Source: Marinihelvus fidelis (lineage in GTDB: Bacteria > Pseudomonadota > Gammaproteobacteria > Xanthomonadales > SZUA-36). Taken from it: a stretch of 64,000 bases of DNA. The notes under the pieces are model-generated. The model saw only the letters and a list, made by a program, of their open reading frames with translations. It had not been told where the DNA came from and did not search any database. Location of the stretch: the NCBI RefSeq assembly GCF_008725655.1, contig NZ_VYXP01000007.1:45001-109000 (forward strand), read 5' to 3'. Position 1 is the first letter of the stretch; the number at the start of each line of letters is the position of its first letter. This document shows, piece by piece, positions 1 through 64,000 of this stretch. The translations under genes were made by a program, and so were the position numbers.

Positions 1-1808
<1,808 letters not shown>

Positions 1809-2046
1809 TATAACCAAAGCGTTTCCTGGTATGCGTGGCATACCATGGAAAGCATCTTCGCTGACACGAGCGCGAAATCCAGTGCAACTGGAGGACGTGC
1901 CGCTCTTGACAGAATTACCAAATCTGTAGGGTTTGAAGCTTCGGCATCAAACCTGAAGAGGCGAAGCGCACCGTGGCAACACTGCGTGCGACGAGCTCCC
2001 GGTTTCGGGTGATGGATCTTTGATTCATCGTGCGCCTCAACCCTTT
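1809..2046 (+). other. 23S-5S internal transcribed spacer
   Basis: About 238 bases separate the 23S end from 5S. The spacer contains a strong hairpin near 1828-1845 (GGTATG...CATACC), likely part of the processing stem. I see no tRNA cloverleaf and no credible coding sequence. The short open frames crossing it fit rRNA-spacer sequence rather than protein. Confidence 0.7.
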
Positions 2047-2163
2047 TGCCTGGCGGCAATAGAGCACTGGTACCACCTGATCCCATTCCGAACTCAGTAG
2101 TGAAACGGTGTATCGCCGATGGTAGTGTGGGAGTTCCCATGTGAGAGTAGGTCACTGCCAGGC
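2047..2163 (+). rRNA. rrf: 5S ribosomal RNA
   Basis: A typical proteobacterial 5S gene of about 117 bases. The 5' end TGCCTGGCGGC pairs with the 3' end GCCAGGC to form helix I. The internal block CCATTCCGAACTCAG and the region CGATGGTAGTGTGGG are diagnostic. It lies downstream of 23S on the same strand, and a terminator follows about 10 bases later, so this is the end of the rRNA operon. Confidence 0.97.
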
Positions 2164-2173
2164 TTTATCCCAG

Positions 2174-2212
2174 AAAGGCCCCGGCGCGCAAGCGTTGGGG
2201 CCTTTCCTTTTT
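2174..2212 (+). terminator. Rho-independent terminator of the rRNA operon
   Basis: A perfect 9-bp stem (AAAGGCCCC paired with GGGGCCTTT) around a 14-base loop is followed by CCTTTTT. It lies directly after 5S and ends the rrn operon. Confidence 0.9.
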
Positions 2213-2276
2213 GGCAGTGCAGTAACGGGCACAGCAGGTGTGGAGGCAGTGCGGATCGCGGCGGTGCCGCTTACGC

Positions 2277-2311
2277 CTCACTCCTCACTCCTCACTCCTC
2301 ACCACTCACCC
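2277..2311. repeat. 7-bp tandem repeat, about 5 copies
   Basis: The unit CTCACTC is repeated three times exactly and twice with changes (CTCACCA, CTCACCC). It sits between the rRNA terminator and the stop codon of the amidase gene on the opposite strand. It is a short microsatellite-like tract with no coding role. Confidence 0.8.
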
Positions 2312-2314
2312 CAG

Positions 2315-4036
2315 CTAAGGAAACAACGGCGGTGGAACACGACGCTTCGTGTTCTGCTCAAACGAATAAGCCAGCCGAATTAGCTCGGGTTCACTGCAGG
2401 CCGTTCCCATGAACGTCACGCCATAGGGCATTTCGGCGGGTAAAAAACCCTCGGGCAGTGGCGGATCAAAGGTCAGCGGGTAGGTGCCGTAAGGAACGAT
2501 GATCTGTGGGTAACCTGCCTTGTCGGCCAGTTGCTCGCCCAGCCAGGCGGGGATCAGCAAAGCATCGAGGTTTGCGGATTGCAGCGCCGCGTCGATACCT
2601 TGTGCCCGGGTAAGCCTGAGGTCCTTGGCGCGGTCCGTTTCGTAGCGTTCCCGGTCGCGCTCGATATCCATCTCATCAGAAAAATCGAGCTCCTGCTGGT
2701 CGTACTTGATGGCGTTGAGTTGAGGGTGGCTGGCGTTGAACTCGCGTAAGGCTGCCAGGCTGACTACCGGTGCTGTATCGCCAAGGGATGCCAGCCAATG
2801 ATTGAAATCTCGTTTCATGCCGTACTTCATGACAATGGAACAATCCTGATCATTGCCCCGGACCTGGGTGTCATAACAGTTACCAAAGAGAAGCTGGTTG
2901 TCGTCGGGGTTGGTGGCCACATGGCTGGGCACCACGACCGGGTCGACGATGATGGCGCCATTGGCTTTCAGAACCGCGATGACCTCATTCATTCGCGCCA
3001 GCCCCCCGGGCTTTAGCCCGCCCCTGGGTTCAGTCTCTCCGGGCGGGGTAACGGGGTCGTAATAGAAGGCGCGTGGCACGCCAATGCGCGCGCCGCGTAA
3101 CCCATCCTTGTCGAGAAACGCCGTGTAGTCATGGTTAGGTACTGCTTCACAGGTGCCGATGGCGGGATCATTGTCATCGTGATTCTCCGCATTTTCCATG
3201 GCGCCCAGCATAATTGCCGCACCTGCGACGGTCCGGGTCATCGGTCCGGCAGAATCCTGGTCGAGCGTAATGGGAATGATGCCATGACGACTCAGGCGAC
3301 CGATGGTGGGATCAATTCCGACCAGCATATTGTTGTTGGAAGGGATTACCAGTGAGCCCGATGTCTGGGTGCCCACGTTCCCGGCCCAGAAACTGGCGGC
3401 CGTTCCGATTCCTGAACTGGACCCACCGGGCGACATGACGGGCCGCCCGTCATTGAAACCCTTCCGGGGGTCGCGTCGCGGGTCGTATGGGTTCATGCCG
3501 TAATCGCCTCTTAGCGCGCTGTAGTTATCGGGCATTCCGGTGGCGACCCAGTTGGCCAGTTCCGTCATGGTCGTCTTGGCGATGATGATTGCGCCGGCGC
3601 GTTTAAGGTTGGTGACGATCGTGGCTTCATAGGGTGGTATGAATCCCTCGAACGCCATGGCACCCGCTGTTGTCGGCATGTCGATCGTGTGAATGTTGTC
3701 CTTAAGCGCGATGGGAATGCCATGCAGCGGCCCACGAATGATGCCTTCACGTCGTTCTTCATCCAGTTGGTCAGCAATGGCCTGTGCGCGGTGGTTCACC
3801 GCCATCGTTGCGCGCAAATCGAGTTCGTACAACGCGATTCGTTGCAGGTACTGGTCGACAAGTTCGCGGGATGTCACACGGCCGCTTTGTAGTGCCTGTT
3901 GAATCTCTGGAATCGTGGTGTCGACGACGCTGAACGATATGTCCTGGTGGGTTGCCGTGTACTCATCCGGTGTGGTTTGGCAACCCGACGCGGCAACGCA
4001 GAAAAGAGCGGAAACAAGCAGTTTATGTTTAATCAC
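2315..4036 (-). CDS. Amidase-signature lipoprotein
   Basis: 573 aa. A short lipoprotein signal peptide ends in the lipobox ASGC (Cys19), so the mature protein should be lipid-anchored outside the cytoplasm. The rest is an amidase-signature hydrolase. Lys112 (IALKDN), the Gly/Ser-rich GGSSSG at about 204-209 and the nucleophile region TSGSLVIPS (about Ser228) form the Ser-cisSer-Lys triad. The family hydrolyses amides and peptide amides; the C-terminal block PYGVTFMGTACSEPELIRLAYSFE is typical. The start is GTG with a G-rich stretch upstream. This belongs to the secreted amidase group rather than GatA, because it has a signal peptide and no gatB/gatC neighbours. The substrate cannot be told from sequence. 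Confidence 0.88.
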   Translation of the reverse strand: MIKHKLLVSALFCVAASGCQTTPDEYTATHQDISFSVVDTTIPEIQQALQSGRVTSRELVDQYLQRIALYELDLRATMAVNHRAQAIADQLDEERREGIIRGPLHGIPIALKDNIHTIDMPTTAGAMAFEGFIPPYEATIVTNLKRAGAIIIAKTTMTELANWVATGMPDNYSALRGDYGMNPYDPRRDPRKGFNDGRPVMSPGGSSSGIGTAASFWAGNVGTQTSGSLVIPSNNNMLVGIDPTIGRLSRHGIIPITLDQDSAGPMTRTVAGAAIMLGAMENAENHDDNDPAIGTCEAVPNHDYTAFLDKDGLRGARIGVPRAFYYDPVTPPGETEPRGGLKPGGLARMNEVIAVLKANGAIIVDPVVVPSHVATNPDDNQLLFGNCYDTQVRGNDQDCSIVMKYGMKRDFNHWLASLGDTAPVVSLAALREFNASHPQLNAIKYDQQELDFSDEMDIERDRERYETDRAKDLRLTRAQGIDAALQSANLDALLIPAWLGEQLADKAGYPQIIVPYGTYPLTFDPPLPEGFLPAEMPYGVTFMGTACSEPELIRLAYSFEQNTKRRVPPPLFP

Positions 4037-4162
4037 GACGCCCCCGTTGGTCGTTTGAGCAGAGTCACATCAAGAGACTTTCTCCCGACTCTAGCACGGG
4101 CTGAATTCATGAAGCCAACCACCAGCCTGGGTGCCTGTGCCGGCGGGATTTCTTTTTCGTTC

Positions 4163-4168
4163 TATAAT
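4163..4168 (+). promoter_or_regulatory. Candidate -10 element upstream of the cupin-4 gene
   Basis: A perfect TATAAT lies 77 bases before the ATG at 4245, in the 208-bp divergent gap between the amidase and the cupin gene. No convincing -35 hexamer is seen at normal spacing, so this is tentative. Confidence 0.35.
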
Positions 4169-4244
4169 CCCGTTTCCGTTTCACTGCACCCGGTAGGTTC
4201 CAACCGGATGTGCAATCACTTCATAAGCAGAAAGATACCTGACA

Positions 4245-5555
4245 ATGACAATCATGGATTTCCACGCCCTGCTTGACGGCGGTTCGCCTGAAGAACGACC
4301 GGCGCCCGCTGCGGCCAGTGGTCGTGAACTTGAAGAACTGCTGAACCCGGTTTCCTGCGAAGACTTCGTCAATAGCTGGTTTGGTCGTACTTCCCTGAAC
4401 GTGGAAGGCTATGCACAAAAGTTTGAGTCGATTTTCAGTTGGGAACGGCTGAAGCATGCGCTGGCCAGGGGGCGGAACATCCCGGACAAGCGTTACAACA
4501 TTACCGCCTCGTTCTCACGTGGTGAAACGTCCGGTAAAGGCAAGCCCATGACGTCCGCGACTCACGACCAGGTCAGTGACTTGCTCAACGCCGGTGCGAC
4601 CATCTGCATCACCAACATTCACATGGCGGATGCCACGTTGGCCCGTTGGGCAGCGGCGCTGCGGGCGCAGATGAATTTTGCCGGCACCGTTGGTGTGAAC
4701 TGCTACATCTCGCCCGATGGCGCCGGGCTGCCCACACACTATGACAAGCGTGTCGCTACGACGTTACAGATTGCCGGTAAGAAGCGCTGGCGGTTTTCGA
4801 CTGAAGCGGCTAAAGCGTGGCCCGACCATAATGGCCTGTACCAGGACGGGCGTATCGAGCCGCAGGGTATTGACGGTGGAAAGCTGCCGGATGAAATGGA
4901 GTTTCGCGAGGTCGAACTGAACCCCGGTGATCTGCTCTGCCTGCCTGCCGGCGCATGGCACTCGGCCCGTGGTGTAGGGGTTTCAATGGCCCTGAACGTC
5001 TATTTCTCCCCGCGTAATTTTGTCGACCAGTTGATTCCACTTCTCAGGGCCTTCGCCAGTGAGGATGGAAACTGGCGGGGCGGCCCGCCGGCGACCGTGG
5101 GGGCTATTCGGGGTGACATACCGGAAAACGTCACCAGGTATATGCGTGAGCGCCTGGATGAGTTTTGTACGTTGGCCCGGGAGACCCTGGAAAATCCTGG
5201 ATCGATGGCCGAGCCCTGGCTCAGCGCACTGACGCAGATTCCGTATACGGGCTGGCGGCCGGAACCAAAACGCCAGATACCAGGTATCACGCCGGCCCAG
5301 CCGTTTTACGTTGGCAAGTCATCGTTGCGGTTCGTTAAACAGCACGATCGCATTGTTGTGCCCTGTGACAGCGGGCTGCTCAATCTGCCGCTTGAACTGG
5401 CCCCAATGCTCAACCGTTTATCCACCGAGACAGGGTGTTTTACCATTCCGGAATTGTTGTCCTGGCCAGAGGTGCCCGAAGGGTACCCTCGTGAAAAGAC
5501 CATGGCCTACCTGCAGCAGTTGTACGCCAACGGAATTCTCGAAATGGCCCAATAG
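4245..5555 (+). CDS. JmjC/cupin-4 family oxygenase-like protein
   Basis: 436 aa. A double-stranded beta-helix JmjC-type domain occupies about residues 90-260. The Fe(II)-binding facial triad is visible as His165-x-Asp167 (THYDKR) and a distal His239 (PAGAWHS). This is the cupin-4 arrangement that includes the 2-oxoglutarate-dependent ribosomal-protein hydroxylases of the YcfD/RoxA type, with a longer C-terminal helical, winged-helix-like part (about 330-436). Protein hydroxylation is a family-level inference; the target is unknown. A second in-frame ATG at 4254 is an alternative start. The gene is monocistronic and convergent with the amidotransferase gene, 22 bases apart. Confidence 0.8.
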   Translation: MTIMDFHALLDGGSPEERPAPAAASGRELEELLNPVSCEDFVNSWFGRTSLNVEGYAQKFESIFSWERLKHALARGRNIPDKRYNITASFSRGETSGKGKPMTSATHDQVSDLLNAGATICITNIHMADATLARWAAALRAQMNFAGTVGVNCYISPDGAGLPTHYDKRVATTLQIAGKKRWRFSTEAAKAWPDHNGLYQDGRIEPQGIDGGKLPDEMEFREVELNPGDLLCLPAGAWHSARGVGVSMALNVYFSPRNFVDQLIPLLRAFASEDGNWRGGPPATVGAIRGDIPENVTRYMRERLDEFCTLARETLENPGSMAEPWLSALTQIPYTGWRPEPKRQIPGITPAQPFYVGKSSLRFVKQHDRIVVPCDSGLLNLPLELAPMLNRLSTETGCFTIPELLSWPEVPEGYPREKTMAYLQQLYANGILEMAQ

Positions 5556-5577
5556 GCTTGGGTGTTCTCGCGTGCAA

Positions 5578-6324
5578 CTATCGCGAGGGCATCACCTGCC
5601 GGGAGAGGGGCGTGCCGAGCTTATCCAGGAATGCGCCAAATACCTCGTCGCTTAATGCGATGGAGCCATCGATCAGTTCATGGGTCTGGCGCCAGATGGA
5701 CTGGGCGTCGTGGGGTACGCCGCTGGTGTGAAGCTCATCCAGCATGGTGGGGAGTTTCAGCCAGCGGTTAATCAGGCGGCCGTCCAGTTCCAGGTGAAAC
5801 TGGAAACCATAAGCCTGTTCCCCGACACGGAAAGCCTGGTTTTCACAGCGCTGGCTTCGCGCTAGCCGGGTCGCGCCATCCGGCAGGTCGAAAGTGTAGC
5901 CGTGCCACTGGAATATCGGCCGGGAGCGGCCCAGCCTGCACAGCACCGGGTCATCCTTTGCGGCCGCGGTGGGTTCAACGTCGTACCAGCCAATCTCCCA
6001 TTCCCGGGCCGGTTTTGTGGGCGCACCCAGCGTATGCGCGAGCAACTGTGAGCCCAGGCAGATCCCCAGGACCGGCATATTTCGGGCCAGTGCCCGCTCG
6101 ATACAATGCATTTCGGTTCTGAGATGAGGATACCGGTCCTGCTGGTCAGGCATCATCGGGCCGCCCAGGACGATCAATGCCTGGTAGCGGTCGATGTTCG
6201 GCTGTGCATCGGGGTTGCGGTGGAAATTGATGTAACGGATCCGGTGGCCACGACGGCGCAGCATCGGGTCCAGGGTGCCGAGCGGCTCTGATGCGACGTG
6301 TTGGAAAACTAGCACTTTGGCCAT
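5578..6324 (-). CDS. Class I glutamine amidotransferase domain protein (GATase1)
   Basis: 248 aa consisting of a stand-alone class I glutamine amidotransferase domain. The nucleophile elbow GICLGSQ (Cys89) and the FQFHLE motif (His177, Glu179) complete the Cys-His-Glu triad, and the oxyanion strand VLGGPM is present near residue 54. Stand-alone proteins of this type resemble GuaA-like amidotransferases and gamma-glutamyl hydrolases such as PuuD; the synthetase partner is not next door. A conserved extension follows the catalytic His (about 185-248). It is transcribed away from the TonB-receptor promoter region. The exact substrate cannot be assigned. Confidence 0.8.
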   Translation of the reverse strand: MAKVLVFQHVASEPLGTLDPMLRRRGHRIRYINFHRNPDAQPNIDRYQALIVLGGPMMPDQQDRYPHLRTEMHCIERALARNMPVLGICLGSQLLAHTLGAPTKPAREWEIGWYDVEPTAAAKDDPVLCRLGRSRPIFQWHGYTFDLPDGATRLARSQRCENQAFRVGEQAYGFQFHLELDGRLINRWLKLPTMLDELHTSGVPHDAQSIWRQTHELIDGSIALSDEVFGAFLDKLGTPLSRQVMPSR

Positions 6325-6457
6325 GAACTACCCTTCTGCACCAGCTCCTAACCGGCGCATCCTCCCACGGTTCCACAATCGTGCAAGATAATGGATTCCT
6401 GCGGTAACGAGCAACCTGACCGCTTTTAAACAGGGCCGGGGCGGCTTGCCAATCGCG

Positions 6458-6475
6458 AGGTTAATCGTTTAGCAT
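6458..6475. promoter_or_regulatory. Weak LacI-type operator (variant form)
   Basis: AGGTTAATCGTTTAGCAT has a good right half (GTTTAGCAT) and a degenerate left half. It matches the site at 21473-21490 at 14 of 18 positions, better than it matches its own inverted repeat, which supports it as a real secondary site. Confidence 0.5.
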
Positions 6476-6482
6476 CAGGGCG

Positions 6483-6500
6483 ATGTTAAACGTTTAGCAT
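6483..6500. promoter_or_regulatory. LacI-family operator, 18-bp palindrome
   Basis: ATGTTAAACGTTTAGCAT is an inverted repeat around a central CG with one mismatch in nine half-site positions. The same core occurs at 21371-21388 and 21408-21421, next to the LacI gene. The central CG and half-site spacing are those of LacI-family operators. Confidence 0.75.
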
Positions 6501-6594
6501 GCCCCCTGGCACAGGTAAACCGGTGTCATTAAAGGAAATTGGCTGCGCCTTGTGTTTTTTCTTGACAGCGCAAGACATTTGTTGCGATGCTGTT

Positions 6595-6610
6595 ATGGTA
6601 GCGTTAACAT
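6595..6610. promoter_or_regulatory. Second-type LacI-family operator candidate
   Basis: ATGGTAGCGTTAACAT is a 16-bp imperfect palindrome (6 of 8 half-site positions match) with a central CG. It lacks the AAACGTTT core of the other sites. It lies just downstream of the TTGACA hexamer, where bound repressor would block transcription. It may be read by another LacI-family protein. Confidence 0.45.
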
Positions 6611-6808
6611 CCAAGACAGGCCGGACGATGATCCGGCAAGAAAAGAGCCTGAAAAGGCCAGCAAGACAGGTTCATGCGACCCCAGGGTCGCGGTTCGCGA
6701 ACAGTAGCGATATGACACAGTTCGATTGCATCAGCCGATAGCACCACTTGCGTTTGCCTGGCGGCGACGCACGGGAAGCATCGTGCACACACACGTTGGA
6801 GGAACGAC

Positions 6809-9800
6809 ATGTACTACAAAAGAAACAAGCTAAGCGAGATCATTGCCGCCACATTGGCGTCTGCGGTGGTCATGCCGATGGCCTACGCGCAGGATTCGGA
6901 AGGCGAGGACACTATCCTGGAAGAGGTCGTCGTGACCGGTATTCGCGGTTCAATGGAACGCGCCATGGACATCAAGCGTGATTCCAGTGGTGTCGTTGAT
7001 GCCATTTCGGCCGAGGACATCGGTAAATTCCCCAACACTAACCTTGCCGAATCGCTGCAGCGTATTCCGGGTGTGTCCATTGACCGCCAGAATGGCGAGG
7101 GCTCAAAGGTGACGGTGCGTGGTTTTGGCCCCGGGTTCAACCTGGTGACTCTGAACGGCCGAACCCTGCCCACCGCAACAGTCGGGATTATCGGCCAGCG
7201 TGACAACTACACCGGTGGTCAGGGCCGTAGTTTCGGCTTCGAGAATGTCGCCGCTGAAGGTGTCGGTGGCCTGGAAGTATTTAAGACCGGTAACGCACTT
7301 CTGCCTTCGGGTGGTATTGGTGCCACGATCGACATCCTGACACGGCGTCCGTTGGACTACGATAACACCGCCAGCATTGCGCTTAAGGCCAATGCAGACA
7401 AAAGCGTAGGCGATAGCGGTAGCGCGATCACGCCGGAAGCGTCTGGCCTGGTTAACTGGTCAAATGACAGCGGCACGTTTGGTATTGGCATTTTTGGCTC
7501 GTACTCGGAACGTGATTCCGGTGCGGCCATCGGCCAGGCCAACGACTGGGTGGTTCGCCGTGCTAACGATTTCTTCAGCAACACCAGTATCGTCCGCGCC
7601 GATGGCTCGACATCGGTGACAAACCCGCCGGCGGACGGTGAGTTGTACGCAATCCCGCAGGATAGCCGCTACGACTACAGTGAAATTACGCGAGAGCGCA
7701 TGAATGGCCAGTTGGTGGTGCAGTTCGCGCCGACGGACAACCTGCGTTTCACCGTTGATTACACGGCCGTAAACAACCAGCAGACGGAAATGCGCTCTGA
7801 GCAGACCAACTGGTTTGCTACGCCGTTTGACCAGTTGATCTTTGATGGTGAAGGCCCCGTCTCCCAGGCATTGTTCATGCAGGAGAACAACAACGGCACC
7901 AAGGATATCGGTTTCGAGCAGACCAACCGCGCAACCGACGAGTCGATCGATTCGTTCGGCCTGAACATCGAGTGGGACCTGTTTGAAAACCAGACGCTGC
8001 GCTTTGACGGACACACTTCGTCCGGTGAAGCACGCCCGGACAACCCGCTGGGTCACACGGCGACATTCGTGACCTTCGGTGCCCCGGTGATTTTGCAGCA
8101 CTCCGTGGACTGGAGCGAAGGATTCCCGATCCAGAGATACACCTACGACGATTCGATTCGTGGTAATGGCAACGGCACGATCGACCAGGGCGACCTGGCC
8201 ACGCAGGTGCAGCGTAGCTCGACCCAGATCCAGGAGAGCGATGTCGATGAATTTGACCTTCGTTACTCGTTCGACTGGGACAGCGCGCGCCTGGATATTG
8301 GCGCCAACAAGCGCGACACCTCGGTTTACGTGGAAGCGACGACGACCGAGCAGGAACTGGGTACCTGGGGTATGGCTAACCCGGGCGACGTGGAAATGTT
8401 CGCGCCTGGCCTGGTTGAGAAATACTGCATGGCCTGCCAGTTCAACGACTTCCCGGTGGGTGATGCGTCTGAAGCCTTCAGGGTCGACGCCACCCAGTTG
8501 TTCCCGATCTTCGAGTCGGCTTACTCGCAAAACGCCGTATCCCGGAACAGCAGCCAGAACACGGTCGAAGAAGATATCACCGCGTATTACGCCTCCTTCC
8601 AGTGGGATACCGAGGTGTTCGGTCTGCCGATGGAGTTGAACGCCGGCGTACGTTACGAAGAAACAGAGGTTGACGCGTACGCTTTCCAGGCCGTACCGAA
8701 TGGTATTACCTGGCGCTCGGACAACGACTTCCTGATTACCTACAACGCGAGCAACGAGAACGTTGAGGGCTCTGGCAGCTACGATCATTTCCTGCCTAAC
8801 CTGGACCTCAAGTTCGACCTGACCGACGAACTGGTGGCTCGCTTCTCTTACAGCGAAACCATCGCCCGGGTGCCATACGGCAACATGTTCGCAGCCACCA
8901 CGGCTGGCGCACCGAACCGTCCGACCGCGCTTGGTGGACAAACCGGTGGCAGCCGCCAGAACCCTGGCCTGTTACCGCTGGAGTCGACCAACTTTGACGT
9001 GTCGGTCGAGTGGTATTACGGCGATTCCAGCTACGTGTCGCTGGGTTACTTCAACAAGGATGTGTCCAACTTCCTGGGCACCGGCGTGTTTGACCAGCCA
9101 TTGTTCGGCCTGACCGACCCAACGGCCGGAGCCCCTGGATCGCGGTCCGGCGATGCCCTGGACATTATCGACAGCCTGGGTGTCGACCGCTCCGAGGCCA
9201 ACATGTTCACCCTTGTCGCCCTGATCGACGAGTTCCAGGGTGACCTGGCCGCGGCCCAGGCCGAGTTCGAAGCCAACCTGGTCAACGGCGCGTTGCCCCA
9301 GGACTATGTCGACCTGATCGCGACCAACTACGATATCGTCGGTGACGCCAACGATCCGTTGATGATCTTCCGCGTGACGCAACCGATCAACAACGAGGAC
9401 GCCAACATCGATGGCTGGGAATTCGCCTGGCAGCACTTCTTCGGTGACAGCGGCTTCGGTTTCGCCGGTAGCTACACGGTCGTGAACGGTGATATCGATG
9501 CCGATCCGGGCCAGGATCCGGACGCCAACGAGTTCGCACTGGTGGGTCTGTCCGATACTGCAAACGCCACGCTGATCTACGAGAACCACGGCTGGCAGGC
9601 GCGCGTTGCCTACAACTGGCGCGACACGTTCCTGAATGCCACCAACCAGGGTGGCAGCCGTAGCCCTCAGTTTACTGACGAATATGGTCAGTACGACTTG
9701 AGTGTCTCGTACCAGTTGACGGATCACCTGCAGGTACAGTTCGACGCCATTAACGTGACCGGCGAAGACCTGGTGCAGTACCGTCGCAAGGAGAAGATGG

Positions 9801-9859
9801 TGGTCTGGGCCTACGAGCTCGAGCCGCGCTACTCCCTGGGTGTGCGCTACCGCTTCTGA
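6809..9859 (+). CDS. TonB-dependent receptor, Xanthomonas/Caulobacter carbohydrate type
   Basis: 1016 aa, an outer-membrane receptor. A signal peptide of about 28 residues (ending near AYAQ) is followed by a TonB box DTILEEVVVTG, then a plug domain (about 45-190: IRGSMERA, ESLQRIPGVSIDR, VRGFGP, NGRTLP) and a long beta-barrel ending in the terminal aromatic of YSLGVRYRF. The length and plug motifs match the sugar-oligomer receptors common in Xanthomonas, Caulobacter and marine gammaproteobacteria, not siderophore receptors. The start is fixed by GGAGG at 6798-6802. Operators upstream link it to the LacI gene at 21540. SapC, cupin and halogenase genes follow. Substrate (cello- or manno-oligosaccharide) is inferred from the other arm of the locus. 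Confidence 0.93.
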   Translation: MYYKRNKLSEIIAATLASAVVMPMAYAQDSEGEDTILEEVVVTGIRGSMERAMDIKRDSSGVVDAISAEDIGKFPNTNLAESLQRIPGVSIDRQNGEGSKVTVRGFGPGFNLVTLNGRTLPTATVGIIGQRDNYTGGQGRSFGFENVAAEGVGGLEVFKTGNALLPSGGIGATIDILTRRPLDYDNTASIALKANADKSVGDSGSAITPEASGLVNWSNDSGTFGIGIFGSYSERDSGAAIGQANDWVVRRANDFFSNTSIVRADGSTSVTNPPADGELYAIPQDSRYDYSEITRERMNGQLVVQFAPTDNLRFTVDYTAVNNQQTEMRSEQTNWFATPFDQLIFDGEGPVSQALFMQENNNGTKDIGFEQTNRATDESIDSFGLNIEWDLFENQTLRFDGHTSSGEARPDNPLGHTATFVTFGAPVILQHSVDWSEGFPIQRYTYDDSIRGNGNGTIDQGDLATQVQRSSTQIQESDVDEFDLRYSFDWDSARLDIGANKRDTSVYVEATTTEQELGTWGMANPGDVEMFAPGLVEKYCMACQFNDFPVGDASEAFRVDATQLFPIFESAYSQNAVSRNSSQNTVEEDITAYYASFQWDTEVFGLPMELNAGVRYEETEVDAYAFQAVPNGITWRSDNDFLITYNASNENVEGSGSYDHFLPNLDLKFDLTDELVARFSYSETIARVPYGNMFAATTAGAPNRPTALGGQTGGSRQNPGLLPLESTNFDVSVEWYYGDSSYVSLGYFNKDVSNFLGTGVFDQPLFGLTDPTAGAPGSRSGDALDIIDSLGVDRSEANMFTLVALIDEFQGDLAAAQAEFEANLVNGALPQDYVDLIATNYDIVGDANDPLMIFRVTQPINNEDANIDGWEFAWQHFFGDSGFGFAGSYTVVNGDIDADPGQDPDANEFALVGLSDTANATLIYENHGWQARVAYNWRDTFLNATNQGGSRSPQFTDEYGQYDLSVSYQLTDHLQVQFDAINVTGEDLVQYRRKEKMVVWAYELEPRYSLGVRYRF

Positions 9860-9884
9860 TTACCACCCAACTGCAGTATAGGGA

Positions 9885-9913
9885 GGGGCCGCCTCGTTTG
9901 GGCGGCCCTTTCC
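9885..9913 (+). terminator. Stem-loop terminator/attenuator after the receptor gene
   Basis: An 8-bp perfect GC stem (GGGCCGCC with GGCGGCCC) and 7-base loop is followed by TTTCC. The T-tract is short, so it may lower rather than stop transcription into sapC and the halogenase genes, or stabilise the receptor mRNA. Confidence 0.65.
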
Positions 9914-9997
9914 ATATGCGGCCAGAAAAACCGGGCGACGCGGTTGACGCCGGCGCCCATTTGATAACATGCAATCATTCTTTGGACGGATGCCCAG

Positions 9998-10729
9998 ATG
10001 ACCAATACTGTTCTGCTGGATAATGTCAGTCACCACGACCTGAAGGTCAGAACCGGCCATTCGGCCAATTTCGGTGATGCCGTTAATATGGCGATGGTGT
10101 TCCCCACCGAATTTCCTTTTGTCCAGCGCGAATACCCCATCCTGTTTCGCAGGGAAACCAACGGTGATTTCCAGGCCGTCGTGCTGCTGGGGTTCGATAA
10201 GGGTGAGAACCTGTTCCTGGATGCTTCCGGTTGGAATGCTCGTTACGTCCCCGCAGTCCAGGAGCGTGGACCGTTCCTGATCGGGCTGCATGGCGCTAAA
10301 GATGGTGTGGATGAACCCGAGCCGATGATCCATGTCGACCTGGATCACCCGCGCGTCAACCGGCATGAAGGTGAATCGGTGTTCCTTCGGCATGGTGGTC
10401 ACTCGCCCTACCTGAAACGCATCAATCGGATTCTTCAGCTGATTTTTCACGGCGCCGAGCTGGCCAGGCCGATGTTTGCGGCTTTCGAGGAAGCCGGGCT
10501 GATCGAGGCCATGGAAGCGAAGGTGAGCCTGGATGAGCGCACGCAGTACACGCTGCCCGATTTTTTCACCATCAATACCGATCGCCTGGCGGCACTGGAC
10601 GGCGCGATGCTGGAAAAACTGAACCGCGATGGTTACCTGCAGCTCGCCATCATGGTGGCGAACTCACTGGGCAACATTGAATGGTTGATCGAGCTCAAGA
10701 ACCGCAAACGCGCGGCGGCGAACGCCTGA
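9998..10729 (+). CDS. SapC family protein
   Basis: 243 aa, no signal peptide or membrane segment. The pattern FPTEFPFVQREYPILFR near residues 35-51, LFLDASGWNARYVPA and GFDKGENLFLD matches the SapC family, named for a Campylobacter S-layer locus but common beside sugar TonB receptors in proteobacteria. Its biochemical role is not established. A purine-rich GGACGGA precedes the ATG at 9998. It stands between the receptor and the cupin/halogenase pair, the usual arrangement of this cassette, which suggests a shared but unknown job. Confidence 0.85.
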   Translation: MTNTVLLDNVSHHDLKVRTGHSANFGDAVNMAMVFPTEFPFVQREYPILFRRETNGDFQAVVLLGFDKGENLFLDASGWNARYVPAVQERGPFLIGLHGAKDGVDEPEPMIHVDLDHPRVNRHEGESVFLRHGGHSPYLKRINRILQLIFHGAELARPMFAAFEEAGLIEAMEAKVSLDERTQYTLPDFFTINTDRLAALDGAMLEKLNRDGYLQLAIMVANSLGNIEWLIELKNRKRAAANA

Positions 10730-10745
10730 TCGCGCGGTGACGGCC

Positions 10746-11759
10746 ATGCGCGAAACACGGGTGCTTGAAGACATCGCACCGGAGCATGTTCCATGGTCCG
10801 AGATTGTTGAGGAAGGCTGTCCCGTCATCCTGAAGGGGCTGGTGCGGGACTGGCCATTGGCGCGGACCAGCGCTCCGAGGGAGGCTGCGTCGTATTTGCG
10901 GCAGTTCTACCAGGGTCGTCCCGTGACCGCGTTCCTCGGTCGTCCGGAACTGCATGGTCGGTTCGGCTATACCGAAGACGCCACCCGTCTGGATTTCCAG
11001 TCTGAACGGGGCGACCTTGGGGCATACCTGGAGCGCATCCTGGAACTCGCCGGTGATGCCGGCGCGCCATCTATCTATATCGGCTCGACCGATGTTGACC
11101 AGTTCCTGCCCGGCTTCCGTACTGAAAATGACCTGGTGCTGAACCACGACATGTTTGAGGCCTCCCCGCCAATGGTCGGCGCGTGGATCGGCAACCGCAC
11201 GACCGCGCTCGCTCATCACGACCTGTCTTACAACGTGGCCTGTTGCCTGGTGGGTCGGCGACGGTTTTCCCTGTTTCCGCCGGAGCAGGTGGCCAATCTT
11301 TACCCGGGTCCGCTGGACCCGACACCGGGTGGCCAGGTGGTCACCATGGCGGATATTGGGGACCCGGATTTCGATCGGTTTCCCGGCCTGCGCGAGGCGC
11401 TCGATACCGGCGAAGTGGCGGATCTTGAGCCCGGTGACGCCCTGTACTACCCGGCGTTGTGGTGGCACCAGGTCAGTGCCCTGGAGGATTTCAATATCAT
11501 GGTGAACTACTGGTGGAACCGCGTGCCGGATTTCGTCGACACGCCACAGACCACGCTGATGCATGCGCTGCTGAGTCTTCGTGACCGGCCGGAGCCGGAA
11601 AAACGTGCCTGGCGGGCCATGTTTGACTACTACGTGTTCGGGCCGGCGGATCGCGCCGGTGCTCACCTGCCGGAAGGCGCGCGCGGACCATTGGCACCGC
11701 TGGATGATATGTCGGCGCGCCGGCTGCGCGCTCTACTGCAGAGGAAGCTGAACCGATGA
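10746..11759 (+). CDS. Cupin-like (JmjC/cupin-8, FIH-type) protein
   Basis: About 337 aa. The N-terminal region (EEGCPVILKGLVRDWP) is the hallmark of the FIH-like cupin-8 family. The metal site is seen as H-x-D in AHHDLSYN (about residues 157-159) and a distal His in WWHQVS (about 241), with the hydrophobic YYPALWWHQV strand between. These are expected Fe(II)/2-oxoglutarate oxygenase features, so a hydroxylase is likely but unproven. ATG at 10746 is preferred because GGTGA lies just upstream; GTG at 10737 is an alternative. Its stop overlaps the halogenase start (ATGA), implying translational coupling. Homologues commonly sit beside TonB receptors and tryptophan-halogenase-like genes. Confidence 0.82.
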   Translation: MRETRVLEDIAPEHVPWSEIVEEGCPVILKGLVRDWPLARTSAPREAASYLRQFYQGRPVTAFLGRPELHGRFGYTEDATRLDFQSERGDLGAYLERILELAGDAGAPSIYIGSTDVDQFLPGFRTENDLVLNHDMFEASPPMVGAWIGNRTTALAHHDLSYNVACCLVGRRRFSLFPPEQVANLYPGPLDPTPGGQVVTMADIGDPDFDRFPGLREALDTGEVADLEPGDALYYPALWWHQVSALEDFNIMVNYWWNRVPDFVDTPQTTLMHALLSLRDRPEPEKRAWRAMFDYYVFGPADRAGAHLPEGARGPLAPLDDMSARRLRALLQRKLNR

Positions 11760-13255
11760 GTTCCAAGGGCGAACAGGCGGTTCGGCGAGTGGTGATCGCT
11801 GGCGGCGGTACCGCCGGGTGGACCGCCGCTGCCGCGCTGGTACGCCAACTGGGCGCACTGCTGGATATCACCCTGGTGGAATCGGATGCTATCGGCACAG
11901 TGGGTGTCGGCGAAGCGACTATTCCGACATTCAGGACATTTCACGCCCTGATCGGTGTTGATGAACGCGAGTTCATGCGCGAGACCAAGGCGACGTTCAA
12001 GCTGGGGATTTCCTTCGAGGACTGGGATCGGCTGGGCGAGCGTTACATTCATCCCTTCGGCGAAGTCGGCAAATCGACCTGGATGGGCGATTTCCAGCAC
12101 ATGTGGCTTATGGCGAAGGACCGGGGTGAAGCCGGTGAGCTGGGAGACTACTGTTTTGAGCACGTGGCGGCGCGCGCCGGGAAATTCGCCGTGGCCGAGG
12201 GCTCGAAGATCAACTATGCCTACCACCTTGATGCTGGGATGTACGCGAAGTACCTGCGCGGCAAGTTTTCACCCATGGGAATCAACCGCATCGAGGGCAA
12301 GATCGACCAGGTTGAGCAGGACGGCGAGTCCGGATACGTCACGGCGCTGGTACTGGAGGACGGCACCCGGGTCGAGGGCGACCTGTTCGTCGATTGCACC
12401 GGTTTTCGCGGCCTGTTGATCGAGCAGACGCTGGAAGCCGGCTACGAGGACTGGCGTCACTGGCTGCCCACGGACAGCGCGCTGGCCGTGCAGACCGAGA
12501 ATGCCGGCAGCACACCCCCGTACACCCGCGCGATGGCGCGCAGCTCGGGGTGGCAGTGGCGGATTCCGTTGCAGCACCGCGTGGGCAACGGCCTGGTGTT
12601 CTGCAGTCGTTACCAGGATGAAGATCCGGCGCGTGAAGAACTGCTGGGCAACCTCGAGGGTGAACCACTTACCGAGCCGCGCCTGATTCGTTACGTGACC
12701 GGCCGGCGACGACGCGCCTGGGTGAAGAACGTGGTGGCGCTGGGCCTGTCCAGCGGCTTCCTCGAGCCGCTGGAGAGCACCAGTATTCACCTGATCCAGA
12801 TTGGCGTGATGCGGTTGATTCAGTTGTTTCCCTTTGACGGCAATTTCGAGGCCCTGGCCACGCGTTACAACGCCAAGTCTGAAGCAGAGTTCGAAAACGT
12901 CCGCGACTTCATCATCCTGCACTACACGCTGACGCGGCGTGACGACACGCCGTTCTGGCGCCATTGCCGTGACATGACTATTCCGGACAGCCTGGCCGCT
13001 CGTATCGAGCTGTTCCAGGAGAGCGGTTGCGTCTACCCGGCCGCCGAGGAGCTGTTCAAGGTGACGTCGTGGCTGTTCGTGATGATGGGACAGGGCGTGA
13101 TGCCGCACCATTATCACCACATGGGCGCTTTGCTCGGTGACCAAAGACTGAACCGGGCGCTGGGCTCACTGAAAGCGAACATTGCCGCCGCAGTGGACAA
13201 AATGCCCACCCACCAGGTCTTCATTGACCGCTACTGTCGCGCGCCGGACGCGTAA
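11756..13255 (+). CDS. Flavin-dependent tryptophan-halogenase family protein
   Basis: 499 aa. The FAD-binding GGGTAGW motif is at about 16-22, followed by GVGEATIP (50-57). The residues needed for halogenation in PrnA/RebH have counterparts: Lys82 (TFKLGI), the GWQWRIP motif at 265-271, and Glu340-Ser341 in PLEST. By motif it should therefore be catalytically competent, using reduced flavin from a separate reductase that is not in the window. Related enzymes in TonB-receptor loci of Xanthomonas and Brevundimonas-like bacteria halogenate indoles, but their natural substrates are unknown. It is coupled to the cupin gene by a 4-base overlap and runs convergently into the next gene with only 7 bases between. 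Confidence 0.9.
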   Translation: MSSKGEQAVRRVVIAGGGTAGWTAAAALVRQLGALLDITLVESDAIGTVGVGEATIPTFRTFHALIGVDEREFMRETKATFKLGISFEDWDRLGERYIHPFGEVGKSTWMGDFQHMWLMAKDRGEAGELGDYCFEHVAARAGKFAVAEGSKINYAYHLDAGMYAKYLRGKFSPMGINRIEGKIDQVEQDGESGYVTALVLEDGTRVEGDLFVDCTGFRGLLIEQTLEAGYEDWRHWLPTDSALAVQTENAGSTPPYTRAMARSSGWQWRIPLQHRVGNGLVFCSRYQDEDPAREELLGNLEGEPLTEPRLIRYVTGRRRRAWVKNVVALGLSSGFLEPLESTSIHLIQIGVMRLIQLFPFDGNFEALATRYNAKSEAEFENVRDFIILHYTLTRRDDTPFWRHCRDMTIPDSLAARIELFQESGCVYPAAEELFKVTSWLFVMMGQGVMPHHYHHMGALLGDQRLNRALGSLKANIAAAVDKMPTHQVFIDRYCRAPDA

Positions 13256-13262
13256 ACCGGCC

Positions 13263-14393
13263 TCAGAGGAACAGCTTCCGATAGATTTCGTCGGCCTGCC
13301 GCTGCATGTCGCGCGCTTTTACCGTGTCACCCAGCTGCTCATAGACCTGAGCGGCCAGGGCGTAAAACCGTGGCTCGGTGTCGAGTTTCTCGATGGCTGA
13401 CAAGGCCAGCAATTCCGCCTGGCGGAGTTCACCCTGGTCCAGCGCGACCTGGGCGCGTGTGTAGGCGAAATACGGGTTGGCCTCGCGGTATTCGGCCGCC
13501 AGGCGGCGGAAGTATTCGGCGCGTTCCTTCTGGCCTACGGTGCCATACAACGTCCCCAGGTTGCTGGTCAGGCTCAGGTCCCGTGGATTCCAGGACAGGC
13601 CTTGCAGGTAAGCCGTCTCCGCGTCCAGCAGCCGTTGGTTGCGAAAGTAGAGGTTCCCCAGGTTGTTCCAGATGTAACTGCGGCCGGGGTCAAGTTCCAG
13701 CGCACGACGCATGTGGCGGAATGCGGCCAGGTTGTCGCCTTCGGCCAGGATTTCCATGGCGCGGTTGCTGTAGTAAAGCGCTTCGACCCGCCGGCCGGAT
13801 ATGGTCTGTTGACGGTAGCTGGGGTTGTAGCGCTGCATCTCCAGGTCCACGATCAGTTCTTCGCCGGTGCGCAGCCTGACCTTGGCGTTGACGTGACGTA
13901 GCAACATCATGGTGTTGCTGCCTTCTCGCATGTCCCAGGCGGGTGGCAGGATGACGTCGTTGACCTCGGCCACCAGGTTCATCTGCCGTGCCATGGCCAC
14001 GTAGATCAGCGTGTAGCTCAGGCAGTTGACCTTGCGGGCGGCGAAAGCACGTGTCGGCGGCAGGGTCGGGTTGACGGCGTTATAGTCGATACCGAATCCA
14101 CCGGTCGGAACCGGGCCCAGCAGGCGCAGGTGAAGTGCTTTCGCCCGACTGTAAGGCGATGCATGTGCGGCTTCGATTTCTTTAGCCGCCGAAACCAGGA
14201 TCGGCGGCAAGGCATTGAGATCTTCGGCGGGGAGTTCGTGTTCGCGGATGACCTGGCCGGTGAGCGAATGGCCGGACAAAAGCTCGGCAACCGCCGTCTT
14301 TGACGGGGTCTGCACCCAGTCCGGATGCGGATCGACGATGCTGCAGGCCGCCAGGCCCAACGTCGCGATCCCTGTCGCGAGCGCCCGCTTCAT
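13263..14393 (-). CDS. Lipoprotein with transglutaminase-like domain and TPR repeats
   Basis: 376 aa. A lipobox LAAC (Cys17) marks a lipoprotein. Residues about 80-190 look like a transglutaminase/cysteine-protease core, with Cys124 (KVNCLSYT), His167 (LRHVNA) and Asp183 (IVDLE) forming a plausible Cys-His-Asp triad. Residues about 205-376 are tandem TPR helices (for example FRHMRRALELDPGRSYIWNNLG). The layout resembles periplasmic transglutaminase-like TPR proteins; activity is unproven. Orientation matches the sugar operon below, but an 89-bp gap separates it, so membership is uncertain. Confidence 0.75.
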   Translation of the reverse strand: MKRALATGIATLGLAACSIVDPHPDWVQTPSKTAVAELLSGHSLTGQVIREHELPAEDLNALPPILVSAAKEIEAAHASPYSRAKALHLRLLGPVPTGGFGIDYNAVNPTLPPTRAFAARKVNCLSYTLIYVAMARQMNLVAEVNDVILPPAWDMREGSNTMMLLRHVNAKVRLRTGEELIVDLEMQRYNPSYRQQTISGRRVEALYYSNRAMEILAEGDNLAAFRHMRRALELDPGRSYIWNNLGNLYFRNQRLLDAETAYLQGLSWNPRDLSLTSNLGTLYGTVGQKERAEYFRRLAAEYREANPYFAYTRAQVALDQGELRQAELLALSAIEKLDTEPRFYALAAQVYEQLGDTVKARDMQRQADEIYRKLFL

Positions 14394-14482
14394 GGCCAGT
14401 TATCCTGGAAAGCTGCTTAAAGCATACGCCTTTTAGCGGGCGCCGGCACCTTCAGCGTGCCGTCGAGGTGCTGGTCCCCTAC

Positions 14483-15733
14483 TTAGCCGGCTTCCAGGAT
14501 GGAGAGTCGGCGGGCGGCTTCCATCATCGCGCGGCCGGTGTGATACGGGCCTTTCCACGCGCCGGCGCGGTAGTGCGGATCCGGTGCATTGTCCGAAGGG
14601 GCGCCCTGGCTGCGCCACTCCACGCCGCCTGGTGCGATGTGGGCGCGTTGCGTGAATGCCCAGACGGTATCGGCGGCCTCGCCCCAGCGGTCGTCGCCGC
14701 TAAGCAGGTCGGCATTCAGGAAGCCTACCAGGGCCTCGGCCTGAACCCACCATGTGCTTTCGGAAGGGTCGCCGTTGCCATCCGGACGGTCCTGTACAAA
14801 ACCGGCAGCGGTCATGGCCTGTGACAACACCCTCTCGGCTAACGCCAGCGCGCGTGGCCGGACGGCGGTCCTGACCACGGGGTCATCAAGCGCTTCCGCG
14901 GCCTCCCAGAGCAGCCAGCTGGCCTCGATTTCGTGGCCAAAGGATTCGACTGCGGGCAGCTCGTTCCACTGGCGGTCGAAGTACAGGCCAAGTCTCGGTG
15001 TGTCCGCTACCAGGACATGGTCGATGAACAGGTCGATGGATTCCCGCAAGGCCTTGCGACTGCGTGCGTTCGGCGCGGCCTGGTGCAGCGCGGTGCAGGC
15101 TTCCACCAGGTGCAGGTGCGTGTTCATGGTCTTGGGCGCGTCGAGGTCGTCGTCGCCCAGGCGCATGTCGGCGGCCGGCGTCCAGTTTCGATTAAATGAC
15201 TCGATAAACCCACCGTACTCATCGTCTCGCGCGTGCTCCCACAGCGCGGCCAGGTAGTCTCGCGCCTTGGTGATGGCCGAGGTGTCGCTGGTCAGCCGGT
15301 AGTACGCGCACAGGGCGTAGATGCTGAAACACAGTCCATATGAGCGCTTGCCGTCGTCGGCGACGCTGCCGTCAGCCTCGAGCGACCAGTAAGCGCCACC
15401 AAAACCCGGGTCGTCAAAATGGTCATTGAAATAGCGGTAAGCCCGATCGGCCGCCAGCCGGCATTCGCGGTCGCCACCGGCCCGGCCCACCTCGCTGAAG
15501 AACCACAGAAGGCGGGTGTGCAGTACCAGGTGTTTGCGGGCGCCCGCGACGGGCTGGCCCGAAGCGTCGATCTCGCCATAAAAACCGCCGTTTTCCCGGT
15601 CGATGGAATGGTCCAGCCACCAGCGCGTGATGGCATCGAGTTCGCGCAGGGCGTCCTCCATGGTGAATATTGTTCTTGTTGTGATTTCCGGTGCGGCTGT
15701 CATGGCCCTGGCAGTCGTTGTCGAAAGGATCAT
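14483..15733 (-). CDS. AGE-family disaccharide 2-epimerase (cellobiose/mannobiose 2-epimerase-like)
   Basis: About 416 aa. An (alpha/alpha)6-barrel protein of the N-acylglucosamine 2-epimerase/cellobiose 2-epimerase family. Visible are ENGGFYGEID near the N-terminus, KTMNTHLHLVEA, ESFGHEIEASWLL and a C-terminal WKGPYHTGRAMME with conserved His. Family members interconvert the reducing-end sugar (cellobiose to glucosyl-mannose, mannobiose to mannosyl-glucose). The GH130 mannosylglucose-phosphorylase-like gene 4 bases upstream favours mannobiose or mannosyl-glucose chemistry. The open frame extends to 15826, but that would overlap GH130; ATG at 15733, immediately after the GH130 stop, is the most likely start, with ATG at 15703 or 15661 possible. 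Confidence 0.85.
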   Translation of the reverse strand: MILSTTTARAMTAAPEITTRTIFTMEDALRELDAITRWWLDHSIDRENGGFYGEIDASGQPVAGARKHLVLHTRLLWFFSEVGRAGGDRECRLAADRAYRYFNDHFDDPGFGGAYWSLEADGSVADDGKRSYGLCFSIYALCAYYRLTSDTSAITKARDYLAALWEHARDDEYGGFIESFNRNWTPAADMRLGDDDLDAPKTMNTHLHLVEACTALHQAAPNARSRKALRESIDLFIDHVLVADTPRLGLYFDRQWNELPAVESFGHEIEASWLLWEAAEALDDPVVRTAVRPRALALAERVLSQAMTAAGFVQDRPDGNGDPSESTWWVQAEALVGFLNADLLSGDDRWGEAADTVWAFTQRAHIAPGGVEWRSQGAPSDNAPDPHYRAGAWKGPYHTGRAMMEAARRLSILEAG

Positions 15734-15737
15734 TATC

Positions 15738-16925
15738 TCAAACTTTGGATCGATTTTGATTGGCATTGACCAACTGCCTGATGGCGCTGGCGGAAGTCGC
15801 GGTGCTGCCGCCGTCTTCAGGGGCATTCAGGCAGTGATCCACCAGCCGGTCGACACTGCTGGTGGCGACGTGCATGCGCGTGTCCGCCGAGGCGTAATAG
15901 ATCAGAACACGGGCGTCGTCACCGTTGCCGTCACGTATCCAGCCGTTGCAGAACACCACGTTGGACACGTCCCCCGGCCGTTCATCACCGCGCGGCGCCA
16001 GCAGGTGTCCGGCGGGCTTGCGCCGGATCACCCAGGGCCGGTCGAGTTCGGTCAGGAAGGGGTAGAGCACGTAGCGCAGCCCGGCCGCGGTGCCGCGGAC
16101 GCCATGTGCCAGGTGCAGCCAGCCTTCGCGGGTGCGAATGGGGGGCGGCCCCTGGCCGTTCTTGGCCTCGGCAATGGTGTGATAGGCGCGTGGGTCGACG
16201 ACGGTTTCCTCGTCTACGCGGGCGTTGTCCATGCGCTCAGCCAGCCCCCAGCTGAGGCCGCCGGCACCGCCGGCCTCGATGAAGCCATCCTGCGGGCGTG
16301 TGTACAACCCGTAACGGCCGTCGATGAATTCGGGGTGCAGCACCACGTTGCGTTGCTGCGGTGAGCGCGTCACCAGGTCCGGCAGTCGTTCCCAGGTGTC
16401 AAGGTCGCGGGTGCGGGCGATGCCGCAACGCGCCAGCGCCGCGGTCGGGTCGTCCGGGTGGTTCGGGTCGTGCCGCTCGGCGCAGAACAGGCCGTAGATC
16501 CAGCCATCTTCGTGCGCGGTCAGGCGCATGTCATAGAGGTTGGTCTCCGCATCGTCCAGCGCGGGCATGTCGATGGGCGCATCCCGAAAACGAAAACCGT
16601 CAACGCCGTTGTCACTTTCGGCGATGGCGAAGTAAGACTTCCGATCGGCGCCCTCCATGCGCAGCACCAGCAGGTACTTGCCCTGCCAGGCCATTGCACC
16701 AGCGTTGAAGGTGCTGTTGACGCCAATCCGCTCCAGCAAGTGCGGGTTTGTGACCGGGTCCAGGTCGTAGCGCCATTCCAGCGGCACGTGGTCGCGCGTG
16801 ACCACGGGGTGGCGCCAGCGTTCGTAGATGCCGTTGCCGGCCTCGTCCACTGGCGAGTTGGTGCGCCTGAGCAGCGCGTCGAGCTCGGCGCGCAGGCGGG
16901 AAAGGCGCGGGTCGAAACCTGTCAT
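15738..16925 (-). CDS. GH130 phosphorylase, mannosylglucose phosphorylase-like
   Basis: 395 aa. A five-bladed beta-propeller glycoside phosphorylase of GH130. NSTFNAGAMAWQGKYLLVLRMEG, the DAETNLYDMRLTAHEDG block (with the candidate acid Asp) and LTELDRPW are characteristic, and the N-terminal length fits subgroup 1 (4-O-beta-mannosyl-glucose phosphorylase) better than subgroup 2. Expected reaction: Man-beta-1,4-Glc plus phosphate gives mannose-1-phosphate and glucose. It has no signal peptide and so is cytoplasmic. It sits between GH94 (22-bp gap) and the epimerase (4-bp gap), a complete intracellular phosphorolytic set. Subgroup is inferred by eye. Confidence 0.87.
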   Translation of the reverse strand: MTGFDPRLSRLRAELDALLRRTNSPVDEAGNGIYERWRHPVVTRDHVPLEWRYDLDPVTNPHLLERIGVNSTFNAGAMAWQGKYLLVLRMEGADRKSYFAIAESDNGVDGFRFRDAPIDMPALDDAETNLYDMRLTAHEDGWIYGLFCAERHDPNHPDDPTAALARCGIARTRDLDTWERLPDLVTRSPQQRNVVLHPEFIDGRYGLYTRPQDGFIEAGGAGGLSWGLAERMDNARVDEETVVDPRAYHTIAEAKNGQGPPPIRTREGWLHLAHGVRGTAAGLRYVLYPFLTELDRPWVIRRKPAGHLLAPRGDERPGDVSNVVFCNGWIRDGNGDDARVLIYYASADTRMHVATSSVDRLVDHCLNAPEDGGSTATSASAIRQLVNANQNRSKV

Positions 16926-16947
16926 GACTCTGCCGGGGCCATTGACC

Positions 16948-19419
16948 TTACGCCTGGCCCATCACCACCTCGACTACGCACCGGCTCCCGGGCGCCGCCA
17001 GTGGCAGCGTGGTTCCGGTCACGGGCCTTCCGTCGACGCTGGTCGATGCGATGCCGCGTGACACCCTGTCAGGGTTGCGCACGCGAATGTCGTAGGTCGC
17101 GTCACGGTAACGGCGCGTCACCTCGAAGCCGTCCCAGTCTGCGGGGATGCAGGGGTCGATGCACAGCCCGTCATAGTCCGGGCGGATGCCCAGGATATGC
17201 TCGGTGATGGCGTGCCAGTTCCAGGCCGCCGTTCCGGTGAGCCAGGAGTTCTTGGCTTCGCCGGGCAGGAAGGCTTCCTTGCCGGCCACCATCTGCGCGT
17301 AGACGTACGGCTCAATCTTGCGCAGGGCGACGTGGTCCTGGAACGCCGGCGCGATGCGGCGCCAGTAGTCGAAGGCGCGGTCGCCACGACCCAGCACGGT
17401 CTCGGCGATTACAATCCACGGGTTGTTGTGGCAGAAGATGCCGCCGTTTTCCTTGTAGCCCTGGGGATAGGTACTGATTTCCCCCAGCTCCAGGTGGTAG
17501 CGCGTGTAGGCTGGCGCGTTCAGCACGATGCCGTACTCGCACGCCAGGCGTTCCTCGACCGACGCCATTGCGGTTTCCGCCCGGCTGTCGTCCTGGCCCA
17601 GGCCGGCCATGACACAGAACCCCTGCGGTTCAATAAAGATCTGGCTGCCGTCGCTGTCTTTCGACCCGACCGCATCGCCATTGGCGTCGTAGGCGCGCAA
17701 CCACCATTCGCCGTCCCAGCCATGATCGGCAATGGCGGTGCGCATGTCGGCCACGTGGCCTTCCGCGCGGCATGCCTCGGCCTCGTCACCCAGTCGCCTG
17801 CACAGGTCGGCGTAGTCGCCGCCGTAAAGTACGAACTGCGCGGCGATGAACATCGACTCGGCCACCTGGCCCTCGCCGGTCCCGGTGGTCTGGAAGGTCT
17901 GGTCCGGGTTGGTGGAAAAGCAGTTCAGGTTCAGGCAGTCGTTCCAGTCGGCGCGGCCGATCAGCGGCAGGCCGTGCGGTCCGCGCTTGCGTACGACATG
18001 GTCGAAAGACGCCTTCAGGTGCGCCAGCAGCGGCGCCGTGCGGGTCTCGTCGTTTTCCCAGGGCACCGCCTCGTCCAGGATCGAGACATCACCGGTCTCG
18101 CGGATGTAGGCCGTGGTCGACAGCACCAGCCACAGCGGGTCGTCATTGAAGTTGCCGCCGATGGCCGCGTTACCGCGCTTGGTCAGCGGCTGGTACTGGT
18201 GATAGACGGAGCCGTCCTCAAACTGGGTAGCGGCGATGTCGAGAATGCGTTCGCGGGCGCGGTCCGGGGCCAGGTGTACCGAACCCAGCAGGTCCTGGTT
18301 GGAGTCGCGGAAGCCCATGCCGCGGCCTAGGCCCGCCTCGAAGAACGAGGCGCTGCGTGAAAGGTTGAAAGTCACCATGCACTGGTAGGCATTCCATGTG
18401 TTGACCATGCGGTCGAGTCGCGGCTCATGCGACTTCACCTGGAACCGCGACAGCAGATCGTCCCAGTAAGCCGCCAGCCGGCCGAGCGCGGCGTCTGCCT
18501 TGTCGGTGGTGTCGTAGCGGGCAATCAATGCCTCGGCCGCGGTGCGGTTCAGGTTGCCATCGGCATCGAACTTGTCGTTGTCGGGCATTTCCACATAGCC
18601 AAGCTGGAACACCAGTTCCCGGGTTTCACCGGCGGCCAGTTCCAGGTCGAAACGGTGCGAGGCAACCGGCGACCATCCGTGTGCGACGCTGTCGCCGGAC
18701 GTGCCGGCGGCGACCTGGTCAGGCCGGTCGAAGCCGTTGTAGGGGCCCAGGAAGGTGTCGCGGTCGGTGTCGAAGCCGTCGATTTCGGCATTGACGGTAT
18801 AGAAAGCAAAATGATCACGGCGTTCGCGGTATTCGGTCTTGTGATAGACCGTCCCGCCATGCACTTCCACCTCGCCAACCGAGAAGTTGCGCTGGAAGTT
18901 GCTCATGTCATCCTCGGCGTTCCAGAGACACCATTCGACGAACGAGTAGAGCTGTAGCGAACGTGCCTGGCCGGAGCGGTTCTCCACCGTTACGCGTTGC
19001 ACTTCCACGTGATCGCCAGGCGGCACGAAGAACAGCACGCTGACCCGCACGCCATCTTTCTCGCCCGTGATCTGCGTGTATCCCATGCCGTGGCGGCATT
19101 CGTAGTGGTCCAATGGTGTGCGGCAGGGCTTCCAGCCGGGCGACCAGGTGGTGTCGCCGTCGCGGATGTAGAAATAACGCCCGCCATCGTCGACCGGCAC
19201 GTTGTTGTAGCGGTAACGGGTCAGGCGGCGGAACTTGGCGTCGCGGTAAAAGGCATAACCGCCGGCCGTATTCGAGATCAACGAGAAAAACACCTCGCTG
19301 CCCAGGTAGTTGATCCACGGGTACGGCGTGTCAGGACGGGTGATGACATACTCACGACGTTCATCGTCGAAATGCCCGAACTCGGTTTCGGCGCTGGCCG
19401 GTTTCAGTGCGGCAACCAT
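16948..19419 (-). CDS. GH94 cellobiose phosphorylase
   Basis: 823 aa. N-terminal [14 protein letters not shown] and PYPWINYLG, then [28 protein letters not shown] (about 368-379) and the catalytic segment GRADWND (Asp at about 491-494) are textbook GH94 cellobiose phosphorylase. It converts cellobiose plus phosphate to glucose-1-phosphate and glucose in the cytoplasm. A longer frame reaches 19440, but the ATG at 19419 has GGAGG 8 bases upstream and aligns with family N-termini. The ribosome site overlaps the end of the symporter gene (stop at 19424), so the two are coupled. Glucose-1-phosphate made here could feed GlgC encoded 15 kb away. Confidence 0.95.
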
Positions 19420-19423
19420 GGGC

Positions 19424-21298
19424 TCAGGCCTCCGTCGCATCGGCCGTCCGCTCGAGGCGGTCGTACCAGGTCTTTTTCAGGATCACCGCGGCCACGCCAA
19501 ACACCACCAGCGTGGTCACCAGCGAACCGCCTTCGCGGATCACCAGGAAGATGGGTGCCGCGACCAGGCAGGTCTGCGCGATGATGCCGACCACGACATT
19601 GAACATGTCGCGCTTGAAGTCGGGGTTGCGCTGGAACGTCGGGTCCTCGGCCACGACCTTGTCGTGCACCGGGCCCCACAGGCCCCAGGGCCGGACCTGG
19701 CGGTAGAACGCCTTCAGCAGTTCGTCGTCTTCGGGTGGGGTCATCGCCGTGGCAACCACGCAGACGATGCCGGAGACCAGGAACAGCAACGGGAACAGGT
19801 ACAACGGCAGGATGTCCGGCGCCACGCCCGTGAACATCGGCCCCAGCAGCGGCGGGAACAGCAACGCACCGATAATGCCGGAGAGCATGCCCCAGAAATA
19901 GCCGATGCCGTTCAGTCGCCACCAGTACCATTTCAGCACGTTGGCCACCGCGTAGCCCCCAAACAGCCCGGACACCAGCCACTGCAGCACGCTGTTGATT
20001 GATTCCACGAACAGGCCGATCAGCGTGCTGATGATCACCACCAGTACCGACACCAGGTAGCTGGCACGAATCAGCGCCTTGTTGCTGGCCTGCGGGTTGA
20101 TGTAGCGGTGGTAGATGTCGTTGACGATGTAAGCCGGCGCCGCGTTCACGGTGCTGGCGAAGGTCGACATGAAGGCCGCCAGCAGCCCAGCCAGCAACAG
20201 GCCCAGGATACCCGCCGGCGCGAACTGCAGCATCGCCGAGGGCAGGATGTTTTCGAAATCGATCTTGCCGCCCGACATCAGGTCCAGCTGCTGGTAGTAG
20301 ACGATGGCCAGCACCGCGAAACCGGCGATCATCAGGTAACGGATCGGGTTCAGGGCGATCGACACGAAGCCGCTCATCAGCGCGGCCTCGCGCGGCGAGC
20401 GCGTGGCCAGGATCTTCTGCATGTCATAGTTGGGCGCGGGGCCGGCCAGCGAAGACAGCACGCCCTTGAACAGCATCATCATGAAGAAGATCGAGAACAG
20501 CGTGTAGCCGTCGGACACGATCTTGTCGTTGACCTCGGCGATCTTTGCGCCCCAGTCGAGGTCGAGCGTCCAGCCGAAGAACGGGTTGGCCCAGCCCTCC
20601 GGCGTGGCCGCGTGCAGCGCCTCCGGCGTGACGTTCATCATGGCGATGGTGGCAATGATGACGGCCGATATTGCCATGATGGTGAACTGCACCACGTCCG
20701 CCCAGACAATGCTGAGCATGCCGCCCAGCATGACGTAGAAGGTGGCGAAACTGGTAAAGAAGACACCGTACAGGTGCGGTACGTACTCAGGCGGAACGTC
20801 GAACGGCACGTAGGGCGCGACGGTCTCCCAGGGGATGAAGATCTCGATGAACTTGCCCACGCCGATGAAGCCATAGGCCAGGAAGCCCAGCACCGAGATC
20901 ACCGCGAACAGCACCACCACCATGTGCGCCAGGCGGCCGCCGGTGTTGTCACCGAAGCGGGTCTGGATCCACTGTGCGCCGGTAATCACATTGGACCGGC
21001 GCAGCCAGCAGGACAGGAACGCGGCCAGGAATACCTGGTTGAACACCGGCCACAGCCAGGGAATCCAGATGCTCTTCATACCGTAAACGAAACACAGCGT
21101 GACCAGCCACATGGTGCCGGAGATGTCGAACATGCCGGAGGCATTGGACAGGCTGAGCATGTACCAGGGCAGGCGCTTGCCGCCCTGGTAGTAGGCCTTC
21201 ATGTCCTGGGCGGCGCGGCGCTTCAGGTACAGGCCGATAAAGATCGTGAAGGCGAGATACGCCCCGATGATGGTCAGGTCGATGGCTTGTAGTTGCAT
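19424..21298 (-). CDS. Sodium:solute symporter (SSS family)
   Basis: 624 aa with about 14 hydrophobic segments and the SSS hallmarks: N-terminal [33 protein letters not shown], and [31 protein letters not shown], the region related to the sodium-binding TM8 of SGLT/PutP. A long soluble stretch near the C-terminus (about 530-580) is typical of the sugar-linked group. It is the first gene of the symporter-GH94-GH130-epimerase operon, so disaccharide uptake is the natural inference. A GGTGA ribosome site precedes the ATG. It is regulated by the operators in the gap shared with the LacI gene. Confidence 0.92.
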
Positions 21299-21370
21299 GT
21301 TGTTTTCACCGGCCTCTTGAGCATGGAGGCCTTTTCGTTATTGGACAGTCGCAGGGCGCTGTTTTGGCGC

Positions 21371-21388
21371 ATGTTAAACGTTTCACAA
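21371..21388. promoter_or_regulatory. LacI operator 1 in the symporter/LacI gap
   Basis: ATGTTAAACGTTTCACAA has the same first 13 bases as the site at 6483. Its right half deviates at two positions. It lies 73 bases upstream of the symporter start. Confidence 0.7.
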
Positions 21389-21405
21389 CGGCACGGTCAA
21401 CCAAC

Positions 21406-21423
21406 GAGTTAAACGTTTAACGT
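21406..21423. promoter_or_regulatory. LacI operator 2, perfect 14-bp core
   Basis: The inner 14 bases GTTAAACGTTTAAC (21408-21421) are a perfect palindrome around CG. The centre lies 35 bases from the centre of operator 1, so the two sites are roughly three to three and a half helical turns apart. Confidence 0.78.
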
Positions 21424-21472
21424 GCAGTTAACACCGACTTGACGGTGGGTCTGGATGATGTGATCTGTCAAA

Positions 21473-21490
21473 GGGTCAATCGTTTTACAT
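21473..21490. promoter_or_regulatory. Variant LacI operator close to the lacI start
   Basis: GGGTCAATCGTTTTACAT parallels the variant site at 6458-6475 at 14 of 18 positions. It is about 50 bases before the LacI ATG, a good place for autoregulation. Confidence 0.5.
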
Positions 21491-21539
21491 GCATGTGACA
21501 TGCCCCTAAAATTGGCCTGATAACAAGGAAGCTGGGCAA

Positions 21540-22553
21540 ATGGCCAAAGTCGGTCTCAAAGACATCGCCGCGCAGACGGGGTATTCCATCGCCACCGTCT
21601 CGCACGCACTGCGTAACCCGGACCGGGTCGCGGACGCTACCCGGAAAAAGGTCATCGCAGCCGCCGAGGCGGTGGGCTATACCCCCAACAACCTGGCGGT
21701 CAGCCTGCGCACGGCGCGCTCGGGCAATATCGTGGTGATCATTCCGGATATCGCCGACAGCCATAACTCGAACATCATCAAGGCCATCGAGAAGGTCGCC
21801 CGGGCCAGGGGATATTCGGTGCTGTTGGGTGATACGCAGGGGTCGGAAGCCCGTGAGCGTGAGTTCGCGCGCATGACCCAGACCCGGCAGGCCGATGGCG
21901 TCATCCTGATGTCGCACCGGTTACCGTTCGACAGGAAGCCGGGGCTGCCCATCGACAAGTTGCCGCCCATCGTCAATGGTTGTGAATACGCTGGCCATGA
22001 TGACCTGCCACGGGTGTACATCGACGATTACCAGGCCGCGATCGATGCCACCAACCACCTGCTCGATTACGGCCATCGGCGCATCGCGCTGATCAGTGGT
22101 GATGTCGAAACCCACAGCACCCGGGAGCGCCTGCGTGGCTTTGATGATGCGATGGCTGCCGCCGGGGTCGAGGTGGACAGGAGCCTGCAGGTGCGCGCCG
22201 GTTACACGCTGGAGGAAGGCATTGCCGGTGCCACGCGCCTGATGCGCCACCGCGAGCCGCCGACGGCCATTTTCTGCTTCAGTGACGAGATCGCCTTCGG
22301 CGCCATGTACGCGTTGCGGGACATGGGTCACTCGGTGCCCGACGACGTCTCCGTCATGGGTTTCGACAATATTCCCTTCGCGCGTTACATCACGCCGCCG
22401 TTGACGACGATTGCCCAGCCGACCGCGGAGATCGGCGCGACCTGCGCCGAGATCCTGCTGGATATTATCGATGGCAAGCGTCCGGAAACACCGCTGCGGA
22501 TTCTTCCGCACGAACTGAAGGTTCGCGAGAGCACCCGCCGTATCAGCGGCTGA
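21540..22553 (+). CDS. LacI-family transcriptional regulator of the disaccharide locus
   Basis: 337 aa. The N-terminal helix-turn-helix is VGLKDIAAQTGYSIATVSHALRN followed by the hinge helix NNLAVSLRTARSGNI; the rest is a periplasmic-binding-protein-like effector domain (VYIDDYQAAIDATNHLLDYGHRRIALISG, GFDNIPFARYITPPLTTI). It should be a sugar-responsive repressor. It is divergent from the symporter operon, and the intervening 241 bp carry three operator-like palindromes whose twins are found before the TonB receptor. An AAGGAA ribosome site precedes the ATG. The effector is likely a disaccharide or its derivative. Confidence 0.92.
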   Translation: MAKVGLKDIAAQTGYSIATVSHALRNPDRVADATRKKVIAAAEAVGYTPNNLAVSLRTARSGNIVVIIPDIADSHNSNIIKAIEKVARARGYSVLLGDTQGSEAREREFARMTQTRQADGVILMSHRLPFDRKPGLPIDKLPPIVNGCEYAGHDDLPRVYIDDYQAAIDATNHLLDYGHRRIALISGDVETHSTRERLRGFDDAMAAAGVEVDRSLQVRAGYTLEEGIAGATRLMRHREPPTAIFCFSDEIAFGAMYALRDMGHSVPDDVSVMGFDNIPFARYITPPLTTIAQPTAEIGATCAEILLDIIDGKRPETPLRILPHELKVRESTRRISG

Positions 22554-22560
22554 GCAGCGC

Positions 22561-23682
22561 TCAGTCGTCCAGCGTCTGCCAGATAGCATCCAGGCAGGAT
22601 GCGCCCAGGCGCTGGCAGCGTCCCGGCGACCAGCCGATTTCCGGCACCGGGTGGTTGGCGGCATCTTTGAACGGCATCTCCAGCGTCATGGCCAGGCAAC
22701 CGAACGTCTCCGTCACGTAGTCGGTGGCCTTGCGCAGGTCGGACGAGGCCGGTGGGGAGACCGGGTAGCCATACGTGGTCTGGAAGTCGGGGGTGATGGC
22801 CGCCAGGCGGTTCTTGAACGCCTGAAACTGTTGGTTCATGGCTTCGGTCCATGACGGAACGCCTTCGCCGCCGGCCACAAAGTTGTAGGGCAGGGCCTCG
22901 TCGCCGTGTACGTCCATGAAGAAGTCGACGCCGGTCTCGTGCATGCGCCGGCGGGTGAAATACACCTCCGGTGAATGCGTTTCGTCCGGGTCTTTCCAGG
23001 CCCGGTTCAGGTTCACGCCGTGGGCGTTGCAGCGCAGGTGGCCGCGTACTGCGCCGTCCGGGTTCATGCTGGGAACAACATAGACAACGGCCCGCTCAAG
23101 CAGGGCCCGCGCGACGGCGTCTTCCGGGTCCAGGAGGCGGTTGACAAAGCCCTCCGCCCACCACTCGGCCATGCTTTCGCCGGGGTGCTGGCGGGCGATC
23201 ACCCAGCACGACTTCTTGTTGGCGGCCGGCTCGCCGAAACGCAGCAGGGTCACCGCGTGACCATCGGGGGTGGGGCAGAGCACCTCGGCGCGGACACCCG
23301 GTGCGGCCTGCGCGCGGCCAATGAGACGCTGGTGCCTATCGTATGTGTAGGGTGCGAAATACGCGAACCAGGTGGTGTCCGTTTCCGGCGTGTGGCGCCA
23401 ACTGAGCGCCGTGCCGTCAAACGCCGTGTCGATGCGAAACCAGTTCGACAGGTCGGTTGAAGCGACAACACGGTAGTTCTCAAACCCCGCCGGGTACGAC
23501 ATCTCGCCGGCGTTTTCGATGCTGATCGTGCAGGCCTCGCCACGCACGTCACTGAGCTGGAAGAAAAACCACTGGCCGTGTTCATCGCCTTCGTCCATGC
23601 GAATGCGCAGGCGAATGTCTGAAGGGTTTTCGGCCGACTGGACGTCGATATTGCCGCTGTCGAAATGCGCGTTGATATGCAT
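22561..23682 (-). CDS. M14 zinc carboxypeptidase, cytosolic (Nna1/AGBL-like) type
   Basis: 373 aa, no signal peptide. An N-terminal beta-sandwich (about 1-125, FDSGNIDVQ to YTYDRHQRL) precedes the M14 fold: zinc ligands His166 and Glu169 (RQHPGES) and His259 (DVHGDE), substrate motif NPDG 207-210, NLNRAW, and catalytic Glu335 (TLEMPFK). This two-domain layout is that of the M14D cytosolic carboxypeptidases related to eukaryotic tubulin deglutamylases. The bacterial substrate is not known. It is convergent with the LacI gene (7-base gap). A terminator lies between it and the upstream TonB receptor gene on the same strand. Confidence 0.9.
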   Translation of the reverse strand: MHINAHFDSGNIDVQSAENPSDIRLRIRMDEGDEHGQWFFFQLSDVRGEACTISIENAGEMSYPAGFENYRVVASTDLSNWFRIDTAFDGTALSWRHTPETDTTWFAYFAPYTYDRHQRLIGRAQAAPGVRAEVLCPTPDGHAVTLLRFGEPAANKKSCWVIARQHPGESMAEWWAEGFVNRLLDPEDAVARALLERAVVYVVPSMNPDGAVRGHLRCNAHGVNLNRAWKDPDETHSPEVYFTRRRMHETGVDFFMDVHGDEALPYNFVAGGEGVPSWTEAMNQQFQAFKNRLAAITPDFQTTYGYPVSPPASSDLRKATDYVTETFGCLAMTLEMPFKDAANHPVPEIGWSPGRCQRLGASCLDAIWQTLDD

Positions 23683-23707
23683 GGTGTCACCGTAACGGGA
23701 AAATTAA

Positions 23708-23743
23708 GGGCGCGCCACGGACTTATGGTACGTGGCGCGCCCC
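23708..23743 (-). terminator. Terminator of the His-rich TonB receptor gene
   Basis: A 12-bp perfect stem (GGGCGCGCCACG with CGTGGCGCGCCC) and 11-base loop. Read on the minus strand it is followed by TTAATTTTC, so it ends transcription coming from 25985. Confidence 0.85.
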
Positions 23744-23765
23744 GGGTGGCGATAGATTGCCTGGT

Positions 23766-25985
23766 CTAGAACGCGGCCTTCAGGCCGAAGATCCAGTTGC
23801 GCCCGATCTGCGGGGCCTGGTCCTTCAGGAACGACGCGCTGTTGCGCACATCCTCATCGAGCAGGTTGCGGCCCTGGACGTACACCACCGTTTGCATGCG
23901 ATCGCCAAAAGGCAGCGCCCATGACAGTTCGGCGTTGAGCAGGTCGTATCCGGGGGTGATGGTCTCGTTCACCGCGGTACGGTTGTGCTCCGCGGCGCGG
24001 ATCCAGTTCAGGCCGCCGGCCCAGGCGCCGTTGTCCCAGTCCACGCCCAGGCCGAAGCGCTGCGGCGGAATGCGGGGCACGGGGCCGCCGGTGTCCAGCG
24101 TGGCCTTGACGGCATCGTAGAAGCCGTACAGCTGCCAATGACCCGTGGAGTAGTCGCCGACATCCCAGCGGACCTCGACCTCGCCGCCGGTAAACTCGGC
24201 GTCCTGCTGTGACCACAGGAACTCGGGCAGGCCGTCGACTTCCTCGCCGGCATCGGCCAGGTAGATGAAGTCCTCGAAGTCGTCGTAGTACACGGTGATC
24301 ATCGCCGTCAGGGGCCCTTCGTGCAGGCGCCATGACATCTCGTAATGCGTGTTGGTCTCCGTGCCCAGGTCCGGGTTGCCGACCTCGAATGCCTGGGTGG
24401 CGATATGCGGTCCGTTGGCGAACAGTTCCTCTGATGACGGCGCGCGCTCGGCATGGGCGAAATTGAAGGCCAGGTGGGTGGCCTCGGTCATATGCCAGAT
24501 GGCGCCTACCGAGGCACTGAATGGCTGGAAGTCGCGGCTGGCCGGCTCCATGTGCTCATCATCGTGCTCTTCGTCGTGTTCCTCCTCATGCTCATGCTCG
24601 TGGTCATGGTCATGCTCAATAAGGAAGGAGTCGATCGAGGTGTCCTCGTAGCGCAGGCCCAGGTCCACGGTCCAGTCCTGGAACTCGGCGGTTTCGACCC
24701 AGAACAGCGCCGCGGAACGGGTCTCTGAAGGCGGCACGAAGGCTTCTTCGCCCACGGCTTCGAAGTCGTTGTCGGACCACTGGCCGCCGAACGTGCCAAC
24801 CCAGTCGCCCCACCGCGAGTGCTCCAGTTCAAGGCGTGCGTTGGTGGTGTCGCTGTCGAACACGGTGCCCACTTCATCACCCTCGAACTCGGTGTGGGTG
24901 TAGCGCGTGATGTTGGTCTTCAGCGTAAACCGCGAGAAGCCGGAGAATGGGTCTGCCTTGGTCGCGATGGCATCGGCACGCTGGGATTCGAGGTGAATGG
25001 TGACATTCTCATCTTCGTGCTCGTCGTCGTGCTCTTCCTCGTGCTCGTGTTCATCCTCGTGGTGATGGCTGTGAGCACCGGGAATGCCGTACTGGCTGTC
25101 GTAATCGGTCCAGGACGCGCCAACGCGCCAGTCATTGTTGATCCAGGCTACGCCAACAGAGCCGCCTTCGTTGTCCAGGAAGCTGTTCTCGAGCACGCCG
25201 GTTGACGCTTCGTCGTGCTCGTCCTCGTGGTCTTCCTCGTGTTCGTGATGATCTTCTTCGTGATCTTCTTCGTGATCGTCGTGGTCGTCATCCGGGTAGA
25301 GGTCGGCGGCACCGGGGATCTCGTAGTCATCGGTTCGGCGGACGAAACCGTTCACGTGGAAGGCGAAATCGCCGACGCCGAAATCCAGGCGGCCGGCACC
25401 GAAGCGCTGGTCCGCGGCGCTGTCACCCTGGACCAGCACCCGGCCGTTGACGCCGTCCTCCGGCATCTCTACCGGGATGGTGTTGGTGACCATGTTGACG
25501 ACGCCACCAATGGCGCCGGAGCCGTACAGCAGCGTGGTGGGGCCGCGAAGCACCTCGACCTGGTCGGCCAGGAACGGCTCGGTGGGAACCGCGTGGTCCT
25601 GGCTCACGGCCGAGGCGTCAAAACTGGTCATGCCGTCGTTCAGGACGCCGACACGGCCGCCCTGCAGGCCGCGAATCACGGGCCGGCCGACGTTCTCGCC
25701 AAAGCTGGCGTTGGACAGGCCGGGCAGGTTGCCCAGGGTATCGCCGATGTTGTTGTTGACGACGTCGGCCAGGGCCTCGCCGCGCAGAACGGTGGCGGAT
25801 TGTGAAAGCTCCAGCGCCTCGCGGGGGATGGCGGTGGCGGTGACGTGCACTTCCTCGAGCACATCATGTTCGTGTTCATCGCCGTGAATTCGGTCATCGG
25901 CGGGGTCCTGCGCGGCCACGGCGGCAACGTGCAGGCTTGCGGCAGCCGCCAGGCTGCGCAGGCAAAAGTGGTACTTCGGGTGCAT
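23766..25985 (-). CDS. ZnuD-like TonB-dependent receptor with His/Asp/Glu-rich loops
   Basis: 739 aa, outer-membrane receptor. Signal peptide ends near AAVAAQ (about 26), TonB box DVLEEVHVTA at 41-50, plug domain to about 170 (GDTLGNLPGLSN, PVIRGLQGGRVGVLNDG, LRGPTTLLYGSGAIGGVVN), then a barrel ending in a C-terminal Phe. Three low-complexity His/Asp/Glu tracts occur at about 231-259, 305-327 and 457-480, plus HGDEHEHD just before the TonB box. Such loops are typical of zinc receptors of the ZnuD type. The open frame runs back to 26273, but ATG at 25985 has GGAG upstream and begins the signal peptide. It is preceded by a small His/Cys protein gene. Confidence 0.9.
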   Translation of the reverse strand: MHPKYHFCLRSLAAAASLHVAAVAAQDPADDRIHGDEHEHDVLEEVHVTATAIPREALELSQSATVLRGEALADVVNNNIGDTLGNLPGLSNASFGENVGRPVIRGLQGGRVGVLNDGMTSFDASAVSQDHAVPTEPFLADQVEVLRGPTTLLYGSGAIGGVVNMVTNTIPVEMPEDGVNGRVLVQGDSAADQRFGAGRLDFGVGDFAFHVNGFVRRTDDYEIPGAADLYPDDDHDDHEEDHEEDHHEHEEDHEDEHDEASTGVLENSFLDNEGGSVGVAWINNDWRVGASWTDYDSQYGIPGAHSHHHEDEHEHEEEHDDEHEDENVTIHLESQRADAIATKADPFSGFSRFTLKTNITRYTHTEFEGDEVGTVFDSDTTNARLELEHSRWGDWVGTFGGQWSDNDFEAVGEEAFVPPSETRSAALFWVETAEFQDWTVDLGLRYEDTSIDSFLIEHDHDHEHEHEEEHDEEHDDEHMEPASRDFQPFSASVGAIWHMTEATHLAFNFAHAERAPSSEELFANGPHIATQAFEVGNPDLGTETNTHYEMSWRLHEGPLTAMITVYYDDFEDFIYLADAGEEVDGLPEFLWSQQDAEFTGGEVEVRWDVGDYSTGHWQLYGFYDAVKATLDTGGPVPRIPPQRFGLGVDWDNGAWAGGLNWIRAAEHNRTAVNETITPGYDLLNAELSWALPFGDRMQTVVYVQGRNLLDEDVRNSASFLKDQAPQIGRNWIFGLKAAF

Positions 25986-26043
25986 TTTAGTAACTCCATT
26001 GATTCCTGTACGCCGACACCTCTGGCCGGCAATTAAGTTGGGA

Positions 26044-26340
26044 TCAATAGATTGCGGGCGGGCCCCTGGCGGTGGCGCGCCGGGCTTCGGCGCTGGCCAG
26101 GCTGTCCGCGTGGCGGACGTATGCGGGCTGCAATGTGCCGGCGTTGACCGGCGGGTGAGCATGGTCGATGGCGCCATGCTGAAGGTCGCTGCCGATAGAG
26201 CAGGCCACGCAGGGCGTGTGGTCAATGCCCGGCGCGTGTTCAACCTGGTGGGCCAGCAGCCCGGTTTGCGCACACAGCAGAACCGCCAGCAGTATCGACT
26301 GCCAGACGCTCCGAAAACGATCTGTGCGGACTTTTCTCAC
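26044..26340 (-). CDS. Small His/Cys-containing exported protein (DUF2946-like)
   Basis: 98 aa. One hydrophobic N-terminal segment (about 13-31, SILLAVLLCAQTGLLAHQ) is followed by a short tail rich in His with a CVAC pair (HTPCVAC near 42-48) and HGAIDHAHPP. The arrangement resembles DUF2946-type proteins found near metal TonB receptors; a role in metal binding outside the cytoplasm is a guess. Start is GTG and overlaps the stop of the LacI gene by 4 bases (GTGA). The zinc-type receptor begins 58 bases downstream. Confidence 0.65.
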   Translation of the reverse strand: MRKVRTDRFRSVWQSILLAVLLCAQTGLLAHQVEHAPGIDHTPCVACSIGSDLQHGAIDHAHPPVNAGTLQPAYVRHADSLASAEARRATARGPPAIY

Positions 26341-27377
26341 GACTTTATTTTATCGCTTCCGCAGGACTTGCGCACGATCAGTTGTGGCGGCAGCTGGCGT
26401 GAGTCGCCCTTACCGCCGGCAATGCGGGTCAACAGCAGGTCGACCAGGGCGCCGGCCGCGGCGCGCGGATCCTGGCGGATGGTCGTCAGCGCGGGCGTGA
26501 TGCAGGACGCGGCGTGAATGTCGTCGTAGCCAACCACCGAAACATCGCCGGGCACCGAAAGCCCGGCTTCGTGCAGGGCGGCAATGGCGCCGATGGCGAT
26601 CAGGTCGCTGGCGGCGAAAATGGCATCGAACTGGGTGCCGGAAGCCAGTAGTTGCTCGACGGCCTGCACCCCCAGCGACTCTTTACCGCGCGCGTCGAAC
26701 TGCAAAGCGGGGTCGATGTCGATGCCCTCGGCGTTCAGGGCATCCGTATAACCGTCGTAGCGGTCGCGAAACTCCGGGCAGCGCTCGTCCATTTCGCCGA
26801 AGAAAGCGATCCGGCGGCGGCCGAGCGAGAGCAGGTGCCGCGTGGCGATTTCGCCGCCCAGGCGGTTTTCACAGCCGACTGATCGACCATCCAGCCCGGG
26901 CGCGCTGGCGCCCCAGACGACAAAGTGGGCGTCGTCGCGTCGCAGCCGTTCCAGCTTGTCGTCGAACGACACGAAATCGCCATAGCCCAGCAGGATAATG
27001 CCATCGGCGCGGTTGCTGATTTCGTAGTGCTGGTGCCAGTTCTCGCTCAGCTGCTGGAACGCCACCAGGACATCGTAGTCACGGCGCGCGGCAGAGCGGG
27101 TGATGTGGCCCAGCATGGAAAGGAAGTACGGGTTGACCGAGGCGTCGCCGATGGTGTCGTCCTCGAACAGCAGAACCGCCAGGGTGCGGGTCTGGCCCGA
27201 GCGCAGGCCCGCGGCGCTGCGGTCGACGTGATAGTTCAGGTCGCGCGCGATCTGTTTGACCTTTTCACGTGTCGCCTCGCTCACGAGCGGGCTGTCACGC
27301 AAGGCGCGCGACACCGTGGCCTGGGATACCCCGGCCATCAACGCGATATGAAATGAAGTGGTCTTGCCTGAACCCAA
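26337..27377 (-). CDS. LacI-family transcriptional regulator divergent from zwf
   Basis: About 346 aa from the preferred start. The HTH is SFHIALMAGVSQATVSRALRD followed by SEATREKVKQIARDLNYHVDRSAAGLRS; the effector domain carries RADGIILLGYGDF, GRRRIAFFGEMD and SVVGYDDIHAASCITPALTTIRQDP. The open frame reaches 27491, but family N-termini start only a few residues before the HTH, so TTG at 27377 fits best; ATG at 27437 is an alternative. It is divergent from zwf-pgl-edd-glk, so control of hexose catabolism is likely. Its stop overlaps the small His/Cys gene, an unusual partner. Confidence 0.85.
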   Translation of the reverse strand: MGSGKTTSFHIALMAGVSQATVSRALRDSPLVSEATREKVKQIARDLNYHVDRSAAGLRSGQTRTLAVLLFEDDTIGDASVNPYFLSMLGHITRSAARRDYDVLVAFQQLSENWHQHYEISNRADGIILLGYGDFVSFDDKLERLRRDDAHFVVWGASAPGLDGRSVGCENRLGGEIATRHLLSLGRRRIAFFGEMDERCPEFRDRYDGYTDALNAEGIDIDPALQFDARGKESLGVQAVEQLLASGTQFDAIFAASDLIAIGAIAALHEAGLSVPGDVSVVGYDDIHAASCITPALTTIRQDPRAAAGALVDLLLTRIAGGKGDSRQLPPQLIVRKSCGSDKIKS

Positions 27378-27425
27378 GGTGTTGCTGCCTGCTGCCGCCA
27401 AGCGCCGCGGCGAGTGGTCAATACA

Positions 27426-27439
27426 GGATGATAACATCC
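27426..27439. promoter_or_regulatory. Inverted repeat between the LacI gene and zwf
   Basis: GGATG-ATAA-CATCC is a perfect 5-bp inverted repeat with a 4-base centre, in the gap shared by the regulator and zwf. It lacks the central CG of the operators at 6483 and 21408. It may be a binding site or a chance palindrome. Confidence 0.35.
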
Positions 27440-27544
27440 GGGGGCGCAAGGCTGAATACGAATACAAACCGTTGCGCCACTGCCGGTGCACGCATAGCCT
27501 TCATCGGACATGCCAAGCCCGTTCGCGGGCGGAGAATCAAAAAC

Positions 27545-29017
27545 ATGGCCAAGTTTGTACCGGTCGACCTGTTCGACCTCGTTATTTTCGGTGGCGGTGG
27601 TGACCTGTCGCTGCGAAAACTCCTGCCCGCGCTCTACCATCGCGACCACGATGGCCAGCTGCCGCCTTCATCGCGAATCATCGCGACGGGCCGCAGCGAG
27701 ATGACGCGCGAGGCCTATCTCGAAGAAGTCGAGGCGGCGCTGCGCAAGCACCTGGACGATCACGAATTCACCGAGGCTCAATGGGAGACCTTCGCCGAGC
27801 GGCTGCACTATGTCCGCTCCGATGCCCTGGATGCCAGTTCCTGGGGTGACCTGAATGCGCTGCTGGAAGGATTCGATGATCGGACCCGGGTGTTCTACCT
27901 GGCGACGTCGCCTTCGCTGTTCGGGTCCATCGCCAGCGGCCTCAACAGCAATGGCCTGATCAGCAAGGATGTGCGCATCGTGCTGGAGAAGCCGGTCGGC
28001 AAGGACCACGCCTCGGCGCGCGAGATCAACGACCAGGTGGGCGAATTCTTCCCGGAAGACGTGATCTACCGCATCGACCACTACCTGGGCAAGGAGACGG
28101 TCCAGAACCTGCTGGCCCTGCGCTTCGCCAATTCCCTGTTCGAGCCGCTGTGGAACCGCGGTAACGTCGACCATGTGCAGATCACGGTCGCCGAGGACCT
28201 GGGGGTAGGGCAGCGTATCGAGTTCTATGACCAGGTGGGCACGCTGCGCGACATGGTTCAGAACCACCTGATGCAATTGCTCTGCCTGGTGGCGATGGAG
28301 CCGCCGGCCAACCGTGACCACGACGCCGTGCGCGACGAGAAGATGAAGGTGCTGCGCGCCCTCAAGCCCATCGACGCCGCTTCCGTGCGCAGCCACTCCG
28401 TACGCGGCCAGTACCAGTCCGGTGCCATTGGCGGTGAACCGGTGAAGGGTTACCTGGAAGAGCTCGGCAACGATGACAGCACCACCGAGACCTTCGTGGC
28501 GCTGAAGGTCGAGATCGATAACTGGCGCTGGTCCGGGGTGCCGTTCTACCTGCGCAGCGGCAAGCGATTGAAGAGCAAGTACTCGGAAATCGTGGTCGAG
28601 TTCCAGCAGGTGCCGCATTCCATCTTCCCGGAGTCCAGCTACCACGTCGCGCCCAATCGCCTGGTGCTGCGCCTGCAGCCGGATGAAGGCGTGAACCTGA
28701 CGCTGATGTCGAAGGAGCCGGGCCCCGGTGGCTTCGACCTGCGCCCGGTATCGCTGAACCTGAGCTTCGAGGAGACCTTCGGGGTGCGCTACCCCGACGC
28801 CTACGAGCGTCTGCTGATGGAAGTCATCCGCGGCAATCCGGCGCTGTTCATGCGCCGCGACGAGGTCGAGGCCGCGTGGCAGTGGATCGACAGCATCATC
28901 GCGGGCTGGGACGTGGCCTCGCAGCCAGTGGAAGAGTACCCAGGGGGCACCTGGGGGCCGACGGCCGCCTCGTTGCTGCTGGACCGCGACGGACGGACCT
29001 GGGGCAAGCTGGACTGA
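27545..29017 (+). CDS. zwf: Glucose-6-phosphate 1-dehydrogenase
   Basis: 490 aa. NADP-binding VIFGGGGDLSLRKLLPAL near the N-terminus, then VLEKPVGKDHASAREIN and the active-site signature RIDHYLGKETVQNLLALRFAN are diagnostic. It oxidises glucose-6-phosphate to 6-phosphogluconolactone. The frame is open from 27269, but the ATG at 27545 follows a GCGGAGA ribosome site and matches family length. The glycine-rich loop is GGGGDL rather than the usual GASGDL. First gene of the zwf-pgl-edd-glk run; pgl follows after 3 bases. Confidence 0.97.
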   Translation: MAKFVPVDLFDLVIFGGGGDLSLRKLLPALYHRDHDGQLPPSSRIIATGRSEMTREAYLEEVEAALRKHLDDHEFTEAQWETFAERLHYVRSDALDASSWGDLNALLEGFDDRTRVFYLATSPSLFGSIASGLNSNGLISKDVRIVLEKPVGKDHASAREINDQVGEFFPEDVIYRIDHYLGKETVQNLLALRFANSLFEPLWNRGNVDHVQITVAEDLGVGQRIEFYDQVGTLRDMVQNHLMQLLCLVAMEPPANRDHDAVRDEKMKVLRALKPIDAASVRSHSVRGQYQSGAIGGEPVKGYLEELGNDDSTTETFVALKVEIDNWRWSGVPFYLRSGKRLKSKYSEIVVEFQQVPHSIFPESSYHVAPNRLVLRLQPDEGVNLTLMSKEPGPGGFDLRPVSLNLSFEETFGVRYPDAYERLLMEVIRGNPALFMRRDEVEAAWQWIDSIIAGWDVASQPVEEYPGGTWGPTAASLLLDRDGRTWGKLD

Positions 29018-29020
29018 CCC

Positions 29021-29719
29021 ATGACCAGCGCACCTGAATTGATCGCCTGTGAAGATCGCGCGGAAGCCTCCAGGGTCGCGGCCGACCTGCTGGGCGGCGC
29101 CATCGCAGCGCGCCTGAAGACCATGACATCCACCAGCCTGGTGGTCAGCGGTGGCACCACGCCGGGTGACTGTTTCGACCTGCTGGCCTGCCGGCCGCTC
29201 GACTGGGGGCGCGTGACTGTGTTGCCCAGTGACGAGCGCTGGGTGCCGGCATCCAGCCCGGACAGCAACGAGGCACTGGTGCGCTCGCGCCTGTTGCGCG
29301 CCCGCGCGGCGAATGGCCAGTTCCTGCCGCTGTTCCGCGAGGGTATTGAGCCGGAAGCCGCGCCGCCTGTGGTCGCCGCCGATATCGCCGCGCTGCCACC
29401 GCCGCATGCCGCCGTATTGCTGGGCATGGGGGCGGACGGCCATTTCGCGTCACTTTTTCCTGATTTTGATGGGCTGGAAGCGGCCCTGGACACGTCCGCG
29501 GCCCCGGGTTGCGTGGCGGTTCGCACCGACGGCAGTCCGCATCCGCGGATCAGCCTGGACCTGCCCGCCCTGTTGCTGACCGACACCCTGGTGTTGCTGT
29601 TTTTCGGCGATGAGAAGCGAGCCGTCTACAACCAGGCCCTGGCGGGCGAGGGCGGGTACCCGGTGCAGGCGCTGCTGGCCCAGCGCCAGGTGCCGGTGCA
29701 GGCCGTCTGGGCGCCATAA
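29021..29719 (+). CDS. pgl: 6-phosphogluconolactonase
   Basis: 232 aa, DevB/SOL type. [39 protein letters not shown] and [15 protein letters not shown] are the family blocks. It hydrolyses 6-phosphogluconolactone to 6-phosphogluconate. Placed between zwf (3-base gap) and edd (20-base gap), as in other Entner-Doudoroff operons. Confidence 0.95.
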
Positions 29720-29739
29720 GTACAGCCGAGGTTTTGAAT

Positions 29740-31557
29740 ATGCATGCCACCCTGAAAAATGTCACCGAGCGGATCATTGAGCGCAGCCGGCAGTCCCGAG
29801 CCGACTACCTGGCCCGTATCGACGCGGCCGCCGCCGAGGGGCCGGGTCGAGGGGTGCTGTCCTGCGGCAACCTGGCCCACGGCTTCGCGGCTTGTGGCGC
29901 CGGTGACAAGACAGCGCTGTCGGGTACGACGACACCGAACATTGCCATCGTGTCGTCATACAACGACATGCTCAGCGCGCACCAGCCGCTGGAGACGTTT
30001 CCGGCCCTGATCAAGCGTGCCGCCCACGAGGCCGGCGCCGTGGCCCAGTACGCCGGTGGCGTCCCGGCCATGTGCGACGGCGTGACCCAGGGGCAGCCCG
30101 GCATGGAGCTGTCGTTGTTCAGCCGTGACGTGATCGCCATGGCGACGGCCGTGGCGCTGTCGCACAACATGTTCGATGCCGCCATCTGCCTGGGTGTCTG
30201 CGACAAGATCGTTCCCGGGCTGGTGATCGGCGCGCTGGCCTTCGGCCACCTGCCGATGGTGTTCGCGCCGGCGGGGCCGATGCCCTCAGGGCTGCCGAAC
30301 AAGGAGAAGGCCCGGGTCCGTGAAGAGTACGCGGCCGGCAAATGCGGCCGGGACGAGTTGCTGCGCGCGGAATCGGAGTCCTACCATTCTGCCGGCACCT
30401 GCACGTTCTATGGCACCGCCAACAGCAACCAGATGCTGATGGAGTTCATGGGCCTGCAGCTGCCGGGTGGCTCGTTCGTGAACCCCAACACCGCGCTGCG
30501 CGACGCGCTCACCGAAGAGGCGGTCCGCTCTGTGCTGAGAATTACCCGCAGTGGCGAGGCGTTCACGCCCATCGGCCACATCGTCGATGAGAAAGCCATC
30601 GTTAATGGCATCGTCGGCCTGCTGGCGACCGGCGGGTCGACTAACCACACCATTCACCTGATCGCCATGGCCGCGGCCGCGGGCGTCGTTATCGACTGGG
30701 ATGATTTCGCTGAGCTGTCATCGGCTGTGCCGCTGCTGGCGCGGGTCTACCCGAACGGCAGCGCCGACGTGAACCATTTCCATGCCGCCGGCGGCCTGGG
30801 TTTCTGCATCGGTACGCTGCTGGAAGCCGGCCTTTTGCACGAGGACGTGACCACTATCCTGGGCGATGGCCTGTCACGGTTTTGCCAGGAACCGACGCTG
30901 GAGGACGGGGCCGTGGGGTGGAAGCCGGCGCAGGCGACATCGCTGGATACGAACATTCTCCGCCCCGCCGACGCGCCGTTTGATGACGAGGGCGGGATCC
31001 GCCTGGTCCAGGGCAACCTGGGTCGTTCGGTGGTGAAGATTTCGGCCGTGCCGCAGGAACAACGCGTGATCGAAGCCGCGGCGCGGGTGTTTCCGTCGCA
31101 GCAGGCTTTCGTCGACGCGTTCAATGCCGGCGAGTTCAAGACCGACATGGTCGCCGTCATTGCCGGCCAGGGCGCGTCCGCCAACGGCATGCCAGAGCTC
31201 CACAAGCTCACGCCGTTCCTGCGCGTGTTGCAGGACAGCGGCCTGAAAGTGGCGCTGCTGACCGATGGCCGCATGTCCGGTGCCAGCGGCCAGGTCCTGG
31301 CGGCCATCCACCTGACGCCGGATACCGTGCAGGGTGGCCTGATCGCCCGCGTACGTGATGGCGACACGGTGGTGATCGACGCCGATCGCGGCGTACTTGA
31401 GTTGCAGGTCGACGAGGCCACGCTGGCGAGCCGCGAGCCGATGGTCGTTGATCCCGCGCTCAATCGCCATGGCATGGGCCGGGAACTGTTCGAGGTCTTC
31501 CGTCGCAATGCCGGGGCGAGCGAGTCCGGCGCGTCCGTGTTTGGCCCGGTCGCCTGA
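29740..31557 (+). CDS. edd: Phosphogluconate dehydratase
   Basis: 605 aa. IlvD/Edd-family [4Fe-4S] dehydratase making KDPG from 6-phosphogluconate. [56 protein letters not shown] and [11 protein letters not shown] with the cluster cysteines are present. Length and the long N-terminal region favour Edd over IlvD, and the neighbours agree. ATG 29740 is preferred over TTG 29734 because GAGG lies 8 bases upstream. No eda follows. Confidence 0.96.
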
Positions 31558-31560
31558 GCG

Positions 31561-32553
31561 ATGACGGACTGTCTGCTGGTCGGCGACCTGGGTGGGACCA
31601 ACGCGCGCTTTGCGTTGGCCGACTCGACCCAGGCCGGGTTTAGCCACTGCCGGACGCTGGCCGCGGTGGATTTCGAAACGCCCATCGACGCGATGCAGGC
31701 CTATCTCGACGGCCTGGGTGACGCGCGCCCGGCCGGGGTCGTCATGGCGGTCGCCGGGCCCATCGTCGATGGCCGCGTCCGTTTCTCCAACAGTCACTGG
31801 TCGCTGGACGAAGCTTCGATTCGCGCCGCCTTTGACGGTGCCGCCGTCCGGCTGATGAACGATTTCGAGGCGATCGCCTGCTCCCTGCCCCTGTTGGGGC
31901 CGGATGATTACGAGGCGATCGGCCCGGTGAAATGCGCCCTCGAAGGCGCGAGCGACCTGACTGTCGGCGTGCTGGGCCCCGGTACCGGCCTGGGCGTCGC
32001 CAGCCTGGTGGTCCGTGACGGCAGGTCCTATCCGCTGGCGGGCGAGGGTGGACATGTCGGCTTCGCACCGGAATCGGCCGTGCAGATGGAGGTGCTGGCG
32101 TTTCTGCGGCAGCGTTTCGAGCGTGTCTCCATCGAGCGCTTGCTGTGCGGGCCCGGTATCGAGAACATTTACGATGCCATGCGTCATATCAACGGATTGT
32201 CGCCCCACCCCACCGACGCGGCCGAGGTGTTCACGAAGGCGCTGGAAAACCAGGACGAGAGCGCGTCCGAAACCGTGCAGATGTTCTTCGAGGTGCTCGG
32301 GCAGGCAGCGGGTGACCTGGCCATGACACTGGGCGCCGCGGGCGGAATCTTCATTGCCGGTGGCATCGTCAAGCGCTATCCCGAACTGCTCAAGTCCAGC
32401 AGTTTCCGCGCCGGCTTCGAGAACAAGGGCCGGCATCGCTCCCTGGTGGAGCGCATTCCCACGGCATTGCTGACGCACTCACAGCCCGGCCTGCTGGGTG
32501 CCAGCAACATGGCTCACCAGCTCGTTCCCATGCCCGGGGGCGCCGCCACTTGA
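31561..32553 (+). CDS. glk: Glucokinase
   Basis: 330 aa, bacterial Glk family. Phosphate-binding VGDLGGTNARFAL at the N-terminus, MNDFEAIA, LGPGTGLGVA, GEGGHVGF and a C-terminal GGIFIAGGI are diagnostic. It phosphorylates glucose with ATP, which fits the free glucose released by the GH94 and GH130 phosphorylases. It starts 3 bases after the edd stop, and its stop overlaps the TTG start of malQ. Confidence 0.96.
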   Translation: MTDCLLVGDLGGTNARFALADSTQAGFSHCRTLAAVDFETPIDAMQAYLDGLGDARPAGVVMAVAGPIVDGRVRFSNSHWSLDEASIRAAFDGAAVRLMNDFEAIACSLPLLGPDDYEAIGPVKCALEGASDLTVGVLGPGTGLGVASLVVRDGRSYPLAGEGGHVGFAPESAVQMEVLAFLRQRFERVSIERLLCGPGIENIYDAMRHINGLSPHPTDAAEVFTKALENQDESASETVQMFFEVLGQAAGDLAMTLGAAGGIFIAGGIVKRYPELLKSSSFRAGFENKGRHRSLVERIPTALLTHSQPGLLGASNMAHQLVPMPGGAAT

Positions 32554-34112
32554 GGCGCGACCCCGCCACGATTCCGAAGGGCATGACCCGCGGGCGGCGT
32601 GTCGCGGGCGTTGGTCTGCATATTTCCTCGCTGCCCTCCGCGCACGGCATCGGCGACATCGGTGATGCGGCCCGGGATGTCATTCCCGAGCTCGCCAGCA
32701 TGGGTTTTGCCGTCTGGCAGGTGCTCCCCTGTGGGCCCACCGCTTACGGTGATTCCCCATACCAGCCGTTGTCCGCGTTCGCCGGCAACGAGATGTTGGT
32801 GGGGATGTCGCCGCTGGTTCGGGGCGGGTTGCTGGAGCAGGCCGAACTGGATGAACTGGAGGACCTGCCGGTTGCGCACGTGGAGTATGGCGAGCTGATT
32901 CCCAGGAAGCGGCGACTGCTCGACAGGGCGGCCGGGCGTTTCCACGATGTCGCCGACCGCCGCACCCGGGCCGACTACCAGGCTTTTCTCGCCCGCTCTG
33001 CAGCCTGGCTGGATGATTACGCGCTGTTCCGGATTCTGAAGACCATGCACGACGAGCGGCCCTGGGTTGAGTGGGCGTCATGCTACGCCCGCCGTGATGC
33101 CGCGGCGCTCGCGCAACTGCGCGACGACCACGCTGACGCCCTGGAGTCGGTGCGGATCACGCAATACTTTTTCGACCGCCAGTGGCGGGTCATGCGCCAG
33201 CGGGCGGCCCGCGCGGGCATCGCGCTGATGGGTGACCTGCCCATCTACATTGCCCTGGATAGCGCCGACGCGTGGGCGCGACCCGACCTGTTGCGCCTGG
33301 ACGCCGAGGGGCGGCCAACCCACGTGGCCGGTGTGCCGCCAGACTATTTTTCCGCCGATGGCCAGCTCTGGGGCAACCCGCTGTACGACTGGGCGCGGCA
33401 TGCCGAAGATGGTTTTGCCTGGTGGATCGAGCGCATGCGTCACACCATGGCAATGTGCGACCTGGTGAGGATCGACCATTTCCGTGGCTTCGAGGCTTAC
33501 TGGTCGGTGCCGGGGGGTGATGACACGGCACGCAATGGCCAATGGGAGCCCGGGCCCGGGCAGGCGCTGTTCGACGCCATCAACGGCGCCCTGGGCGAGG
33601 TGCCCATTGTCGCCGAAGACCTGGGCGTGATCACGCCCGAGGTCGACGCGTTACGACAGTATTTCGGCATGCCGGGGATGAAGGTCCTGCAGTTCGAACT
33701 GGCCAACCCGGGGTTCGACCCTGCCACCCTGGCCGAGGACTGCGCGTGTTATACGGGCACCCATGACAACGACACCACCCGCGGCTGGTTCGACGGGACC
33801 GGCGCCGATACCCGCAGCGACGCGGAGCGCGAAGCGACGCGGGAAAATGCCTTGCGCCTGACCGAAGGACAGCCGGAAAAGATTTGCGACGACGTCTTCA
33901 GGCTGGCCCTGCATTCGGGCTGCCGGCTGGCCGTGGCGCCGATGCAGGACCTGCTGGGGCTGGGTAGCGATGCGCGCATGAATGTGCCGGGCAGGACCGG
34001 CGGTAACTGGCGCTGGCGACTTTCGCCGGGTGCCCTGACGGGCGACCGGCGCCTGGCAGTGCGCGCGATGATTCGCACTGCCGGTCGTGAATTGCCTGAT
34101 TCGTTACACTGA
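32550..34112 (+). CDS. malQ: 4-alpha-glucanotransferase
   Basis: 520 aa, GH77 amylomaltase of the short bacterial type. ISSLPSAHGIGDIGD, GPTAYGDSPYQPLSAFAGNE, the nucleophile block DLVRIDHFRGFEAYW, the acid/base region PIVAEDLGVITPEV and the CYTGTHDNDTTRGW motif are all present. It transfers maltooligosaccharide units and works with GlgP and GlgX in glycogen turnover. The start is either TTG at 32550, overlapping the glk stop, or ATG at 32583, where the conserved region begins. Confidence 0.94.
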   Translation: MRRDPATIPKGMTRGRRVAGVGLHISSLPSAHGIGDIGDAARDVIPELASMGFAVWQVLPCGPTAYGDSPYQPLSAFAGNEMLVGMSPLVRGGLLEQAELDELEDLPVAHVEYGELIPRKRRLLDRAAGRFHDVADRRTRADYQAFLARSAAWLDDYALFRILKTMHDERPWVEWASCYARRDAAALAQLRDDHADALESVRITQYFFDRQWRVMRQRAARAGIALMGDLPIYIALDSADAWARPDLLRLDAEGRPTHVAGVPPDYFSADGQLWGNPLYDWARHAEDGFAWWIERMRHTMAMCDLVRIDHFRGFEAYWSVPGGDDTARNGQWEPGPGQALFDAINGALGEVPIVAEDLGVITPEVDALRQYFGMPGMKVLQFELANPGFDPATLAEDCACYTGTHDNDTTRGWFDGTGADTRSDAEREATRENALRLTEGQPEKICDDVFRLALHSGCRLAVAPMQDLLGLGSDARMNVPGRTGGNWRWRLSPGALTGDRRLAVRAMIRTAGRELPDSLH

Positions 34113-34145
34113 GGGTCTTTCCACCCTGGGGAGGGGACAGTAACC

Positions 34146-35426
34146 ATGAATGATCACGCCGCAGGAGAAAGTCGCTTTGTCAGCCGGCTCACACGCGACA
34201 CCCTGGCGCTGGTCCTGGCCGGTGGCCAGGGATCTCGTCTGTATGAACTGACGCGTTGGCGCGCCAAGCCCGCCGTGTATTTTGGCGGCAAGCTGCGGAT
34301 CATCGACTTTCCACTGTCAAACTGCATTAATTCCGGGGTGCGGCGCATGGGTGTGCTCACCCAGTACAAGGCGCACTCGCTGATCCGGCACCTGGTGCGT
34401 GGCTGGAGCGGGTTCCAGGCCAGCCGCCGCGAGTTTGTCGAGATCCTGCCGGCGTCACAGCGCGTGGGTGGCGAGTGGTACATGGGCACCGCCGACGCGG
34501 TCTACCAGAACCTGGACATCATCCGTACCCACAGCCCCGGCCTGGTGTTGATCCTGGCCGGCGACCATGTCTACAAGATGGACTACGGCCCGCTGCTGGC
34601 CTGGCACTCGGAGCAATCGGCCGACCTGACCGTGTGTTGTATCGAGGTGCCCATCGAGGAAGCCGCCGGCCAGTACGGCGTCATGACGGTCGACGGGAAC
34701 AATCGCATCATTGATTTCAACGAGAAACCGGAGAGCCCGGCGCCGTTACCGGGCCGGCCGGGCTGGTGCCTGGCGTCGATGGGTAATTACGTGTTTAACA
34801 CCAGCTTCCTGTACGAGCAGGTGATCCGGGATGCCGACACGCCTGATTCCACGCACGACTTCGGCCGCGACATCATTCCTTCCGTCATTGACCGCTACCG
34901 CGTCTACGCCTACCCGTTCCGCGACCCGGCGACCGGCGAACAGGGTTACTGGCGTGATGTGGGAACGCTGGATGCCTACTGGCAGGCCAACATGGAGCTG
35001 AACCACGTGGTGCCGCCGCTGGACCTGTACGAGAACGACTGGCCCATCTACACCAGCCAGCCGCAGTTGCCGCCCGCCAAGCTGGTGTTTGACGAGCCGA
35101 ACCGCCGTGGCATGGCGACCGAGTCAATGCTGTCGGCCGGTACCGTCATTTCCGGGGGCACCGTGCGCCGCTCACAGCTGTTCTACAACAGCCGGGTGGA
35201 AGCGGGTGCCGAGGTGGAGCTTTCCGTGGTGCTGCCGGATTGCCGCATTGGTGCCGGGGCGAAGGTGCGCAATGCCATCGTCGACCGTGGCACTCAGATT
35301 CCGGACGGCATGGTCATCGGCCACAACCTGGACGACGACCGGAGCCGGGGCCTGCGGGTCACCGAGGGTGGGCGCACCCTGGTCACGCCGGACATGCTGG
35401 GCCAGCAACTTCACTACACACGCTAG
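34146..35426 (+). CDS. glgC: Glucose-1-phosphate adenylyltransferase (ADP-glucose pyrophosphorylase)
   Basis: 426 aa. Nucleotide-binding [17 protein letters not shown], substrate block [41 protein letters not shown] and a C-terminal left-handed beta-helix ([29 protein letters not shown]). It makes ADP-glucose from ATP and glucose-1-phosphate, the committed step of glycogen synthesis. A strong GGGAGGGGA ribosome site precedes the ATG. The 33-base gap after malQ is the largest between genes of the zwf-to-glgX run. Confidence 0.97.
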
Positions 35427-35438
35427 GGCATCGGGCTG

Positions 35439-36968
35439 ATGTCTGGCGGACCCTGGATGGTCGCTGCTGAAAACGGGGCGATCCCGGGCGGCAAGGTGGG
35501 TGGCGTCGCGGACGTCATCCGCGAGTTGCCACCGGCGCTGGCCCGCCTGGGCCTGCGGCCGCGCGTGATTACACCCGGCTACGGGCGCTTCCATGCACAT
35601 CCCTCCGCCAGGCACCATGCCACGCTCGAAGTGCCGTTCGCCGGCACCACCGAAACGGCCGAGGTGTATCGTCTTGTTGACCTTGTGCCGTCAGTTGACA
35701 CCTTCGTGATCGACCACCCGCGGCTGGCCCCACGGGATGATGGCCGCATCTACCACGATGACGAGCGCGAAGGGCCGTACGAGACTGATGCGGCCAAGTT
35801 CGCCTTCTTCAATGCCGCGGTGGCCGCCTGGCTGGATGTGACCCGTGAACCCCCGGCCGTGGTTCACCTGCACGACTGGCATGCGGGCCTGTTGCCGGCC
35901 TTTCGCAGTGTTGCGCCGGAAGGATCGGCGCTGGCCTCGACCCGCCTGGTGTTCACCATTCATAACCTGGCTTACCAGGGCGTACGCCCACTGGCGAATC
36001 ATGAGTCGTCTTTCGATGCATGGTTCTACGAGCGGGGCATCGACCACGAACTGCTGCGCGACCCGGTGTACGACGACTGTGTGAATTTCATGGCCACGGC
36101 GATCCGGCTTTGCGATGGCCTGAACACCGTGTCACCCAGTTACGCGGCCGAGATTCTTCGCACCCCCGATCCGGCAGCCGGCTTCGGCGGCGGTGAGGGC
36201 TTGCAGGACCTGCTCCGTGAAGCCGATGACACCGGGCGGCTGCATGGCATCCTCAATGGCTGTGACTACCCCGCCCCGCAGCCCGCCGCAAACTGGGACG
36301 ACGTGCTGGAAACTGTCGCCGAACAGGGCAGCCTGCTCGACTGGCCCGGTGGCGCGGCCCGATTGCGCGTCTGGCAGCGCTCACGACCGGAAACGGTCAT
36401 GCTCAGCATCGGCCGGGTCGTGCGCCAGAAGTCGGCGCTGTTCCTGGCGCCGGTGCCGGGGCATCCCACGGCGCTCGACGCCATCCTGGCCGGTGCGGCC
36501 CGGCGCGGTGCCGGGCTGGTCACGCTGGGGAACGGTGAGCCGGCGCTGGAGGAGGGGCTGGTTGCAGTCGCGGGCCGGCACGACAATTTCCTGTTCCTGC
36601 GCGGATTCGCCGAGGCGTTGTCGGACCCGCTTTACACCCTGGCAGACCTGTTCCTGATGCCCAGCAGTTTCGAGCCCTGTGGCATCAGCCAGTTGCTGGC
36701 GCTGCGGGCCGGGCAACCGGTGGTCGCGCACGCGGTGGGTGGCCTGCGCGATACGATCGAGGACGGCGTCACGGGTTTCCTGTTTGACGGTGACTCGCCC
36801 GGTGCGCAGGCGGCGCAGTTCGTTGCGACGGTCGATGACGCCCTGGCCCTGATCGGTGAGCGGCCGGCGGACTTCGCCGGCATGCGCCGCCAGGCGGCCT
36901 CGCGCCGTTTCGACTGGGCGCGCTCCGCCCGCAGTTACATTGACCGGCTCTACGATGCAGATGTCTGA
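35439..36968 (+). CDS. glgA: Glycogen synthase (GT5)
   Basis: 509 aa. The ADP-glucose-binding motif appears as GGKVGGVADVIREL in place of the common KTGGLADV. LHDWHAGLLP, TIHNLAYQG, LNTVSPSYAAEI and the C-terminal SSFEPCGISQLLALRAG place it in GT5. It elongates alpha-1,4-glucan from ADP-glucose. The variant N-terminal motif is seen in other gammaproteobacterial synthases and is not a sign of inactivity. Its end overlaps the glgB start by 14 bases. Confidence 0.94.
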   Translation: MSGGPWMVAAENGAIPGGKVGGVADVIRELPPALARLGLRPRVITPGYGRFHAHPSARHHATLEVPFAGTTETAEVYRLVDLVPSVDTFVIDHPRLAPRDDGRIYHDDEREGPYETDAAKFAFFNAAVAAWLDVTREPPAVVHLHDWHAGLLPAFRSVAPEGSALASTRLVFTIHNLAYQGVRPLANHESSFDAWFYERGIDHELLRDPVYDDCVNFMATAIRLCDGLNTVSPSYAAEILRTPDPAAGFGGGEGLQDLLREADDTGRLHGILNGCDYPAPQPAANWDDVLETVAEQGSLLDWPGGAARLRVWQRSRPETVMLSIGRVVRQKSALFLAPVPGHPTALDAILAGAARRGAGLVTLGNGEPALEEGLVAVAGRHDNFLFLRGFAEALSDPLYTLADLFLMPSSFEPCGISQLLALRAGQPVVAHAVGGLRDTIEDGVTGFLFDGDSPGAQAAQFVATVDDALALIGERPADFAGMRRQAASRRFDWARSARSYIDRLYDADV

Positions 36969-39180
36969 CTGGCGCTCCCTGCCCCAACCCATGCTCGACG
37001 CGCTGGCGGCGGGCTGGTGTCATGACCCATTTGCCGTGCTGGGCCCGCACCGGGTCAGCGGAGGCCGGGTGGTGCGCGTGTTCCGTCCCGATGCCGAGGC
37101 CGTTGACCTTCTTGACCGCCATGGCGCCCGGGTCGGGCCGATGCGCCGGGTTCACGACGGCGGCGTGTTCGTGGCCGAACTGCCGCCCAGCGTTCGCAGC
37201 TACCGGCTGAAGATCGTTCACCCGGATGGCAGCTGGTCGGTGGTCGAGGATCCGTATCGATTCCCCTCGACGCTGGGCGAGCTCGATCTTTACCTGATTC
37301 GCGAGGGCGCCCACGAGGACCTGTATCGCAAACTGGGCGCCCAGCCCGCTACGCTCAAGGGCATGCGCGGCACCGTGTTTTCCGTGTGGGCGCCAAACGC
37401 CCGGCGGGTCAGCGTGGTGGGCAACTTCAATGGTTGGGACGGGCGCCGCAACATCATGCGCCTGCACCCCGGCAACGGTGTCTGGGAAATATTCCTGCCC
37501 GGGGTGGGCGAGGGCGAGCCCTACAAGTTCGAAATGCTGGGTCCCGACGGACGCCTGCTGCCGCTTAAAACCGACCCCATGGGCCAGCGTTTCGAGCCGC
37601 CGCCCGGCAATGCCGCGCTGACCTGGCGCTCGCGCTATCGCTGGCACGATGAAGAGTGGATGCGTGAGCGGCACGGACAGACCGGGCTCCACCAGCCCAT
37701 GTCGGTTTACGAGGTGCACGCCGGCTCCTGGCGTCGTCACGAAGACGGCAGCTGGCTGGGCTGGCGCGAGATGGCCGAGGCGCTGGTGCGGTACGTCCGG
37801 AAGATGGGCTTTACCCATGTCGAGTTGCTGCCGGTGACCGAGCACCCGTTCGACGGCTCCTGGGGCTACCAGCCCACGGGCATGTACGCACCAACGCGGC
37901 GCTTCGGTGACCCGGACGATTTCCGCTACCTGGTCGATCGCCTGCACCGCGCGGGCATTGGCGTGCTGGTGGACTGGGTGCCGGCACACTTTCCCCGTGA
38001 CGAGTTCGCGCTGGCGCGCTTTGACGGTACCGCCCTGTACGAGCACGAGGACCCGCGCCGCGGGGAACACGCCGACTGGGGCACGTTGATCTATAACTTC
38101 GGCCGCAGCGAGGTCATCAATTTCCTGGCCGCCAGCGCGCTGTACTGGATCCGCGAGTTTCATATTGATGGCCTGCGTGTCGACGCCGTGGCGTCCATGC
38201 TTTACCTCGACTACTCGCGCAAGGACGGCGAGTGGCTGCCCAATATTCACGGCAGCAACGAGAACCTGGAGGCTGTGGCCTTCCTGAAGGAACTGAACAT
38301 CGCCATCCATCGCGTTGGCGGTACCGCACACGCGGAAGAGTCGACGGCCTGGCCGGGGGTGTCGAGGCCGGTGGAGATGAACGGCCTGGGCTTTACCTAC
38401 AAGTGGAACATGGGCTGGATGAACGACACGCTCGCGTACATGCGCGAGGAGCCCGTGCACCGGAAGTACCACCACGACAAGATGACCTTCGGGATGGTCT
38501 ACGCCTTCGACGAAAATTTCGTCTTGCCGCTGTCGCACGATGAAGTGGTGCACGGCAAGGGTTCGCTGCTGGGCAAAATGCCCGGCGACGACTGGCAGCG
38601 CTTCGCCAACCTGCGGGCCTATTACGGTTTCATGTTTGGCCATCCCGGCAAGAAGTTGCTGTTCATGGGTGGCGAGTTCGCGCAGTGGCGTGAGTGGGAC
38701 CACGACCGGGCGCTGGACTGGGAACTGCTGGACCAGCCCAGGCACGCCGGGGTGCAGCGCTGCGTGCGCGACCTGAATCACCTGTACCGTGATGTTCCGG
38801 CCCTGCACCAGCGCGATTTCGAGGCCGGTGGGTTCGAATGGCTGGACTGGAATGACCGTGACGCCAGCGTGTTCAGCTGGCTGCGCTGGGATACCGAAGG
38901 GGGCTTCGTCATCTGCGTCAGTAACTTTACGCCGGTGATCCGGCGCGACTATCGCCTGGGGGTTCCCGTTGCGGGCGATTACAGGGTGTTGTTCAATAGT
39001 GACGGGGCTGATTACGGGGGCAGCGGTGTGGAGAACGCTGCGCTCATTTCATCAGAATCGCGTGGCGTGCTCGGCCGCGAAGATTCCATTGTCGTGACAT
39101 TGCCGCCCCTGGCCACGGTTTACCTGGCCAGGGTCGCAGATCGTCATGAAGCGGGAGACTCGAATGCGAAGCAACAGTGA
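36955..39180 (+). CDS. glgB: 1,4-alpha-glucan branching enzyme (GH13)
   Basis: 741 aa. N-terminal CBM48-like domain (HDPFAVLGPH; VWAPNARRVSVVGNFNGWDGR), then the GH13 barrel with YEVHAGSWRR, LLPVTEHPFDGSWGYQ, HIDGLRVDAVASMLYLDYSR (nucleophile Asp) and AEESTAWPGVSRP (acid Glu). It makes alpha-1,6 branches. The frame is open from 36856, but family N-termini fit ATG 36955 or 36961, inside the end of glgA; tight overlap is normal here. Confidence 0.97.
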   Translation: MQMSDWRSLPQPMLDALAAGWCHDPFAVLGPHRVSGGRVVRVFRPDAEAVDLLDRHGARVGPMRRVHDGGVFVAELPPSVRSYRLKIVHPDGSWSVVEDPYRFPSTLGELDLYLIREGAHEDLYRKLGAQPATLKGMRGTVFSVWAPNARRVSVVGNFNGWDGRRNIMRLHPGNGVWEIFLPGVGEGEPYKFEMLGPDGRLLPLKTDPMGQRFEPPPGNAALTWRSRYRWHDEEWMRERHGQTGLHQPMSVYEVHAGSWRRHEDGSWLGWREMAEALVRYVRKMGFTHVELLPVTEHPFDGSWGYQPTGMYAPTRRFGDPDDFRYLVDRLHRAGIGVLVDWVPAHFPRDEFALARFDGTALYEHEDPRRGEHADWGTLIYNFGRSEVINFLAASALYWIREFHIDGLRVDAVASMLYLDYSRKDGEWLPNIHGSNENLEAVAFLKELNIAIHRVGGTAHAEESTAWPGVSRPVEMNGLGFTYKWNMGWMNDTLAYMREEPVHRKYHHDKMTFGMVYAFDENFVLPLSHDEVVHGKGSLLGKMPGDDWQRFANLRAYYGFMFGHPGKKLLFMGGEFAQWREWDHDRALDWELLDQPRHAGVQRCVRDLNHLYRDVPALHQRDFEAGGFEWLDWNDRDASVFSWLRWDTEGGFVICVSNFTPVIRRDYRLGVPVAGDYRVLFNSDGADYGGSGVENAALISSESRGVLGREDSIVVTLPPLATVYLARVADRHEAGDSNAKQQ

Positions 39181-41665
39181 CACGCAAACCCCGGCCGGCG
39201 GGCTGGAAATCCTGCCATCGGCGAGCCTGGAGATGGATGCGGACGCGATCCTGTCCGACCTGACCCACTATTACACGCGGATGTATGGCCGCCGCACGTT
39301 GCGTACGGACACGCCGTTCCTGAGCCAGGCGCTGGTGCATACCATCCGTGACCGGCTGATGGAACGCTGGAACCGGACCAATATCGCGTTCGAGCGGGCC
39401 GACGGCCGCCGCGCCTGCTACCTGTCGATGGAATTCCTGATGGGGCGCCTGCTGAACAACGCGCTGTACAGCCTGGGCAGTACCGATGAATCTTCCCACG
39501 CGCTGGGACTGTTGGGCGTGGAGCTGGAGAAGGTGCTGGACGCCGAACGTGACGCCGGCCTGGGCAACGGTGGCCTGGGTCGCCTGGCGGCATGTTTCCT
39601 GGACAGTTGCGCCACGTTGGGGCTGCCTGTTCGCGGTTACGGTATCCGCTACCACTACGGCATGTTCCGCCAGCGCATCGTCAATGGCTTCCAGATCGAG
39701 GAGCCGGACCCGTGGCTGCGTGAAGGATTCCCCTGGGAGATCGAGCGCAGTGAGCTGGCCAGGACCATCCGCTTTGGCGGCCGCACGGTCACCTTCCGCG
39801 ACGAACATGGCCGTACCCGGCATGGGCTGGAGGACACGCATGACGTGCTCGCCATTCCTTTCGATGTGCCGATTCCCGGTTACCGCAACGGCGTGGTCAA
39901 CACGCTGCGACTGTGGTCGGCCGCGGCCACGGACGAGTTCGACCTGGAAGAGTTCAATGCCGGCAGTTATACCGAGGCGGTCGAGGCCAAGAACGAGGCC
40001 GAGAACATCTCCATGGTGCTGTACCCGAACACGGCCACCGAGTCGGGGCACGAGCTGCGCCTGCGCCAGCAGTATTTCCTGGCCTCAGCCAGCCTGCAGG
40101 ACATCCTGCACGACTACCGCTACCGCCATGGCGGTAGCCTGGCGGGCCTGGAAGACAAGGTCTGCTTTCAGCTGAACGACACGCACCCGGCGATCGCGGT
40201 GGCCGAACTGATGCGCCTGTTGATGGACGAGCACGGCATGGAATGGGACCAGGCCTGGGGCATTGTCCGGTCGACCACGGCTTACACCAACCACACGCTG
40301 CTGCCGGAAGCGCTGGAAACCTGGCCGGTGCCGATGTTCGAGAAGCTGTTGCCGCGCCTGCTGGAAATCATCTACGAGATCAACGCGCGGTTCCTGGACG
40401 AGGTCAGCATCCGCTGGCCCGGCGACAACGCGCGGCTGGCACGGATGTCACTGATCGACGAGGGCGGCGAGCGCCGGGTGCGCATGGCCTACCTGGCGAT
40501 CGTGGGCAGCTACTCGGTCAACGGCGTTGCGGAACTGCATTCGCGTTTGCTGCGCGAAGGGCTGTTCCGGGATTTCTACGAGCTCTGGCCCGACAAGTTC
40601 AACAACAAGACCAACGGCGTCACGCCGCGGCGGTGGCTGGCGGCCTGCAATACCCGGCTGGCCGCGCTGGTCAGTGGCAAGATTGGCGACGGCTGGGTGA
40701 CGAAGCTCGATCAGCTGGAGGCCCTGGCACCGTTGGCCGATGACGCCGGTTTCCAGGCCAGCTGGCGGGCCGTCAAGCTGGCGAATAAGCAGCGGCTGGC
40801 GGAAGACATCAAGCGCCGTACCGGGATTGAGCTTGACCCGGCCATGCTCTTCGATGTCCAGGTCAAGCGTATCCACGAATATAAGCGCCAGTTGCTGAAC
40901 GTGCTGCACGCGGTGCACATGTACGACCTGATCCGCCGCGGCGACGGCGACGAATTGCCGCCGCGCGCCATCATCATCGGCGGCAAGGCCGCGCCCGGTT
41001 ATGTCATGGCCAAGGGCATCATCAAGCTGATTGGCAACGTCGCCCGGGTGATCAACAATGACCCGGCCATGGCGGGGCGCCTGCAGATGGTGTTCTACCC
41101 CGACTACAACGTCTCCGCGATGGAAAAAATCTGCCCCGCGGCGGACCTGTCCGAGCAAATTTCCACGGCCGGCAAGGAGGCCTCCGGCACCGGCAACATG
41201 AAGTTCATGATGAACGGTGCCATCACCATCGGCACGCTGGACGGCGCCAACGTGGAAATCCTCGAGGCCGTGGGCGACGAGAACTTCTTCCTGTTCGGCC
41301 ATACGGTGGAGGAGGTCGCCTCGTTGCGGGAGAACTACGATCCCGGTGCCTATATCAACGCCGACGAGGACTTCCGGCGTGTTGTTGGCCTGCTGGAATC
41401 AGGCCACTTCTGCCGTTTCGAAGTCGGCGTGCTGGACGCGGTGATCGGCGCCTTCCAGGACCCGTCGGACCCATGGATGACCGCGGCCGATTTCCGCTCC
41501 TTCATCGACGCCCAGCGGCGCGTGGACGAGGCCTGGAAGGACACCGCCCGCTGGGATCGCATGAGCATTCTCAACAGCGCCTGTTCCGGGCGGTTCTCCA
41601 CCGACCGCACGATGCAGGACTATAACGACGACATCTGGCGCCTGGAGCCGGTCGAGCCGGGCTGA
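39164..41665 (+). CDS. glgP: Glycogen phosphorylase (GT35)
   Basis: 833 aa. CYLSMEFLMGRLLNNAL, GLGNGGLGRLAACFLDS, YGIRYHYGMF, FQLNDTHPAIAVAELMRLL and the PLP-lysine site EASGTGNMKFMMNG are diagnostic. It releases glucose-1-phosphate from glycogen. ATG 39164 follows GGGAG and overlaps the glgB end by 17 bases; ATG 39146 is an alternative start. Next is glgX after 2 bases. Confidence 0.97.
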   Translation: MRSNSDTQTPAGGLEILPSASLEMDADAILSDLTHYYTRMYGRRTLRTDTPFLSQALVHTIRDRLMERWNRTNIAFERADGRRACYLSMEFLMGRLLNNALYSLGSTDESSHALGLLGVELEKVLDAERDAGLGNGGLGRLAACFLDSCATLGLPVRGYGIRYHYGMFRQRIVNGFQIEEPDPWLREGFPWEIERSELARTIRFGGRTVTFRDEHGRTRHGLEDTHDVLAIPFDVPIPGYRNGVVNTLRLWSAAATDEFDLEEFNAGSYTEAVEAKNEAENISMVLYPNTATESGHELRLRQQYFLASASLQDILHDYRYRHGGSLAGLEDKVCFQLNDTHPAIAVAELMRLLMDEHGMEWDQAWGIVRSTTAYTNHTLLPEALETWPVPMFEKLLPRLLEIIYEINARFLDEVSIRWPGDNARLARMSLIDEGGERRVRMAYLAIVGSYSVNGVAELHSRLLREGLFRDFYELWPDKFNNKTNGVTPRRWLAACNTRLAALVSGKIGDGWVTKLDQLEALAPLADDAGFQASWRAVKLANKQRLAEDIKRRTGIELDPAMLFDVQVKRIHEYKRQLLNVLHAVHMYDLIRRGDGDELPPRAIIIGGKAAPGYVMAKGIIKLIGNVARVINNDPAMAGRLQMVFYPDYNVSAMEKICPAADLSEQISTAGKEASGTGNMKFMMNGAITIGTLDGANVEILEAVGDENFFLFGHTVEEVASLRENYDPGAYINADEDFRRVVGLLESGHFCRFEVGVLDAVIGAFQDPSDPWMTAADFRSFIDAQRRVDEAWKDTARWDRMSILNSACSGRFSTDRTMQDYNDDIWRLEPVEPG

Positions 41666-41667
41666 TC

Positions 41668-43680
41668 ATGCTGGAGCGCGGCGACCCCGGGTGCCTGGGC
41701 GGTCGCGCCCTTGAGGGTGGCGCGAACTTCGCCGTATACGCCTCGCGCGCCGAGCGGGTCGAGCTGTGCCTGTTTGATGCCCATGGGAATGCCACCGGCA
41801 GTTTTGACCTGCCCGGCCACGATGACGGCGTCTGGCACGGGTTCTTTCCGGGCCTGTCAGCCGGGCAGGCCTATGGCTACCGGGTCCATGGGCCCCATGA
41901 CCCCAAAGCCGGGCTCAGGCACCATCCCGGCAAGCTGCTGATCGACCCCTGGGCCCGGCGACTGTCCGGCGAAGTCCGCTGGGACCCTTCATTGTTCGAT
42001 ACGGACCCGTCAGACAGCGCCGGTGCGATGCCGCGCTCACTGGTGACTGCCCCCGGCGAGGGTGCCGGGCCGGTCATACGGCGCGATGACAGCGGTCGGA
42101 TTCCGTGGTCGGAGGCCGTGGTCTACGAGACCCATGTGCGCGGCTACACCATGCGCCATCCCGGGCTGACGGAGGCCGAGCGCGGGCGCTTCAAGGGCAT
42201 GGCCAACCACCAGGTGCTTGATTACATCCGCGCGCTGGGCGTGACTCACGTGGAGTTGATGCCGGTCCACAGCATGGTCGACGAGGCCTTCCTGTCGGCG
42301 CGTGGGCTGCGCAATTACTGGGGCTACAACAGCATCCAGTTCTTCACGCCCGCCGCGCGTTATGGTGGCGAGGACCCGGTCGTCGAGTTCCGCGACATGG
42401 TCAACGCCATCCATGACGCGGGGCTCGAGGTGATCCTGGACGTGGTCTATAACCACACCGGCGAGGGGGGTGAGGACGGGCCGACCCTGGGTTTCCGGGG
42501 CCTGGACAACCTGGCCTATTACCGCACCCTGCCCGGTGACCCCTCGACCTACATCAATGACACCGGCTGTGGAAACACGATCAATGCCGACCATCCCAGG
42601 GTGCAGGAACTGGTGACCGCCAGCCTGGAGTACTGGCACCGGGACATGGGCGTGGATGGTTTCCGTTTCGACCTGGCGCCCATCCTGGGGCAGACGGCGA
42701 CCGGTTTTCGCACCGACCATCCCCTGTTGCGGGCCATCACCACGACGCCCGGGTTGCGCAATGCCCGGCTGGTGGCCGAACCCTGGGGGCCCGGGCCGGG
42801 AGGATACCGGCTGGGTGAGTTCCCGCCGGGGTGGTCGGAATGGAACGACCGCTACCGCGACACCGCGCGGCGGTTCTGGCGCGGTGACGCGCAGCAACTC
42901 GCGCCACTGGCGAGCCGGATACATGGCTCGTCCGACCTGTTCGACCGGCCCGGGCGCGGCCCGCTGGCGTCGGTCAACTTCATCACCAGTCATGACGGCT
43001 TCACGTTATCCGACCTGGTCAGCTACAAACGCCGGCATAACCACGCCAATGGCGAAGACAACCGAGACGGCCACAGCCATAACTACAGCTGCAATCATGG
43101 CGTGGAGGGGCCGACGGATCGAGGCGCGACCCTGGCGCTGCGTCGCCGGCACCGGCTTAACCTGCTGACGACCCTGTTGCTTTCCCAGGGCGTGCCCATG
43201 CTGCTGGCCGGCGACGAGTTTGGCAACAGCCAGGGCGGAAACAACAACGCCTACGCCCAGGACAACGAGACGGGTTGGCTGGACTGGTCCGGGCTGGACC
43301 ATGATCCGGAGTTTGTCCAGTTGGTCCGGGCACTGATCCGCATTCGCAGGCGGCAACCATTGCTGCGGCAGCCGGAATATGTCCATGGCCAAGTCGATGA
43401 AGCGGCCGCCGGCAAGGCCCGGTACATCGACTGGTTCAACGTAGATGGAGAGCCCATGGCGGCAGGCGACTGGGCCCATTCCCGGGCTGTCATGAAGCTG
43501 CTGTCCGGTCAGGGCAACGAGCTGGCCCTTCTGGTCAACGGCCATGATTTCGAGGCCCGTTTCGTTCTGCCAGGCGGCGGCTGGGTGTGCGAGTTCTGCA
43601 GTGACGCACGCCAATACCCTGGGCAAAACGACCGTTTCGACGCACCGGCCTGGAGCATGACCTGTTTGGTGCGCGGCTGA
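41668..43680 (+). CDS. glgX: Glycogen debranching enzyme GlgX (GH13)
   Basis: 670 aa, isoamylase-type GH13. N-terminal CBM48 (EGGANFAVYASRAERVELCLFDAHG), YETHVRGYTM, GYNSIQFFTPAARY, ILDVVYNHTGEG, DGFRFDLAPILG (nucleophile), RLVAEPWGPG (acid) and NFITSHDGFTLSDLVSY. It removes short branches from phosphorylase-limited glycogen. It is the last gene of the run that starts at zwf; a new promoter-like sequence follows it. Confidence 0.96.
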   Translation: MLERGDPGCLGGRALEGGANFAVYASRAERVELCLFDAHGNATGSFDLPGHDDGVWHGFFPGLSAGQAYGYRVHGPHDPKAGLRHHPGKLLIDPWARRLSGEVRWDPSLFDTDPSDSAGAMPRSLVTAPGEGAGPVIRRDDSGRIPWSEAVVYETHVRGYTMRHPGLTEAERGRFKGMANHQVLDYIRALGVTHVELMPVHSMVDEAFLSARGLRNYWGYNSIQFFTPAARYGGEDPVVEFRDMVNAIHDAGLEVILDVVYNHTGEGGEDGPTLGFRGLDNLAYYRTLPGDPSTYINDTGCGNTINADHPRVQELVTASLEYWHRDMGVDGFRFDLAPILGQTATGFRTDHPLLRAITTTPGLRNARLVAEPWGPGPGGYRLGEFPPGWSEWNDRYRDTARRFWRGDAQQLAPLASRIHGSSDLFDRPGRGPLASVNFITSHDGFTLSDLVSYKRRHNHANGEDNRDGHSHNYSCNHGVEGPTDRGATLALRRRHRLNLLTTLLLSQGVPMLLAGDEFGNSQGGNNNAYAQDNETGWLDWSGLDHDPEFVQLVRALIRIRRRQPLLRQPEYVHGQVDEAAAGKARYIDWFNVDGEPMAAGDWAHSRAVMKLLSGQGNELALLVNGHDFEARFVLPGGGWVCEFCSDARQYPGQNDRFDAPAWSMTCLVRG

Positions 43681-43694
43681 GCGGCGTACCGGGG

Positions 43695-43725
43695 TAGACG
43701 CTTTTCCAGCGCGAACAGGTATAAT
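43695..43725 (+). promoter_or_regulatory. Candidate sigma-70 promoter of the 7TM/ATP-grasp pair
   Basis: A perfect TATAAT at 43720-43725 is preceded at 19 bases by TAGACG, a 4-of-6 match to TTGACA. The start codon at 43782 is 56 bases downstream. The gap between glgX and the next gene is 101 bp. Confidence 0.5.
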
Positions 43726-43781
43726 CCGGCATCGTCCGGGATCACTAAAAACCATATGAAAATCATTTCGGTAGCCCCCTC

Positions 43782-45323
43782 ATGGCCGGTGTAAAGCGCA
43801 ACTACCAGTGGCTGGTGTTGTCGCTGGTGCTCATCGCCGTCAGCGGCGCGATCACGTGGCAGAAGATTGCCGGCCTTGGATTTCCGACGCGGCCCGATAT
43901 GACCAGTGAGACCTGGTCGATCCAGGCCAAGGTGGAACTCGAGCGCCGTGGTGGGCCGGTCAAGGTGGCGCTACGGCTGCCGTCGAGCCCGCCCGGCTAC
44001 GTGGTGGCCGAGGAACACTATATTTCCCGCGGCTTTGGCCTGACTGTCGATGACAGCCCCGGCGCCCGCCAGGCGGACTGGGCCATTCGCAGGCTACCCG
44101 AGGATCGCACGCTGTACTATCGCGCCCGTGTCAGCCCCGGAGGGCCGCGTGGCGCCATTGCCGGGCGACCGGATTACCCGCCGGTGCCGGATTTGCAGGA
44201 GCCGTTCAGGACCGCCTTGATCGATATCGTGACCGAGGTCCGCCAGGCGTCCGCCGACACCCGTACCTTTGCCGCGGCCATGCTCGCCAAGCTGAATTCC
44301 GCTACACCCAACGAAAGCATGGCCCTGTTCCTTTCGGAAGTTCATGATCGCGAGGACCGCATCGCGCTGGTCCAGACATTGTTGGCCGGCGCGCGAATCC
44401 CGACGCTGCAGATCCATGGTTTTGTGCCGGAGGGCGATATCCGCCGGATTGACCTGCAGACGCTCATTGGCGTCTACAACGATCAGGAATGGCTGGTGTT
44501 TGACCCGGTCAGTGGTCGCCAGGGCCTGCCACCGGGGTTCCTGGTGTGGGCCACGGGCTCGCCCGACCTGGTCCAGGCGGATGGCGCGTCTGTCCGGGAT
44601 TTCCAGGTTTCCGTGCGCAAGCAGATGGTCAGTTCCCTCGAACTTGCCAGCCAGCGCGCCGCCGCCGAGCGTATCGGCGTGGGCCAGGTATCGATCCTGC
44701 AGCTGCCTATCCAGACCCAGGCGGTGTACGAGATCCTGTTGCTGGTGCCGTTTGGCATCCTGGTGATCGTCATCCTGCGCAATATCGTTGGATTCAGCTC
44801 ATTCGGTACGTTTGCACCCGTGCTGATCGCGCTGGCGTTTCGCGAGACCGAGTTGTTGCGTGGCCTGGCGCTGTTTGTGCTGATTGTCGCGCTGGGCCTG
44901 TTTTTCCGCTTCTACCTGGAGCGCCTGCGCTTGCTGCTGGTGCCCAGGCTCGCGGCAGTGGTGACGATCGTGGTCCTGCTGATGACGATCATCAGTATCG
45001 TCAGCAATCACTATGGCATCGATACCGGCTTGTCGGTCTCGCTGTTCCCGATGATCATCATCTCCATGGTCATCGAGCGAATGTCCGTGGTCTGGGAGGA
45101 GCGGGGCGCAATCACCAGTATCCGTGAAGGTATCGGTAGCCTGGTCATGGCGGCGCTGGCCTACGTGGTGATGTCGATCAACATCCTGGGCTACTGGGTG
45201 GCGGTGTTCCCGGAGATCAACCTGGCGGTACTCGGGCTGATTATCATGCTGGGCCGTTACACCGGCTTCCGCGTCACCGAGCTGTTCCGCTTCCGCCAGC
45301 TCGACCCGAAGCAGGCGCCCTGA
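43782..45323 (+). CDS. Inactive-transglutaminase/7TM protein (UUP1 family)
   Basis: 513 aa. One N-terminal membrane anchor (about 9-28), a periplasmic region of about 290 residues that resembles a transglutaminase core without a Cys-His-Asp triad (EVHDREDRIALVQTLLAGARIPTLQIHG), then a seven-helix membrane domain from about 325 (EILLLVPFGILVIVILRNIVGFSSFGTFAPVLIALAF, SLFPMIIISMVIERMS). This is the inactive transglutaminase-7TM pairing regularly encoded with an ATP-grasp alpha-L-glutamate ligase-like protein, which follows 1 base later. A signalling or cell-envelope peptide role has been suggested for such pairs; I cannot be more exact. Confidence 0.85.
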   Translation: MAGVKRNYQWLVLSLVLIAVSGAITWQKIAGLGFPTRPDMTSETWSIQAKVELERRGGPVKVALRLPSSPPGYVVAEEHYISRGFGLTVDDSPGARQADWAIRRLPEDRTLYYRARVSPGGPRGAIAGRPDYPPVPDLQEPFRTALIDIVTEVRQASADTRTFAAAMLAKLNSATPNESMALFLSEVHDREDRIALVQTLLAGARIPTLQIHGFVPEGDIRRIDLQTLIGVYNDQEWLVFDPVSGRQGLPPGFLVWATGSPDLVQADGASVRDFQVSVRKQMVSSLELASQRAAAERIGVGQVSILQLPIQTQAVYEILLLVPFGILVIVILRNIVGFSSFGTFAPVLIALAFRETELLRGLALFVLIVALGLFFRFYLERLRLLLVPRLAAVVTIVVLLMTIISIVSNHYGIDTGLSVSLFPMIIISMVIERMSVVWEERGAITSIREGIGSLVMAALAYVVMSINILGYWVAVFPEINLAVLGLIIMLGRYTGFRVTELFRFRQLDPKQAP

Positions 45324-45324
45324 G

Positions 45325-46278
45325 ATGCTGGGCCGCTACAGCCGGCTCAAACGTGCCGGGGTGCTGGGCCTGAACCGCAGGAACGGCGACTACATCTTCA
45401 CTCACAACCAGCGGCGCTTTTATCCGCTGGTGGACGACAAGGTGCTGTGCAAGCAGCGCATGCAGGCGGAAGGGCTGGCCGTGCCCGACCTGCTGGGCGT
45501 GGTGGGCTCCAATCGCGAGACCCGCAACATCGACGGCATCCTGGCCGGCGCGAAGGAGTTCGTGATCAAGCCGGCGCATGGCAGCGGCGGTGACGGCATC
45601 ATGGTCATTACCGACCGCAAGGCCGAGTACTACGTCGACTCCGATGGCGGCCTGGTCGACCAGGACCACCTGGGTCATCACCTGACCAATGTCATCGGTG
45701 GGCTGTATTCACTGGGCGGCCGGCCGGATGTGGCCATGATCGAGTCGCTGGTGCATTTTGACCCGGCATTCAGCCAACTCACCTGGCAGGGTGTGCCGGA
45801 TATCCGCGTGATCGTCTATCGCGGCTACCCGGTGATGGCCATGACGCGGTTGCCGACCCGGCAGTCTCACGGCAAGGCCAACCTGCACCAGGGGGCCATT
45901 GGCGTGGGGATCGACCTGGGCAGCGGCAAGACCCATGGCGGGGTGTCCGGTAATTCGGCGCAATCGACGCATCCGGATACCGGCTCGGATATTGCCGGCT
46001 TCGAGGTCCCGGGCTGGGCGCAGGTGCTATCCATGGCGGCGCGCTGTTACGAGGCGGTCGAACTGGGCTACCTGGGGGTCGATATCGTGCTTGACCGCGA
46101 CTTGGGGCCGTTGATCCTGGAACTGAACGCGCGCCCCGGCCTGAATATCCAGATTGCCAATCGTTGTGGCCTGGCGGCCCGGCTCGAGGCGGTCGACGCT
46201 GAGGCCGGTGATGGCGAATCACCCGACCAGCGGGTGGCCTGGTCTCGCAACCGCTTTACGCTTTCCCACGACGACTAA
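45325..46278 (+). CDS. Alpha-L-glutamate ligase-like ATP-grasp protein (RimK-related)
   Basis: 317 aa. ATP-grasp fold: KEFVIKPAHGSGGDGI (ATP-binding Lys and glycine loop), YRGYPVMAMTRLPTRQSHGKANLHQGAIGVG, and the metal-binding DIVLDRDLGPLILELNARPGLNIQIANRCGL. It is the RimK-related ligase homologue that accompanies the transglutaminase-7TM protein. It probably joins an amino acid to a peptide or protein carboxylate; substrate unknown. It is translationally close to the preceding gene and ends before a bidirectional terminator. Confidence 0.87.
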   Translation: MLGRYSRLKRAGVLGLNRRNGDYIFTHNQRRFYPLVDDKVLCKQRMQAEGLAVPDLLGVVGSNRETRNIDGILAGAKEFVIKPAHGSGGDGIMVITDRKAEYYVDSDGGLVDQDHLGHHLTNVIGGLYSLGGRPDVAMIESLVHFDPAFSQLTWQGVPDIRVIVYRGYPVMAMTRLPTRQSHGKANLHQGAIGVGIDLGSGKTHGGVSGNSAQSTHPDTGSDIAGFEVPGWAQVLSMAARCYEAVELGYLGVDIVLDRDLGPLILELNARPGLNIQIANRCGLAARLEAVDAEAGDGESPDQRVAWSRNRFTLSHDD

Positions 46279-46297
46279 GCACTTTCCTGCGGGCAAG

Positions 46298-46332
46298 AAA
46301 AAACCCCGGGGGCTGGGCCTCCGGGGTTTTCC
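46298..46332. terminator. Bidirectional terminator between convergent operons
   Basis: AAAACCCCGG pairs with CCGGGGTTTT (10-bp perfect stem, 11-base loop). A-runs on the left and T-runs on the right let it work for the ATP-grasp gene (+) and for the TonB-system operon (-). Confidence 0.9.
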
Positions 46333-46377
46333 TATTACGGCACCAGCCTGCGGGCAGGCCGGTTGGCTTATCGCCGG

Positions 46378-47712
46378 TTACTGCGCGTCTTCCAGCATCT
46401 CGTTCAGCACGTCTGGCTTGGTCTGTGGAAGTTCCTGGTTCATCAGTTCTGCACGCTTCAGTTCGCTGTCCACGTAGTTGATCCACTGCTGCGCCGTACG
46501 GCGGCTGCGGTCATCCCTGGCGGCGGCTTCGAAAGCGTTGCGGGCCTGGCTGAACTTCTTCTGGTTGAACAGCGCCATGCCCAGCATGATGTTGGCCGTG
46601 TCGGTGCGCGGCAGGCCGCCCATCTGAATGCCACGCTGCAGGGCGCTGGCGGCGTTATCCCAGTCCGACAGGTTCAGGTAAGCCTGGGCCAGTCGAACGT
46701 AGAGCTCACCGTCGTTGGCAATCTCGGCAGCCTGGCGCAGCGGCGGGATGGACTTCTCGTCCTCACGCGCCGTGAACCATGACTGGGACAGCAAACGCAG
46801 GTTGCGCTCGTTGGAGGGCACCGTGCCAGCATCCAGTTCCTTTTCCAGCACAGTGGCCGCCTTGTAGGGCGCTTCGTGCAGCAGGTAAAGGTTGGCGAGG
46901 TTGATGATATGCGCCTGCGAGGTGATGTAACCCTTTTCGTACAGCGCTTCGACAATCACCAGCTGCTTCATGGTATCGCCCAGCTCGGAATGAGCGCCGG
47001 CGAGGGTCAGCAGGTAAGTGTCCTTCGGGTAGTGAGCAATCAGTTCTTCCAGAATCGCAATCATGTTCTGGTAGTCCTTAAGCTCGTAGTAGATCACCCG
47101 AAGCAGGAGCAGCTCGTTCTCTTTCGGAACGGTGCCCTGGGCGCGCTTCATGTCGACGCCTCGCTTGATGGGCCCAAGTGCCTTCTGGTAGTCGCCCAGC
47201 TGGAAGTAGGCCTGGCCCTGCAGCAGGAAGATATCCGCTGAAGGCTCCGGCACGACCGCCATGAGCTGGTTGACCGTCTCCAGGGCGCCCTGGTAATCGT
47301 CGGTGGTGAACTGCAGCTGTGCCTTGGTCTTCAGGGCGCTCTGCTGTACCGCCGCCGGCAAGCCGGGCTGGGCAAGGACCTGGTTGTACGAGTTGATGGC
47401 GTCCTGGTACTTCTCCTGCAGGTAGTAGGAGTAGGCGGACAGGTTCCAGGTCTGGGCCCGTTCGTACGGTTCCAGCTTCTCGTCCTGCAAGAGGACGCGA
47501 ATCGCGGTCTCGGCCTGGGTGTACTGCTTGGCCTCGACAAAGCCCTGAATTTCCGTAAGCGCCTCGTAGACCTTCTGGCTCATGGCCAGGGTCTGCTTGG
47601 TCTCGCGGTCATCGCCATCCTGCGCGTGAGCGTAGGGTACGGCTGCCACACCGAGCGCAACCGACAGCACGAGGCTGGCGGCTTTGATGGTTCTGCGTTG
47701 GATTCGGTTCAT
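46378..47712 (-). CDS. Exported TPR protein of the TonB system
   Basis: 444 aa. A signal peptide of about 30 residues (ending AHAQ) is followed by around ten TPR-like helix pairs (for example TWNLSAYSYYLQEKYQDAINSYNQVL, FLLQGQAYFQLGDYQKALGPI, ANIMLGMALFNQKKFSQARNAFEAAA). It is likely periplasmic. As last gene of the DUF3450-TtpC-ExbB-ExbD-TonB operon, 5 bases after tonB, it matches the TPR protein that accompanies TonB2-type systems and may contact the TonB complex. The role is inferred from context. Confidence 0.82.
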   Translation of the reverse strand: MNRIQRRTIKAASLVLSVALGVAAVPYAHAQDGDDRETKQTLAMSQKVYEALTEIQGFVEAKQYTQAETAIRVLLQDEKLEPYERAQTWNLSAYSYYLQEKYQDAINSYNQVLAQPGLPAAVQQSALKTKAQLQFTTDDYQGALETVNQLMAVVPEPSADIFLLQGQAYFQLGDYQKALGPIKRGVDMKRAQGTVPKENELLLLRVIYYELKDYQNMIAILEELIAHYPKDTYLLTLAGAHSELGDTMKQLVIVEALYEKGYITSQAHIINLANLYLLHEAPYKAATVLEKELDAGTVPSNERNLRLLSQSWFTAREDEKSIPPLRQAAEIANDGELYVRLAQAYLNLSDWDNAASALQRGIQMGGLPRTDTANIMLGMALFNQKKFSQARNAFEAAARDDRSRRTAQQWINYVDSELKRAELMNQELPQTKPDVLNEMLEDAQ

Positions 47713-47717
47713 GGCAG

Positions 47718-48371
47718 TTACTCGCTGATCTCAAAGGTGAACTTGTTCTGTACGCCCGGGACTTCCACGGCCTGGCCGTCGATGACGCGGGGCTTGTACT
47801 TGAACTTCATCGCCGCCTGGACGGAAGCACGGTGGAACAACGAACTGCTGCACTGGCTTTCGACCACGAACGGGTCACGAATGGTGCCCTGCCGGGTCAC
47901 GGTGTACTCCACCACGCAGTAGCCTTCCGTCCCGCGGGACAGTGCGCGCTGCGGGTAGATGGGCGCGACCTTCACGATGGGCAGGTAGTCACCTTCGCCG
48001 ACACCCAGGCTGAAGCCACCGGACATCTCGATATCCGTCTGCACCGGGGCGGCCTCAATGGCGATCGTCTCGGCGGTCGGGTCAGGATTTTCCAGCTGCG
48101 GGGTAGGTGGCTGCGGCGGCGGGGCGTCGGGTGGTGGCGGCTTTTCGGGCTTCGGCGATTTACGCTGGATGGTCTCGTCTCGCTGCACACGAACGAAGTC
48201 CACCAGGGCGCCGCGGTCGCTCTCGTCGAGCGTGCGGTCGGCGGTTTCGATCATGTACTGCATGAACCAGAACAGGAACAGCGTAACGACGAGGCCAACG
48301 ACAAAGCCGATGACCAGTCGCCCCACACCGGGGGTTTCCCGGGTGGAGAGGGTTTGTTGGATTGTGGCCAT
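47718..48371 (-). CDS. tonB: TonB family energy transducer
   Basis: 217 aa from ATG 48371, which has AGGAG upstream; the open frame reaches 48437 but overlaps exbD. One N-terminal membrane anchor (about 20-42), a Pro-rich spanner (PEKPPPPDAPPPQPPTPQ) and a C-terminal TonB fold (YPQRALSRGTEGYCVVEYTV through FKYKPRVIDGQAVEVPG). It is short, as TonB2-type proteins are. It links the ExbB/ExbD proton channel to outer-membrane receptors such as the two encoded in this window. Confidence 0.93.
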   Translation of the reverse strand: MATIQQTLSTRETPGVGRLVIGFVVGLVVTLFLFWFMQYMIETADRTLDESDRGALVDFVRVQRDETIQRKSPKPEKPPPPDAPPPQPPTPQLENPDPTAETIAIEAAPVQTDIEMSGGFSLGVGEGDYLPIVKVAPIYPQRALSRGTEGYCVVEYTVTRQGTIRDPFVVESQCSSSLFHRASVQAAMKFKYKPRVIDGQAVEVPGVQNKFTFEISE

Positions 48372-48381
48372 GGGCGCGCTC

Positions 48382-48789
48382 CTATTGCTCTTGCGCGGCA
48401 ATCGAAACGTTGTAAACGCCGGCCTGGCGTGACGCATCCATAACCTGGATCAAGGTATCAGTCTTCGATTCCTTGTCCGCCTGGATGACCACGGAACCCT
48501 GGGGATTCTCCGCATGCAGGCGCTCGATGTTCGGGCGCACTGAGCGGATATCGACCTGGCGGCGGTCAATCCAGATGTCATTGTTGGGACCGATCGCGAT
48601 CAGGATGTTGGCTTTCTCCTGCTTCACGGCGGTGGCCGCGTCGGGCCGGTTAACGTCGATACCCGCTTCCTTGATAAAGGTGGCGGTAACGATGAAGAAG
48701 ATCAGCATGATGAACACCACGTCCAGCATGGGCGTAATGTTGATCTCCGACTCTTCTTCCTGTGGTGCTTGGTTGAAAAACTGCTTCAT
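48382..48789 (-). CDS. exbD: Biopolymer transport protein ExbD
   Basis: 135 aa. One N-terminal membrane helix with the essential Asp (INITPMLDVVFIMLIFF, about Asp23) and a periplasmic domain (IDRRQVDI, VVIQADKESKTDTLIQVMDASRQAGV). Part of the proton channel that powers TonB. Lies between exbB (45-base gap) and tonB (10-base gap). Confidence 0.95.
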   Translation of the reverse strand: MKQFFNQAPQEEESEINITPMLDVVFIMLIFFIVTATFIKEAGIDVNRPDAATAVKQEKANILIAIGPNNDIWIDRRQVDIRSVRPNIERLHAENPQGSVVIQADKESKTDTLIQVMDASRQAGVYNVSIAAQEQ

Positions 48790-48834
48790 TTTGCGATCTC
48801 CAGCTGCGGCCCGCTCACGCGGGCCGCAAGCCCG

Positions 48835-49374
48835 TCAGCTATGTTTTATGACCAGATGGTCACTCAGGAGTTCTCTTTCCCTGGCGGCCTTGCGCTGCAG
48901 GTAGGTGCTCATGGCAATGCCAGAGAGCGCCGCGACCATGCCTGCCATCGTCGGGATGGTAGACATGGACACACCCGAGGCCATCGACCGCGGGTTACCT
49001 GAGCCGGACACGGCCATCACCTCGAACACGTTGACCATGCCGGTCACCGTGCCCAGCAGACCCAGCAGCGGGCACAGGGCCACGCAGGTCTGGATCATGG
49101 CGATGTATTTATCCATGTTCCGGCTGACCACTGAGATCAGTCGGTAACGCACCTGGTGTGCGTTCCACGACTGGTGGTCAGGCCGTGCTTCCCAGAGCTG
49201 CTGTGCGGCGGAGACCATCTTCTTGTGACCGACCTTGAAATAGATCAGTCGTTCGATGATGAGAACCCACATCGCCAGCGTCAGCAGACCGATCCAGTTC
49301 AGGACCGGCCCACCGAGCTCCATGAAGTCACGTACGGACTCCAGGAAGGGCAGGTAGTAGTAGAGCGTATCCAC
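48835..49374 (-). CDS. exbB: ExbB/MotA/TolQ-type proton channel subunit
   Basis: 179 aa. Three membrane helices in the ExbB pattern, with WIGLLTLAMWVLIIERLIYF, CVALCPLLGLLGTVTGMVNVFEVMA and SMSTIPTMAGMVAALSGIAMS. This is the short second ExbB of TonB2-type systems, next to the long TtpC-like one (gap 3 bases). Confidence 0.93.
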   Translation of the reverse strand: MDTLYYYLPFLESVRDFMELGGPVLNWIGLLTLAMWVLIIERLIYFKVGHKKMVSAAQQLWEARPDHQSWNAHQVRYRLISVVSRNMDKYIAMIQTCVALCPLLGLLGTVTGMVNVFEVMAVSGSGNPRSMASGVSMSTIPTMAGMVAALSGIAMSTYLQRKAARERELLSDHLVIKHS

Positions 49375-49377
49375 GCC

Positions 49378-50748
49378 TTATGCTCCCCGCTGCGCTTCCG
49401 CCTGCTCTGCCAGCAGACCAGCGGATTCTTCCTGCAGGATCTGCGTCAGTTTGCGGGCCTGGCCAGAGACCAGGGTGTGCAGGAACACGGTCGGGATCGC
49501 CACGACCAGGCCGAGCACCGTCGTCATCAGGGCGGTCGAGATACCACCGGCCATCAGCTTCGGATCACCTGCACCGTAAAGGGTGATGGCCTGGAAGGTC
49601 ACGATCATGCCCGTCACCGTACCCAGCAGACCCAGCAGCGGCGCGACCACTGAAATGATCTTCAGCATCGGCAGCATGGACTGGAACTTGGGCGTTTCAC
49701 GCAGGATGGCTTCGCCCAGTCGCAGTTCCAGCGCCTCGACGTCGTCGCCCTTGTGGTCGTGGTAGACCTTGAGCACGCGGCCCAGCGGGTTGTTGCCCGG
49801 GTTCTGCGGGTTCTTGATCTGCGCACGGACCTTCGAGCCGATACCGGTCAGCACCAGCCAGCGCCACACGGCAATGGCCACGCCGATGATACCCAGCACG
49901 ATGATCACCCAGCCGACTTCCTTACCCTGCGCGATACGCTCGCTCAGGCTCGGTGACTGGACCAGCAGGCCCAGCAGCTGGCCACGGGTCGGGTCGATGG
50001 CGACCGGCGTGTAGCCGCTGGAGGCGCCTTCGAAGTCGCCCAGGCGCTTGGTGTAACGGGCCTGCGGCTGGCGCTGCAGTTCCAGTACACGGCCGGTTTC
50101 CGGCAGGTACTCCAGGTATTTGCCATCGGCAACCAGGTTGAACGCGCCGATACGGGTCACGGTCTTTTCGACTTCCTCACCGGTAGAGGTCACCACGGTG
50201 GTCGGGAATTCGACGACCTTGCCGGTCTCGGTCATTTCACGCTGGATTTCGAACCACAGGCGCTCGATTTCGTCCAGGGACGCCATGCGCGTGGTCTGGC
50301 CCATCTTGGCGGCGAACTCGGTCAGCCAGGCGGTACGGTCAGGGTACTGCACCTGGGTGATGGAGTTGCTGAACTGGCCGATGGCATCGCCGGAGGCCTG
50401 CTGCAGAACACCAAACAGTTCCTTCAGGTCGCCCAGTCGTTCCTGCAGGGCGGCTTCCAGTTCGAAGATTTCAACGTCGTTGGCTTCGAAGGTGGTTTCC
50501 AGCTGCGCAGAGAGGTTCTCCTGGCGGGTCTTCTCGGCGCGCATGTTGGCCAGCTTCTGCTGCTGGCTGGAGCGATCGGCACGGAACTCGGCCAGGCGCT
50601 CCTGGGCTTCCTGCGCGTCTTTCACGCGACCGGTTTCAACCTGGCGAAGCAGCTCGTCAAGGTTGACGGCTTCGGCAGCAATGGCGGGGGCGGACAGCCC
50701 CATGGACAGGGCGACAGCGCCCAGGAATTTCATGGTACGGGTCTTCAC
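49378..50748 (-). CDS. TtpC-like ExbB-family protein with N-terminal coiled coil
   Basis: 456 aa. Signal peptide (about 1-24, APAIAAEA) followed by a long periplasmic coiled coil (LDELLRQVETGRVKDAQEAQERLAEF to about 120) and a middle domain, then a C-terminal MotA/TolQ/ExbB channel domain (about 290-445: LPMLKIISVVAPLLGLLGTVTGMIVTFQAI, STALMTTVLGLVVAIPTVFLHTLV). This is the architecture of TtpC, a second ExbB-like protein needed by TonB2 in vibrios. Its start overlaps the DUF3450 stop by 4 bases. Confidence 0.9.
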   Translation of the reverse strand: MKTRTMKFLGAVALSMGLSAPAIAAEAVNLDELLRQVETGRVKDAQEAQERLAEFRADRSSQQQKLANMRAEKTRQENLSAQLETTFEANDVEIFELEAALQERLGDLKELFGVLQQASGDAIGQFSNSITQVQYPDRTAWLTEFAAKMGQTTRMASLDEIERLWFEIQREMTETGKVVEFPTTVVTSTGEEVEKTVTRIGAFNLVADGKYLEYLPETGRVLELQRQPQARYTKRLGDFEGASSGYTPVAIDPTRGQLLGLLVQSPSLSERIAQGKEVGWVIIVLGIIGVAIAVWRWLVLTGIGSKVRAQIKNPQNPGNNPLGRVLKVYHDHKGDDVEALELRLGEAILRETPKFQSMLPMLKIISVVAPLLGLLGTVTGMIVTFQAITLYGAGDPKLMAGGISTALMTTVLGLVVAIPTVFLHTLVSGQARKLTQILQEESAGLLAEQAEAQRGA

Positions 50749-51542
50749 TGTCCTGCCTCCTTCGCGGCTGCAACAGGCACGACCAGCAGATCAGGCGCGA
50801 CCTGCTTGCGTGCGATCTTCAGGCCTTCGGTGACCTGGGCCTTGTAGGTTTCCGGCGGCAGTGAAACGAACGCGCCTGCGTCCTTGTCCCATGCGCCGGT
50901 GGTGCCGCCGCCAACCGTCTGGTAGGCCAGCACAACACGACCGATGCGCAGGAAGTCGACCTCCTGCATGCGGCCGTCAAGGTCAATGGAACCCTTGTAG
51001 GCTTCGATGGTCCGACCGTACTCATTCTCAATGGAGTAGGCCTCGAGGATCTGGCGCAGCTTTTCGGCCGGCGTGACGTCGGAGCGATCCATCATGTCAC
51101 GCAGGCGTGCGATACGGTCGGTACGCTCGGTCACCAGGAACGGCGTGTCGAGCTGGACGAACTCGTCCAGGGCGTCGAGCATGCGGGTCATCAGCGGGAC
51201 GATCTGGCGCTCGATCAGTGCAACGTCGTCGATGGCCGCGGTCAGGTCGGCCTTGGCGGCTTCCTGGTTGTTGACCTGGCGCTGCAGGAGGTTGTTGTAG
51301 ACCTTGAGGCCGTCGACCACCTTGGCCTCGGTTTCAAAGTCAATAACGATCTGTTCGATCTGGTCGGCCACCTGGTTGATGCGCTGCTGGTCGGCGGCTG
51401 CTGCCGCGGCCCGCTGCTCACCGGCGTTGGTGACTTCCTGGATGGTGGCGCCGAGGGCGGCACCGGAGACCGTCGTCATCAGGAGGGCGGCTGTTACCGC
51501 TACCTTCATCGGACGGTATGAAAGGGTTCGTTTAGTGATCAT
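50745..51542 (-). CDS. DUF3450 family periplasmic protein of the TonB system
   Basis: About 265 aa. An N-terminal signal peptide (KVAVTAALLMTTVSGAALGA) is followed by helical coiled-coil sequence (DQQRINQVADQIEQIVIDFETEAKVVDGLKVYNNLL) and a small C-terminal beta part (RIGRVVLAYQTVGGG). This pattern fits DUF3450, whose genes lead TtpC-ExbB-ExbD-TonB operons in marine gammaproteobacteria. Function unknown; probably a periplasmic partner of the ExbB-like proteins. ATG 51542 is chosen for a GAGA upstream; ATG 51554 is as plausible, and the frame stays open to 51596. Confidence 0.82.
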   Translation of the reverse strand: MITKRTLSYRPMKVAVTAALLMTTVSGAALGATIQEVTNAGEQRAAAAAADQQRINQVADQIEQIVIDFETEAKVVDGLKVYNNLLQRQVNNQEAAKADLTAAIDDVALIERQIVPLMTRMLDALDEFVQLDTPFLVTERTDRIARLRDMMDRSDVTPAEKLRQILEAYSIENEYGRTIEAYKGSIDLDGRMQEVDFLRIGRVVLAYQTVGGGTTGAWDKDAGAFVSLPPETYKAQVTEGLKIARKQVAPDLLVVPVAAAKEAGQ

Positions 51543-51597
51543 ACCGATTCTCATTGTGGGAAATGATTTAGTGGAGTCTGGGAAAAGCGAACGCACA

Positions 51598-51625
51598 CTC
51601 TATAGTCAAGCCCAAGAGTGGTCAA
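51598..51625 (-). promoter_or_regulatory. Candidate promoter of the DUF3450-TonB operon
   Basis: Read on the minus strand, TTGACC (51620-51625) and TATAGA (51599-51604) are 15 bases apart, somewhat close for sigma-70. It lies about 56 bases before the chosen start codon. The leader contains AATGAGAATC, faintly like half of a Fur site, too weak to claim. Confidence 0.35.
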
Positions 51626-51707
51626 ACTGTAATAAAGGTGTGCTTCGGACAACCTGACTCATTCTGGCACCACGCCTGTAAAAAAAATGTTATTCACAGG
51701 CCCTCTC

Positions 51708-52550
51708 TCACTCCGGTCGTCGTGCCTGGACGGCCGGTTCGGCGAACGCGCGTTCCAGCGCGTCGCCCAGTATGCCCGCCCAGTGCGCCAGCCCTTCGGC
51801 TGAGCTCACCAGGTCCTGGCGTACCTCGATCCCGACGCACGGCAGTCCACGGCCTTCGCCGTGGACATCGACGGTGTAATCCGCCGGATGACGTCCGGAA
51901 TAGGGTTCGTTGTCGCCAACGCACAGCCCGTCAACGTCGCGCAGCGCGTCCAGCAGGGGTAGTGCGAGCCGCGGGTCACGGTCCCACATGACGCCGATAT
52001 GCCAGCGTCGGCTGACACCGTTGAAGACCGGCGCGCAGGTGTGGATGGAGACCAGTGGAGGCGTGTGCCCGGCAGCGACCTTGCCGTCGAGCTGTGCCTC
52101 GATGGCGTCATGGTAGGGGTTGAACAGGGCTTCGATTCGCAGCTGCCGCTGCGCCTGGTCCAGCCCCAGGTTGCCGGGGATGGCGATGCCGTCACTGACC
52201 CGGACAAACGCGGTCGGGTCGTCCGGGTGGCGGTTCAGGTCGATGACCAGCCGCGAGTAGCCGGCCAGCACGGCGGTGGCGTCAAACCGCGCCGACAGGG
52301 CCCGTGTCAGCCCGGCCGCACCGATATCCCGCGCCACGTGTCGTTCCAGCACCCAGTCGGCCACGCCCAGTTGCCGCAGCGTGCCGGGAAAGGCGCGGCT
52401 GGCGTGGTCGCAGGTCAACAGGAACGGCGCCCGCCCCTGTGGGTTGAGAATCTCGAACGGCGCCGGATCACCCGGCCCAAGCAAGGCTTCGGCAGGTGCG
52501 GTGACAACGGTTCCTGGTGTGGATTCAGTAGGCGTGGGGCGGGAACTCAA
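51708..52550 (-). CDS. N-formylglutamate amidohydrolase family protein
   Basis: 280 aa. FLLTCDHASRAFP, HVARDIGAAGLTRALSARF, SRLVIDLNRHP, SIHTCAPVFNG and the C-terminal GIEVRQDLV are the family blocks; the HxR/E metal-ligand pattern is visible in CDHASR and SIHT. Family members hydrolyse N-formyl-glutamate, but proteins in isolation (no hut genes here) may act on other N-acyl amino acids. Monocistronic by appearance, with 130 bp upstream to the SLC13 gene. Confidence 0.85.
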   Translation of the reverse strand: MSSRPTPTESTPGTVVTAPAEALLGPGDPAPFEILNPQGRAPFLLTCDHASRAFPGTLRQLGVADWVLERHVARDIGAAGLTRALSARFDATAVLAGYSRLVIDLNRHPDDPTAFVRVSDGIAIPGNLGLDQAQRQLRIEALFNPYHDAIEAQLDGKVAAGHTPPLVSIHTCAPVFNGVSRRWHIGVMWDRDPRLALPLLDALRDVDGLCVGDNEPYSGRHPADYTVDVHGEGRGLPCVGIEVRQDLVSSAEGLAHWAGILGDALERAFAEPAVQARRPE

Positions 52551-52680
52551 AATGAAACGGGCTCAGTGCTGTGCGTCAAACACCGGCTTCCACTCCCCCC
52601 GGTGGGATGCCGGACTCATTATATATATGGTGCCCAATATACATGAACGCACCGTAAATGCCATTACCCCGACCGGGGTT

Positions 52681-54510
52681 TCAGAGCCCGTAGGCCCAGA
52701 TCAGCACCGCGCTCAGCGAGAACCAGAGCAGGATGGCCAGTGGCAGGCCGACACGGACGAAGTCGCCGAACTTGTAGCCGGCGGCATTCATGATCAGCAG
52801 GTTGGTCTGGTAAGCCATCGGCGTGACGAAGCTGAGGTTGGCGCCAAACAGCACGGCCAGCACGAACGGCTCCAGCGGCAGGCCCAGTCGCTGCGCGATA
52901 CCGATGGCGATGGGCGTGCCGATGACGGCCGCGGCGTTGTTGGACACGACATTGGTCAGGACCGCCATCATCGCCATCAGGCTGGCCATGACCACCGCGG
53001 GTGAGGCGCCGAAGGTGATATAGACAAACAGGTTGGCGAGGAAGTCCGCGCCGCCGGTCATCAACAGCGCCGTACCCATGGCCAGGGAAGCGACGATGAT
53101 GAAGATGACCTGGGTGCTGAGCGCGCCCATGGCGTCCTTCCACCCCAGGCAGCCGGTGATGATCAACAACAGGCAGCCGAGCAGGGCGCTGACTTCGATG
53201 GGCATGATATTCGCCGCCGCGGTGACGACCACGCCGATCATGATGGCCAGCGCGATGGGCGCCTTGCGGGTATGCGGCAATTCGACGCTGCCATCGAGGA
53301 CCAGGAAGTCACGGCTGCTCTTGAGTTCGTTCAGGCGTTGCGGTGTGGCCTGCACCAGCAGTACATCGCCGGTACGCAGCGCGACGTCGTCCAGCCCCGG
53401 CGAGCCGCGCCCTTCCGAGCCTTCCATGCGGTTGAACGCCAGCAGCCGCAGGCCGTAGCGGGACATCAGCTGGGCCTTGCCGATCAGCACGTCCTTGAGC
53501 CGCGAGGCGGGCGTGATGGCCACCTCGGCGATGCGGCTGCCGCCGGTCGACAGCGGGTGCTCGGCGTCGACTTCCTGGTCACCGTCGAACAGGGTGCCGC
53601 CCAGCAGGCGCGCGAACTCGCGCAGGTTGCCCTGGGTGTCACTGGTGGTGATACGGTCGCCGGCGCGCAGTTCAACGTCCGGGAGCGGGGTGACGAAGAC
53701 GCCGTTACCGCGCTCGATGGTGTCGACATTCATTGCGTCGCTGGTCTTCAGGATCGCGTCCGCGAGTCGCTGGCCGACCACCGGGCTTTCCTTGTTCAGG
53801 CGAATCTGTGCCGTGTACACGCGCGAGATGCCACGGTTGAGGGGCAGTTCGCGCTTGGGCAGCAACCGGGGCGCGACCTGCCACAGGTAGAAAATGGTCA
53901 CCGCGCCACCCACCAGCACCGGCCCGGTGAAATCGAACATGTCGAATGGGTCCATGCCCATGTCGGCCGCGACGTTCACGACCAGCAGGTTGGTGGAGGT
54001 GCCGATGGTGGTGGCCATGCCGCCCAGGATGCTGGCAAAGCCCATCGGGATCAGCGTGCCGGCCGGCGAAGAACCGGTGCGGACGGCGACACCCACAAGG
54101 ATCGGCAGCATCATCACGACGATGGGCGTGTTGTTGATGAAGGCGCTGAGTACCGCGGTGATCAGCAGCGTCAGCAGCAGGCAGAATGACGGGCCCCAGC
54201 GCCACACCCGGGCCAGGAAACGGCCCACGGGTTCCAGTGCGCCGGTCGCCACCAGGCCCTGGCCGACGATCATCAGCCCACAGACCGCCACCAACGCGCG
54301 GTTGCCAAAACCAAGGAAGAAGTCGCTGGCCACCACCGCGCCCTGCTCGCCCTCGTAGGGGAACAGCGTGAAACCCACCGTGAGCAGGACCAGCACCACC
54401 AGGCTGGTGGTTTCCAGCGGCACGTCCTCACGCGAAAACAGCACCAGCGCGACCACGATCATGACCATGACGGACAGGGCGTGCAGGTTGGGTAGTGCGA
54501 GTTCGACCAA
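52681..54510 (-). CDS. SLC13/DASS-type transporter with two RCK-C domains
   Basis: 609 aa. Two membrane halves (about 1-205 and 405-609) with the repeated SLC13 signature (FINNTPIVVMMLPIL; ASILGGMATTIGTSTNLLV; and NVVSNNAAAVIGTPIAIGIAQ with NLSFVTPMAYQTNLLI). Between them lie two TrkA-C/RCK-C domains (about 215-300 and 305-395). This is the bacterial sulfate/dicarboxylate-like permease group with cytoplasmic RCK-C pair. The substrate cannot be fixed; sulfate, dicarboxylates and others are possible. Gap of 3 bases to the DUF255 gene suggests co-transcription. Confidence 0.87.
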   Translation of the reverse strand: MVELALPNLHALSVMVMIVVALVLFSREDVPLETTSLVVLVLLTVGFTLFPYEGEQGAVVASDFFLGFGNRALVAVCGLMIVGQGLVATGALEPVGRFLARVWRWGPSFCLLLTLLITAVLSAFINNTPIVVMMLPILVGVAVRTGSSPAGTLIPMGFASILGGMATTIGTSTNLLVVNVAADMGMDPFDMFDFTGPVLVGGAVTIFYLWQVAPRLLPKRELPLNRGISRVYTAQIRLNKESPVVGQRLADAILKTSDAMNVDTIERGNGVFVTPLPDVELRAGDRITTSDTQGNLREFARLLGGTLFDGDQEVDAEHPLSTGGSRIAEVAITPASRLKDVLIGKAQLMSRYGLRLLAFNRMEGSEGRGSPGLDDVALRTGDVLLVQATPQRLNELKSSRDFLVLDGSVELPHTRKAPIALAIMIGVVVTAAANIMPIEVSALLGCLLLIITGCLGWKDAMGALSTQVIFIIVASLAMGTALLMTGGADFLANLFVYITFGASPAVVMASLMAMMAVLTNVVSNNAAAVIGTPIAIGIAQRLGLPLEPFVLAVLFGANLSFVTPMAYQTNLLIMNAAGYKFGDFVRVGLPLAILLWFSLSAVLIWAYGL

Positions 54511-54513
54511 GCG

Positions 54514-56508
<1,995 letters not shown>

Positions 56509-56568
56509 CGGTGAAGGGGTGACTTATCCTGCCGCCAGACCCATTGTAACCCTTTCGGAAACGCCTCC

Positions 56569-57435
56569 TTGGACGCTCCCGCCCATTTTCTCGTGCATTT
56601 TGACCCGGTCGCGTTCTCGCTCGGCCCGCTGTCGGTTCACTGGTACGGCATCACCTACCTGGCCGCGTTTGCCGCCTTTTGGCTGATCCAGTCCTGGCGC
56701 GCGAAGGCGCTGCCCTGGGCCGGCTGGGCCACCGAACAGGTCAGCGATTTCATGTTCTACGGCATGCTCGGCGTGATTGCCGGCGGGCGCCTGGGCTACG
56801 TGTTGTTTTACAGCATGGACAGCCTGGCCGGCGACCCGCTCTACCTGCTGCGCATCTGGGAAGGGGGCATGTCATTCCATGGCGGCATGCTGGGCGTGGT
56901 CGTCGCGTCTTTCGTGTTTGCGCGGCGCAACCGAAAAGGCTTCTGGGAGACCGCGGATTTCATCGTCCCTGTCGTGCCCCTGGGGTTGGCCTTCGGTCGC
57001 CTTGGAAACTTCATCGGTGGCGAGTTGTGGGGCCGGCTCAGTGACCTGCCCTGGGCGATGATTTTCCCGGCATCACTGCCCCCCGGTGCCGTCGAAGGTG
57101 GGCTTGAGACGGCCTGGCGCGCCGGCCTGCTGGATGCCTACGCGCGCCATCCCAGCCAGCTCTACCAGGCCGGGCTCGAGGGCCTGCTGCTGTTCATCAT
57201 CCTGATGGTTTTTGCCTCGAAGCGGCGGCCGCCCGGTGCCGTGTCCGGCCTGTTCCTGGTCGGTTACGGGCTGTTTCGCGCCACCGCCGAATTCTTCCGC
57301 GAGCCCGACGCGCATATCGGCTACCTGGCGGGCGACTGGCTCACCATGGGCATGGTATTGTCGCTGCCAATGACGGCCGTTGGCCTGGCCTTCATGGTGA
57401 TGGCCTTTCGGCGGCCTGGCACTCCTGGCGGATAG
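56569..57435 (+). CDS. lgt: Prolipoprotein diacylglyceryl transferase
   Basis: 288 aa, seven membrane helices. The N-terminal FDPVAFSLGPLSVHWYGITYL, the signature GRLGNFIGGELWGR and HPSQLYQAGLEG are diagnostic. It attaches diacylglycerol to the lipobox Cys of prolipoproteins, for example the two encoded at 4036 and 14393. Start is TTG at 56569, the only choice that keeps the conserved N-terminus. thyA follows after 6 bases, a common gammaproteobacterial pairing. Confidence 0.96.
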   Translation: MDAPAHFLVHFDPVAFSLGPLSVHWYGITYLAAFAAFWLIQSWRAKALPWAGWATEQVSDFMFYGMLGVIAGGRLGYVLFYSMDSLAGDPLYLLRIWEGGMSFHGGMLGVVVASFVFARRNRKGFWETADFIVPVVPLGLAFGRLGNFIGGELWGRLSDLPWAMIFPASLPPGAVEGGLETAWRAGLLDAYARHPSQLYQAGLEGLLLFIILMVFASKRRPPGAVSGLFLVGYGLFRATAEFFREPDAHIGYLAGDWLTMGMVLSLPMTAVGLAFMVMAFRRPGTPGG

Positions 57436-57441
57436 GAACTG

Positions 57442-58275
57442 ATGCGCGAATACCTCGACCTGCTCACCGATATCCTGGAGAACGGCAGCGACAAGTCCGA
57501 CCGTACCGGCACCGGCACGCGCAGCGTGTTCGGGCGGCAGATGCGGTTCGACCTGTCTGCCGGCTTTCCCCTGCTCACGACCAAAACGGTACACCTGCGT
57601 TCGATCATTCACGAGTTGCTGTGGTTCATTCGCGGTGACACCAACATCGCCTACCTGAATGAGCACGGCGTGACCATCTGGGATGAGTGGGCCGACGAGG
57701 ACGGCGAACTGGGGCCGGTGTACGGCGCCCAGTGGCGGCGCTGGCCGACCCCTGATGGCGGCCATATCGACCAGCTGGCCGAACTGCTCGACAACCTGGA
57801 AAACCGCCCGGATTCCCGCCGCCACCTGTTGTCGGCCTGGAACCCGGCCGTGTTGCCGGATGAGCGTGTCAGCCCCAGTGACAACGCCAGCGCCGGACGA
57901 CAGGCGCTGCCGCCGTGCCACACGATGTTCCAGTTCTATGTCGCCGATGGCCGCCTCAGCTGCCAGCTCTACCAGCGCAGCGCCGACGTGTTCCTGGGCG
58001 TGCCGTTCAATATCGCGTCCTATTCCCTGCTGACGCTGATGATGGCCCAGGTGCTGGAATTGCAGCCGGGTGACTTCGTTCACACCTTCGGCGATGTCCA
58101 TATCTATGCCAACCACTTCAACCAGGTGCGTGAGCAGTTATCGCGCCAGCCGCGGTCGCTGCCGACCATGCGCCTGAATCCCGAGGTGCGCGAGCTGTGG
58201 GATTTCCGTTTCGAGGATTTCGAGCTGCGGGACTACGACCCGCACCCGGCGATCCGCGCGCCGATCGCGGTCTGA
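57442..58275 (+). CDS. thyA: Thymidylate synthase
   Basis: 277 aa. [37 protein letters not shown], the active-site [11 protein letters not shown] and [16 protein letters not shown], and C-terminal [14 protein letters not shown] 13-residue or so insert (around [14 protein letters not shown]) just before the catalytic Cys makes it longer than the E. coli enzyme (264 aa); similar inserts are seen in other gammaproteobacteria such as vibrios. AGGA ribosome site. folA follows after 4 bases, so dTMP synthesis and folate reduction are coupled. Confidence 0.97.
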
Positions 58276-58279
58276 GCGC

Positions 58280-58786
58280 GTGACCGCGAGCCTGACCATC
58301 GTCGCCGCGATGGGGCGCCACCGGGGTATTGGCATCGAAGGCCGGTTGCCCTGGCACCTGCCGGCCGAGCTCCGGCATTTCAAACAGCTGACCATGGGCA
58401 AGCCCATCCTGATGGGCCGCAAGACCTTTGAGTCGATCGGCCGTCCCTTGCCCGGCCGCCAGAACCTGGTCGTGACGCGGAATGCCGACTGGCGGGCCGA
58501 GGGTTGCCAGGCGGCGGTGTCGCTGGCGGCGGCACTGGCCCTGGCCGAAAGTGATGAGGTCATGGTGATTGGCGGTGGAGAGTTGTACCGCCTGGCGTTG
58601 CCGGTGGCCTCGCGCATGGTGCTGACCATGGTCGATGCCGAGCCCGAGGTGGATACCTGGTTTCCGCAGTGGCCCCTGGACGAGTGGCGCCGGGTATCGG
58701 CCAAGCCTCATCCCGCAGATGCGGACAATCCGCTGGCCTTCCGTGTTGACGACTGGGCGCGGGTCAGGCCGGCGGCCGGGCCCTGA
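58280..58786 (+). CDS. folA: Dihydrofolate reductase
   Basis: 168 aa. LTIVAAMGRHRGIGIEGRLPWHLPAELRHFK, PILMGRKTFESIGRPLPGRQNLVVTR and VMVIGGGELYRLAL are standard DHFR blocks. It regenerates tetrahydrofolate used by ThyA. Start is GTG. The last 23 bases overlap the end of apaH on the other strand. Confidence 0.96.
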   Translation: MTASLTIVAAMGRHRGIGIEGRLPWHLPAELRHFKQLTMGKPILMGRKTFESIGRPLPGRQNLVVTRNADWRAEGCQAAVSLAAALALAESDEVMVIGGGELYRLALPVASRMVLTMVDAEPEVDTWFPQWPLDEWRRVSAKPHPADADNPLAFRVDDWARVRPAAGP

Positions 58787-59582
58787 CCTGGATCACGCGG
58801 TCGTCTTCCAGGCGGTAGGCGGTGAGCGAGCCGCCCCAGACACAGCCTGAATCCAGCGCCATGTAGCGCTTGCGCACCCGCAGGCCCAGCGCCGCCCAGT
58901 GGCCGAAGGCGATGCGCACGTCCCGGGTCTGCCGGTTCTTGTGTTTGAACCACGGTTTGTAACCTGATTTGCCACTGCCCGGTGGGCCCGAGGCGTTGAA
59001 GTCGGCGCGCCCGTTGGGCCGGCAGAACCGCAACTGGGTGAGGATCTTGGTGATCAGGCGCAGGCGTTTCCAGCCCCGCAGGCTATCATCCCAGCGACGC
59101 GGCCGGCTGCCGTACATCTTGCGCAGGAACTTGCGGCGCCGGTGCGAGCGCAGCACGCTGTGCACCTCGTCGGCGCGGGCCAGCGTGGTTGCCACGTCCC
59201 ATTGCGGGATCACGCCGGCATGCATGCGCAGCAAACGGTGCTCCGGCGACCAGGCCACCAGCGGCTCGGCGGCCAGCCACTCGATCAGGGCTTCACGGTC
59301 ACTGGCCACCAGGATACGGTCGAACTCGGCATTGCTGCAGCCGCCGCGTGGGAACTTCGATGCCGCGGCCAGCAGGTGCAGGTCATGATTGCCCAGCGTG
59401 ACGCTGACGCGGTCGCGAATACCGTGCAGCAGGCGCAGGGTTTCCAGCGAGCGACCGCCGCGGTTGACCAGGTCGCCACAGGACCAGATGTAGTCTTCCG
59501 CCGGGTCGAAGTTGATGGCCTCCAGCAGGCGCTGAAGCGGCTCGTAACAACCCTGAATGTCCCCCACCAGGTAAGTGGCCAT
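58764..59582 (-). CDS. apaH: Bis(5'-nucleosyl)-tetraphosphatase, symmetrical
   Basis: 272 aa. Calcineurin-type phosphoesterase motifs VGDIQGCYEPLQRLL, SCGDLVNRGGRSLETLRLL and LGNHDLHLLA. Cleaves Ap4A to ADP. Last gene of the lptD-surA-pdxA-rsmA-apaG-apaH operon. Its 3' end overlaps folA convergently by 23 bases. Confidence 0.96.
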   Translation of the reverse strand: MATYLVGDIQGCYEPLQRLLEAINFDPAEDYIWSCGDLVNRGGRSLETLRLLHGIRDRVSVTLGNHDLHLLAAASKFPRGGCSNAEFDRILVASDREALIEWLAAEPLVAWSPEHRLLRMHAGVIPQWDVATTLARADEVHSVLRSHRRRKFLRKMYGSRPRRWDDSLRGWKRLRLITKILTQLRFCRPNGRADFNASGPPGSGKSGYKPWFKHKNRQTRDVRIAFGHWAALGLRVRKRYMALDSGCVWGGSLTAYRLEDDRVIQVRARPPA

Positions 59583-59604
59583 CGATCCCCCTTATCGCCC
59601 CGGT

Positions 59605-59970
59605 TCAGTGCAGCGCGTCGGGCGCGAGCAGGGCGAACTCCGGAATGTCGACCCGGAAGGCCTCGCCGGATTCGGTCTCGAACCCGTAGGAGCCCTTCAT
59701 CGAGCCGGCGCGGGTGGGGATGAATGCGCCACTGGTGTAGGTGTAGCGCGCGCCCGGCGGCAGTTCCGGCGTCTCGCCCACCACGCCATCGCCCACCACT
59801 TCCTCCACGTGGCCGTTGCCATGGGTAATGATCCAGTGGCGGTTCAGCAAGGTAATGGCGACGTCACCTTCATTGGTGATGTGGATCGTGTAGGCAAAGG
59901 CGTACTGGTCCTCGTGCTCGCCCAGGTACTGGGGAACGGGAACAATCTTGACGGGGATGTCCGCGGGCAT
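59605..59970 (-). CDS. apaG: ApaG domain protein
   Basis: 121 aa, a single immunoglobulin-like ApaG fold: QYAFAYTIHITNEGDVAITLLNRHWIITHGNGHVEEV, GVVGETPELPPGARYTYTSGAFIPT and SMKGSYGFET. Historically tied to Co2+/Mg2+ tolerance; biochemical role not settled. 22 bases before apaH. Confidence 0.95.
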   Translation of the reverse strand: MPADIPVKIVPVPQYLGEHEDQYAFAYTIHITNEGDVAITLLNRHWIITHGNGHVEEVVGDGVVGETPELPPGARYTYTSGAFIPTRAGSMKGSYGFETESGEAFRVDIPEFALLAPDALH

Positions 59971-60046
59971 GTGGGGTTCCGTGCGAGCCTGGCCCCATGA
60001 TAGCAGTCCCGATTACCGATACCAGCCCCGCCCGCTAGGTGGTGAT

Positions 60047-60823
60047 TCAGCTGGTTTGCTCGACTACGTAGGCCGCGAGTGCGGCAAAGGCGTCCAGGGA
60101 GAGTGTTTCCGGGCGCGCCACCGGGTCGATGCCGGTCGCCTCGAAGGCGGCCGGGTCGACGTGGCCCTTCAGGCTGTTGCGCAGGGTTTTGCGGCGCATC
60201 GAAAAGGCCCGCAAGACCAGCTGGTCGAACGCGGCCTGGTGCACGGTCGGCACGCGGGGGCTGGGGCGTGGCTGCAGGCGCACGACGGCGGAATCCACGC
60301 GCGGGCGCGGATCGAAGGCCTCCGGCCCCACCTGGAACAGCGGCGTGACCTCGGCCAGGTTCTGGCAGGCCAGGCTGAGGCGGCCGTAGTCGCCGCCGCC
60401 CGGCGCGGCGGTCATGCGGTCGACCACCTCTTTCTGCAACATGAAATGCATATCCACCGGGGGCTCGTTCTGCTGCAGCACGTGGAACAGCAGCGGTGTG
60501 GAAATGTTGTAGGGCAGATTGCCCACCAGGCGCCAGCGGCGGCCGGAGGACAGCGCGCTGAAATCGACCTTCAGGGCGTCTTCGCAGACCACCTCCAGGT
60601 GTGGCCGGCGCTGTTGCAGCGAAGCGGCCAGGTCGCGGTCGATCTCCACAACTGCCAGGTCGGCACCCGCGGCGATCAACGGGCCGGTAATGGCCTGGCG
60701 GCCCGGACCGATCTCGACAATGCGCTCGCCCGGCTGCGGAGCGATCGAGGCGACAATCCGGTCGATAACCGTGCTGTCGACCAGGAAGTTCTGGCCGAAG
60801 CGTTTGCGGGCGCGATGGTTCAC
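60047..60823 (-). CDS. rsmA: 16S rRNA (adenine1518-N6/adenine1519-N6)-dimethyltransferase
   Basis: 258 aa. KRFGQNFLVDSTVIDRIV, SAM-binding VEIGPGRQAITGPLI and the target-base motif VGNLPYNIS are present. It dimethylates two adjacent adenosines at the 3' end of 16S rRNA (KsgA). Overlaps the pdxA stop by 4 bases. Confidence 0.97.
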   Translation of the reverse strand: MNHRARKRFGQNFLVDSTVIDRIVASIAPQPGERIVEIGPGRQAITGPLIAAGADLAVVEIDRDLAASLQQRRPHLEVVCEDALKVDFSALSSGRRWRLVGNLPYNISTPLLFHVLQQNEPPVDMHFMLQKEVVDRMTAAPGGGDYGRLSLACQNLAEVTPLFQVGPEAFDPRPRVDSAVVRLQPRPSPRVPTVHQAAFDQLVLRAFSMRRKTLRNSLKGHVDPAAFEATGIDPVARPETLSLDAFAALAAYVVEQTS

Positions 60824-61803
60824 TGGCTGGCCGCCCGGGTCATGCGCGCGGCGATCTCGACGGCGTGTCCAAGGCTGGAGGCGTCGGCAATGCCCCGGCC
60901 GGCGATGTCGATGGCGGTGCCGTGGTCCACGGACACGCGCGTGAACGGCAACCCCAGCGTGATGTTCACGGCGCGCCCGAAACCGGCGTGCTTGAGGACC
61001 GGCAGGCCCTGGTCGTGGTACATGGCCAGCACGGCGTCACAGCCCTCCAGCGCAGTGGGCGTGAACGCGGTGTCCGCCGGCACCGGGCCCAACAGGTCCA
61101 GCCCGTCGCGGCGGCATGCCTCGATGACCGGCGCGATGATGTCGTCGTCCTCGTGGCCCAGGTGGCCACCTTCGCCGGCGTGCGGGTTCAGGCCCAGCAC
61201 CTGCAGGCGGGGTTTGGCGATACCGAACTGCCGCTGCAGGGCGTCGGCGGTGATGCGGATGGCGCTGTCGACGGCCTCTGTGGTGATGGCATCCGGCACC
61301 TGGCGCAAGGGCAGGTGGGTGGTTACCAGCGCGACCCTGAGCGAATCGGTGGCCAGCATCATGATCACTCGGTCGACTTCGGCGAGGTCGGCGAGAAATT
61401 CCGTGTGGCCGCTGAAGTGATGGCCGGCGTCGTTGATCACGCCCTTGTGGACCGGGCCGGTCACCAGTGCCGCGGCATGGCCGTCGCGAACCAGGTGTAC
61501 AGCCTGGCGCAGTGTGTCGAGCACATAGTCGGCGTTGGCCGGATCCAGATGGCCAGGCCGGGCCGGTGCGCGTAGCGGGACGGGGTAACAGGCCAGTTGT
61601 CCCGCCCGGGGTTCGAGGCCGGGGGACCATTCCACCATGTCGATGTCCAGGCCCAGCATCGTGGCCGCGGACGCCAGCACCGCCGGGTCGCAGACGGCCA
61701 GCAAGGGCGCGGTGGCGCCGCTATCGGCCAGGCGGACCAGGCACTCAGGCCCGACACCCGCGGGCTCGCCGGGCGTGACCGCAAGCCAGGCCGGGGCGGT
61801 CAT
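60820..61803 (-). CDS. pdxA: 4-hydroxythreonine-4-phosphate dehydrogenase
   Basis: 327 aa. TPGEPAGVGPECLVRLA, HFSGHTEFLADL (metal His), LGLNPHAGEGGHLGHED and MYHDQGLPVLKH give the three metal-binding His regions. Pyridoxal phosphate biosynthesis. One-base overlap with surA and four-base overlap with rsmA: tight operon. Confidence 0.97.
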   Translation of the reverse strand: MTAPAWLAVTPGEPAGVGPECLVRLADSGATAPLLAVCDPAVLASAATMLGLDIDMVEWSPGLEPRAGQLACYPVPLRAPARPGHLDPANADYVLDTLRQAVHLVRDGHAAALVTGPVHKGVINDAGHHFSGHTEFLADLAEVDRVIMMLATDSLRVALVTTHLPLRQVPDAITTEAVDSAIRITADALQRQFGIAKPRLQVLGLNPHAGEGGHLGHEDDDIIAPVIEACRRDGLDLLGPVPADTAFTPTALEGCDAVLAMYHDQGLPVLKHAGFGRAVNITLGLPFTRVSVDHGTAIDIAGRGIADASSLGHAVEIAARMTRAASQ

Positions 61804-63101
61804 CAGCCGGGCAGGCGGATGTCGACGTAGGCTTCTTCGCGCATCTGCCGGATGAAATCCTCGATTTCCGAGTCCGCGCGGCGTTGCATGATGGTCTGGC
61901 GCGCCATGTTGCGGAGCGCCTGGTCGGTGACGTCGGTTTCGCGGTAGCCGGTGCGCTGGACGATGTGCCAGCCCTCGGCGGTCTGGAACGGCTCGCTGAC
62001 CTCGCCATCCTCCAGTCCCTCGAGCATGGCCGCGAATCGGTCGCCAAACTGCTGCGGGATGATCCAGCCCATGTCGCCACCGATGTTGGCGCTGGTGGTG
62101 TCATCGGAGAACTCGCGGGCGAGCTCGGCAAAGTCTTCACCGTCGTCGATGCGCGTGCGGATGGTGCGGATCTCCTCCATCGCGGCGCGCGGCGTGACCA
62201 GTTCATTAGGCGTGATCTGAATGTGATTGGCGCGATACTCCTCGGCCATGACCCGCTGGCGCTCACGTCGGTCGCTCACCAGGATGATGTGCAGTCCGGC
62301 GGCGCTGCGAACCGGCTCGGAGTACTGGCCGGCCTGGAGGTCGCGAACAGCCTCGGCGAACTCGCGGGGCATGCTGCTCAGGTCGCGCCAGCCGATGTGA
62401 CCGCCTTCCAGGGCGTCGCTGCTCTGGGAGTAGCTGATGGCGGCCTGTTCGAAGCCCATGCCGCCATCAAGGTCAGCATGGATCTGGTCTGCGCGGGCTT
62501 CGGCTTCGGCCACGGCCTGCGGGGTCGAGCCATCCGGGATGCGCACCAGGATCTGTGACAGGTCGAACTCGCCGCCGCTGAAGTCCTCGGAGGCCAGCAG
62601 GATGTCGATCTCGGTATCGCTGACCGGGTCCATGCTGCTGACGATACGCTGGCGCAGACGTTCGGCGACGATCTCTTCGCCGATGTTGCGGCGGAAGTCG
62701 TCGAAGTCCTCGCCCTCGGAGGAGATGACCTGGCGCAGCTGGTCCAGCGAAATGCCGTTTTGCTGGGCCACGTTCATCAGCGCCTGGTCGATGTCCGCGT
62801 CACTGACGCGAATACCGGTTTGCTGGGCGCGCTGTACCTGCAGTTTGCGGACAATCAGGCGTTCGAGCACCTGCTTTTCCAGCAGGTCCTGCGGCGGCAT
62901 GCCGCCGCCCTGGGCGCGGATGCGGTCGACGATGCCATCGATGGCCACATCGAGCTCACTGCGCAGGATCACGTCTTCTTCCACCAGCGCGACGATGCTG
63001 TCGATCGGCTGGGCTGCCTGGGCCTGGGCCAGCGCCGGCAGAAGCGCGGTCGCGGCAAGCGCGAGGGCCATCAGGCGAGAAACGAATCGGGGTGTTTGCA
63101 T
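61803..63101 (-). CDS. surA: Periplasmic chaperone and peptidyl-prolyl isomerase SurA
   Basis: 432 aa. Signal peptide of about 27 residues (ALAQAQA), SurA N-terminal chaperone domain (about 30-165), then two parvulin domains (about 170-270, with QILVRIPDGSTP and GGHIGWRDLSSMP; and 280-380, with ITPNELVTP and GGDMGWIIPQQF) and a short C-terminal helix. It escorts outer-membrane proteins, including its operon partner LptD and the TonB receptors. Confidence 0.96.
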   Translation of the reverse strand: MQTPRFVSRLMALALAATALLPALAQAQAAQPIDSIVALVEEDVILRSELDVAIDGIVDRIRAQGGGMPPQDLLEKQVLERLIVRKLQVQRAQQTGIRVSDADIDQALMNVAQQNGISLDQLRQVISSEGEDFDDFRRNIGEEIVAERLRQRIVSSMDPVSDTEIDILLASEDFSGGEFDLSQILVRIPDGSTPQAVAEAEARADQIHADLDGGMGFEQAAISYSQSSDALEGGHIGWRDLSSMPREFAEAVRDLQAGQYSEPVRSAAGLHIILVSDRRERQRVMAEEYRANHIQITPNELVTPRAAMEEIRTIRTRIDDGEDFAELAREFSDDTTSANIGGDMGWIIPQQFGDRFAAMLEGLEDGEVSEPFQTAEGWHIVQRTGYRETDVTDQALRNMARQTIMQRRADSEIEDFIRQMREEAYVDIRLPG

Positions 63102-63224
63102 CGAAAATTACTCCTGCCGGGGCGCATCCTGGCGCGCCGCACCGGCATCAGGTCTTGCTTTTCAGAGGACGGCTATTCTAAACCAAACCGCCACGGGTGC
63201 GAGGGGTTGCGACGGCCCCGGGGC

Positions 63225-64000
63225 TCACGGCGCCGGCGTGTAGAACAACGGCGGTTCGCGGCGGCCGAAGCTGCCCAGCCCCTTCAGGCGCAGTTCCAGG
63301 TAGATGGCATCGCGCTCGCCGCCCTCGCGGTCCTTCAGGTAGCGCCGCGCGACCACCCGCAGGGCCCAGCAGCAACTCTCGTACTCGGCACCGACCAGGC
63401 CTTCCAGCAGCTCGTCGTCCTGGACCGACCAGTTCACCCGCGAGAACAGGCGCCAGCTCTCGTTGATGGGCCAGTAGTAGCGCACATCGAACTGGTCCAG
63501 GCGATCGCGCCGGTAGCGGTATTCGACCGCCATCCGGTGGCCGTTGCGGGTGGTGTGATCCAAGCCGGCCACGCCCACGTCAAGCTGGTTGGCTTCCCAG
63601 TCCCACTGCAGGCCCAGCCGGGCGGTGAAGCGATCCATCGGGTGCCAGTTGAACTCGCCGATAAACGGTGACTTTTCCAGCCGCTCCATGGTTTCGTCCG
63701 GCAGCCGGACCAGCGGGTTGTCCAGGTAAATGATCTGCCCCAGGCTCAGGCTCCAGGCGTCATTGCCGCGGTTGGCGTCAATCGAGCGCGTACTCAGCGC
63801 CAGCGTGACCTGGTTGGCGTCGCTCTGGCGGTCTGCGCCGGTGTAGCGGTTGTAATGGAACAGCTGGGCGAAACCGAAGGTGAACTCGTTGGTATCGAAA
63901 TCGGGCAGCTCGTCCTGGTTCTCGTAGGGCACGTACAGGTAGTAGATACGCGGCTCAAGTGTCTGGGTGTTGCCGCTGGCCAGTTCGCGTTCCAGGTACA
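63225..64000 (-). CDS. lptD: LPS-assembly protein LptD, C-terminal part (5' end outside window)
   Basis: About 257 residues of the C-terminal beta-barrel, open to the window edge. Strands such as LEPRIYYLYVPYENQDELPDFDT, FAQLFHYNRYTGADR, ANQVTLALSTRS and VEYRYRRDRLDQFDVRYYWP are LptD, and the conserved TLEPRxYYLYVPY block is just inside the edge. Final step of lipopolysaccharide export to the outer leaflet. A 123-bp gap separates it from surA. Confidence 0.94.
   Translation of the reverse strand, partial: YLERELASGNTQTLEPRIYYLYVPYENQDELPDFDTNEFTFGFAQLFHYNRYTGADRQSDANQVTLALSTRSIDANRGNDAWSLSLGQIIYLDNPLVRLPDETMERLEKSPFIGEFNWHPMDRFTARLGLQWDWEANQLDVGVAGLDHTTRNGHRMAVEYRYRRDRLDQFDVRYYWPINESWRLFSRVNWSVQDDELLEGLVGAEYESCCWALRVVARRYLKDREGGERDAIYLELRLKGLGSFGRREPPLFYTPAP

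Follow-up and report, generated by a model that had tools for sequence, protein, structure and literature searches.

The receptor cassette, the distant operon and the sites before them

The window, by which we mean the whole 64-kb stretch of DNA analysed here (contig C7, 45001–109000, of the 3.43 Mb, 17-contig genome G000), contains two groups of genes that appear to serve sugar uptake and breakdown. The first, on the forward strand, is a cassette of a TonB-dependent receptor of the TonB-Xanth-Caul subfamily (6809–9859), a SapC family protein (9998–10729), a cupin_8 protein (10737–11759) and a flavin-dependent halogenase of the tryptophan-halogenase family (11756–13255; closest solved chain 6y1w). 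The second, on the reverse strand, consists of a cellobiose 2-epimerase (14483–15826; nearest solved structures 9l8i and 3wkf), whose start may be further in, a GH130 enzyme of the 4-O-beta-D-mannosyl-D-glucose phosphorylase type (15738–16925; nearest 3was), a GH94 enzyme of the cellobiose phosphorylase type (16948–19440; nearest 3qde, 1206 bits) and a sodium/solute symporter (SSF, 19424–21298). ORF calling was simple, and gene starts and small genes are approximate. By sequence similarity, catabolic enzymes for both beta-1,4-glucan and beta-1,4-mannan disaccharides are present, which fits the use of cellobiose and mannobiose. An epimerase and a mannosylglucose phosphorylase together make up the mannan pathway; the same two enzymes are found here in one operon, although a LacI/TonB system and a cellobiose phosphorylase accompany them. 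An Rfam search of 6300–21600 for an RNA element in the receptor leader gave no match at the gathering score.

A LacI-family regulator with the recognition helix SIATVSH (His at residue 22) is encoded on the forward strand at 21540–22553, next to the symporter, and is the proposed reader of the sites described below. It has the LacI/GalR architecture, with PF00356 (HTH) and PF13377 (periplasmic-binding-protein-like sensor) both above the cut-off, and PurR and CcpA are among its best-scoring solved relatives, with a LacI-family match over the full length; these two differ from it in that they regulate other pathways. At 23766–27491 a TonB receptor adjoins a second LacI gene, with the helix SQATVSR, and its neighbours are a glucose-6-phosphate dehydrogenase gene and a PF01182 (glucosamine-6-phosphate isomerase/6-phosphogluconolactonase) gene.

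Five near-palindromic sites of one type are found in the window: the TonB receptor is preceded by two, and the gap between the symporter and lacI holds three. O1 (AGGTTAATCGTTTAGCAT, 6458–6475) is a variant and O2 (ATGTTAAACGTTTAGCAT, 6483–6500) a strong site, with centres 25 bp apart; O3 (ATGTTAAACGTTTCACAA, 21371–21388), O4 (21407–21422, containing an exact GTTAAACGTTTAAC at 21408–21421) and the variant O5 (GGGTCAATCGTTTTACAT, 21473–21490) occupy the gap. A search of the window for GTTAAACGTTTAAC with up to three mismatches returns exactly these five (0.45 expected; none of 100 shuffles reaches five), and a second criterion (core AACGTT, ATCGTT or AACGAT and at least five of eight complementary pairs) returns the same five and no more. 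The sequences given in the original prediction are all where it had placed them, and its two variant sites do agree at 14 of 18 positions; the site at 6483–6500, there called a palindrome, is an imperfect one, with eight of nine pairs complementary. Central CG, near-palindromic form and proximity to the regulator's own gene are traits of LacI/GalR operators, and the window sites show all three.

The sites lie over or beside predicted promoters. The predicted promoter P1 of the receptor (6446–6475, forward strand; TTGCCA, 18 bp, TAGCAT; nine of 12 consensus positions) takes its −10 from the outer portion of O1, and O2 follows shortly after. This geometry is that of the predicted symporter-operon promoter (21371–21400, reverse strand; TTGACC, 18 bp, TAACAT), whose −10 is the outer part of O3 and whose −35 has O4 just upstream. 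At the predicted lacI promoter (21484–21512; TTTACA, 17 bp, TAAAAT) the −35 is covered by O5, which suggests autoregulation. Judged from consensus matches only, the placement at the symporter, lacI and the receptor is repressor-like.

Distribution of the motif in this and related genomes

At up to two mismatches GTTAAACGTTTAAC occurs at 10 sites in the whole genome as against one for a mirrored control (approximately 2.0 expected from the base composition of the window), and at up to one mismatch at four (0.08 expected); the 16-mer TGTTAAACGTTTAACA at up to three mismatches gives 11 as against two. The motif is not frequent and random in the genome, the outcome that the original prediction had named as speaking against it, and the repeated palindrome is confirmed as real in both window and genome. 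Contig C7 holds five of the 10 sites, namely four of those in the window and C7:135029.

Two sites outside the window point to further targets. Only 7 bp separate the end of the AAACGTTT-type site TGTTAAACGTTTCAGG at C3:20911 (L093 6912–6927) from the called start of a GH5 gene of the cellulase family (PF00150), whose product has an apparent signal peptide by eye and, among solved structures, is closest to Cel5D (5oyc, 544 bits). A 17 bp stretch at this site, CCTGAAACGTTTAACAT, is identical in G000 and its congener G001 inside diverged flanks; an upstream reading frame seems to end near it, so constraints other than an operator are possible there. The AAACGTTT-type site at C6:177368 (L090 7369–7384), TGTCAAACGTTTTACA, has a second TonB receptor gene on one side and a cupin_8 gene on the other, the halogenase-like genes there being convergent with the receptor gene; this site too is kept in G001 while the flanks have diverged. 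Read by eye, this second cassette has another, poorer LacI-type box, TGAGAGCGGTAACA, behind TTGACA-17-TAGCAT.

The remaining sites are not counted as part of the regulon. C7:135029 (AGTTAAACGTTTAAAG; L091 7029–7044) lies approximately 430 bp before a HAD gene that heads an arabinose-type operon, with an apparent tRNA gene on its other side; it is found in G001 with one base changed, but the flanking DNA is almost as well conserved as the site itself. C3:218345, before a 3-keto-disaccharide hydrolase-like gene, and C1:128048, C5:353898, C6:25283 and C8:106069 were set aside as lacking a demonstrated conserved counterpart. For G001, sites upstream of a GH43 gene (L097) and in the gap from GH3 to an MFS-type sugar transporter gene (L100) were likewise set aside, the latter gap having no site in its G000 counterpart. 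Elsewhere in G000, at C2:550000–562000 (L114), a LacI gene (SQATVSR) is divergent from an apparent TonB receptor gene that is followed by a halogenase-like gene, which reads as a second local regulator/receptor/halogenase set.

In G001 the LacI protein is 80% identical to that of the window, the receptor 97%, the symporter 95% and GH94 95%, and all five sites are kept, three in the gap at equal spacing and two before the receptor; the receptor upstream regions of the two genomes are too similar to be of use for footprinting. More can be read from G029, which belongs to the same family and another genus (LacI 66%, symporter 79%, GH94 72%, receptor 64% identical). Here the symporter, GH94 and receptor genes are contiguous, and lacI is on a different contig with GH67, GH3 and further sugar genes as neighbours. 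An operator, TGTTAAACGTTTTACA, ends 28 bp upstream of the symporter gene, a pair of sites lies between GH94 and the receptor ortholog, and lacI is preceded by a weaker site, TGTAAAACGTTTATAT; the sites thus accompany their targets even where these do not adjoin lacI. The TTGACC-18-TAACAT promoter with an operator over its −10 is identical in G000, G001 and G029, and at the G029 receptor ortholog the operator directly follows a TTGACA-17-TAAATT promoter. Motif counts (control in brackets) in six relatives are 12 (2) in G001, 7 (5) in G029, 2 (1) in G005, 1 (1) in G004 and 0 (1) in both G002 and G003; seven sites at up to two mismatches against five for the control make the count by itself weak evidence for G029.

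A search of 151 genomes with the LacI protein returned G000, G001 and G029 as the best three, and no other among the matches listed exceeded 45% identity. GH94 at E 1e-100 was found in two of the 16 family genomes searched, again G001 and G029, the two with the LacI ortholog. Receptor orthologs are found also in G002, G005 and G032, where the best LacI match is 40–43% identical and no GH94 was found at E 1e-100; two of these three genomes are less than 90% complete.

Loci with lacI relatives number 27 in public genomes. The neighbours near lacI were surveyed in 20 of them, not including L128 and L130, each ORF being given its single best match in the window and many loci ending at contig ends; a halogenase was found in 14, GH94 in 10, the symporter in eight and SapC in seven, and relatives of GH130 and the epimerase in none of the 20 stretches. 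Several loci, L119, L134, L135, L138 and L140 among them, have operators upstream of symporter or TonB receptor genes. In L119 and L140 the TonB receptor that follows the operators matches that of the window over 223–231 residues only (33–35%), which suggests that the operator stays with the function and not with one receptor family. In Agaribacterium haliotis (L140) a site lies approximately 90 bp before the LacI gene, with two GH5 genes and one GH9 gene within 8 kb downstream.

A xyl-box-like element at the receptor

A second type of operator-like element, TGGTAGCGTTAACA, lies at 6596–6609 and overlaps the −10 TATGGT (6594–6599) of P2, a predicted promoter of the extended −10 type downstream of P1. 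The published Xanthomonas xyl-box is TGGTAGCGCTAACA, as given in the available text of PMC7748154 and PMC10380989; it is found exactly at the xylB promoter of this genome and with one change (13 of 14 positions) over the receptor promoter. The −10/box arrangement at 6594–6609 (TATGGTAGCGTTAACA) is that of the xylB promoter on contig C3 (TATGGTAGCGCTAACA): both boxes overlap the −10, and TTATGGTAGCG(C/T)TAACATC is common to the two. Exact matches to TGKTARCGYTAMCA number three in G000 (0.08 expected), two in the xylan/xylose locus and one at the receptor. With one mismatch allowed there is no enrichment (three as against seven for the control), so only the exact matches carry weight. The xylose locus contains GH67, GH43 and GH10 genes and a LacI gene (SPMTVSR, C3:192935), as well as what we take, from their sequences, to be xylose isomerase- and xylulokinase-like genes; the LacI of this locus is probably the reader of the box. 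An AraC-type xylose regulator, the subject of PMC12125979 in the text available, has no bearing here.

The box is present in G001, and the pattern has no match in G029, the genome of another genus. The element TGATAGCGCTATTA in the G029 receptor leader was left out as a xyl-box; the xylB/lacI gap of that genome has TGTAAACGTTTACA-type sites instead.

With this box at the receptor, two repressors probably act on the cassette, and the original prediction of a single regulon of uptake, metabolism and halogenase cassette is to this extent incomplete, although the regulon itself is supported by the sequence comparisons. A further limit on it is that G002, G005 and G032 have receptor orthologs, whereas the searches of these three genomes gave neither a close LacI ortholog nor GH94. 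The two inputs may combine by an OR logic, with two promoters, or by an AND logic, through roadblock of the P1 transcripts. Pursued further, this leads to a tentative reading of the cassette as a two-input module, in which cello/manno-disaccharide and xylose LacI repressors act on tandem promoters, the receptor, serving a mixed substrate of glucan and xylose (xyloglucan, for instance), responds to one sugar, the other or both, and the halogenase belongs to plant-polysaccharide uptake and not to secondary metabolism. A similar pairing of a AAACGTTT site with the poorer LacI-type box is seen at the second TonB cassette on C6.

The xylose repressor could also be the main regulator of the cassette, with the upstream AAACGTTT sites secondary or acting from a distance. 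The promoter arrangement common to the receptor and xylB, the rarity of the exact box and the occurrence of receptor orthologs in genomes where no close LacI ortholog was found all speak for this. We nevertheless consider a mainly xylose-dependent cassette unlikely, as the box pattern lacks enrichment once a mismatch is allowed, the −35 of P2 (TTGACA, 6562–6567) is 26 bp from its −10, which obliges P2 to function as a promoter of the extended −10 type, and the G029 receptor has a AAACGTTT operator at the start position in a genome with no match to the box pattern. A point against the 21540 LacI regulon itself is the position of O2, which would be some 105–125 bp upstream of where P2 transcripts should begin: repression by way of O2 needs P1, itself a weak consensus match.

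The probable reader of the sites and the proposed regulon

The genome has six LacI genes, and His22 occurs only in the protein encoded at 21540; the helices of the other five, SQATVSR (twice), SKKTVSR, SPMTVSR and SIKTVSR, all have Arg22. Arg at this residue has been linked with G at operator position 6 by Camas and colleagues (PMC2978694, in the text available), and among the relatives of the window protein the same covariation of residue 22 and position 6 known for LacI/GalR proteins is found. The set comprised 25 proteins, from loci L119–L140 (22 loci) and from G000, G001 and G029 (L117 and L118 being counted as G001 and G029); L141–L143 were dropped (26–35% identity, the L141 match lacking the helix), and the definition of a site was blind to position 6. 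All five His22 genomes have strict sites, in which position 6 of the half-site is T in 20 cases and C in two (22 of 22), whereas in the 14 of 20 Arg22 loci with strict sites it is G in 35 and A in three (38 of 38); strict sites are absent from L121, L123, L127, L128, L132 and L136. First-order Markov resampling (20 runs) gives means of 0.4 and 0.65 sites, as against the 11 and 19 observed for His22 and Arg22 respectively.

The contrast recurs within one genome. In G029 the xylose-side LacI paralog has Arg22 and sites with G at position 6 (GTGTAAACGTTTACAT and ATGTAAACGTTTACAA, of the TGTAAACGTTTACA type, between the xylulokinase- and LacI-like genes on C142, L086 3601–3675; helix SIATVSR), and the ortholog of the window protein has His22 and sites with T. 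In a quick tree built from 21 of these 25 proteins and two paralogs (L128, L130, L132 and L138 left out), the His22 proteins fall into one clade with support of 0.99; the switch at residue 22 and position 6 may thus be a single event. PurR has a TVSH helix and a AAACGTTT core, and its operator has G at position 6 despite the His, which indicates that His alone does not fix T at this position.

These comparisons bear on a second alternative, that another LacI paralog (that of 26337–27491 or one of the other four) reads the sites or that several share them. LacI paralogs do have similar operators with central CG, and the 26337 gene lies only approximately 5 kb from the gap, beside another TonB receptor. 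With Arg22 in all five, however, G would be expected at position 6, where the sites have T or C; three of the sites lie in the gap adjoining the 21540 gene, and its orthologs are again accompanied by sites of this kind, all of which makes a reader other than the 21540 protein improbable. We hold it very improbable, too, that the receptor-side sites control the divergent class-I glutamine amidotransferase gene (5578–6324) instead of the receptor, for although they are nearer to its start (approximately 135–175 bp as against 310–350 bp) and in G001, too, this gene has the receptor as its neighbour, G029 has the same operator directly behind the receptor-ortholog promoter, with GH94 upstream and no amidotransferase relative within the 14 kb examined, and L119, L134, L135 and L138 have operators before TonB receptor genes as well.

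The assignment of the 21540 protein as reader, proposed in the original prediction, is thus supported by its being the only His22 protein of six, by the covariation and by the recurrence of the sites with its orthologs. For the regulon as a whole, operators are found at corresponding targets in a second genus where the flanks have diverged and the receptor, GH94 and symporter genes are neighbours; to this are added the same covariation, the sole His22 LacI and sites over the predicted promoters of both units. The palindrome is very likely the operator of one sugar-sensing repressor that controls both the receptor/halogenase cassette and the cellobiose-type operon. As an explanation of all the observations together we strongly favour a regulon of the 21540 LacI, a sugar-released repressor with five operators in the window.

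The sequences themselves show the sites, how they are conserved, how they vary with residue 22 and, by consensus matches, where they lie on promoters; in the scheme that this suggests, we infer binding, repression, the inducer and the roles of the SapC, cupin and halogenase proteins. A LacI dimer without sugar would occupy the five sites and block RNA polymerase, O1 and O2 acting on P1, the upstream promoter of the receptor–SapC–cupin–halogenase cassette, O3 and O4 on the symporter promoter and O5 on the promoter of lacI itself. LacI would be released by a pathway sugar, either cellobiose itself or one of its products or epimers, and outer-membrane uptake, inner-membrane symport and phosphorolysis would rise together, GH94 handling cellobiose and the epimerase with GH130 handling mannobiose. 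The site before GH5, apparently a secreted enzyme, probably adds an extracellular step, and that between the second TonB receptor and cupin_8 probably a second cassette; the xyl-box over the downstream promoter P2 would be a second input to the receptor cassette.

The nearest described regulon that we met is that of Shewanella BglR, a regulator of the LacI type whose sites are predicted upstream of beta-glucoside operons and of Omp-Bgl, a TonB receptor gene standing apart from them (PMC2996990, in the text available). The likeness lies in a LacI-type regulator with sites before a sugar operon and a separate TonB receptor. The BglR regulon has a GPH-type transporter and hydrolases, whereas here there are an SSF symporter, phosphorylases and the SapC, cupin and halogenase genes. 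The word 'halogenase' does not occur in the main text of that paper as available. Operators before receptor, transporter and catabolic operon, the trait of a beta-glucan/cellobiose regulon, are all found here. The Xanthomonas XylR/xyl-box system differs in that the xyl-box is here only a second input, the receptor having AAACGTTT operators as well.

In kind, this is an ordinary LacI sugar regulon and a solid new example of one; beyond the original prediction, the analysis adds the residue-22 covariation, the GH5 target and the xyl-box. The set of LacI proteins constitutes a natural test of the rule linking residue 22 and operator position 6 beyond the TVSR group. The interest lies in a halogenase cassette under LacI control. 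Within the open-access literature searched, we found no paper tying the halogenase, SapC and cupin genes on the TonB side to a sugar regulator. Across the loci examined, these genes are repeatedly found next to TonB receptors (the halogenase in 14 and SapC in seven of 20), and a conserved operator that puts the halogenase cassette under a cellobiose-type repressor would provide a concrete condition under which to seek the substrate of the halogenase.
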